In this document: piece by piece, positions 1 to 35,247 of the stretch
Position numbering within the stretch: position 1 is the first letter of the stretch
How the letters are laid out: each line of letters starts with the position of its first letter
NCBI GenBank assembly: GCA_018396655.1
Contig: JAGTQF010000011.1
Coordinates: 1 to 35,247 of the forward strand
Length of the DNA: 35,247 nt
From: Candidatus Bathyarchaeota archaeon
GTDB taxonomy: Archaea; Thermoproteota; Bathyarchaeia; Bathyarchaeales; DTEX01
Reading direction: 5' to 3'
Position numbers and translations under genes: made by a program
Notes under the pieces: model-generated
Told to the model about the DNA's origin: nothing
The model's input: the letters and a program-made list of their open reading frames with translations, nothing else
Database searches by the model: none

Positions 1-341
1 GCCTTCTCCAGCGCCCTCCTCCCAGTTATCCCATATAGGCTAGAATAAAATATTAAATTCTCTAAACCAGTTAAATCGTCATATAGGGCGGGGTTCTGAG
101 GGCAATAATTAATCTTAGCCCTAATCTCCGAATCCCTCACTTCGCCACCAAGCACCTCAATAGTTCCTTCATCAGGCTCAATCACACCAGCAATCATCGA
201 GATTAGGGTTGATTTTCCAGCACCATTCGGCCCGAGAAGCCCATAAACCTCGCCAAACCCAACATTAAAACTAACTTTGTCTACTGCGGTTTTATCGCCA
301 AACCTCTTTGTGAGCCCATTTACTTTAACAGCTACCCCCAT
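1..341 (-). CDS. ABC transporter ATP-binding protein, 3' part cut off by window edge
   Basis: Not in the ORF track; I read it from the minus strand. About 113 codons run from an ATG at 341 off the left edge. The protein begins MGVAVKVNGLTKRFGDKTAV, then has a Walker A motif GPNGAGKST near residue 40 and a Q-loop (YCPQ) near residue 80. The Q-loop is followed by ENLIFYSSLYGI, typical of the CcmA/DrrA/NatA type of ATPase that pairs with ABC-2 membrane subunits. The signature motif and Walker B lie outside the window. A GGAGG sits 9 nt upstream of the ATG. The gene is divergent from the M50 protease. By family it would power export of a drug, ion or polymer; the substrate cannot be told. Any permease partner would lie to the left of the window. 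Confidence 0.93.
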   Translation of the reverse strand, partial: MGVAVKVNGLTKRFGDKTAVDKVSFNVGFGEVYGLLGPNGAGKSTLISMIAGVIEPDEGTIEVLGGEVRDSEIRAKINYCPQNPALYDDLTGLENLIFYSSLYGITGRRALEK

Positions 342-493
342 CACATTTTTCCTCCAAGCTTAACGTTAATGTCCAACCGCAAAAAATAAGCTTTTAAATT
401 AGCTTCCTGAAGAATGTTTATATCGCTCACATATTTTTCTTTAATAAATCCAAAATTAAGATGAAAATTGGGGTCTCCGAGGAGTAGGCTTCG
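342..493. promoter_or_regulatory. Divergent promoter region, ABC ATPase / M50 protease
   Basis: This 152-bp A+T-rich spacer separates two divergent genes. The stretch CTTTTAAATT around 390-400 can serve as a TATA box for the minus-strand ATPase. GTTTATATCG (416-425) or TTTAATAAAT (450-459) can serve the plus-strand protease. GAGGAG at 479-484 is the protease SD, 9 nt before its TTG start. The TATA assignments are by eye. Confidence 0.4.
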
Positions 494-1609
494 TTGAAGG
501 GTGAGCTCATCTTTGCGCTTTTTATTCTAGCCTTCTGGTTAGCGGTTTATATTCTGGGTAGGATTTTGTCCTTAAAAAGATATGGGGTGGAGGTTAAGCC
601 TCTCCTCCTCAAATATAATTCCGAGGGGTTTAAGAGTCTCCTTTATAAGTTTTCCAGCCGGTGGAGGAGGGCATGGATATTTTTCTCCCATATAAGCATC
701 TTATTGGGTTTTGGGTTGATGCTCTTCGCCATAATATTTCTCTCGGGTAACCTTATTGAGTCTCTTCTTCCAGGCGGAGAAGGAGCGGTTATAACACCAA
801 TTATACCTGGATTAACGCTCAGCCTATATTGGCTCCCATATTTCTTAATCGCGGTTATTGTGGCAGTCTTCACTCATGAGGCTGCACATGGAATAATTGC
901 CTTAATCGAGGGAATAGACATAAAATCTGCCGGAGCGCTTATTCTAGCAATCTTCTTTGGGGGCTTCGTCGAGATAGACGAGGGGAAGCTAAACAATCTT
1001 CCGCAAGTATCTAGAATGAAGATTTTCTCGGCCGGCTCATCATCAAACATTTTAGGGGGATTAATAGTCTTCTTGATTCTCTCGGCCCTCTTCATTCAGA
1101 GCCCCTCAGGAATAGTTGTTCTTGAGGTTTTAGATGGTGGTCCATTAGATGCCGCTGGCATTAGAAGATGGGATGTGATATACGCCTTAAATGGCACGAT
1201 AATACGCACATACCAAGATTTGGTGGAGTTTATGTCTGGCATTAGGCCAGGTGATACGCTCATAGTTTCAACTAGTAGGGGCGTCTTCACTATAAAGATA
1301 ATCCCAAACCCGGATAACTCTGAGAGGGCCATAATTGGGATAGTCCGGCCAGTACTCCAGTATTACCCAAGTAGGCTTGGGCTGAGCCCCTTCTGGAATA
1401 TTCAAGCCTACTTAACCCTAAACTGGCTTTTCCTGATTCTCGTAAATGTTGCTGTCTTCAATATGCTCCCAATCCCACTATTAGACGGTGACAGGTTTCT
1501 TCAATGCCTTCTTGAGAGGATTGCTGGAAGTGATACCCTGAGAAAATTCCTCAATATACTATCATTGTTTCTTATGGCTGCCAATATAATTGTGGGCATG
1601 AGACCATAG
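494..1609 (+). CDS. M50 family membrane metalloprotease (site-2 protease type) with PDZ domain
   Basis: 371 residues, start TTG behind GAGGAG. Hydrophobic segments lie near residues 5-25, 65-85 and 112-135. The third carries the zinc motif HEAAH (128-132), characteristic of intramembrane M50/S2P proteases. A PDZ-like domain (about 205-272, with GGPLDAAGIRRWDVI) follows. The second conserved motif, LPIPLLDGDRF (about 325-335), supplies the aspartate zinc ligand, and the last segment is near 352-368. The family cleaves membrane-embedded substrates such as anti-sigma factors, or processes signal peptides; the archaeal substrate is unknown. All catalytic residues appear present. The gene stands ahead of the tRNA thiolase gene with a 71-bp gap, and no functional link is evident. 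Confidence 0.93.
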   Translation: MKGELIFALFILAFWLAVYILGRILSLKRYGVEVKPLLLKYNSEGFKSLLYKFSSRWRRAWIFFSHISILLGFGLMLFAIIFLSGNLIESLLPGGEGAVITPIIPGLTLSLYWLPYFLIAVIVAVFTHEAAHGIIALIEGIDIKSAGALILAIFFGGFVEIDEGKLNNLPQVSRMKIFSAGSSSNILGGLIVFLILSALFIQSPSGIVVLEVLDGGPLDAAGIRRWDVIYALNGTIIRTYQDLVEFMSGIRPGDTLIVSTSRGVFTIKIIPNPDNSERAIIGIVRPVLQYYPSRLGLSPFWNIQAYLTLNWLFLILVNVAVFNMLPIPLLDGDRFLQCLLERIAGSDTLRKFLNILSLFLMAANIIVGMRP

Positions 1610-1680
1610 AAGGGAAAACATAAATGAATTGCCACAGACAATAATTCTTTGGCATTAAAGGGGGAGAAGATAGCAAGGAT

Positions 1681-2607
1681 ATGATTAGTTGCACGGTATG
1701 CGGGGTTCGAGAAGCCTTTTATGCTAGGCTCTATTCTGGCGAGAAGCTTTGCACAAGATGCTTCTTAGAGTCAATTGAGGATAAGGTTAGAGCGGCGATA
1801 GCTAGGCATAGGATGTTTGAGTTTAACGATAGGATAGCGGTTGCGGTTTCAGGTGGAAAGGATAGTCTCAGCCTACTGCATATATTGGCGAGGATTGAAA
1901 GAGACTTTCCAAATGCCTCATTATATGCAATAACTGTTGATGAGGGGATAGAGGGCTATAGGGACGAAGCCATAGAAATAGCCTCAGAAAACTGCGAAAG
2001 ACTTGGCGTAAGACACTTCATAATATCATTTAAGGAGCTTTACGGTTACGCACTCGATGATATTGTAAAGCGTATTCGCCATCTGGAAAGCGGACTAACG
2101 CCATGCTCATACTGCGGCGTTCTTAGGAGGAGGGCTCTAAATGTATTGGCGAGGAGGATTAATGCAACCAAAATCGCTACTGCACACAACTTGGACGATG
2201 AAATACAAACGTTCATGCTCAATATAATTCATGGAGACACGTCTAGAATGTCCAGAACCGGGCCAGCGTTCGACGAGGAGTTGCCGAACTTAATTCCGAG
2301 GGTTAAACCATTATGTGAGGTTCTTGAGAAGGAGACGACGTTATATGCTTATCTTAGGGGGATAAGATTTCAGGAGAACCCATGCCCATACGCTAGTGAA
2401 GCGTTGAGAAATGATGTGCGGAATATGTTGAATAGGCTTGAGGAGAAGCATCCTGGAATAAAATACACCATATATAGGTCGGCTGAGAAGATTAGGGAAG
2501 CCCTTAGAGAGAAGATTCCAAAAATTAAGTTGAGCCGATGTAAAGTATGTGGGGAGCCAACGGTTGGCGAGATATGCCAAGTATGCCAACTACTCCAAGG
2601 CATATGA
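1681..2607 (+). CDS. tRNA 2-thiolation protein, TtuA/Ncs6 (TtcA-like PP-loop) family
   Basis: 308 residues. It has an N-terminal zinc finger (C4xxC7, C24xxC27), the PP-loop ATP site SGGKDS (57-62), the CxxC pair C142/C145 plus C235 (NPCPY) that in TtuA hold a 4Fe-4S cluster, the motif TAHNLDDEIQT near 167, and a C-terminal zinc finger (C287xxC290, C299xxC302). This order matches TtuA (2-thiouridine at tRNA position 54, a thermophile modification) and archaeal/eukaryotic Ncs6 (wobble U34). I cannot separate the two reliably, so no symbol is given. The family adenylates the uridine and takes sulfur from a ubiquitin-like carrier with a C-terminal Gly-Gly. A MoaD/ThiS-like protein is encoded at 14825-15106, but 12 kb away and beside another enzyme. 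Confidence 0.93.
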   Translation: MISCTVCGVREAFYARLYSGEKLCTRCFLESIEDKVRAAIARHRMFEFNDRIAVAVSGGKDSLSLLHILARIERDFPNASLYAITVDEGIEGYRDEAIEIASENCERLGVRHFIISFKELYGYALDDIVKRIRHLESGLTPCSYCGVLRRRALNVLARRINATKIATAHNLDDEIQTFMLNIIHGDTSRMSRTGPAFDEELPNLIPRVKPLCEVLEKETTLYAYLRGIRFQENPCPYASEALRNDVRNMLNRLEEKHPGIKYTIYRSAEKIREALREKIPKIKLSRCKVCGEPTVGEICQVCQLLQGI

Positions 2608-2685
2608 GCTTGACTGAGAGGATTTAGAAAAACTAATTTCTATGTAAATTCTAAACTAAGAGGGTTTATGGGAGGTCTACATGGG

Positions 2686-3252
2686 ATGAGCCCTAAAATT
2701 GAGAGTGCTGAGGGTGAGAGGGAAGCAATATTTAATGTTGCGAGGCTTATGCAAGTTGCTGCGAGAACTGCCCCTAAGGCGGCTGGGATAGATGATATCC
2801 TAACGCTAATTGTTTATGGAGCTGAGAAGGATGCCATAGCCGATAAAATGGAGGAGATGGGTGAGCAGAGGAAGATTGATCTTTTCAAGCGCGACGCTAA
2901 GAACGTAAGGGATTCGGAAGCCATCATTTTAATAGGCGTTCGAGGGAGCAAAAGCCTAGGACTAAATTGCGGGGCATGCGGCTACAGGAGTTGCAAGGAG
3001 TTTGAGGAGGCACAGAAAACTGCTGGACAAGACTTTATCGGCCCAACATGCCTTTTTAAGGCCCTAGACCTTGGAATAGCCATCGGCTCAGCCGTGAAGA
3101 TTGCAAGCACTCTAAACATCGACAACAGAATAATGTATCGCATTGGAACAGCAGCCCTAAAATTAAATTTAATGCCAGGAGCAACAGTCATAATGGGTAT
3201 ACCGCTATCGGCTAAGGGCAAGAACATATATTTTGATAGGAAATGGCCATAA
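2686..3252 (+). CDS. DUF2148 ferredoxin-domain protein
   Basis: 188 residues from the ATG at 2686. The ORF track begins at the ATG at 2668, but GGGAGGT at 2670-2676 is an ideal SD 9 nt before 2686, so I take the inner start (MSPKIESAEGEREA). The protein matches the DUF2148/COG4739 family: an N-terminal helical part (VARLMQVAARTAPKAAGIDD), then LNCGACGYRSCKEF, whose closely spaced cysteines resemble an Fe-S site, a further cysteine in GPTCLFKALDLG, and a conserved C-terminal part ending KGKNIYFDRKWP. The function is unknown in the literature I know; a redox or Fe-S role is inferred from the cysteines. It lies on the plus strand after the tRNA thiolase and converges on the SRP RNA gene. Confidence 0.9.
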   Translation: MSPKIESAEGEREAIFNVARLMQVAARTAPKAAGIDDILTLIVYGAEKDAIADKMEEMGEQRKIDLFKRDAKNVRDSEAIILIGVRGSKSLGLNCGACGYRSCKEFEEAQKTAGQDFIGPTCLFKALDLGIAIGSAVKIASTLNIDNRIMYRIGTAALKLNLMPGATVIMGIPLSAKGKNIYFDRKWP

Positions 3253-3299
3253 AAATCGCTCTAAAGACAAGACAGATAATCTCACTCTTACTTTTGATT

Positions 3300-3633
3300 G
3301 GACGGTGGGTCACTGAAGCTCGACGTGCAGAATCCGCAAACCCAAACCAGCCCTCCACTCATACCCGAACCCCTCTGAGCACTGGGCGTCCAGGCTTAGG
3401 TTGCTCCCTCCCGGGCCTGGCCAGGTTCGCCCGGCAAACACGGTTACACCCCTCCTACGAGGGGTGCTCCGTGACCGCCAGCCCCAGAGGACAGATACTC
3501 ATCGTTTTGGGCTGGCTGGGTCGGCGGCCTTGCACGCCTCACTTCAGCTTTCGGCCCGTCGTGTAGGGGGTTTACGGTCGAGGCCGATTGCCTCTCAGGG
3601 GACCCCTAGCCCCCCGCCTAAGACCCACCGTCC
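3300..3633 (-). ncRNA. ffs: Signal recognition particle RNA (archaeal 7S RNA)
   Basis: On the minus strand the 5' end GGACGGTGGGTC pairs perfectly with the 3' end GACCCACCGTCC, the closing helix 1 typical of archaeal SRP RNA. Helix 8, which binds SRP54, is clear at about 3384-3434: GGGCG...CGCCC encloses CCAGGCCCGGGAGGG and GAGCAACC, with a GGAG apical tetraloop of the GNAR type. Helix 6, the SRP19 site, is at about 3439-3473: CACGG...CCGTG enclosing ACCCCTC-GTAG-GAGGGGT. Length about 334 nt, usual for archaea. The block is strikingly G+C-rich against A+T-rich neighbours, as stable RNAs are in thermophiles. The 107- and 79-residue ORFs here are spurious. Exact ends could be off by a few bases. 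Confidence 0.96.
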
Positions 3634-3650
3634 AAAATAAAATTTCGTTT

Positions 3651-3663
3651 GGGTGCTAATAAA
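3651..3663 (-). promoter_or_regulatory. Probable TATA box of the SRP RNA gene
   Basis: The minus-strand reading GTTTATTAGCAC is centred about 24-26 bases before the predicted RNA 5' end at 3633, the usual distance for an archaeal TATA box. It is assigned by position only. Confidence 0.45.
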
Positions 3664-3675
3664 CTCTTTGCGCCT

Positions 3676-4956
3676 TTAAATGGCCTTTATTGTCTCCATT
3701 AGGATTGGCATTAGCATTGTTCCCCTCTCTATTGTTCCTAGGCTTCCACGCTGGCAATACCTCTCGGAGAACCTTTTTATTCCATCGCTCTTAATTTTAT
3801 CTCCGGATATCATTACTGGGACTGGTGTGTCGCTGTGCGCTTTGAGTTTGCATGGTGTTGAATGGTCCGCTGTAACGCATACAACTACATCCTCTAGGTT
3901 TATCTTATCTAGTATGCTCCCAAAGAAGTATCTGTCTATTATGGCTATCTTTTCAGCCTTAAGCATGAAATCCCCATCATGACCAGGCTCGTCCGGACCC
4001 TTGATGTGAATATAGAAGCAATCGAATTCCTCCAGTGTGCTCAATAGTTTCTCAGCTCTAATTAGGCAGTCATGTTTGAGGTCTCCGGATGGCGGTGGAA
4101 GCTCAATAAGCCGCATACCCGCTAACCTAGCGATTCCTCTTTCAACAGGCATGTCCGCTAGGCATGCAAATCTAACACCATACCACTCATTTATATTGAA
4201 GAATTTCGGTAGCGTATTGCCAGCGTCACGTGTAAGTATTACATTGGCCTTTAGTTTTCCCTCGGCTTCCCTAAGCCTATTAACCTCATGCCCATCCAAA
4301 ACCTCATGGCTCTTCCAGACAAACTCATTTACAAGCGCGGCTGAAATCCTAGCGGACTCGCTATCCTCAAGTGGAATACAGTCCTCAAGAATCATGCGGA
4401 CATCCATCTTTGCAACGCCCAGTCCAGCAACCCTCTCATACGCTGGGTCGGTGTTTGAGATTTTGCCGGATAATGGGGCTGCCTTACTCCTTATTACCAG
4501 AACACCCCTATGGCCAATAGTATTCTTAAACTCGAAATCGGCTGGATAAGACTCTAACCTAACTAGTTTGTTGACTGCCTCAGCGAGTTTAGACGCCTCT
4601 TCAGTGGTTAGGTTCCTGCCAGCCCTCCTATCAATTATAAGCCTACTCGGCCCTAGTGTTGCGAAGTTACATCTTAGCGCTAAATCGCCATCCCTCATAT
4701 TTAGACCTGAACCATATGCTTCAAGCGGCCCCCTACCAACATGATACTTGTATGGGTCGTAGCCTAAAATCGATATGACTGCAACATCGCTTTCCGGAGC
4801 TATGCCTCGACCAACAGTATACATAAGCCCGAGCCTACCAATGCTTGCTAAGAAATCCATGTTCGGCGTCTCAGCATACTCTAGAGGCGTCTTACCACTA
4901 AGCTCCTCTATTGGCAAGTCTCCCATACCATCAATAACCACGTAAATTAACTTCAA
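3676..4956 (-). CDS. apgM: 2,3-bisphosphoglycerate-independent phosphoglycerate mutase, archaeal type
   Basis: 426 residues, starting at TTG (MKLIYVVIDGMGDLP). It is an archaeal aPGAM of the alkaline-phosphatase superfamily, interconverting 3- and 2-phosphoglycerate in glycolysis/gluconeogenesis. Visible features are metal ligand D9 in VVIDGMGD, catalytic S56 in APESDVAVISILG, the family stretch VGRGPLEAYG, and C-terminal metal-binding motifs GPDEPGHDGD and TADHSTPCKLKAHSDTPVP. Length is normal for the family. The gene stands alone on the minus strand between the SRP RNA and a promoter region shared with the divergent AMP phosphorylase gene. No key residue appears to be missing. Confidence 0.96.
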   Translation of the reverse strand: MKLIYVVIDGMGDLPIEELSGKTPLEYAETPNMDFLASIGRLGLMYTVGRGIAPESDVAVISILGYDPYKYHVGRGPLEAYGSGLNMRDGDLALRCNFATLGPSRLIIDRRAGRNLTTEEASKLAEAVNKLVRLESYPADFEFKNTIGHRGVLVIRSKAAPLSGKISNTDPAYERVAGLGVAKMDVRMILEDCIPLEDSESARISAALVNEFVWKSHEVLDGHEVNRLREAEGKLKANVILTRDAGNTLPKFFNINEWYGVRFACLADMPVERGIARLAGMRLIELPPPSGDLKHDCLIRAEKLLSTLEEFDCFYIHIKGPDEPGHDGDFMLKAEKIAIIDRYFFGSILDKINLEDVVVCVTADHSTPCKLKAHSDTPVPVMISGDKIKSDGIKRFSERYCQRGSLGTIERGTMLMPILMETIKAI

Positions 4957-5080
4957 TTTCCATCAGCCCCGCTTCAGGCTCTATTATGAAAGGGTAAAGG
5001 GACACTATTAAAGTTTTTAAGTTTTAAGAACACTCTAGGAAAATGCTGTAAACCATAATATTTGTTCGGGGCGCATAGCA
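4957..5080. promoter_or_regulatory. Divergent promoter region, apgM / AMP phosphorylase
   Basis: A 124-bp spacer with an A+T-rich centre (about 5003-5027, with ATTAAAG and TTTTTAAG). It can hold TATA boxes for both directions: the plus-strand one would place transcription start near 5045-5050. No operator-like repeat was seen. Confidence 0.35.
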
Positions 5081-6631
5081 ATGAGACTTAAAGTTAGATT
5101 GCTTGACTTAGAAGCTGGCGGAAAATTCATAGTTGTTTTGAATAGGGATGATGCTGAGGATATGGGTGTTTCAGGACTAAGCCGTGTTAGGATTTCATAT
5201 GCCAACAGATGGTTGACGGCTATAGTTAATGTCGCGTTGGAGAGCGTTACAAGGGGTTATATTGGCGTATATAATGAGGTTAAGAGGTTTCTGAATTTGA
5301 GGGATGGTGATGAGGTTGATGTTGAGGCGGCGCACTTTCCACTCTCAGTCTATTATATAAGGAATAAGCTAAGCGGAAGGAAACTATCCTATGAGGAGAT
5401 ATTTGAGATAGTTAGGGATGTTGTCAGTGGTAATTTGAGCGAGATTGAGATTGCAGCATTCGTGACGGCCCTCCACACATTTGGATTGGATTTGGATGAG
5501 GCAACAAGCCTATCTATGGCTATGGTTGAGACTGGTAATAGGCTTGAGCTCAAGAAGCCCCTAATAGTTGATAAGCATTCTATAGGCGGCGTTCCTGGAG
5601 ATAAAACAACGCTTCTAGTTGTCCCAATAATTGCTGCGTCAGGATTAACGATACCTAAATCCTCCTCTAGGTCTATTACTTCCGCTGCTGGAACAGCCGA
5701 TAGAGCCGAGGTTCTTATGCCAGTCACGTTAGGCATAGAGGAGATGCGTGAGGTTGTCGAGAGGACTAATGGCTGTATTGTTTGGGGTGGGGCGTTAGAT
5801 TTGGCGCCAGCGGACGACATATTCATTAGGGTTGAGCATCCCCTGTCAATAGACCCGCTTCTACTGCCATCGATAATGAGTAAGAAGAAGGCTGTTGGCG
5901 CAAACCTCCTAGTAATTGATATACCAACTGGGAGGGGAACAAAGATAAAGACTATTGGCGAGGCGGATTTGTTGGCTAAAGACTTTATTGAGCTTGGCCG
6001 AAGGCTTGGAATAAGGGTTCAGTGCGCGGTTACGTATGGTGAGCAGCCGGTCGGCTACGCAATAGGCCCGGCCCTAGAGGCCTGGGAAGCCCTAAACACA
6101 ATAATGGGCAAGAGCCAATCATACGACTTAATAGATAAGGCGGTTCACATAGCCGGAATATTACTGGAAATGAGTGGAAAAGCTGATGGAAACGGTAGGG
6201 CAATAGCCTTAGAAATCCTAAGGTCGGGAAAAGCCGAGGAGAAGCTGCGTGAAATAATCAGCGCCCAAGGAGGGGACCCAAAAATTAAACCTGATGATAT
6301 AGTGTTGGGTTCAGAGAGGTTCACTGTGCACTCTAAGAGGGGCGGCGTAATCTTATGGATAGATAATGCATCAATAGTTGAGGCTGCTAGGCTGGCTGGC
6401 GCGCCGAGAGATAAAGGCGCGGGTGTTCTATTGCATAAGAAGATAGGTGACAAGGTTTCTGAAGGTGATGCGCTGGCAACGATATTTGCTGAAAGAGCCA
6501 GCAAGCTTGAGAGGGCCATAAGCCTCTTTGAGGAGTTTCCAGTTATAGGTGTTGGGGATAGGATGGAGATGCTAATCCACGAAGTTAAGGAGAGACCGGT
6601 GGCGAAGAGAACCTTCGTTCTTGAGCGCTAA
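5081..6631 (+). CDS. deoA: AMP phosphorylase (archaeal thymidine-phosphorylase family)
   Basis: 516 residues, close to the ~500 of archaeal AMP phosphorylases and longer than bacterial thymidine phosphorylases because of an N-terminal domain (about 1-85). Family motifs are KHSIGGVPGDKTT (about 164-176), PKSSSRSITSAAGTADRAE (about 192-210) and the C-terminal barrel-sandwich region (HKKIGDKVSEGDALATIFA). The enzyme splits AMP, CMP or UMP with phosphate to a base and ribose 1,5-bisphosphate. In archaea this feeds ribose-1,5-bisphosphate isomerase and type III RuBisCO; neither of those genes is in this window. Serine hydroxymethyltransferase follows after 45 bp on the same strand, so the two may be co-transcribed. 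Confidence 0.93.
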   Translation: MRLKVRLLDLEAGGKFIVVLNRDDAEDMGVSGLSRVRISYANRWLTAIVNVALESVTRGYIGVYNEVKRFLNLRDGDEVDVEAAHFPLSVYYIRNKLSGRKLSYEEIFEIVRDVVSGNLSEIEIAAFVTALHTFGLDLDEATSLSMAMVETGNRLELKKPLIVDKHSIGGVPGDKTTLLVVPIIAASGLTIPKSSSRSITSAAGTADRAEVLMPVTLGIEEMREVVERTNGCIVWGGALDLAPADDIFIRVEHPLSIDPLLLPSIMSKKKAVGANLLVIDIPTGRGTKIKTIGEADLLAKDFIELGRRLGIRVQCAVTYGEQPVGYAIGPALEAWEALNTIMGKSQSYDLIDKAVHIAGILLEMSGKADGNGRAIALEILRSGKAEEKLREIISAQGGDPKIKPDDIVLGSERFTVHSKRGGVILWIDNASIVEAARLAGAPRDKGAGVLLHKKIGDKVSEGDALATIFAERASKLERAISLFEEFPVIGVGDRMEMLIHEVKERPVAKRTFVLER

Positions 6632-6676
6632 AATTAAATATTCCTATATTCTTTATGGGTTTGTTAAGCTGGTGAG

Positions 6677-8032
6677 ATGATGGAAGAGTTCTTTAGGTTG
6701 GCTCTTGAGCTTATTGAGGCAAGCGAGAAGCATGAGGTATACCGTGGTGAGGAGTGTATAAACCTTATAGCGAGTGAGGGCCTAAAATCCCCGGCTGTTA
6801 GAGAGATGCTCCAGCTCACAATGGACCTTGAGAGTAGATATGCTGAGGGTGAGAATGACCTTGAGGGGCATGTGAGGAAGCGATATTATCAGGGACAAAA
6901 ATATATCACTGTTATAGAGGATCGCACAACAGACCTAATGAAAATGCTATTTAAGTGTAGCTGGGCTGATGTCCGGCTGGTCTCCGGAACCCACGCCAAC
7001 CTAGCAACATTCAAAGGCTTATCATTAACAACTAAAAGCCGGAAGATGGTTGTCGCACCATTAAGCGCCGGAGCCCACATATCCCACGACTACACAGGTT
7101 TAGCCGGGATGGTTTTGGGCTTAGAGAACATAGAGCACGCGTATGATGTTGATAGGATGAATATAGACCCAGATAATTCGGCTGAGATTATTAGGGCGGC
7201 AAAGCCCGGCATAGTAACATTCGGCGGAAGCCTATTCCTATTCCCACACCCAGTTAAAGAGCTTAGCGATGTAGCGCATGAGGTTGGCGCATACATAGTT
7301 TACGATGCAGCACACGTGCTTGGCTTAATAGCCGGGGGAATGTTCCAAGACCCACTTAGAGAGGGCGCAGACTTCATAACAGCATCAACCCACAAGACCT
7401 TTCCAGGTCCTCAGGGCGGCGTAATCCTAGCCGATAGGCGGGATGAGCGCATGGAAAAAGCCATAAAGAACGTTCAGTATGCGATTTTCCCGCTTAGCAC
7501 ATCGAACACGCATCTCGGCAGGCTTCCAGCAACTGGCATAGCGGCCCTAGAACTTAAGATATTCGGTGAGGCGCTTGCAAGGCAGACTATTAGGAATGCG
7601 CAGGTAGCTGGACAATATCTTTATGAGAATGGCCTAAAGGTTTTGGGCGAACGCTATGGCTTCACAATGTCACATCAGCTGGCAGTTGACGTCCGAGAGT
7701 ATGGTGGCGGCAGAAGGGTTTCCGAGGCCCTTGAGGAAGCAAACATAATACTGAACAGGAATCTTCTGCCATACGACAACCAGAATAACCGCGAGAACCC
7801 ATCCGGCATAAGAATAGGCTTCCAGGACGTAACTAGAAGAGGCTTCGGCGAGAGCGACATAAAATACCTATGCGACCTAATGCTTGACGTAATCAAGGGC
7901 AGGCGCAGGCCAGAAGAAGTAAGAAAAGACGTCATAGCACTAAGAAGAGAACACAGCGAAATCAAATATGGATTCCAAAGCGTAAAAGAAGCCGTGGAAT
8001 ATCTGCAGAAAAGCCTAAAAGGAGTATCATGA
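6677..8032 (+). CDS. glyA: Serine hydroxymethyltransferase, archaeal type
   Basis: 451 residues. A PLP enzyme that moves the hydroxymethyl group of serine to a pterin carrier, giving glycine. The lysine forming the Schiff base is K240 in ITASTHKTFPGPQGG. Other conserved pieces are NLIASEG near 29, SRYAEG near 53, YYQGQKYI near 70, and YDAAHVLGLIAGG near 209. GGTGAG directly precedes two adjacent ATGs (6677 and 6680), so either could be the start. The carrier could be tetrahydromethanopterin or folate; sequence inspection does not decide. The TGA stop lies 5 bp before the first copy of a 38-bp repeat. It follows the AMP phosphorylase gene on the same strand. Confidence 0.95.
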   Translation: MMEEFFRLALELIEASEKHEVYRGEECINLIASEGLKSPAVREMLQLTMDLESRYAEGENDLEGHVRKRYYQGQKYITVIEDRTTDLMKMLFKCSWADVRLVSGTHANLATFKGLSLTTKSRKMVVAPLSAGAHISHDYTGLAGMVLGLENIEHAYDVDRMNIDPDNSAEIIRAAKPGIVTFGGSLFLFPHPVKELSDVAHEVGAYIVYDAAHVLGLIAGGMFQDPLREGADFITASTHKTFPGPQGGVILADRRDERMEKAIKNVQYAIFPLSTSNTHLGRLPATGIAALELKIFGEALARQTIRNAQVAGQYLYENGLKVLGERYGFTMSHQLAVDVREYGGGRRVSEALEEANIILNRNLLPYDNQNNRENPSGIRIGFQDVTRRGFGESDIKYLCDLMLDVIKGRRRPEEVRKDVIALRREHSEIKYGFQSVKEAVEYLQKSLKGVS

Positions 8033-8037
8033 CGAAG

Positions 8038-8075
8038 GAGAGGGGAGGGAGCTAATCGAAAAGATAGGGAGGTAT
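8038..8075 (+). repeat. 38-bp direct repeat, copy 1
   Basis: Identical over 38 bp to 8670-8707 and containing GATAGGGAGGTAT. It starts 5 bp after the serine hydroxymethyltransferase stop. One frame reads RGEGANRKDREV and another GRELIEKIGRY, so it may be the remnant of a gene end. With copy 2 it brackets the DUF4258/DUF2283 pair. Confidence 0.92.
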
Positions 8076-8125
8076 TCTTCGAGCATTTTTATGAAGTCCT
8101 ACCAAAGGAGCGCTAGCATATCACG

Positions 8126-8410
8126 ATGTTCAGTTTTTCGAAGCATGCCAGTGAGAAAATGAAGGAACGGGGAATAGGGATAGAGGATTTAAGGAGGGTT
8201 TTTGAGAACCCCATATTTAGATTCTATGATGTGTCATCGAGAGCCGAAGTTACAATAGGCGAAAGCATCCTTTATGACCTTAAAATCTTTCTTGTGGTAA
8301 TCTTTAGAAGAAAGGACGATTGTTTACATATTATTACGATTTACCCAATAAGAAATGTTAGGGAAGAAGTAGAGAGAAAAGTTAAATCGGGAAGGTGGAT
8401 TCAAATATAG
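8126..8410 (+). CDS. DUF4258 domain protein, toxin-like
   Basis: 94 residues. The opening FSKHASEKMKERGIGIEDLRRVFENP is the hallmark of DUF4258, a small family often found beside putative antitoxins and thought to be related to RelE/BrnT-like toxins. The rest is a short beta-rich domain (VVIFRRKDDCLHIITIYP). The next gene, a DUF2283 protein, starts 12 bp after this stop from its SD-supported TTG. This DUF4258-DUF2283 pairing recurs in prokaryotes. A toxin or RNase role is inference; no catalytic residue is established. The best SD-like sequence (GGAGCG at 8107-8112) is rather far from the ATG, so the start is slightly uncertain. The pair lies between two perfect 38-bp repeats. Confidence 0.8.
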   Translation: MFSFSKHASEKMKERGIGIEDLRRVFENPIFRFYDVSSRAEVTIGESILYDLKIFLVVIFRRKDDCLHIITIYPIRNVREEVERKVKSGRWIQI

Positions 8411-8422
8411 GTGGGAGGAAAA

Positions 8423-8623
8423 TTGAGAGTAAATTACGATGCTGAGGAAGACATCCTCTACATAGTTATCAGGGAGGAACCAATAGTCGATAGCAAAGAG
8501 ATAGACGAAGACATCAGAGTGGAATACAATCTTGAAGGCGAAATAGCGGGAATAGAGATAATGAACGCAAGAAATATAGCCAGAATAATGGCCAAGGAAA
8601 TAGCAGCAATAATAAACAAATAA
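8423..8623 (+). CDS. DUF2283 family small protein, possible antitoxin partner
   Basis: 66 residues from a TTG at 8423. The ORF track begins with GTG at 8411, but GGGAGG at 8413-8418 lies inside that extension and fits as the SD for TTG, giving MRVNYDAEEDILYIVI. That is the normal DUF2283 opening (a YD..D.LYI pattern), and the family continues with VEYNLEGEIAGIEIMNA. The protein is small, acidic in its middle part, and directly downstream of the DUF4258 gene, consistent with co-expression. An antitoxin role is inferred from neighbourhood only. Confidence 0.8.
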   Translation: MRVNYDAEEDILYIVIREEPIVDSKEIDEDIRVEYNLEGEIAGIEIMNARNIARIMAKEIAAIINK

Positions 8624-8669
8624 TGATAAAATATAGAAATAAGCAACAAAAACGTTAACGTGGAAGTGA

Positions 8670-8707
8670 GAGAGGGGAGGGAGCTAATCGAAAAGATAGG
8701 GAGGTAT
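8670..8707 (+). repeat. 38-bp direct repeat, copy 2
   Basis: Perfect second copy of 8038-8075, 632 bp downstream. It lies in the DUF2283 frame after three closely spaced stops (TAA TGA TAA) and reads VREGRELIEKIGRYR then stop. Similarity ends sharply on both sides. Confidence 0.92.
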
Positions 8708-8752
8708 CGATAGAAAACTTTAAAAGTAAATTTGGCTTTTCTCCCATTTCTT

Positions 8753-9853
8753 CTAAATCTTAATTACTCTTGGTATTTTCCCGGCTCTTAGCGCGTGGTC
8801 TGCTATCACGAATGCTAGGCATGCTTCGACCACTGGGACGGCTCTTGGGACTATGCATGGGTCATGCCTTCCAGCAACTTGAATCTCCTCCTCACTCATC
8901 GTTTCTAGGTTTACTGTCCTCTGCCTCCTCGATATTGATGGTGTCGGCTTGAAGGCAACCTTAACTTTTATCGGCATCCCGTTAGATATCCCGCCTATTA
9001 TCCCACCGGCATTATTCGTCAGCGTAATGACCTTTCCATTCCTAACAGCATATTGGTCGTTTGCCTCGGAGCCCCTCATAGACGCCATTTTAAAGCCTGC
9101 GCCAAACTCGACGCCTTTAACGGCTGGTATATTAAACAGCATCTTCGCTATGTCCGCATCTAGCGAGTCAAATATGGGTTCACCCAGCCCGGCTGGAACA
9201 TTAAGCGCAATACCCTCAACGACGCCGCCTACGCTGTCACCCTCCCTAGCTGCGCTCAAAACCTCCTCAACCATCCTTTCAGCTAGCTCGGGGACAGCGC
9301 ACCTAACGGGGTTCGCATAAACGTTCCTCCTGACATCATCATATGAAACCTCACCCTCAACCCTTACTCGCCCAACCTGCACCGTGTGGGCTAGGACCTC
9401 AACCCCAATGAGACTTAGGAGCTTCTTAGCGACCGCTCCAGCCATAATATAAGCGGCGGTTATCCTCCCAGAGAACCTACCACCCCCGCGCGGATCATTG
9501 TATCCGCCATATTTGATTCTAGCCGTGTAATCTGCGTGCCCGGGTCTAGGCTTAAACATGACGCTTTCATAGGGGCTTGAGTCAACATCCCTATTCCTAA
9601 CGATCATGCATATCGGCGCGCCGGTTGTATAGCCCCTATAGACACCAGATATTATTTCAACCTTGTCCTCCTCCCTCCTAGATGTGCTTATGTCGCTGAA
9701 CCCTGGGCGCCTCTTATCAAGCTCGGTCTGAACATCCGATTCGCTTAGGGGTAGGCCGGCTGGGCATCCATCTAAAACTACGCCTATGCAGGCTCCGTGG
9801 CTCTCCCCAAAGCATGTGAGGACGAGAGATTTACCGATGGAGTTACCGTTCAA
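8753..9853 (-). CDS. aroC: Chorismate synthase
   Basis: 366 residues. Converts 5-enolpyruvylshikimate-3-phosphate to chorismate using reduced FMN, the seventh step of the shikimate pathway. Signatures seen: FGESHGACIGVVLDGCPAGL at the N-terminus, DKRRPGFSDISTSRREEDKVEIISG, the region RPGHADYTARIKYGGYNDPRGGGRFSGR, and the C-terminal GRHDPCIVPRAVPVVEA. Length is typical. Last gene of the aro operon; its start overlaps the end of aroA by 11 bp, consistent with translational coupling. Confidence 0.97.
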   Translation of the reverse strand: MNGNSIGKSLVLTCFGESHGACIGVVLDGCPAGLPLSESDVQTELDKRRPGFSDISTSRREEDKVEIISGVYRGYTTGAPICMIVRNRDVDSSPYESVMFKPRPGHADYTARIKYGGYNDPRGGGRFSGRITAAYIMAGAVAKKLLSLIGVEVLAHTVQVGRVRVEGEVSYDDVRRNVYANPVRCAVPELAERMVEEVLSAAREGDSVGGVVEGIALNVPAGLGEPIFDSLDADIAKMLFNIPAVKGVEFGAGFKMASMRGSEANDQYAVRNGKVITLTNNAGGIIGGISNGMPIKVKVAFKPTPSISRRQRTVNLETMSEEEIQVAGRHDPCIVPRAVPVVEACLAFVIADHALRAGKIPRVIKI

Positions 9854-11147
9854 TGATTTCTACTCCCAGCAGACGCATATCTCTAATAAAATCTGGGTAG
9901 GATTTATTTATGCATTCGGCATCATGTATGACTGTTTCCCCCTTAGCAGCCAGAGCCGCAACAGCACAAGCCATGGCTATGCGATGGTCCCCATGAGGAT
10001 CTATCTCGGCGCCTCTCAATTCCCTTACACCGTAAATAATTATCTTGTCGTCTAAAACCTTTATCTTGGCTTTCATTTTTGAAAGCTCGGTTAGCAGGGC
10101 TTTAACTCTATCAGACTCCTTAAATCTAAGCCTCCCAACACCGCTAATAACAGACTTGCCTTCAGCCATGCATGCTAACACCGCGCATACTGGGACAAGG
10201 TCTGGATTATCCCTCATATCAACATCAAGCGGCTTCAGCGGTCCATCCGCACCCATAACCTCAATAAAATCTTCACCAACCCGCACATGTACTCCAAAAT
10301 CATGAAGAAGCCTAACTATAATACGGTCTCCCTGAAGGCTCCTCCTGGGAAGATTCTCTATTCTTACACGCGAGCTAGTTATGGCTGCTGCAGCCATTAG
10401 GAATGCGGCCGAAGAATAATCCCCCTCAATATAATAGTTGTGCAACCTATACATCTGCCCGCATGGTATATGAAAGACCCTTCCATCGCCGGTGACTTCA
10501 ACCTTTATCCCATGCCTATTAAGCACATCCAACGTTACATCAATATAGGGCCTGGACTCTAAGGGGGTCGTGAGAACTATATCCGTATCATTCTCAGCCA
10601 TAGGTGTGGCGAAGAGCAAGCCCGAAATAAACTGTGAGCTCACATCCCCCCTAATACTGGCCCTCCCACCCCTTATCCCACCGCCAAAAACAACTATGGG
10701 TGGGCATCCATCCATCCTAGTCGAATAACATTTTACACCCAACTGGCTTAAGGCATCTAGGAGTGGGCCCATAGGTCTCCTCCTAAGGCTCCTCCCACCA
10801 GTCAAAACTGATATTCCATCGGCCAGAGCGCAGACTGGCGTAATAAATCTAATTGTCGAACCAGACTCTTTGCAGTCGATTATATCTTCTGGGGTTTTAG
10901 GCCTAGAAATCCCCAAAACCCTGAGTGCTCCACCACTTTCCTCACTTATCTCAGCTCCAAGCATACGGCAAGCATTAATTGTTGCCAGAGTATCATCACA
11001 TATAAGTGGGTTATGTATTGTGGAGGTGCCCTCAGAGAGCGCGGAGGCTATGATAGCCCTATGTGTATAAGCCTTTGAGGGCGGTGCCCTAACTAAACCC
11101 CTTAAACAAACCCCGCCTTTAACAATTAGGTCCGTCAACTCTTCCAC
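9843..11147 (-). CDS. aroA: 3-phosphoshikimate 1-carboxyvinyltransferase (EPSP synthase)
   Basis: 434 residues. Joins phosphoenolpyruvate to shikimate-3-phosphate, the sixth pathway step. Recognisable parts are the N-terminal substrate loop PPSKAYTHRAIIASAL, the PEP-site stretch CKESGSTIRFITPVCAL, DVSSQFISGLLFATP, GDYSSAAFLMAAAAI, RFKESDRVKALLTEL and DPHGDHRIAMACAVAA. The PEP-site ESGSTIRF corresponds to the ESGTS.R form of other archaeal enzymes. It lies 3 bp after the shikimate kinase gene and overlaps aroC by 11 bp. Confidence 0.97.
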   Translation of the reverse strand: MEELTDLIVKGGVCLRGLVRAPPSKAYTHRAIIASALSEGTSTIHNPLICDDTLATINACRMLGAEISEESGGALRVLGISRPKTPEDIIDCKESGSTIRFITPVCALADGISVLTGGRSLRRRPMGPLLDALSQLGVKCYSTRMDGCPPIVVFGGGIRGGRASIRGDVSSQFISGLLFATPMAENDTDIVLTTPLESRPYIDVTLDVLNRHGIKVEVTGDGRVFHIPCGQMYRLHNYYIEGDYSSAAFLMAAAAITSSRVRIENLPRRSLQGDRIIVRLLHDFGVHVRVGEDFIEVMGADGPLKPLDVDMRDNPDLVPVCAVLACMAEGKSVISGVGRLRFKESDRVKALLTELSKMKAKIKVLDDKIIIYGVRELRGAEIDPHGDHRIAMACAVAALAAKGETVIHDAECINKSYPDFIRDMRLLGVEIIER

Positions 11148-11150
11148 CAG

Positions 11151-12014
11151 CTAAATTATCTTAGCCTTTTCACGGTTTATAGAGGTCTCGATTATCTCGC
11201 CGCCATACCTTTCTATCGCCCCTCGAATATCGCTCACTCTATCCTTTGGAGCAACAACAGCGACAGCGGGTCCCTTACCGGAGAGCCCAGCAGCTATAGC
11301 ACCGTTGGCCAGAGCATCTATTACTATATTAGGGTTATAGCCCAAAACCGCTGAGTATAATATTCCGTTGATTGTCATAGCACGCCAATAATCGCCGAGA
11401 AGAGCCATCCTATGTATAGCCTTAACTTCATCGGCTATTACCCTCATCCTCCTAACATCAGACTTTGCTGTATAAGACTTCTCTCTGGGAACGTGAACCA
11501 AAATGACATAATCCTCTTCGGGCTGAAAGCACTTAAGAATCCTCCGCCCAAGATTATCCGTCACTACTATATTCCCAAAGTATGAGGCGCATGCGTCATC
11601 AAATGCTCCAGTAACGGTTACGCCAGCCTCAATAGACGCATCAACACCAATATTAACCACCGTTAAATCATCGGCATTTTCATTCAACGCTGATACGGTA
11701 GCCAGCGCGATGGCATTAGCCGCAGCACTACTACTCTTCAATCCTCTAGCAATCGGAATATTAGATTTAGTCTCAACATACGCGCCATACTCACCCTCAA
11801 GATTAAAGTGCCTTAAAACCCTCCTAACAACCATCTCAATCAATATTGTGCTTTCAGAGGGGTCTGAAAGTATCTTGCCCTCAATTCTTCCAGGCTCATT
11901 TGTCAGCCTAACAGTAGCCTCGGTTCTGAGGCTCACGCCTAACGCCGCCCCTAAACCACATGATATAGCATTAACTATTGTGACAGCGCCATAAGCTACA
12001 GCCTTACCAATCAT
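11151..12014 (-). CDS. aroK: Shikimate kinase, archaeal GHMP-kinase type
   Basis: 287 residues, belonging to the GHMP superfamily rather than the bacterial NMP-kinase-like AroK. The ATP-binding motif is GLKSSSAAANAIALA (about 91-105), preceded by SNIPIARG, and the glycine-rich third motif AAGLSGKGPAVAVVA is near 240-255. It phosphorylates shikimate at the 3-hydroxyl, the fifth step. Position between aroE (11-bp overlap) and aroA (3-bp gap) makes the substrate assignment secure despite the wide range of GHMP kinases. This non-orthologous kinase is one of the clearest archaeal markers in the window. Confidence 0.95.
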   Translation of the reverse strand: MIGKAVAYGAVTIVNAISCGLGAALGVSLRTEATVRLTNEPGRIEGKILSDPSESTILIEMVVRRVLRHFNLEGEYGAYVETKSNIPIARGLKSSSAAANAIALATVSALNENADDLTVVNIGVDASIEAGVTVTGAFDDACASYFGNIVVTDNLGRRILKCFQPEEDYVILVHVPREKSYTAKSDVRRMRVIADEVKAIHRMALLGDYWRAMTINGILYSAVLGYNPNIVIDALANGAIAAGLSGKGPAVAVVAPKDRVSDIRGAIERYGGEIIETSINREKAKII

Positions 12015-12903
12015 CCTTCATCCCTCTATTGTACCCCTCAGCCTCACGCATCTTTTTTAACGCAGCTTCCTTCATAACCTCTACCGGCGCCCTCATACCA
12101 GTCCATATCTCAAATGATGCTGCTCCCTGATGTATCAACATTGAGAGGCCATCAATAGTCTTTGCACCAGCAATCCTCGCCTCCCTAATAAGCCTAGTTT
12201 CAAGTGGCTCATAAATTATGTCAAAAACCGTGAGATTACTATGTAAAAAATCACATCTGACGGGGGTTTCAGAGTCATTGGGCTTCATCCCGATAGAAGT
12301 CGCATTGATAAGTATATCAGCATCCTTAAGCTCCCTCTCAAGATTCCGGTCGGCCAGCTCTCCAGCCTTAACATTAACCAAATCGCCAAGAGCATCACGT
12401 ATGTTGCGTGCCAAATCCACAGCTCTCTCCACAGTCCTATTCAATATGATAAGCTCACGTGCATATTCAGCCAGCGTGAAAGATATGGCCCTAGAAGCAC
12501 CGCCAGCTCCAAGTATGACAATCTTCTTGCCAGAGGGGTCGACTCCGGCATATCTCAGAGCATTTAAAGCCCCAACTCCATCAGTCGTATAGCCTACAAG
12601 TCTTTCATCCCTATTAAGAACGGTGTTTACTGAGCCAATTCTTCTCGCACTCTCGTCCAAAATGTCAAGATACTTAATTATGCTGATTTTATGCGGCATT
12701 GTAATATTTAGTCCATAAATGCCAAGCCCCCTAACACCCAGAATCGCCTTCTCTAGATTTTCAGCGCTGACATTAAATGCCACATAAACATAATCTAAGC
12801 CCAGATGCTCGAATGCCGCATTCTGTATTGTTGGGCTGAGCGAATGCCAAACAGGGTCTCCTATTAAAGCGCAAACCCTAGTCCTACCAGATATACCTAT
12901 CAT
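12004..12903 (-). CDS. aroE: Shikimate dehydrogenase
   Basis: 299 residues. Reduces 3-dehydroshikimate to shikimate with NADPH, the fourth step. Substrate-domain motifs: GDPVWHSLSPTIQNAAFEHLGLDYVY and GLNITMPHKISIIKYLD (catalytic lysine in PHK). The Rossmann motif VILGAGGASRAISFTLAEY lies near 129-147, followed by ILNRTVERA, with arginine placed for NADP recognition. C-terminal GLSMLIHQGAASFEIWTG is conserved. The start codon overlaps the aroD stop by 4 bp (ATGA type), and its own end overlaps aroK by 11 bp. Confidence 0.97.
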   Translation of the reverse strand: MIGISGRTRVCALIGDPVWHSLSPTIQNAAFEHLGLDYVYVAFNVSAENLEKAILGVRGLGIYGLNITMPHKISIIKYLDILDESARRIGSVNTVLNRDERLVGYTTDGVGALNALRYAGVDPSGKKIVILGAGGASRAISFTLAEYARELIILNRTVERAVDLARNIRDALGDLVNVKAGELADRNLERELKDADILINATSIGMKPNDSETPVRCDFLHSNLTVFDIIYEPLETRLIREARIAGAKTIDGLSMLIHQGAASFEIWTGMRAPVEVMKEAALKKMREAEGYNRGMKDDW

Positions 12904-13610
12904 TCAACACCAAGCCTCCCATAAATCTCCCTCAAATCCTCTATGGTTAATTGACCTGACGCAGTTTCAAATCCCACGCCAAGAGATGCGTAAGTAAACG
13001 ATGCGCCAAAAATGGGTGATAAAACTCTAGAAAGCAAACCATATCTCCCCATCGCGAAGCAAATCACATCATATTTTTGGCTAACCTCATACGTGAGAAT
13101 TAGGCATTTAATACTATCATCGAGGCCATTTGCCATAGTAACAACTTTACATATATCCGCCCCAGCTTCAACCTCAGCCCTAACAATCCGCTCAAGCTCA
13201 GAGAGACTTGGCGTTGAATTAAAATCGTGGAAAGAGATTATGACTCTCGCCCCATAAGTCTTAACAGCGCCAACAACATCCCTTAACCCCTCCGTAACTA
13301 ATTCAAAATCAACGTATGTGAATCCAGCCTCTGCAGCTTTAAGGAGAACGTTAATCCTTTGCTCCTCACTTAGATTCCACATGCCGCCTTGTCCAGCGTG
13401 CCTATTAGTTGCTATAAGCGGAACAGACGTATATTTAACGAAATCTTTCAACCTATCTAGGGCATCCAGCAGTTCAGAACCCATATAATCTAAGCGCAAC
13501 TCAATTATATCTGCACCGCTCTCCTCAGCTCTCCGAATCATAGCGAAGGCTTCTCGAAGGCTTCTGGCTGGTATCGGCACACAAACCCTAATTTTCCTCA
13601 CATCCACCAC
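12900..13610 (-). CDS. aroD: 3-dehydroquinate dehydratase, type I
   Basis: 236 residues, starting at GTG (13610; further GTGs at 13607 and 13601 are possible). Removes water from 3-dehydroquinate through a lysine Schiff base, the third step. The type I fold is shown by ADIIELRLDYM near the N-terminus, ARVIISFHDFNSTPS with the catalytic histidine region, DICKVVTMANGLDDS with the Schiff-base lysine, and the C-terminal FGASFTYASLG. First gene of the aro operon, with a plausible TATA box about 50 bp upstream. The two earlier steps are not encoded nearby. Confidence 0.96.
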   Translation of the reverse strand: MVDVRKIRVCVPIPARSLREAFAMIRRAEESGADIIELRLDYMGSELLDALDRLKDFVKYTSVPLIATNRHAGQGGMWNLSEEQRINVLLKAAEAGFTYVDFELVTEGLRDVVGAVKTYGARVIISFHDFNSTPSLSELERIVRAEVEAGADICKVVTMANGLDDSIKCLILTYEVSQKYDVICFAMGRYGLLSRVLSPIFGASFTYASLGVGFETASGQLTIEDLREIYGRLGVE

Positions 13611-13659
13611 TCTAACAATTAAGAGCTTAAAGATAACAGAAAATTCTCTCTACTTGCAA

Positions 13660-13670
13660 ACTTATAAGCA
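13660..13670 (-). promoter_or_regulatory. Probable TATA box of the aro operon
   Basis: The minus-strand reading GCTTATAAG lies 50-60 bp before the aroD start and would give a leader of roughly 30 nt. It sits in a 164-bp A+T-rich gap that otherwise shows no gene, repeat or RNA structure. Confidence 0.45.
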
Positions 13671-13774
13671 TTCAAGTAACCAATTCTCTCAAAAGGCACC
13701 AGCAACAATTAGAAGCGTAAAAGGAGAATTCTCACGCTAAACATGGGTTATGTTATTCGCTCGTTTTTATTGAG

Positions 13775-14764
13775 CTACTCTACTTTTCCAGCGAATAGCC
13801 TCATATACTCTTTAACCTTCTCCTTAACTCTGTCACGTGCTGCGCTACCGAACTTACGGAAGTCCTTTTCGCTTGGATTAGCCCTCCAAGCCTCTATAAA
13901 GCCATCTATGAATGCTATTGAAAGTGCTGTTGCAACATTGACCTTCGTTACACCACCAGTTTTAATGGCGTCGAGCAGAGTTCCTTCACCCTTAAGGAGC
14001 TTTATACCCTTCCTCTCGGCATCCTTAGGTGTCATCAATATTCCTGAGGAGCCGTGTGAAACCAGAGGTATACGCATCCTTTCTTGTATGGCGATTAGAC
14101 GGTCAAGCCTTATAGGCCATATATCATCCCATATACCGTGTATTGAGCCGAAGGCGGCCGCTAGAAAATCACACCCAGTCTTCTTAACAAAGTATTCAAC
14201 ATCCTCAGGCTTAGCCATAAGCTCCTCAACAGACTTTCCAGCTCTCTCACGAATAATTCTTACAGCCTCAGCCGCTGGGAGAGACCTTAAATATGCAATC
14301 TCAGATTGCGAGAAATAATCCTCAATCCTAGGAATCTTACCTAATTCAGCCTCAACCGGAACCCCTCTAGAATGGCACATCTCAACAACCTGCCGCGTTA
14401 AGCGAATATTCTCCTCAAAGGGAAGGGATGAGCCATCAAAGAGGACGGCTGTAAAACCAGCCTCAAGAGCCTTCTTCACTTGGTCAATTTCTGTTGCATG
14501 GTCAAGGTTTAATGCTACCCGAATGTCGGTTTCAGAGGCTGCTATCTTAACCATTCCAGCAGCCATCGACCAGCCAGCATATTTTGCCGCTCCAGGGCTG
14601 ACTTGAATTATTAGGTCTACGGGCTCGCCTAGCTCCTTACTTACCTCCTCAGCAGCCCATATAAACGCCTGAACCATCTCCATGTTATTGGCGTTGAATG
14701 CGCCTACAGCTCTCCCCTCCTCTAAGGCTGGTAGGAGTAAATCCTTCTCGTTGACAAGCGGCAT
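13775..14764 (-). CDS. Class II fructose-bisphosphate aldolase family protein
   Basis: The ORF track starts at GTG 14776. I prefer the ATG at 14764 (MPLVNEKDLL), because GGGGTGA lies 8 nt before it, giving 329 residues. Class II zinc aldolase features (ORF-track numbering): catalytic D92 and zinc ligand H93 in ALNLDHATEIDQ, FDGSSLPFEENI, VEAELGKI at 141-148, zinc ligands H213 (FGSIHGIW) and H241 (VSHGSSGI), and the phosphate-binding end KVNVATALSIAF. All metal ligands are present, so it is probably active. The NVAT end resembles GatY/KbaY/FbaA members; substrate could be fructose-1,6-bisphosphate or another ketose phosphate. Archaea usually make this bond with unrelated enzymes. A TATA-like GTATAAATCT at 14811-14820 suggests its own promoter. 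Confidence 0.88.
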   Translation of the reverse strand: MPLVNEKDLLLPALEEGRAVGAFNANNMEMVQAFIWAAEEVSKELGEPVDLIIQVSPGAAKYAGWSMAAGMVKIAASETDIRVALNLDHATEIDQVKKALEAGFTAVLFDGSSLPFEENIRLTRQVVEMCHSRGVPVEAELGKIPRIEDYFSQSEIAYLRSLPAAEAVRIIRERAGKSVEELMAKPEDVEYFVKKTGCDFLAAAFGSIHGIWDDIWPIRLDRLIAIQERMRIPLVSHGSSGILMTPKDAERKGIKLLKGEGTLLDAIKTGGVTKVNVATALSIAFIDGFIEAWRANPSEKDFRKFGSAARDRVKEKVKEYMRLFAGKVE

Positions 14765-14810
14765 GTTGCGCATCACCCCAAAGTTTTATCAATGTATGGA
14801 GGCAAAAGAC

Positions 14811-14820
14811 GTATAAATCT
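14811..14820 (-). promoter_or_regulatory. Probable TATA box of the aldolase gene
   Basis: The minus-strand reading AGATTTATAC lies just after the MoaD-like stop codon. It would start transcription near 14790, so the aldolase may be made separately from the upstream oxidoreductase genes. Confidence 0.4.
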
Positions 14821-14824
14821 TTTC

Positions 14825-15106
14825 CTATTGCGAGCCCCCCTCTATTAGGGGTACTATGGCAACTCTATCCCCTTCAGAAAGCTTAGCCTCAAGCCCTCCT
14901 AAAAACTCCACGTTCTGTCCATTGAGAAATATTGATGTTTCCGGCTTCAATATTGACTCTAATGTTTTATCGCCATACTGCATTACCGCTTTTCTCAGCA
15001 AGCATCTGACGGTTGCCTCACTCTCATGCAATTCGATGGCAATCTCCTTCTTACCAATCTCCTTTTTCAATCTCTCATCTAGCAGTATCAGCGTAACCTT
15101 AATCAT
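14825..15106 (-). CDS. MoaD/ThiS-like ubiquitin-fold sulfur carrier protein
   Basis: 93 residues with the beta-grasp pattern of MoaD/ThiS/archaeal SAMP proteins: an N-terminal beta strand (MIKVTLILLDERLKK), a central SIFLNGQNVEFLGGLEAKLSEGDRVAIVPLIEGG region, and the Gly-Gly tail. The two glycines are at 90-91 but are followed by Ser-Gln, so the tail would need trimming before activation, or the carrier works without adenylation. It lies 9 bp after the aldehyde:ferredoxin oxidoreductase gene on the same strand. MoaD-like genes are common beside this enzyme, where they probably supply dithiolene sulfur for tungstopterin. Another possible client is the TtuA/Ncs6-type thiolase at 1681. Confidence 0.85.
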   Translation of the reverse strand: MIKVTLILLDERLKKEIGKKEIAIELHESEATVRCLLRKAVMQYGDKTLESILKPETSIFLNGQNVEFLGGLEAKLSEGDRVAIVPLIEGGSQ

Positions 15107-15115
15107 CCCAGACCC

Positions 15116-16972
15116 CTACTCAAGAAACTTGATGGCGAAATCTAAATTCAACCCTAGGAGCTTCTCCTTTTTAGGCTTACCCTCATCATCCAATTCCCGC
15201 TCAGTATAATAGTCCTTGAGCATAGGCTCCAGCTCAACAATCTGACCTTTAGCTGCACCATCAACCATCGGCTCCTCCAAAAATCTTCTTGGCAAAGTAT
15301 CATCCTTTCGTCTGACACCCATCCTCACATTAAAGAGCCTCTGAAGAATCCATATTCTCTCACCAGCCTTCAGGAGTTCCTCAAGAGTTGTCTTCCAGCC
15401 CGTCACCGCCGTATATAATTCTGCTAAAGTTTTCAGAGGAATGCCGCTAAAGAAGACCAGAAACTTGCATATTCCCAAGGCATCAACTACTCGGCAAGCA
15501 TCCTGCATAACCTTGACAATATGGGCTTTGCCCTCAATGGAGAAGCCATCCAGCTTCTCGCTAATCCCTAGCTCTGGAAAGAGAAAGCCGCGAGCTGGAA
15601 GCATTGAGAAACCCCTTAAGTGGCATGCTCCTCTCTCAGACGTGGCATACTGCAACCCCATCTCCTTAAATCGGTATGGATTATGCATTGGAATCTCAAG
15701 ACCCTTAACATGCATGGCATATCTCTCTGCGCCTTTCCCTATCTTCTCAGCAGCCCTCATCGAACCCTCGCCTAGAATAGCTCCAAAACCCTCCCTCCTT
15801 CCTATGAGCTCGATTGTCCGGATGATTGCGTCAGGATCTCCCCAAATTAATTCAATTCCTCCAGTTTCATCCTTTGTTATTATGCCTCTCTCATAGCATT
15901 CCATCGCAAACGCTATTGTTGCGCCAACAGATATCGTGTCCAAACCAAACCTATTACAAAGGTCATTTGCTTTAGCTATAGCTTCTAAGTTATCATTCAT
16001 GCATAGCGAGCCTAATGCGGCGATAGTCTCATACTCTGGACCATAACCCTCTAAAGGTGCATAGGGCCCCTCACTGACCCTAACATACCTTCCACAAGCC
16101 ACATGACATGCAAAGCAAGCTTTTCTTCCAACTAGTATTGTTTCGGCCATTCTAACACCGGATATTTTCTCAGCACCTGGGAATCTTCCTCCAGTCCAAT
16201 TCTTTATGGGTAAGTTACCCATCTCCTCAAATGCCACAACACCTCTGGAGGTTCCATAATCGGTGAAAGCCTTAAGCTTCTCCCTCGTAAACTCTATAAT
16301 ATCCCCCCTAAGCTTATTAAGCGCCTCCGGATTCGCAACCTCTATCGCTCGTGAACCTTTAATTGCTATGGCCTTAAGATTCTTTGAACCCATAACCGCG
16401 CCTAAACCACACCTTCCAGCAGCCCTACCATTATCACTTATGATGCATGCCAATCTAACAAGTCTCTCACCAGCTGGACCAATGCAAGCTACAGCTGCAT
16501 CTTTCTCACCTAAATCGTTCTTTACAGCATTACATGCCGTAAACGTATCCATACCCCAAATGCCATTAGCATCCTTAAACTCCACATTGTCATCGCATAT
16601 CCACAGATAAACCGGTCTCTCAGCTCTTCCTTCAATAATAATCATGTCAAATCCAGCACGCTTGAGCTCTATGCCAGCATTAGCCGAGAAAATGGCTTCA
16701 CCCCAAATATTCGTTAGAGGAGACCTAGAAATAACAATAGACTTATTACCGGCGGGGGCTGTTGAGCCAGTTAAGGGTCCCGTTGCCAGAATAAGTTTGT
16801 TTCTTGGGCTAAGGGGTTCCACGCTATGGTCTACCTCTTCAAGCATAATCTTAGATGCAACCCCTAAGCAACCGATTAAGCTCTTTGCAAGGGATAAATC
16901 CAACCTCTCAATGCTAAAGCTCATCTCAGAAAGATTAATTCGAAGGATTCTGCCAGCATATCCGCCAACCAT
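15116..16972 (-). CDS. aor: Aldehyde:ferredoxin oxidoreductase, tungsten enzyme
   Basis: 618 residues, typical for AOR. Oxidises aldehydes to acids and reduces ferredoxin, in the cytoplasm. Seen: N-terminal GGYAGRILRINLS, ATGPLTGSTAPAGNKSIVISRSP (near 63-85), GRAAGRCGLGAVMGSKNLKAI (near 182-202), and four cysteines for the 4Fe-4S cluster, C286xxC289xxxC293 in RKACFACHVACGR and C502 in DALGICKF. SD GAGGAGG precedes the ATG. The 9-bp gap to the MoaD-like gene indicates one operon. AOR of peptide-fermenting archaea handles aldehydes made from 2-keto acids, which fits the oligopeptide-type transporters in this window, but substrate range (AOR, FOR or GAPOR subtype) cannot be fixed by eye. Confidence 0.93.
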   Translation of the reverse strand: MVGGYAGRILRINLSEMSFSIERLDLSLAKSLIGCLGVASKIMLEEVDHSVEPLSPRNKLILATGPLTGSTAPAGNKSIVISRSPLTNIWGEAIFSANAGIELKRAGFDMIIIEGRAERPVYLWICDDNVEFKDANGIWGMDTFTACNAVKNDLGEKDAAVACIGPAGERLVRLACIISDNGRAAGRCGLGAVMGSKNLKAIAIKGSRAIEVANPEALNKLRGDIIEFTREKLKAFTDYGTSRGVVAFEEMGNLPIKNWTGGRFPGAEKISGVRMAETILVGRKACFACHVACGRYVRVSEGPYAPLEGYGPEYETIAALGSLCMNDNLEAIAKANDLCNRFGLDTISVGATIAFAMECYERGIITKDETGGIELIWGDPDAIIRTIELIGRREGFGAILGEGSMRAAEKIGKGAERYAMHVKGLEIPMHNPYRFKEMGLQYATSERGACHLRGFSMLPARGFLFPELGISEKLDGFSIEGKAHIVKVMQDACRVVDALGICKFLVFFSGIPLKTLAELYTAVTGWKTTLEELLKAGERIWILQRLFNVRMGVRRKDDTLPRRFLEEPMVDGAAKGQIVELEPMLKDYYTERELDDEGKPKKEKLLGLNLDFAIKFLE

Positions 16973-17094
16973 ACTTTCTTCCTCCTCGAATAGACTTAAA
17001 ATATCTCCACTTGGGAAATAACGCTTACGCCAATCTCTCAGCTTAAAAATGAATAAAATAGTTATTATAAAAGAAAGATTGATAAGAAATTCTA

Positions 17095-18912
17095 TTAAGA
17101 TGGAACCTGAATCTCCATTTTTCTTTGTCCACCTATTTGAATTTCATAGAGCTTTGCGTAGATTCCTCCTTTCCTCAAAAGCTCCTCATGCGTTCCCTCC
17201 TCAACAATCCTGCCGCCCTCCAAAACTATAACCCTATCAGCCAAAAAAGTTGTAGATAGCCTATGAGCAATTATTATACATGTCCTTCCCTCAAGGAGTC
17301 TTTTAAGAGCCTCTTGGAGTAGACTTTCAGTGTAAGGGTCAACGCTGCTTGTTGCCTCATCTAAAATCACTATCTTAGGTTTTCTGAGGAGCGTTCTAGC
17401 AATATTTATCAGCTGTCTCTGGCCGACAGATAAATTTCCACCTCCCTCTGAGACCACAGTGTTAAGGCCGTTTGGAAGTGTTTCTATAATTGGCTCAAGC
17501 CCTAAATCTTTTATGACATTCACGATTTCTTCGTCTGTAGCATCCGGCTTACCATAACGAATGTTCTCCAAAACGGTGTCTTTAAATAATATTGGCTCTT
17601 GCGGGACCAGAGCCATCTGGCTCCTAAGAGACTTCATTTTAATGGTCCTTATATCCACACCGTCTATAAGTATGCGCCCCTCTTGTGGGTCATAGAGTCT
17701 CAGTATGAGATTCGCCAAAGTTGTTTTGCCAGCTCCAGTTGGCCCTACAACAGCCAATATTTCGCCAGGATTGATTTTGAGGTTAAATTTCTCGAAGACG
17801 TTCGTCTCATCACCATATCTGAAGCTCACGTTCTCCATGATTATTTCACCCTTCGTAATTTCAAAGTCTATGGCATTATCCGCTTCCCTTACAGTTGGTT
17901 TAGTCTCTAAATACTCGAATACTCTCTCAGCAGCCGCGAGGGCTGATTGAAGCATATTATAGTAAACTGTTAAAGTTATCAGCGGGTTAAAGAACATCTC
18001 CACATAACTATAGAATGCTATTAATGTGCCCACGGTTGCCCTACCATTAATAATCATGTATCCTCCCCAGAATATTAGGAGCGCAACTGTAGCGGCCCTT
18101 ATAAGGCTTAGAACTGGACGTGTAAGAGCCATTACAAGTGTCGCCTTTAGATTTGCGCGCATAGTCTCATAGCTTACTCTTTCAAAGCGCCTGAGATTCT
18201 CTCTATCCCTCTCGGAGAATGACTGTGATACCCTTATGCCCGAGACTGTCTGCTCAATGTTTGATGTGAGTTCACCAACCTTAGCTCTAACTTCTCTATA
18301 AGCTCTATAGCTCCTTCTAGCTAGAAAAATCACCGAGACGATTATTAGGGGTATCAATGATAGGGTTATTAATGTAAGTTCGATGTTTAAGGTTAGCATG
18401 GCAATAAGGGCGCCAATAATTGTGAGGGCATTAAAGACAGCATCTATAAAACCTGTCGTAGCCGTTTGACCAACAGCTTCAACATCACTTGTAAACCTTG
18501 ATATTATTTGGCCAGCTGGCATTGAGGAGAAGAAGGCGTAATCCAATTCTATGGAATGCGCAAAGAGTGAAGAACGCAGGTCGTAGAGAAGTCTCTGAGT
18601 CAACCAAGCAACGCTATAGCTTCTAACGACACCTAATATCCAACTGCATAGGGCTATAACCGCGATGATGAGAGCATAATATGTGATTGCAGTGATATTC
18701 CTAGCCATTATCCCCTCATCGACGATTCTCTTACCAAAATATGGCGATATTACATTTAAAATCAAGACTAGCGAAGCCGCGGCCACGAAAATTAGTACTC
18801 TAGCCTTATATCTCCATACTAGCTTTAATAGCCTCATTATTATTTTCAGTGGGGAACCTTTTGGTTTTCCCTCAGCCCCTTCCCTTGCATATCTACCTAT
18901 TATCCATCCCAA
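17095..18912 (-). CDS. ABC exporter half-transporter, catalytic-site subunit of a heterodimer
   Basis: 605 residues, ABC exporter architecture: six-helix membrane domain (about 35-320) then an ATPase domain with Walker A GPTGAGKTT (390-398), signature LSVGQ (494-498, not the usual LSGGQ), Walker B ILDEATS with catalytic E519, and H-loop H550. Catalytic Glu and His are intact, while the signature is altered. The partner upstream shows the opposite pattern, so together they form one competent and one degenerate ATP site, as in heterodimeric multidrug exporters. The annotated TTG start overlaps the partner's end by 20 bp with a weak SD, so the true start may be slightly further in. Substrate unknown: drug, lipid or peptide. 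Confidence 0.93.
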   Translation of the reverse strand: MGWIIGRYAREGAEGKPKGSPLKIIMRLLKLVWRYKARVLIFVAAASLVLILNVISPYFGKRIVDEGIMARNITAITYYALIIAVIALCSWILGVVRSYSVAWLTQRLLYDLRSSLFAHSIELDYAFFSSMPAGQIISRFTSDVEAVGQTATTGFIDAVFNALTIIGALIAMLTLNIELTLITLSLIPLIIVSVIFLARRSYRAYREVRAKVGELTSNIEQTVSGIRVSQSFSERDRENLRRFERVSYETMRANLKATLVMALTRPVLSLIRAATVALLIFWGGYMIINGRATVGTLIAFYSYVEMFFNPLITLTVYYNMLQSALAAAERVFEYLETKPTVREADNAIDFEITKGEIIMENVSFRYGDETNVFEKFNLKINPGEILAVVGPTGAGKTTLANLILRLYDPQEGRILIDGVDIRTIKMKSLRSQMALVPQEPILFKDTVLENIRYGKPDATDEEIVNVIKDLGLEPIIETLPNGLNTVVSEGGGNLSVGQRQLINIARTLLRKPKIVILDEATSSVDPYTESLLQEALKRLLEGRTCIIIAHRLSTTFLADRVIVLEGGRIVEEGTHEELLRKGGIYAKLYEIQIGGQRKMEIQVPS

Positions 18913-20665
18913 CCTTCACGGCCTCCCTAAGTAGTGATTCTTGATGGGCGAACTGAGCATTATAGAGTCTTGCATATACGCCCCCGATTCTCATCAACTC
19001 CTCATGAGTTCCTTCCTCAACGATTCTGCCATTATCTAAAACTATTATTCTATCAGCCAGCTTAAGTGTTGAAAGTCTCTGAGTCACTATAAGCACTGTT
19101 CTGCCACTAACAAGATTCTTCAAAGCCTCAACAACCATCGCCTCTGTTTCAGCATCAAGATTTGACGTCGGATCATCCAGTATGAGTATTTTTGGATTAA
19201 GTATTAAGGTCCTCGCTATCGCTATTCTCTGTCTCTGCCCACCAGAGAGTGTTACACCTCTCTCAGCAACATCTGTGTCATAGCCCTTAGGCAAACTAGC
19301 TATAAAATCATGTATACCAGCAGCCTTGGCAGCCTCAATCACCTCACTCATGGATGCACCTGGCTTACCATAAGTTATATTATCTTTTATTGTTCCCGCA
19401 AAGAGCGCGATATCTTGATGGACAATCCCGATATGTCTACGAAGGGATTTAATTTTAACATTTCTTATATCTACACCGTCTATAAGTATACGTCCCTTCT
19501 GCGGGTCATAAAACCTCGGTATAAGCTTGATAAGCGTGGATTTGCCTGAACCTGTGGGACCGACTATCGCAACCCTCTCTCCAGGTTTAACCTCAAGACT
19601 TACATCTACTATAACAGGCTTGTTCGGGTCATAACCAAAAGAAACATTCTCAATCTTAATATGTCCCTTAACATCTTTAAGTTCTATTGCGTTAGGCTGA
19701 TCCTTAACCTCAGGCTCCTTATCTAGCACATCAAATATTCTAGATGCTGAAACTGATGCCCTTTTATAATCTAGGACAAAGAAACCCAGCCCAACGAGAG
19801 GCCAATTGAGCATTGAAAGATACAATAAGAAGGCAACTATATCTCCTACGTTTAGAATGCCTGCTGCAACCTTAAATCCACCATACAAGTATACTACGAT
19901 CTGTATGACTGCTGAAATAAGTCCTATAGACGGCCATGATAATGATGCATATCTATGAAATTTCATGTTTAAATTATATAGGTTATCAAGTTTGGATCTG
20001 TAAACTCTTCCAAAAACATCCTCAACTCCAAGAGCCTTCAAAACTTTAATTGTTGAAGTATATTCTTGAATTGCGCTATTAAATTGGCTCATCGCGCTCC
20101 AGCTACCCTCAAGTATGGGATAAACCTTCCTGTTAAAGAGAATTGTTATTAGTGCTAAAAGTGGCAGTAGTGATGCTGCAACGAGAGTTAACTCAGCATT
20201 CAGATTTAAGAGTATGTAGAGGGCTATTGAGGCTGAGAAAATAGCGTTTAATAGAGGCATACTTGCAAAACTTATGAAGCGATTTAAATTGTCCATATCG
20301 CTTGTCACCCTCACGATTATCTCACCAACATCTACCCTATCATAAAATCCATAGGAGAGCTCGTGAAGATGCCTATAGAGGTCTAACCTAAGCCTATATA
20401 TGGTTCTCTGAGCTATAAGCTCAAAGAGATATCTGACGAGAAAAGCTAAGGCTCCCTCCAAAAACGTTAGTATAACGACAGCTAGCGAGAGAGGCAGTAG
20501 CTTGCTCGCATCATATGCCATCACGGAATTCAAGAGTTCTCTAACATACCAAGGTATCATCATGGCCAAAAGTGTGGAAGCAAAAACCATACCTATGGCG
20601 AATACTAAGAGCTTCCATTCTTTAATTACATATTTATAGGTTCTAAATATCGGTGAGCTAACCAT
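18893..20665 (-). CDS. ABC exporter half-transporter, degenerate-site subunit of a heterodimer
   Basis: 590 residues: membrane domain (about 15-300) and ATPase domain with Walker A GPTGSGKST (369-377), intact signature LSGGQ (473-477), Walker B ILILDDPTS in which D498 replaces the catalytic glutamate, and H-loop IVTQRLS in which Q529 replaces histidine. These substitutions mark the non-hydrolysing site of heterodimeric exporters such as TM287/288. First gene of a two-gene operon; the second subunit overlaps by 20 bp. A TATA-like ATAAATTTAT and a 12-bp-spaced GATATC repeat lie upstream, pointing to regulated expression. Confidence 0.93.
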   Translation of the reverse strand: MVSSPIFRTYKYVIKEWKLLVFAIGMVFASTLLAMMIPWYVRELLNSVMAYDASKLLPLSLAVVILTFLEGALAFLVRYLFELIAQRTIYRLRLDLYRHLHELSYGFYDRVDVGEIIVRVTSDMDNLNRFISFASMPLLNAIFSASIALYILLNLNAELTLVAASLLPLLALITILFNRKVYPILEGSWSAMSQFNSAIQEYTSTIKVLKALGVEDVFGRVYRSKLDNLYNLNMKFHRYASLSWPSIGLISAVIQIVVYLYGGFKVAAGILNVGDIVAFLLYLSMLNWPLVGLGFFVLDYKRASVSASRIFDVLDKEPEVKDQPNAIELKDVKGHIKIENVSFGYDPNKPVIVDVSLEVKPGERVAIVGPTGSGKSTLIKLIPRFYDPQKGRILIDGVDIRNVKIKSLRRHIGIVHQDIALFAGTIKDNITYGKPGASMSEVIEAAKAAGIHDFIASLPKGYDTDVAERGVTLSGGQRQRIAIARTLILNPKILILDDPTSNLDAETEAMVVEALKNLVSGRTVLIVTQRLSTLKLADRIIVLDNGRIVEEGTHEELMRIGGVYARLYNAQFAHQESLLREAVKVGMDNR

Positions 20666-20724
20666 TCATTCTCAACCTCTATTGTTTCTGACCGGAGCGT
20701 TTGTTCTTCGAGTGTGCTTTAAGT

Positions 20725-20770
20725 TGTATCAATAGTGATATCAAACTCGATATCTACCATATAAATTTAT
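20725..20770 (-). promoter_or_regulatory. ABC exporter promoter with possible operator repeats
   Basis: A TATA-like ATAAATTTAT (20761-20770) lies about 100 bp before the exporter start. Just downstream of it in the direction of transcription are GATATC (20749-20754), GATATC (20737-20742) and the related GATACA (minus strand, 20725-20730), each offset by exactly 12 bp. They cover the expected transcription start, the usual position for a repressor operator. The regulator is not in the window. Confidence 0.4.
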
Positions 20771-20858
20771 CCAAAAACAACAATGCAACAATACGTTAAA
20801 AATAGAAATTACGGGAGTTAAGACTCTTATAGGAGCAATTTAATTTCGGAGTTCGAGA

Positions 20859-21272
20859 CTATGTTGCGGCCGCCAAATTAACGTTAACCGTAAATTCGCC
20901 CTTGTCAGTTCTAATCTTCACTTTTAAGGTTACTGCACTAGTTGGCAAGTCGCTTGTGAAGCTAACGTCAACCTGCCTGGAGGACCCAGGATCTATTATA
21001 ACTCCGGGAGCAGCAGTTCCGGATATACCTGTATCTGTAACATCCACTTTTTGTATCTTCACCCTTACTTCACCATCATTAACTATGGTTAGTCTCACTA
21101 TGTTTGAACCTACTCTACCAGCGTCACTAACAGTTACGCTGACGCGGCCAGCTGGTCCGGCGAGTTTTGTTAGGGCTGGGCTCATAACCCATAAGCCTAT
21201 TCCTACGGAGACAACTAACGTTACTATGGCGAGAATTCCACCCATACTTATTGCTTTCTCATTCTTTATCAT
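20859..21272 (-). CDS. Type IV pilin/archaellin-like protein with class III signal peptide
   Basis: 137 residues. The N-terminus MIKNEKAISMGGILAIVTLV is a class III signal: short positive leader, likely prepilin-peptidase cut after EKA, then a hydrophobic stretch to about residue 28 that would form the pilin core helix. The rest is a Thr/Val-rich beta domain (VSVTVSDAGRVGSNIVRLTIVNDG...), similar to the immunoglobulin-like heads of archaeal pilins and archaellins. It stands alone, with no assembly ATPase, membrane platform or peptidase gene in the window, so it may join a pilus encoded elsewhere. Family assignment rests on the signal and layout. Confidence 0.75.
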   Translation of the reverse strand: MIKNEKAISMGGILAIVTLVVSVGIGLWVMSPALTKLAGPAGRVSVTVSDAGRVGSNIVRLTIVNDGEVRVKIQKVDVTDTGISGTAAPGVIIDPGSSRQVDVSFTSDLPTSAVTLKVKIRTDKGEFTVNVNLAAAT

Positions 21273-21359
21273 AACCCATCACGATTAAAAAATTTAATAA
21301 CCTTAAATATATAAAAGTTTTCACGAAAGAATGAAAAGATTGTTAAGAGTGATGCTGCA
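21273..21359. promoter_or_regulatory. Divergent promoter, pilin-like / methyltransferase-like genes
   Basis: An 87-bp spacer with TTAAATATATAAAAG at 21303-21317. This near-symmetrical A+T box can be read as a TATA box on both strands, for the pilin-like gene (minus) and the methyltransferase-like gene (plus). Confidence 0.4.
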
Positions 21360-22163
21360 GTGACAAGATGCTTAAGAAAATTGGCAATAATATCTTCCTG
21401 GATATATTGTCTACCAACGATATCTTCGACTTTTTGGCTTCCAATGTGGATATCACTTTCGCTTGTTTTCCCAACGATTTTTAATTACTTTCCTGAGACT
21501 CCGTCTCCATTCAGATTAGATTGGGTTCCGCAATGGTTCTTTCGCATACTTTACATATCGTGGATACCCATGACTCTAATCCCTGGGGCTGAGTGGCTTA
21601 CAGAATTCCTACATTTGCCTGAAGTGTGGACAAATTTCCATTTAATTCTCATAATAGACATTGTTAGGCCGATCTTTACGTTCGGCGGCTTCCTATTTTT
21701 TATGGCAAGCATGCTTCAACTGATTATAAGTAAGTTTAGAGGAATCGAGCTTGTAAAATCTGGCTTCTATAGTATTGTACGCCACCCCCAATACCTAGGA
21801 ATATTTGTCTGGACCTTTGGTCATATACTCTACGCCTTGCCCCTCCATTTAAGGCCAGCCGATTTAATAGCATGGGTTACATTGGTCTTCTTATATATCT
21901 TGTTGGCTAAGAAGGAGGAGGAGAATCTAAAACGAAGGTTCGGTGAAGCATACGAAGATTATCGAAGGAAAGTTCCATTTATGATACCCTTTATACCCAG
22001 AAAAATCTACAGAAGATTATCAGAAAGCATTTCCCACTTAATACCAAAAGAGAAATGGGGAAGGTATATCCTCATAACACTCATCTATGCTTTAATAGTA
22101 ACCTCAATATTGGTCCTGACCTATGGGAGAACATATTGCTACTGGGGGAAGTCAGGCCCTTAA
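21360..22163 (+). CDS. Isoprenylcysteine carboxyl methyltransferase-like membrane protein
   Basis: 267 residues, start GTG with a weak SD, so the start is uncertain. Several hydrophobic segments (near 8-40, 60-80, 93-125, 145-180 and 238-256). The diagnostic region is ELVKSGFYSIVRHPQYLGIFVW followed about 30 residues later by EEENLKRRFGEAYEDYRRKVPFMIPFIP. This pairing is found in the ICMT/PEMT/NnrU-type membrane methyltransferases that use S-adenosylmethionine to methylate lipids or prenylated groups. Substrate in archaea is unknown; a membrane-lipid target is possible. It converges on the GH30 gene and is divergent from the pilin-like gene. Confidence 0.78.
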   Translation: MTRCLRKLAIISSWIYCLPTISSTFWLPMWISLSLVFPTIFNYFPETPSPFRLDWVPQWFFRILYISWIPMTLIPGAEWLTEFLHLPEVWTNFHLILIIDIVRPIFTFGGFLFFMASMLQLIISKFRGIELVKSGFYSIVRHPQYLGIFVWTFGHILYALPLHLRPADLIAWVTLVFLYILLAKKEEENLKRRFGEAYEDYRRKVPFMIPFIPRKIYRRLSESISHLIPKEKWGRYILITLIYALIVTSILVLTYGRTYCYWGKSGP

Positions 22164-22216
22164 ATACCATTATAATATCGGAAAGTTTCTGAATAGTTTT
22201 GGAGTTAACTTTTGAG

Positions 22217-22222
22217 AAAAAA
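22217..22222 (-). terminator. Possible U-rich terminator of the GH30 gene
   Basis: A run of six T residues on the minus strand lies 9 bases after the GH30 stop, in the convergent gap with the methyltransferase-like gene. Archaeal termination commonly uses such T-runs; assigned by position only. Confidence 0.35.
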
Positions 22223-22230
22223 TTGAATAT

Positions 22231-23631
22231 CTATCGGGTGGTAAGGGTTGTTATGCTATCAGATGGAAGAAGGACCTCAAGTAAACCATCTCTAACCACT
22301 ATGTTACCAATATATTTGCAATTCTCGTTTCTTGATGTGCGATATTGCTTTAAAGTCAATGATGGTGTGATATTTTTTAAGGATATTTTAGCATTAACGT
22401 CCGTCATTCCCCTATTTATCAATACTATTGTGATGTCACCGCTCTCCTCATTTAGATAGGCTGAGGCTAGAATTTGAGGTCTATCGCTTCTTGCTTCTAC
22501 CCTAACAGAGCCTGGACTTATGAACTTAAAGAATTGCTTAACAGCATAATATTTAGGGGTTATTTTATAGTTGTCTCCTTGAGAGCTTATACTAATCAGC
22601 CCAGTCTCCCTATACCAAAATAGCTCCCAAACCAAGTAAACTGAGGCATTTCCATACACCAGCGTATTATGAATGTGTTGAGCCGTATAAAGAGCTTCCT
22701 CATAGGTGCCTGCATATGGAAAATCTAGGTAGCTATATTCCGTCATCCACAAAGGCCTACCATACTTAGCACAATAACCAGAAATCGTTTTAAGCCATCC
22801 TATCCCCTGATCGGGATTAAAGAATTGTATATCGTATAGGTGCACAGCGAAGACATCAACATACTGAGCTGCCTCGGGATCAGACATTATTGTTTCTAAG
22901 TAATTGAGGGCAGCGTAAACGCCAGAAGTTTCTGGAACAACTATCTTTGCTGTTATCCCTTCTCTAGCGAATTTTCTGCCAACAACCTTTATCAATTCCT
23001 TTAGTTGCTTGGGTGTATAGATGCAAGTCTCCCAAGTAGCAGTATAATCTGGCTCATTTTGTATGCTTACCCAACCTATGTCTATGTCATGATATGTCTT
23101 GTAACCCAAAATATAGGCGGACAACCACTCCGCGAATTCCTCATACATTTCTGGCAGAAGATAACCATCATTCGTCTCCTGCGTATTATTTTTCATCCAG
23201 GCTGGTGGGCTCCAGACGGAAGCTATAAACTTTGTAACACCCCTCTTTTTAGCCTCAAGGGCATTCCAAACTTGGTCTTGGTCTGTTGTAAAGTCGAATG
23301 CTTCCCAATTGAAATTATTTGGGTCATCGTCATCATTTTCACTCTCAATCTTAGTCCACACTCTCAGCCTATAGATGCTTATTCCAAGGTCTGAAAAAAG
23401 TAGGTCTGTAGCCTCCGTTCTAAGCGGCTCTTTTAGATTCCTTAATAAATGCTCGTAGTAGGCTCCTGAACCACCAAATCCCTCAATTCTTTGATATTTT
23501 CTTGCCCCATCAACCTCGATTATTGATTCTATAAGCGTTACACCAATCCTATTTTGAACAAGAAAATATAAGAATAGACTTCCTATTATCACTATTGCCG
23601 CTAAAGTAAGTGTAAGAGTCTTCCATTTCAT
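22231..23631 (-). CDS. Glycoside hydrolase family 30-like secreted or anchored enzyme
   Basis: The track ORF starts at 23649, but GGTGAC lies 6 nt before an inner ATG at 23631 (MKWKTLTLTLAAIV), giving 466 residues. An N-terminal hydrophobic segment (about 6-26) acts as a signal or anchor, placing the enzyme outside. GH30 traits (track numbering): QRIEGFGGSGAYYEHLL near 53, SVWSPPAWMKNN near 144, acid/base E199 in VSIQNEPDY, nucleophile E304 in LWMTEYSYLD, then a C-terminal beta domain (about 385-472). The family covers glucosylceramidases, xylanases and beta-1,6-glucanases/galactanases; which one cannot be told. Its promoter region is shared with the divergent M28-FtsX gene. GH30 is uncommon in archaea. 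Confidence 0.88.
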   Translation of the reverse strand: MKWKTLTLTLAAIVIIGSLFLYFLVQNRIGVTLIESIIEVDGARKYQRIEGFGGSGAYYEHLLRNLKEPLRTEATDLLFSDLGISIYRLRVWTKIESENDDDDPNNFNWEAFDFTTDQDQVWNALEAKKRGVTKFIASVWSPPAWMKNNTQETNDGYLLPEMYEEFAEWLSAYILGYKTYHDIDIGWVSIQNEPDYTATWETCIYTPKQLKELIKVVGRKFAREGITAKIVVPETSGVYAALNYLETIMSDPEAAQYVDVFAVHLYDIQFFNPDQGIGWLKTISGYCAKYGRPLWMTEYSYLDFPYAGTYEEALYTAQHIHNTLVYGNASVYLVWELFWYRETGLISISSQGDNYKITPKYYAVKQFFKFISPGSVRVEARSDRPQILASAYLNEESGDITIVLINRGMTDVNAKISLKNITPSLTLKQYRTSRNENCKYIGNIVVRDGLLEVLLPSDSITTLTTR

Positions 23632-23756
23632 TTTAATGTCACCATGCATGCAACTTAATATCTACAATTATTATATGGCGCTAAGCTCTCCTTTAACTAT
23701 TTTTTGAGTAATCTTTAAAAACCTAAATTTGAATATTCATCTTTTGGGTTTAGCGT
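23632..23756. promoter_or_regulatory. Divergent promoter region, GH30 / M28-FtsX fusion
   Basis: A 125-bp A+T-rich spacer. CTTTAAAAAC at 23713-23722 suits the plus-strand gene (leader about 15 nt, no strong SD). CCATATAATAATT on the minus strand (about 23675-23687) suits the GH30 gene. Shared control of the two is possible. Confidence 0.4.
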
Positions 23757-26700
23757 ATGGTCTCAACTGGTAAGTGGGGAAAAATATCTTTATCTCTAGC
23801 TCTAACGATATTTCTAGTAGCCTCCTACATAATGATAGTGCTTTTATTATCTGCGAAACCGGCTGTTGCTCAGGAAATCACCTTTGACTACTTTACACCA
23901 GCATTAAAAGCAATTAATATAGATGAGCTTAAGGGCTTTGTAGAGGACCTTGTCGGTTTTGGCTCAAGGTTTACTGGGTATCCTGGGTGTTATGCTGCAG
24001 CCGATTATATTGAGAGCAAGTTCCGCGAGTTTGGTTTGTCACCCGTCTTAAGACACAGCTTTAGGACTCCCATACCAGTGGATGAGGGCGCCTATATAGA
24101 GACATCCTTAGGTGAGAGAATAAAAGTTTATCCAATCTACCCGAATAGGGTTTGTCCACCGCAGACTCCGCCTGGAGGCTTAACTGGACGTTTAGTTTAT
24201 GTGGGCTCGGGCGAATATGAGGACTTTGATGGTAAACCAATAGAGGGCAGCATAGTTTTAATGGACTTTAACACGCAATATCATTGGGTTACTGCGGCTA
24301 AGTTCGGTGCTAAAGCTGTTGTCTTTCTTGAGCCAGAATATACAACAACGGTTGAGGCCCGAATGAAACTGATTGAGAGCGTAGCATGGAACTTTCCAAG
24401 AGTATATGCTAGGGCTGAGGAGTCAAGGAGACTTCTACAGCTGGCTGAGAGGGGAGAGATAGTTACATTGGTTTCTAATATGAAGTGGCGCAATGTTGAA
24501 TCCTACAATATTATTGGTTATTTAAAGGGAACAGCTTATCCCGATGAATATGTGCTGATAACAGCGGCATATGATAGTTTCTCATTTATACCAAGTCTAG
24601 CCCCTGGGGCTAGAGAATCTATAGGAACAGCTATAATGCTCCAGCTTGCTAAGTTCTTCGCTACGCATCCAGGTTCAAACAAATATACGCTGGTTTTCAT
24701 AGCCTTTTCTGGAACAAATCAAGGGGTCATTGGTTCAAGATGGTTTATGAAGGAATATGTAGATAATAAGTGGAGTGAATGGGGCAGCAGAGTGAAGTTC
24801 CAGATGAACATAGACATAAACGACATAAACAAATATCTTATGCCATATCTCGTTATGGGGTGGACATATGGGTGGAATGAGGGTGTAGCGCCTTGGCTGA
24901 CAAACTATTACGATTGGTTCTTCAAGACCTTACTCCCAGATTTAGCTGAAAAGCTTAATAGACCCTATCTTGCCAAAGAAGACCCAGCTATAGGTAGGCA
25001 ATGGATTCCCAAAGAAATGTTCGGGACTGGAGGACCTGGTCACGGCATAATTTATGAAGATTACTATGGCTCCCCACTTAGATATGCTAACAGCGAACCT
25101 CTACTGATTTTGGGCGGTCCTGGGATGACATGGGGTAACCTATGGGCATACAGTAATGATTATTGGACACCATTCGACTTGCCGGACAACATTAACTGGG
25201 ACAATATAAAGTTTAAGCTCGAAGCCCTCTATCCAATAATCTACGCCACGGTTAATATAGACCTTTCAGCCCTCATAGGGACTTGGGTTCCTAAGGCTCC
25301 AGGCCAGTACTATCCTAAGTGGGTCGATGTAGTTGGTAAGACAATGGAATACAATATGTACTCTGGATGGTGGGATATACCGGTTAAGAATGCCATAATA
25401 GTTTACGGGAGGGGCAGTCCATCCGCTTTAGGCTTCCGGCCATATCAGCTTCTCTTGCCATCTTATGCCATGTCGGATGAGGATGGAGATGTATATATAC
25501 CCGGCCTGTTGCAGATGGAGAGGTTAATGATGGGCAGCTATGGTCTAGAGGCCTATGTTATTGATGAAGAGACGGGAAATGTTATATATGCTCCGGCGTA
25601 TGGAACATACTGGTTTAGGGGAAGAGTTGACGCTTCTTCTATAGGTACAAGCTTCCAGGTAAACACTTATGATAGGATGCAGAACTTTGGCATATATACG
25701 CTGTTCAAGTGCGGTTCTATAGTATTATTCGACATATGTGACATATACTATAGGAGCGGTTCAATAGATGTTGGCGGTGGCGGCGGTCTCTCATTGACAG
25801 TTAATGATTTCGTATCTCATGCTCCGCCTGACCAGTGGAGTTGGGACTTCTACATGTATGGTGGGTATGGTGTTAGCGTCGCAGTGGCTTTTGTTCCTCC
25901 GGAGAAACCTGTAGAATTTCTTGTTCATACAACTTACACTAGAAGATATCCAATGCTGGTTCTGACTAATTCGAGTGATGAGTATCCATTGGGCGTAGGC
26001 TTCACTGTTAAAGAGGGAGAACAGCATGCGATAATTCATACAACGCTTAGATTCGCCCAAGACATGTACAGACTGAATTTAGATAGGATAAAGACGCTTT
26101 CAGCCGGGGGCATAACTCCCTCCGGCTACACCGATACAAAGGAGCTCTTTGAAGAAGCGCTATTGGCTCTCAAGAACCGTGAATATAGCAAGCTTGAGGC
26201 GCTATCAAACAGGTTACTGGTCTATGAAAGGAATAATTATTCAACCTTAAGGGCGTCGATTGAAGATGCAATATATGCGATAACATTCTTTGGCTTGACC
26301 CTAGTGCCCTTCTCAATCCTTACTGAGAGGCTCTTCTTCCAGTCTAGTGGCGTAAAACGCGTAATGATTACGCTTTTTGGCTTCGTAGTTCCTCTGGCTT
26401 TCCTATCATTTGTTCATCCGGGCTTTAGGCTTGCAACAGACCCCATAATGGTTATTATAGGCTTCTTAGTTGTGGTTCTAGTAATGCCCCTAATAGCAGT
26501 GATATTAAACACCGTCCTCTCAGCTATAAGGCGCTTAAGAATCAAAGTTGCAGGGGTTCACTGGGTTGAGATGCCAAGGTTCTCTGTCGCTCTACTTGGA
26601 TTCTCGACTGGCATCTCACATATGAGAAAACGAAAGCTGCTGACTGGCTTAACGCTTATTGCAGTAATACTTGTAACGTCATCTACCTCGGCATTTACAT

Positions 26701-28412
26701 CGCTGGGCTCTCTAAGAGTAATTAGAGAGGAATCTACTGGAAGAGCAGCGCTTTATAATGGAATTTTGTTCCATCATCAAGACTATTCTGGCGGAGGCTT
26801 TGAGGATTACGGTGGATTAGGTGGTGCTCAATCACGACCGCAGGTAGGAGAGAGATTCTTAGCCGAGTTTAGAGTATTTTATGGAGACAAGGTTATAATG
26901 GCTCCTAGAGCATGGTCATACATCGGATATAGTATGCGCGGAACATATCTGCTTAACGAAAGCGGCCTAGTCACATATGACTATGAAAACAGAAAGGCGG
27001 TAATGAGGCCGATAAGAGGCTTCTTAGGGATGACTCCTGAAGAGAAGTATGTTACTGGCGTAGACAAGACAATAATTGATGGCTTCTGGTTTACGGAGAG
27101 CATGGCCGATAAGATGGTGGCGATAATATCAAAGAAGATGGCTGATGGACTGGGAGCTAAGGTAGGCTCAACAATTATGGTTTCGGGCTTCGCCTTCAAA
27201 GTTATAGGAATAATCGATGATAACGCCTTCTTTGAGATAAAAGACTTAGACGACCTTCAATTGACAATATGGGATGATAGAGTTCCGGGTTACTCCGGCA
27301 GGGTTGCTCCAGACGAGCTTATAATAATCCCATATAAGACGCTCTTAACAATATCTAAAGGCTGGATTGTTAGCGTGGCGATAAAATTTAAGCCGGAATA
27401 TGCAACTTACGACTCAATTATAGCGGTTGCAAGAGAGATATATAAGCAGACTGATGCATTCTCGCCAGTACCACTGAATATTGGTGTTGAAGGCGTGGTT
27501 TGGACTCTATCTCCGCGCTCAGTCGTTACAGTCTTTGGGTGGCAGCAGCAGATTATACCAGTGATTATATCTGCAATGGTAATACTTGGTCTTATGATAA
27601 GTTCTATAGAGGAGAGGAGACGCGAGATACAAGTGCTAAGCACGGTAGGTTTATCACCATTCCATGTAGCCTTTCTATTCCTCTCTGAGAGCGTCACATA
27701 CTCGGTGGTTGGTGGCATAATAGGCTATATATTGAGCATGATAATGGCTATGCTTGGAGGAATAGTTGGCGTTGAGGGGCAGCTCAACTATGCCTCTACA
27801 GTTGTGGTTACAACAGTATCTATTATGATGCTGGCAATATTAGGGGTGACAATTTATCCAGTGATTAGAGCTGCAAGAATGATAACTCCTTCACTTGAAA
27901 GGAGATGGAAGGCACCGCCACCAAAAGGTGATATATGGGAGATACCGCTGCCATTCTTTGTAACCGAAGATGAGGAAGCTAACGGAGTCCTGTGCTATAT
28001 ACATGAGCTCTTAATGGGGCATCTAGCAGAGGATTCGGAAATATTTAGGCTAAAGCCACCTGTAAAGATTGTGGAGCAGAAAGACCCCAAGATGCATGTT
28101 AGGGCATTAACTTTCGAGTCTTTTCTGGCACCATATGACCTTGGCATAACTCAGTATGTTGAGTTCTTGGACATTAAGAGTATTGATACCAAGAGACACA
28201 ACTTTTCACTATATATAAAGAGGCTTACTGGACCAAGAGGCTCATGGATAACATTTGGCAAGGGATTCATAGATTTAATGAGAAAGCAAGTTCTCTTATG
28301 GAGAAGCTTCACACCCAAAGAGAGGATTGAATACCAAAAGAGGTTTAAAGACTTATTGCTAAAAATTGAGAGTGTAAGTTCGCGTGTTGAGGAGGCTGGG
28401 AAGAGTGAGTGA
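23757..28412 (+). CDS. M28-like (probably inactive) ectodomain fused to FtsX/MacB-type permease
   Basis: 1551 residues. Layout: signal/anchor helix (about 10-32); M28 aminopeptidase-like domain with PA insert (about 55-500); a second beta-rich extracellular domain (about 505-775); helices near 840-860, 866-886, 893-922; FtsX-type core with a helix near 958-985, an extracellular loop domain (about 990-1255) and helices near 1262-1284, 1302-1338, 1346-1372, including EERRREIQVLSTVGLSPFHV; cytoplasmic tail (1375-1551). The M28 metal sites are degraded: HxD is AYD (271-273), PGADD is PGARE (283-287), GEE is GTN (319-321), and the last His region reads YWTPFD. Only D273 and D353 of the usual acidic ligands remain. 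FtsX permeases normally need an ABC ATPase, none being adjacent. The next gene overlaps by 8 nt. Confidence 0.85.
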   Translation: MVSTGKWGKISLSLALTIFLVASYIMIVLLLSAKPAVAQEITFDYFTPALKAINIDELKGFVEDLVGFGSRFTGYPGCYAAADYIESKFREFGLSPVLRHSFRTPIPVDEGAYIETSLGERIKVYPIYPNRVCPPQTPPGGLTGRLVYVGSGEYEDFDGKPIEGSIVLMDFNTQYHWVTAAKFGAKAVVFLEPEYTTTVEARMKLIESVAWNFPRVYARAEESRRLLQLAERGEIVTLVSNMKWRNVESYNIIGYLKGTAYPDEYVLITAAYDSFSFIPSLAPGARESIGTAIMLQLAKFFATHPGSNKYTLVFIAFSGTNQGVIGSRWFMKEYVDNKWSEWGSRVKFQMNIDINDINKYLMPYLVMGWTYGWNEGVAPWLTNYYDWFFKTLLPDLAEKLNRPYLAKEDPAIGRQWIPKEMFGTGGPGHGIIYEDYYGSPLRYANSEPLLILGGPGMTWGNLWAYSNDYWTPFDLPDNINWDNIKFKLEALYPIIYATVNIDLSALIGTWVPKAPGQYYPKWVDVVGKTMEYNMYSGWWDIPVKNAIIVYGRGSPSALGFRPYQLLLPSYAMSDEDGDVYIPGLLQMERLMMGSYGLEAYVIDEETGNVIYAPAYGTYWFRGRVDASSIGTSFQVNTYDRMQNFGIYTLFKCGSIVLFDICDIYYRSGSIDVGGGGGLSLTVNDFVSHAPPDQWSWDFYMYGGYGVSVAVAFVPPEKPVEFLVHTTYTRRYPMLVLTNSSDEYPLGVGFTVKEGEQHAIIHTTLRFAQDMYRLNLDRIKTLSAGGITPSGYTDTKELFEEALLALKNREYSKLEALSNRLLVYERNNYSTLRASIEDAIYAITFFGLTLVPFSILTERLFFQSSGVKRVMITLFGFVVPLAFLSFVHPGFRLATDPIMVIIGFLVVVLVMPLIAVILNTVLSAIRRLRIKVAGVHWVEMPRFSVALLGFSTGISHMRKRKLLTGLTLIAVILVTSSTSAFTSLGSLRVIREESTGRAALYNGILFHHQDYSGGGFEDYGGLGGAQSRPQVGERFLAEFRVFYGDKVIMAPRAWSYIGYSMRGTYLLNESGLVTYDYENRKAVMRPIRGFLGMTPEEKYVTGVDKTIIDGFWFTESMADKMVAIISKKMADGLGAKVGSTIMVSGFAFKVIGIIDDNAFFEIKDLDDLQLTIWDDRVPGYSGRVAPDELIIIPYKTLLTISKGWIVSVAIKFKPEYATYDSIIAVAREIYKQTDAFSPVPLNIGVEGVVWTLSPRSVVTVFGWQQQIIPVIISAMVILGLMISSIEERRREIQVLSTVGLSPFHVAFLFLSESVTYSVVGGIIGYILSMIMAMLGGIVGVEGQLNYASTVVVTTVSIMMLAILGVTIYPVIRAARMITPSLERRWKAPPPKGDIWEIPLPFFVTEDEEANGVLCYIHELLMGHLAEDSEIFRLKPPVKIVEQKDPKMHVRALTFESFLAPYDLGITQYVEFLDIKSIDTKRHNFSLYIKRLTGPRGSWITFGKGFIDLMRKQVLLWRSFTPKERIEYQKRFKDLLLKIESVSSRVEEAGKSE

Positions 28413-30303
28413 GCAAACTAGTGTAGCCCTACGCGGTCGAGGATTAACCTGGCGCTCTATACTTGCTCTCCTCTACATAACGTTTGTATTCCAGTCTTCT
28501 ATGGCCTTCATGCATCTGGTGACGGGTTCAACTCCCTCTTATTCCGCTGTTCAATGGGCTACAATCCTACTATTCATAGAGTTGGCAGCGGTCTTCGCTG
28601 GGACTAAACTGACAATATTTGAGGCTGTAATAATTTATTTAGCGGCTGGGCAATCGATAAAATACTGGTGGTTCCTAGCCCCTACGCTTGGGAATCTTGC
28701 TCATCCAGGATGGATATACCAGATATATTTGAGGTATTCACCGGTCTCTATTGCTCTGGGGCTTGCTGATAAAATTCCGTGGTTCTATGCTCCAGAATCT
28801 TACGAGGTTTGGGTTCAGAGAACATTGTTTCATTCCGAATGGACTATAGTGGCCATTTGGACAGCTGCATATTGGCTTGCAGCTATGTTTGGGGATTTCG
28901 CAATGAGCATACTAGGTTACCACCTATATGTACGTGTGGAAAATCTGCCATTCCCATATGCTGACCCGATAGTTGATACGACAAGAACTCTTATAGAAAG
29001 AGAATGGAAGAGAATGAGTATACTTGGTGCATCATCAATTCTAGGTTTCGTTTATGGTCTTCTGCTTTATACTCTCCCGCTAACTGGAGAAGTCTTCCTA
29101 AATGTTAATCTTAGAACTATACCAATTCCATGGGTAGACTACAATTATCTAATACAGCAGGCTTTGCCCGGGGCTTCACTTGGTATTGCTACCGACCTAG
29201 CGGTTATGGCGACAGGCTTCATACTGCCATTTAATGTTGTTTTGGGCTCACTAATAGGTTCCATCGCCATATATGTTGTTGGAAACCACCTACTAGTTAG
29301 GTACGGTGTAACTGGCTTCGCTCAGGAATACACCTATGGGATGGATATACAGACTTGCTGGCAGCGCTCTGTATTATGGGCTTGGGCAATGCCGATGGTC
29401 GGAGTTGCAGTGGCTGTGGGCGTGGTCCCATTACTACTTAGGCCCAGAGAGACCTTTAAGGCCTTTAAGGCTTTTAGGCGTGTTACTGAGACCGCTGCTG
29501 AGTTTAATGTGGGGCTAGTTATAGGCTTATTCTTGGCAGCAACTCTTGGTTTATCCTTCGTTGATTATTGGCTCGCGCCGGACTTCCCACTAGTCTACCT
29601 AATATTACTTAATGTTGTTATACCATTCCTAACAATGCTTGTGGCTGTTCGCGGTGAGGGACTAGGAGTAAGCATTGGAGTGCCCTATGTAAGGGAACTC
29701 GTGATTAAAGCAACTGGGTATCCGGGCATAAACGCATGGTTTGTTCCAATATATACTTCGTCTTCTTGGGTTACTGGATTTAAGGTGTGCGATATGACCA
29801 ATACGAGGATGAAGGATGTAATACTTGGCATGTTCATAATATTCCCAGTAGCCCTGTTTATAGGGTACATAACGGTTCAGTCATTATGGAGGGTTGCTCC
29901 AATACCATCCTCAGTTTATCCAGGAGTACTTTACGCATGGCCAGTGCAAGCGACATTTCAATCCATCTTTATATCACCGGAGGCAGCGGTTTTCTTCCAG
30001 GTTCCCTATATGCTTTACGGGTTCATTGCCGGCAGCATATTGTATATCGTGGGGCACGTGCTACATATAACGCCCCTAGTAATTGGAATAGCTGGTGGAA
30101 TCGGCTCTCCAACCCCATCGGCTCTCTCAATCTTCATTGGAGCAGTAATCGGTCTATTAATGCAGCGCCTTATCGGCAGAGACTTCTGGAGAAGCATTCG
30201 AGGCATAATCTACGCTGGAATCTTACTGGGTGAGGGACTGGCGGTTACAATAGGCACCGGATTAGCTGTGATAATGAGAAGCATGTGGGCAGCCCCATAC
30301 TAA
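28405..30303 (+). CDS. OPT-like multispanning transporter, first of two
   Basis: 632 residues from GTG 28405. The track starts at GTG 28384, but GGAGG at 28391-28395 lies 9 nt before 28405. The gene overlaps the previous stop by 8 nt, suggesting translational coupling to the M28-FtsX fusion. Very hydrophobic, with a dozen or more likely helices. NLPFPYADPIVDTTRTLI (track residues 187-204) resembles the LPFP motif of oligopeptide transporter (OPT) proteins, and the C-terminal ITPLVIGIAGGIGSPTPSALSIFIGAVIG resembles a later conserved OPT region. Similar archaeal proteins are often listed only as uncharacterised (DUF6785-like), which I recall rather than can verify. OPT proteins import peptides or metal chelates with protons; the substrate here is not known. 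Confidence 0.72.
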   Translation: MSEQTSVALRGRGLTWRSILALLYITFVFQSSMAFMHLVTGSTPSYSAVQWATILLFIELAAVFAGTKLTIFEAVIIYLAAGQSIKYWWFLAPTLGNLAHPGWIYQIYLRYSPVSIALGLADKIPWFYAPESYEVWVQRTLFHSEWTIVAIWTAAYWLAAMFGDFAMSILGYHLYVRVENLPFPYADPIVDTTRTLIEREWKRMSILGASSILGFVYGLLLYTLPLTGEVFLNVNLRTIPIPWVDYNYLIQQALPGASLGIATDLAVMATGFILPFNVVLGSLIGSIAIYVVGNHLLVRYGVTGFAQEYTYGMDIQTCWQRSVLWAWAMPMVGVAVAVGVVPLLLRPRETFKAFKAFRRVTETAAEFNVGLVIGLFLAATLGLSFVDYWLAPDFPLVYLILLNVVIPFLTMLVAVRGEGLGVSIGVPYVRELVIKATGYPGINAWFVPIYTSSSWVTGFKVCDMTNTRMKDVILGMFIIFPVALFIGYITVQSLWRVAPIPSSVYPGVLYAWPVQATFQSIFISPEAAVFFQVPYMLYGFIAGSILYIVGHVLHITPLVIGIAGGIGSPTPSALSIFIGAVIGLLMQRLIGRDFWRSIRGIIYAGILLGEGLAVTIGTGLAVIMRSMWAAPY

Positions 30304-30322
30304 ATAAAAGATCTCCCCACCA

Positions 30323-30328
30323 TTTTTT
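30323..30328 (+). terminator. Possible U-rich terminator after first OPT-like gene
   Basis: A run of six T residues about 20 bases after the stop codon, before a separate promoter for the next gene. Confidence 0.35.
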
Positions 30329-30428
30329 AACAATATTGTTTAGTCGTTTTTCAGATGGAATGTTGAAGTTAGCGCGATTTACTAATTGATGGAATCTCGC
30401 GTGGTAGGTGTAAAATTCTAGGCGTTAA

Positions 30429-30440
30429 TTTTATAAATTA
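30429..30440 (+). promoter_or_regulatory. Probable TATA box of second OPT-like gene
   Basis: TTTTATAAATTA lies about 50 bp before the SD-supported TTG start and would start transcription near 30456-30462. This supports the inner start and separate transcription. Confidence 0.45.
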
Positions 30441-30486
30441 AAATGTAAATAATAAAGTGGGAGTGAGGGAAAAGGAGGGGAATCTT

Positions 30487-32598
30487 TTGGCTGAAAAGGT
30501 TGTAGCCGTTATAAGACCTAGGGCTTATATCATTGGCGCTATTGCGGCCGCAATAGCCGTATTGGTCATGGAGTTCGTTGCGCTCTTCACTCCAGGCGGC
30601 ACACTATGGGGCCTGCATGGTGAGACATGGAGCAATGCTTGGATGTCTAATATGACGTTTGGTTTCTTCTGGCCGCTTCTTCTATCATCAATATGCGCCC
30701 TACTGGGAAAATATAATGTTATATCTAAGCAGGAGTTTGTGATTATCCTGACTATGGTTTGGACTACGTGGATGCTCCCAAGCTACTATGGTATACTCCC
30801 ATTGTTGACGGCTCTTGGGACAGCAAGGCAGATTCCGGCATTCCATAGATGGAACCTTGAGTATGCTAAGGACATTAATTGGCAGTTTGGGCCTGACCCA
30901 CTAAACCCCGCATTATGGGAGTCATGGATGTATGGAGGCCCAGTCCCATGGGCTGAGTGGATGCCAGCCCTAACATTCACCCTAGCAAGGCTCATACCAT
31001 ACTATTTAATGTACATGTTCTTTGCGACGTTATGGCGTAGGGAATGGGTTGATGTTGAAGCACTACCATTCCCACATGCAACGGCAGCATCAAAGCTGGT
31101 AGATATGGCGTTTGAGAAGGAGAACGGCTCAATAAAACTGTTCAGAAATATATGGCTTTGGCTGGGAGTCCTAATAGGGCTACTAGCAATATACCCATAC
31201 TGGATATGGACAATACCAGGACTAGGCATACCCATACCCTCCCACATGGGTAGAATAGGTGTTGATTACACGCCATACGTGATTATACCACTAGCAAACC
31301 TAAACTTCAACTTCGAACTATTCCTAATAGCCGGAGCAATACTAGTCCCAACCAAAACGCTATTCAGCTACGTAGTAACAAGCATAGCTGTAATGTGGGT
31401 TTGGTGGCCAATAATGAACTATCTCGGCCTCTGGGAAGCCCAGTCCGCTGGCACTACCGGCTATGCTCACTCGCTCTACCATAACATTTGGAGGGGCACA
31501 TCTACTGGCCCAATGATGTCGGCATGGAAGAGCGAATGGGGGCCGCCGGCACTGCTAGCTATAGGAGCGTTATTTGCGTTCATATTTGTTCCATCATTCA
31601 CAACATTCAGGGGTGAATTGGTCAATTGCCTTAAGGCAATTGTCGGTAAAGCCCCACCAGAAGTCGAGGAAAGGGAACCAATGAAATATAGGCTCATGTT
31701 TCTGCTCTTCATAGTATTTCTACTCATATCAGTGGGCTTATGGTACTACGCAAGCTTAGGAACACTGCCAATAATATTCGGGATAATATACTATATATTA
31801 AACGGATTGTATTACATGGGCAGAGCTAGGACCGCAGCCGAGTTCGGTCTAGTTATGGATGGCTGGAACGACCAGATATTTGCCCATAACTGGGATAGTA
31901 TGGCTAAGGAGTGGTGGCTCGCCGACCCCGCCTCACCATTCTACATAAGAGACCCAGCAGTCAGATTCCTACCATTAAAGACGGAGTGGACGTGGTTCAC
32001 AACGACCATGAGGACTGCTCCAATGGCATCCCTACTAGAAATGTATAAGATTGGTTCGCTTCAGGGGGTTAGGTCAAAGCATATACTGACAAGCACAATA
32101 ATTGCTATGATAGTCGGCTTAATAGTCGCGATATTCGCTTATCTGCCATTATGGTGTAGTTATGGCGCAACAAACCTATCAATATTCAATTATACTGGTG
32201 CGCCACACAACTACTTCCAGAGAGCACCAACATATGGATCCATAAGTGAGGTCGGGGATTACTGGAGGAGTGGCTTAGGCCATCAGCCTCAGCTCAAGCA
32301 TTGGGTCCAGATAATCGTTGGGGCCGCAATAGTGACCGTTGTATACATATTACATGCTAGGTTCCCATGGTTCCCACTCAACGCAGCCGGAGTAACATTA
32401 GGCTTCTGCTGGATTACCTATACTGTGACTGTTCCAGCCTTGGTTGCTTTGGTGGCTAAGTATGTGATATTGAGGATTGGTGGTGCAAAGGTCTACGAGG
32501 AGATGGTCGTCCCATTCGCAATAGGCGCAATGGCATGCACAGGCATAGCCATATTCTGGGGAGTCCTATACAACTACGCCGCCCTACTAACAGCATAA
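30487..32598 (+). CDS. OPT-like multispanning transporter, second of two
   Basis: 703 residues from TTG 30487 (MAEKVVAVIRPRAYI). The track start GTG 30457 would fall at the expected transcription start, whereas GGAGG at 30474-30478 suits the TTG 8 nt later. Many hydrophobic segments. DVEALPFPHATAASKLVDMA (track 199-218) matches the LPFP region of the preceding gene, marking the two as relatives. Other features are GAILVPTKTLFSYVVTSI and HARFPWFPLNAAGVTLGF, again OPT-like. A loop near track residues 430-545 separates two membrane halves. The pair may form a heteromer or carry different substrates. A peptide cargo is inferred from family and neighbours only. Confidence 0.72.
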   Translation: MAEKVVAVIRPRAYIIGAIAAAIAVLVMEFVALFTPGGTLWGLHGETWSNAWMSNMTFGFFWPLLLSSICALLGKYNVISKQEFVIILTMVWTTWMLPSYYGILPLLTALGTARQIPAFHRWNLEYAKDINWQFGPDPLNPALWESWMYGGPVPWAEWMPALTFTLARLIPYYLMYMFFATLWRREWVDVEALPFPHATAASKLVDMAFEKENGSIKLFRNIWLWLGVLIGLLAIYPYWIWTIPGLGIPIPSHMGRIGVDYTPYVIIPLANLNFNFELFLIAGAILVPTKTLFSYVVTSIAVMWVWWPIMNYLGLWEAQSAGTTGYAHSLYHNIWRGTSTGPMMSAWKSEWGPPALLAIGALFAFIFVPSFTTFRGELVNCLKAIVGKAPPEVEEREPMKYRLMFLLFIVFLLISVGLWYYASLGTLPIIFGIIYYILNGLYYMGRARTAAEFGLVMDGWNDQIFAHNWDSMAKEWWLADPASPFYIRDPAVRFLPLKTEWTWFTTTMRTAPMASLLEMYKIGSLQGVRSKHILTSTIIAMIVGLIVAIFAYLPLWCSYGATNLSIFNYTGAPHNYFQRAPTYGSISEVGDYWRSGLGHQPQLKHWVQIIVGAAIVTVVYILHARFPWFPLNAAGVTLGFCWITYTVTVPALVALVAKYVILRIGGAKVYEEMVVPFAIGAMACTGIAIFWGVLYNYAALLTA

Positions 32599-32630
32599 AA
32601 AAGAAGCCAAATCAACCACAACCCCTACAA

Positions 32631-32636
32631 TTTTTT
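32631..32636 (+). terminator. Possible U-rich terminator after second OPT-like gene
   Basis: A six-T run 32 bases after the stop codon. Confidence 0.3.
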
Positions 32637-32692
32637 AAATATCTCATCACAAAACCAGGCTAGCAATATTTCCCTTATACCTTCATATGCTG

Positions 32693-32728
32693 ATACCTCC
32701 CTATCTTCTCGAATAGCCTCTCCCCCTC
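32693..32728 (-). repeat. Diverged inverted copy (copy 3) of the 8038/8670 repeat
   Basis: On the minus strand, 36 bases align without gaps to the repeats at 8038 and 8670 with about six mismatches; the last twelve, ATAGGGAGGTAT, are identical. One frame reads RGGEAIREDREV (against RGEGANRKDREV in copy 1), another EGERLFEKIGRY (against EGRELIEKIGRY). It lies in the 174-bp gap between the second OPT-like gene and the caspase-fold gene. Confidence 0.75.
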
Positions 32729-32772
32729 TACTGCAAGAGTTTTTATGTATAATCCATGAATATTTTATTGGG

Positions 32773-33666
32773 ATGGAGAAGATGCTTTTAAGCGGGTTAA
32801 GAAACCCCCTCCTAGTAATAGCTGCCATAGCCTTCTTTTTAGATTCCAACGTATTATCTGCTGATCTTCGGGAGTGCGGAAGAGCTATTGTTATCGACCC
32901 ATTTAATAGAGAATTTAATTTAATGTCTCTGGACGTATATGAAATGTACATGAGGAGCATAATTTATAGTCTTGAGAGGGCTGGCTATGCTGTAGATTAC
33001 TATAAGGATGAAAATGTAACGATAGATCTTCTTAAGAGACTTGATGATGAGGGATATGACATTGTCTATATAAATTCGCATGGATTCATCGATTCTCGGG
33101 GGTTATTCGCGCTATTCGTTAGGGAGAAATTAAATTCAGAGAACGCGCTTCTATATCAAGACGATATTGCAGAGAACCTTATAGGATATCTTAAGGAGGG
33201 GGATTTGGCGGGATATCTCTATGTAACGCCGGGATTCTTTTTACGATATGGAAATGATAGTCGTCTTCCCGGAACAATTATTTTTGTGGACGCATGCTAC
33301 TCCGGAAATAATACGAGTCTAGCGGACGTTTTCCTCGTTTTAGGAGCTAGTTGCTTCATAGGCTGGGATAAAGTTGTTAATGTAATACATGGGATAATGA
33401 TGGACGGGCTTTTCTTTCATGAGACATGTAAGTATAATAGGACTGTTGAGGAGGCACTCCGTAAGACTAGGAGAGACCCAGAGAGTGGGGCATCACTAGT
33501 CTATTTCGGAGACGGCTCCCTAAGAATTCAAAGGGTTGCATTAAATGCGGAATCTGAGGAAATCCCTAATTTCATTTTAGGAATAATACTCATCTTAATA
33601 TTTTCAGCTTCAGCTTGTATAAGCTACATTATGCTATCAAAAGTTCTTGGAAAAGGAAAATATTAA
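32773..33666 (+). CDS. Membrane-anchored caspase-fold (clan CD-like) protein
   Basis: 297 residues. A signal peptide (about 1-30, ending VLSA) is followed by an extracellular domain and a C-terminal membrane helix (267-289) with a short basic tail LGKGKY. The domain has the two clan CD hallmarks: a hydrophobic strand then His in DIVYINSHG (H103), and a hydrophobic strand then Cys in TIIFVDACYSG (C175). This pairing is typical of caspase-like, gingipain-like and CHAT peptidases. Several N-glycosylation sequons (NVT, NNT, NDS, NRT) agree with an outside location. A TATA-like stretch about 25-30 bp upstream suggests a nearly leaderless message; M1 or M4 could be the start. Substrate and specificity unknown. 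Confidence 0.75.
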   Translation: MEKMLLSGLRNPLLVIAAIAFFLDSNVLSADLRECGRAIVIDPFNREFNLMSLDVYEMYMRSIIYSLERAGYAVDYYKDENVTIDLLKRLDDEGYDIVYINSHGFIDSRGLFALFVREKLNSENALLYQDDIAENLIGYLKEGDLAGYLYVTPGFFLRYGNDSRLPGTIIFVDACYSGNNTSLADVFLVLGASCFIGWDKVVNVIHGIMMDGLFFHETCKYNRTVEEALRKTRRDPESGASLVYFGDGSLRIQRVALNAESEEIPNFILGIILILIFSASACISYIMLSKVLGKGKY

Positions 33667-33706
33667 TCAATATACTTCGCATTTATGCTCACATTCCAAA
33701 AATTAC

Positions 33707-35179
33707 TTAATCAACATATGGCCATGATTTATTTTTTAGTTCTTCAGAGGGTGGATATTTAACTTCTAAGGCTCTCTCTTTTGACATAAGTTCCTCCTTA
33801 CTTATCCATCTACGTTTCCTTAGATCTTCTTCTGAGAGTACATCTTCAAATTGAGGAAGCCATCTTTTCTGGTAAAAAAGCATGTTTTCCATCATGTCTT
33901 CTATTGCTTCTTCATCTTCTATAAAAGCGCACATCGCATCCCTTAAAAGAGCTTCATAGAGGAGAGTTTTATCACCCTTCAATGCTGCCTCAACTATTAG
34001 ACGCTGATTTTCAGCATGTGGTTTTATTAACTCTGCAATTTCGGAAGGCATTTTACCAACATTTACTCCGCGTATTCTTCGGTTCTTAAAGTATCCTGGT
34101 ATTTCAACTATACAATCTTCTGGAAGATTTGGTATAAAGCCCATGTTAGGTATGTTAACTACATATTTATTTGGAATATCGTTTTTCCAATCCCTTGTCA
34201 TATCTAGTGCTTTTTCTCCACCTTTAAATGGAGCTGGCAAACGATCTATATACCAGTCTCTTGACATTGTATAGAAGTGAATAACAGCCCACTTATGCTT
34301 TCTGTCCAACTCGTTAACGTTACGGATGATATTAATACCAAAGGGAGATTGAAGGTAGTTAAAGTAATTATAATATCTTGGGATGAACTCGGCTACGTGT
34401 CTGCTTCCTGGGTAAGGAAAAAGACCATGTTTACCTAGCAAATAAAAATTAAATGCTCTTCCATAAAATGATGTTCTATAGTATTCCTTCCACCTCATGT
34501 GTAAAAGTGGATATATATCTTCACCTTTATATCTGCATTCTAAAAGCCAACCAAAATGATTAATTCCACCGTAAATTAAGTCCATCTCCTCCCATCTTTC
34601 AATTTGATAACCATTAATGCGCATTATCTCTTGAATAACTTTCATTCCACCAAAAAGTTCGTGACATAAGCCTATTACTTGAAGATCTGGAGCTATAGTT
34701 CGCATCGTTAAGGTTAAACATGAAAGTGGATTTGTATAATTAAAGACAACTGCGTTAGGACATAAGTCCTTAATATCTCTTGCAATCTCAACAAAAACTG
34801 GTACGCATCTCATGGCACGAAATATCCCGCCTGGTCCAACAGTATCACCCGTATTTTGCGGTATCCCAAATTTTAGCGGTAAATGAATGTCTATCCACTC
34901 AGCTTCTTGTGCGCCAACTGAGATTGAAATATAGACAAAATCGGCATTTTTTAATGCTTTTCTCCTATCAGTTGTGCTCTCCACAAAAATTTCTGCGCTA
35001 TATTTTCTAGCCATGTTCACCAAAATCTTATGTACGCATTTGAGTAGATCTGCGTCAATGTCAACCAACGAGACTTCTAAAGGATGAACCTCTTTCATAG
35101 CGACAATGTTTCTAAAAAGTCCTATAGAAAAGCGGTGAGAGCAAGCGCCTATATAGACAATTTTTAGTTTTTCGCTCAA
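33707..35179 (-). CDS. Glycoside hydrolase family 4 (alpha-galactosidase/alpha-glucosidase type)
   Basis: 490 residues from TTG 35179 (MSEKLKIVYIGACSHRF). The track start 35215 falls inside the probable promoter, while GGAGG at 35188-35192 lies 8 nt before the TTG. GH4 enzymes are cytoplasmic and use NAD+ and Mn2+ for redox-assisted cleavage. Seen: N-terminal nucleotide-binding strand IVYIGACS, GDTVGPGGIFRAMR, NYTNPLSC, metal-binding Cys in VIGLCHELFGG, GGINHFGWLLE with the metal-binding His, and GSRHVAEFIPRYY. The family splits alpha- or beta-linked sugars, sometimes phosphorylated; the exact sugar is not clear. A cytoplasmic GH4 could finish breakdown of oligosaccharides released outside by the GH30 enzyme, but no sugar importer is visible between them. 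Confidence 0.93.
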   Translation of the reverse strand: MSEKLKIVYIGACSHRFSIGLFRNIVAMKEVHPLEVSLVDIDADLLKCVHKILVNMARKYSAEIFVESTTDRRKALKNADFVYISISVGAQEAEWIDIHLPLKFGIPQNTGDTVGPGGIFRAMRCVPVFVEIARDIKDLCPNAVVFNYTNPLSCLTLTMRTIAPDLQVIGLCHELFGGMKVIQEIMRINGYQIERWEEMDLIYGGINHFGWLLECRYKGEDIYPLLHMRWKEYYRTSFYGRAFNFYLLGKHGLFPYPGSRHVAEFIPRYYNYFNYLQSPFGINIIRNVNELDRKHKWAVIHFYTMSRDWYIDRLPAPFKGGEKALDMTRDWKNDIPNKYVVNIPNMGFIPNLPEDCIVEIPGYFKNRRIRGVNVGKMPSEIAELIKPHAENQRLIVEAALKGDKTLLYEALLRDAMCAFIEDEEAIEDMMENMLFYQKRWLPQFEDVLSEEDLRKRRWISKEELMSKERALEVKYPPSEELKNKSWPYVD

Positions 35180-35210
35180 AATTATAACCTCCGCTAATAA
35201 ATTTGGAGGA

Positions 35211-35224
35211 ACCAATTTATATCG
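35211..35224 (-). promoter_or_regulatory. Probable TATA box of the GH4 gene
   Basis: The minus-strand reading CGATATAAATTGG lies about 35-40 bp before the TTG start. The expected transcription start near 35190-35195 leaves a very short leader beginning almost at the SD. Confidence 0.45.
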
Positions 35225-35247
35225 CTTGCTGTTAAAAAATAGTGAGA

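Follow-up and report, generated by a model that had tools for sequence, protein, structure and literature searches.

A putative modular transporter joining an FtsX-type permease with a dead M28 ectodomain to two OPT-like subunits in archaea and bacteria

Three adjacent genes in an archaeal genome very probably encode the parts of a single functional system. They are a pseudo-M28/MacB-type/FtsX fusion (F), a first OPT-like protein (A) and a second OPT-like protein of the DUF6785/6784 type (B). The reading we prefer, with a probability of roughly 60%, is a modular, ATP-driven transporter built from type-VII ABC and OPT elements, in which a shared core works with exchangeable B subunits. As to its direction, import is favoured, being about twice as likely as export. 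The window (the whole stretch of 35,247 nt analyzed here) stems from an archaeal MAG of 1.32 Mb that is 94% complete.

The window genes and their protein folds

The fusion protein F is encoded on the plus strand (23757-28412) and is 1551 aa long, with Pfam matches to Peptidase_M28 (5e-13), FtsX (3e-9) and MacB_PCD (2e-6). It is followed on the same strand by A (28405-30303, about 632 aa), with an OPT fold in its AlphaFold model, and by B (30457-32598, 713 aa), with the Pfam domains DUF6785 and DUF6784. On the other side of F, a divergent intergenic region of 107 nt (23650-23756, from the ORF coordinates) separates it from a GH30-family glycoside hydrolase gene (22231-23649, minus strand), which scores above the Pfam thresholds of GH30 and of related families. 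Downstream of B lies a gene for a membrane-anchored caspase/CHAT-like protein (32773-33666, plus strand), recognized by HG and DACYSG motifs read from the sequence, and then a GH4-family glycosidase gene (33707-35215, minus strand; Pfam 3e-52), a local neighbor outside the core. The five ORFs from the GH30 gene to the caspase-like gene that were listed in the initial annotation are all present. Its 8-nt overlap of F and A is obtained when A starts at the GTG at 28405, which, lying behind a GAGGAGG, is most likely the start codon; the overlap is 29 nt if the longest ORF of A is taken. Further upstream in the window (8753-13610) is a run of shikimate (aromatic-amino-acid) pathway genes, including those for chorismate synthase and EPSP synthase.

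In F, hydropathy indicates an N-terminal transmembrane or signal segment (aa 12-30), three transmembrane segments (aa 838-917) and another one (aa 961-979) preceding the MacB-type ectodomain (aa ~980-1255). The pseudo-M28 part, with a PA insert and beta domains, occupies aa ~44-832, while the FtsX transmembrane helices with the coupling motif ERRREI...VGLSP (aa 1259-1366) and a cytosolic C-terminal domain (aa ~1380-1551) complete the protein. The M28 fold is present according to Pfam, PDB profile matches, an AF2 model of the ectodomain (pLDDT 85, pTM 0.88) and the Foldseek matches of this model (6hc6, 2ek8, TfR1, and GCPII), which comprise zinc aminopeptidases with a PA domain, the transferrin receptor and GCPII. 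The PDB profile matches of F also include MacB, LolC, and YtrF.

We aligned 96 F proteins from both domains of life in two parts and took the positions of the M28 site from the alignment to 2ek8. The catalytic Glu is gone in 95 of them and kept in one, with His as its substitute in 83. The adjacent zinc-ligand Glu (of the EE motif) is neither Glu nor Asp in any of the 96 proteins, and the first zinc-ligand His is retained in 18. Judged by these residues, the M28 domain is enzymatically dead, with a site that is conserved in altered form. The pseudo-M28 assignment made in the initial annotation is therefore correct; peptide cutting by this ectodomain, which the same annotation had allowed for alongside binding, is contradicted by the loss of both Glu residues, and we ruled out an active M28 peptidase on these grounds. 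The FtsX coupling helix contains an Arg in 96/96 proteins, and its motifs ER.(R/K)E(I) and VG(L/A)xP are near-invariant in the same set. F can be assigned to the type-VII ABC (FtsX/MacB-like) permeases, with a catalytically dead M28/PA ectodomain as its addition, and so nearly constant a coupling helix leads us to expect an ATPase that works with it.

A search of the window protein A against Pfam gave no match of its own, and sequence profiles of A and B found no match among PDB sequences. The AF2 model of A (pLDDT 84, pTM 0.86) has significant PDB matches only to barley Yellow stripe 1 (YS1; 7wst and 7wsr, probability 1.00, TM 0.70/0.75), at approximately 14% identity, which indicates that A has the OPT fold. 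A paralogous B in the same genome passes the cut-off of Pfam OPT (PF03169), and in a tree, A and B separate into two clades of a single superfamily (support 100/100). The two proteins had thus been rightly called OPT-like. Because the only structural match of A is a secondary transporter of Fe(III)-phytosiderophores, A and B could also be ordinary proton-coupled OPT importers of peptides or metal chelates, co-regulated with F as a separate MacB-like machine but forming no complex with it. We consider this improbable in view of the joint evolution and the copy numbers of the three genes, described below.

A recurring module in archaea and its neighbors

A class-wide search with F and A covered 201 genomes. 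A was found in 16, of which 15 also have F; in the sixteenth (G146), the A gene stands at a contig end. About 40 loci were retrieved and their genes mapped. Counted from this map, F and A are direct neighbors in 30 of 34 archaeal pairs, often with an overlap of a few nucleotides, and about one in ten pairs is non-adjacent; B is close by in 22 archaeal loci. The fusion and the OPT-like genes hence do not lie apart in most relatives, the outcome that the initial annotation had named as evidence against its grouping. Four gene orders occur in archaea (F-A-B, B-F-A, B-A-F, and F-B-A), and this variation argues against simple inheritance of one order.

The window genome contains five F-A pairs (C3, C7, C11, C14, and C6), of which four have a full-length B in their vicinity, and its relative G012 contains six modules. 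Four modules of the window genome each pair with the same G012 module by F, A and B alike, and across 19 modules the pairwise distances are strongly correlated in Mantel tests (F-A 0.946, F-B 0.940, A-B 0.923), values reached in 0 of 5000 permutations. Together, the correlated distances and the identical pairing by all three genes indicate that the modules duplicate and evolve as units. F, A, and B form a real unit, grouped well above chance. Both this co-evolution by module and the short overlaps of F and A speak against two independent importers encoded beside a separate machine. In two genomes, the same set of three small membrane or secreted genes is inserted between F and A (L074:1277-3217 and L097:3425-5399).

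The genes bordering the window module are far less constant. Only two other genomes, G169 (L086) and G012 (L090), have a GH30 gene close to the module, in G012 on its other side, and a homolog of the caspase-like gene occurs only in G169, an 82% relative. The caspase-like protein itself has an N-terminal hydrophobic segment, a C-terminal transmembrane segment and the HG/DACYSG dyad motifs recognized by eye; its Pfam CHAT match stays below the threshold (E 0.0082, 16 of 24 bits). As neither gene is conserved outside close relatives, we rejected both as core parts, although the initial annotation had counted the GH30 protein as a part of the system and the caspase-fold protein as a partner.

Other neighbors recur more widely. 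Surface proteins of the IgGFc_binding type (PF17517) flank archaeal F-A-B modules in five loci (L100, L070, L161, L066, and L087), with up to five copies per locus. A family of 219-273 aa proteins without Pfam match recurs near F (L080, L090, L091, L101, L110, L126, and L173). We considered it as the equivalent of a ~300-aa protein encoded in bacterial clusters and discarded this idea, since hhalign finds no relation between the two.

Carbohydrate-active enzymes are encoded by at least 15 of 143 genes near archaeal modules versus at least 1 of 100 distant genes (p 0.003), and when sulfatases and a GH-like domain are counted as well, the figures are at least 18 near versus at least 2 distant genes, all counts being lower bounds from related, non-independent loci. 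At 20 bacterial B loci, among the matches listed, there is no enrichment of glycoside hydrolases relative to regions picked at random in these genomes, so that we did not read a glycan specificity from the bacterial B neighbors. If a single substrate had to be named for the window module, we would tentatively choose a glycan-derived one; substrates may differ from B to B.

Bacterial counterparts, subunit numbers and the candidate ATPase

We scanned named genomes with a six-sequence alignment of F. The nearest matches are uncultured archaeal MAGs, among them one Candidatus Bathyarchaeota (81%), and full-length F occurs in Bathyarchaeota, Thermofilaceae, Brockarchaeota, and about ten bacterial phyla. 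Clusters with the order B-F-A are present in archaea and bacteria. In bacteria, the clusters additionally encode a second FtsX protein, in many cases an ABC ATPase (MacB/LolD-like), a PqqD-like protein and the ~300-aa protein mentioned above; L175 and L181 contain two ATPases each. The PqqD-like proteins are encoded within the bacterial core cluster (e.g., L165:10345-10668 and L115:17487-17903). At one of the 20 bacterial B loci named above, genes for TldD and PmbA are located directly upstream of one B on the same strand (L228:1735-6638).

Most archaeal modules in the mapped loci hold no ATPase gene, which would suit importers that work independently of F; in one archaeal contig (L164), an ATPase gene adjoins B and F. 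The window genome encodes two homologs of the bacterial cluster ATPase (59% and 48% identical), near each other on another contig and with no permease gene beside them. An ortholog (at least 85% identical) of the 59% homolog is present in 16/16 genomes with A and in 2/185 without A (Fisher 8e-22), a figure that is not corrected for ancestry and confounded by shared descent. A second FtsX protein of ~1000 aa is found in 19 of 21 genomes of the family. Within the genus of the window genome, G168 keeps the ATPases and the second FtsX while F and A are absent, so that this pair also exists apart from the module, and G124 is without F, A, the ATPase ortholog, and the second FtsX. On similarity and this ancestry-confounded co-occurrence, the archaeal ATPases are putative members of the system.

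The three genes differ in copy number among bacteria, where A is usually single and B amplified up to 26-fold. A is present in all 36 bacterial genomes picked for having F, and B in 47 of 48 genomes (bacteria and archaea) selected in the same way, compared to 0/14 controls. Several bacterial genomes encode 10-26 B proteins with one F and one A; single genomes have 16 B, one F and one A, or 12, one and one, or 26 B and one A. In an evenly drawn sample of 131 genomes from one bacterial phylum, 108 have both A and B, two B only, none A only, and 21 neither (Fisher 2e-22), giving totals of 110 for B and 108 for A; the two B-only genomes may be incomplete assemblies. As most B genes of this phylum lie on contigs other than that of A, A and B are coupled in trans. 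Archaea amplify the module as a whole instead, with F, A, and B together, and the pattern of one core with many B is bacterial.

This co-occurrence of mostly unlinked A and B genes, with A in single copy and B amplified, further argues against A and B as ordinary, self-sufficient importers. It bears likewise on a sensing or defense device of the BceAB type, in which a compound outside the cell would be detected by the head of F and then signaled or removed by the FtsX motor. The big ectodomains on an FtsX protein and the surface-binding-like IgGFc_binding proteins beside some modules would suit such a device. It is nevertheless highly improbable, because no recurring histidine kinase or regulator was seen among the neighbor matches listed, and because it leaves the two OPT subunits and the amplification of B unexplained.

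Proposed mechanism and relation to known systems

The initial annotation had proposed a joint transport role, which remains plausible, with the caspase-like and GH30 proteins as members and with ectodomains that bind or cut glycoproteins or peptides; the membership of these two proteins and peptide cutting by the M28 domain do not stand. With the second FtsX, the ABC ATPase and the expansion of B, 'cut and import' gives way to the ATP-driven modular transporter. In this model, F, the second FtsX and the ATPase would together make up a motor that acts by mechanotransmission. The pseudo-M28 head of F would serve as a receptor or docking surface that captures or docks the substrate, and an OPT heterodimer of A and B would provide the path through the membrane. 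Specificity would be set by B, so that one core could serve many substrates, comparable to EcfAA'T with its many S components. The likeliest job would be the uptake of organic nutrients freed by extracellular hydrolases.

The same complex might work in the reverse direction, as a type-VII ABC machine that extracts or exports a peptide, a lipid or a glycan from the membrane or cell, the OPT pair serving as the way out and different B proteins carrying different export substrates. All well-studied relatives of F, namely MacB, LolCDE, FtsEX, and YbbAP, extract, export or transmit force (PMC12646458, PMC11491553). The PqqD-like gene in the bacterial clusters and the TldD-PmbA peptidase pair upstream of one B are moreover reminiscent of peptide maturation pathways. 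To our knowledge, no type-VII ABC protein imports solutes, the known ones having the three functions just named. We nonetheless regard export as unlikely: as far as we know, the OPT proteins of known activity are importers, heterotrophs with as many as 26 B in a genome are better explained by nutrient uptake, and the archaeal modules adjoin genes for glycoside hydrolases and sugar enzymes.

The proposed importer combines features of several known systems. It shares the FtsX core, the MacB_PCD-type ectodomain, the coupling helix and, in the bacterial clusters, a MacB/LolD-like ATPase with MacAB, LolCDE, FtsEX, and YbbAP-TesA. F differs from these type-VII ABC systems by its pseudo-M28/PA head, three additional transmembrane segments and the cytosolic C-terminal domain; two OPT-fold proteins are associated with it, and no MacA, EnvC or LolA partner was seen. 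A resembles the OPT/Yellow-stripe-like transporters in fold and B by homology. However, A and B belong to separate subunit families that occur together and are linked to an ABC-type partner, whereas transporters of the YS1 kind act alone. The pseudo-M28 receptors (transferrin receptor 1, nicastrin/nicalin) similarly have an M28 fold that lost its catalytic residues and is used as receptor or scaffold, in the transferrin receptor also with a PA domain, but in F this fold is fused to an FtsX permease and a conserved His mostly takes the place of the catalytic Glu.

In its proposed way of working, the system would resemble the group II ECF transporters, with one energizing core per genome and many substrate-type subunits encoded elsewhere, a role that B would fill. 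The folds are unrelated, as FtsX and OPT proteins replace EcfT and the S components, and F has a large extracellular pseudo-enzyme head. Like SusCD and polysaccharide utilization loci, the archaeal copies set transporter genes beside differing glycoside hydrolases; in contrast to these loci, no SusC or SusD homolog was seen, nor the glycoside hydrolase enrichment at bacterial B loci discussed above.

In the open-access literature we found no description of the F-A-B system, and nothing on DUF6785/6784 or on an M28 domain with an FtsX-like permease, although such absence is no proof. We know of no transporter class that unites OPT-fold carriers or subunits with an FtsX/ABC motor, and we therefore count the system as new in kind, its building blocks being known families. 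The stronger claim, to which we would give even odds, is that of a new class of ATP-driven transporters in both domains of life, in which a type-VII ABC motor and a pseudo-peptidase receptor drive an OPT-fold heterodimer, with exchangeable DUF6785 subunits for up to two dozen substrates per core.

Within one bacterial phylum, the majority of the genomes sampled have the system; it also occurs in several other phyla, and genomes often encode more than ten B. Given this wide spread and the many B proteins, it may serve as a principal path for nutrients in archaea and bacteria that are poorly cultured, including Bathyarchaeota, Thermofilales, Armatimonadota, Latescibacterota, Poribacteria, and others. 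DUF6785 and DUF6784 gain a context and a testable role, and the organization suggests that the ECF principle of a single engine for many specificities has been realized a second time with unrelated parts.
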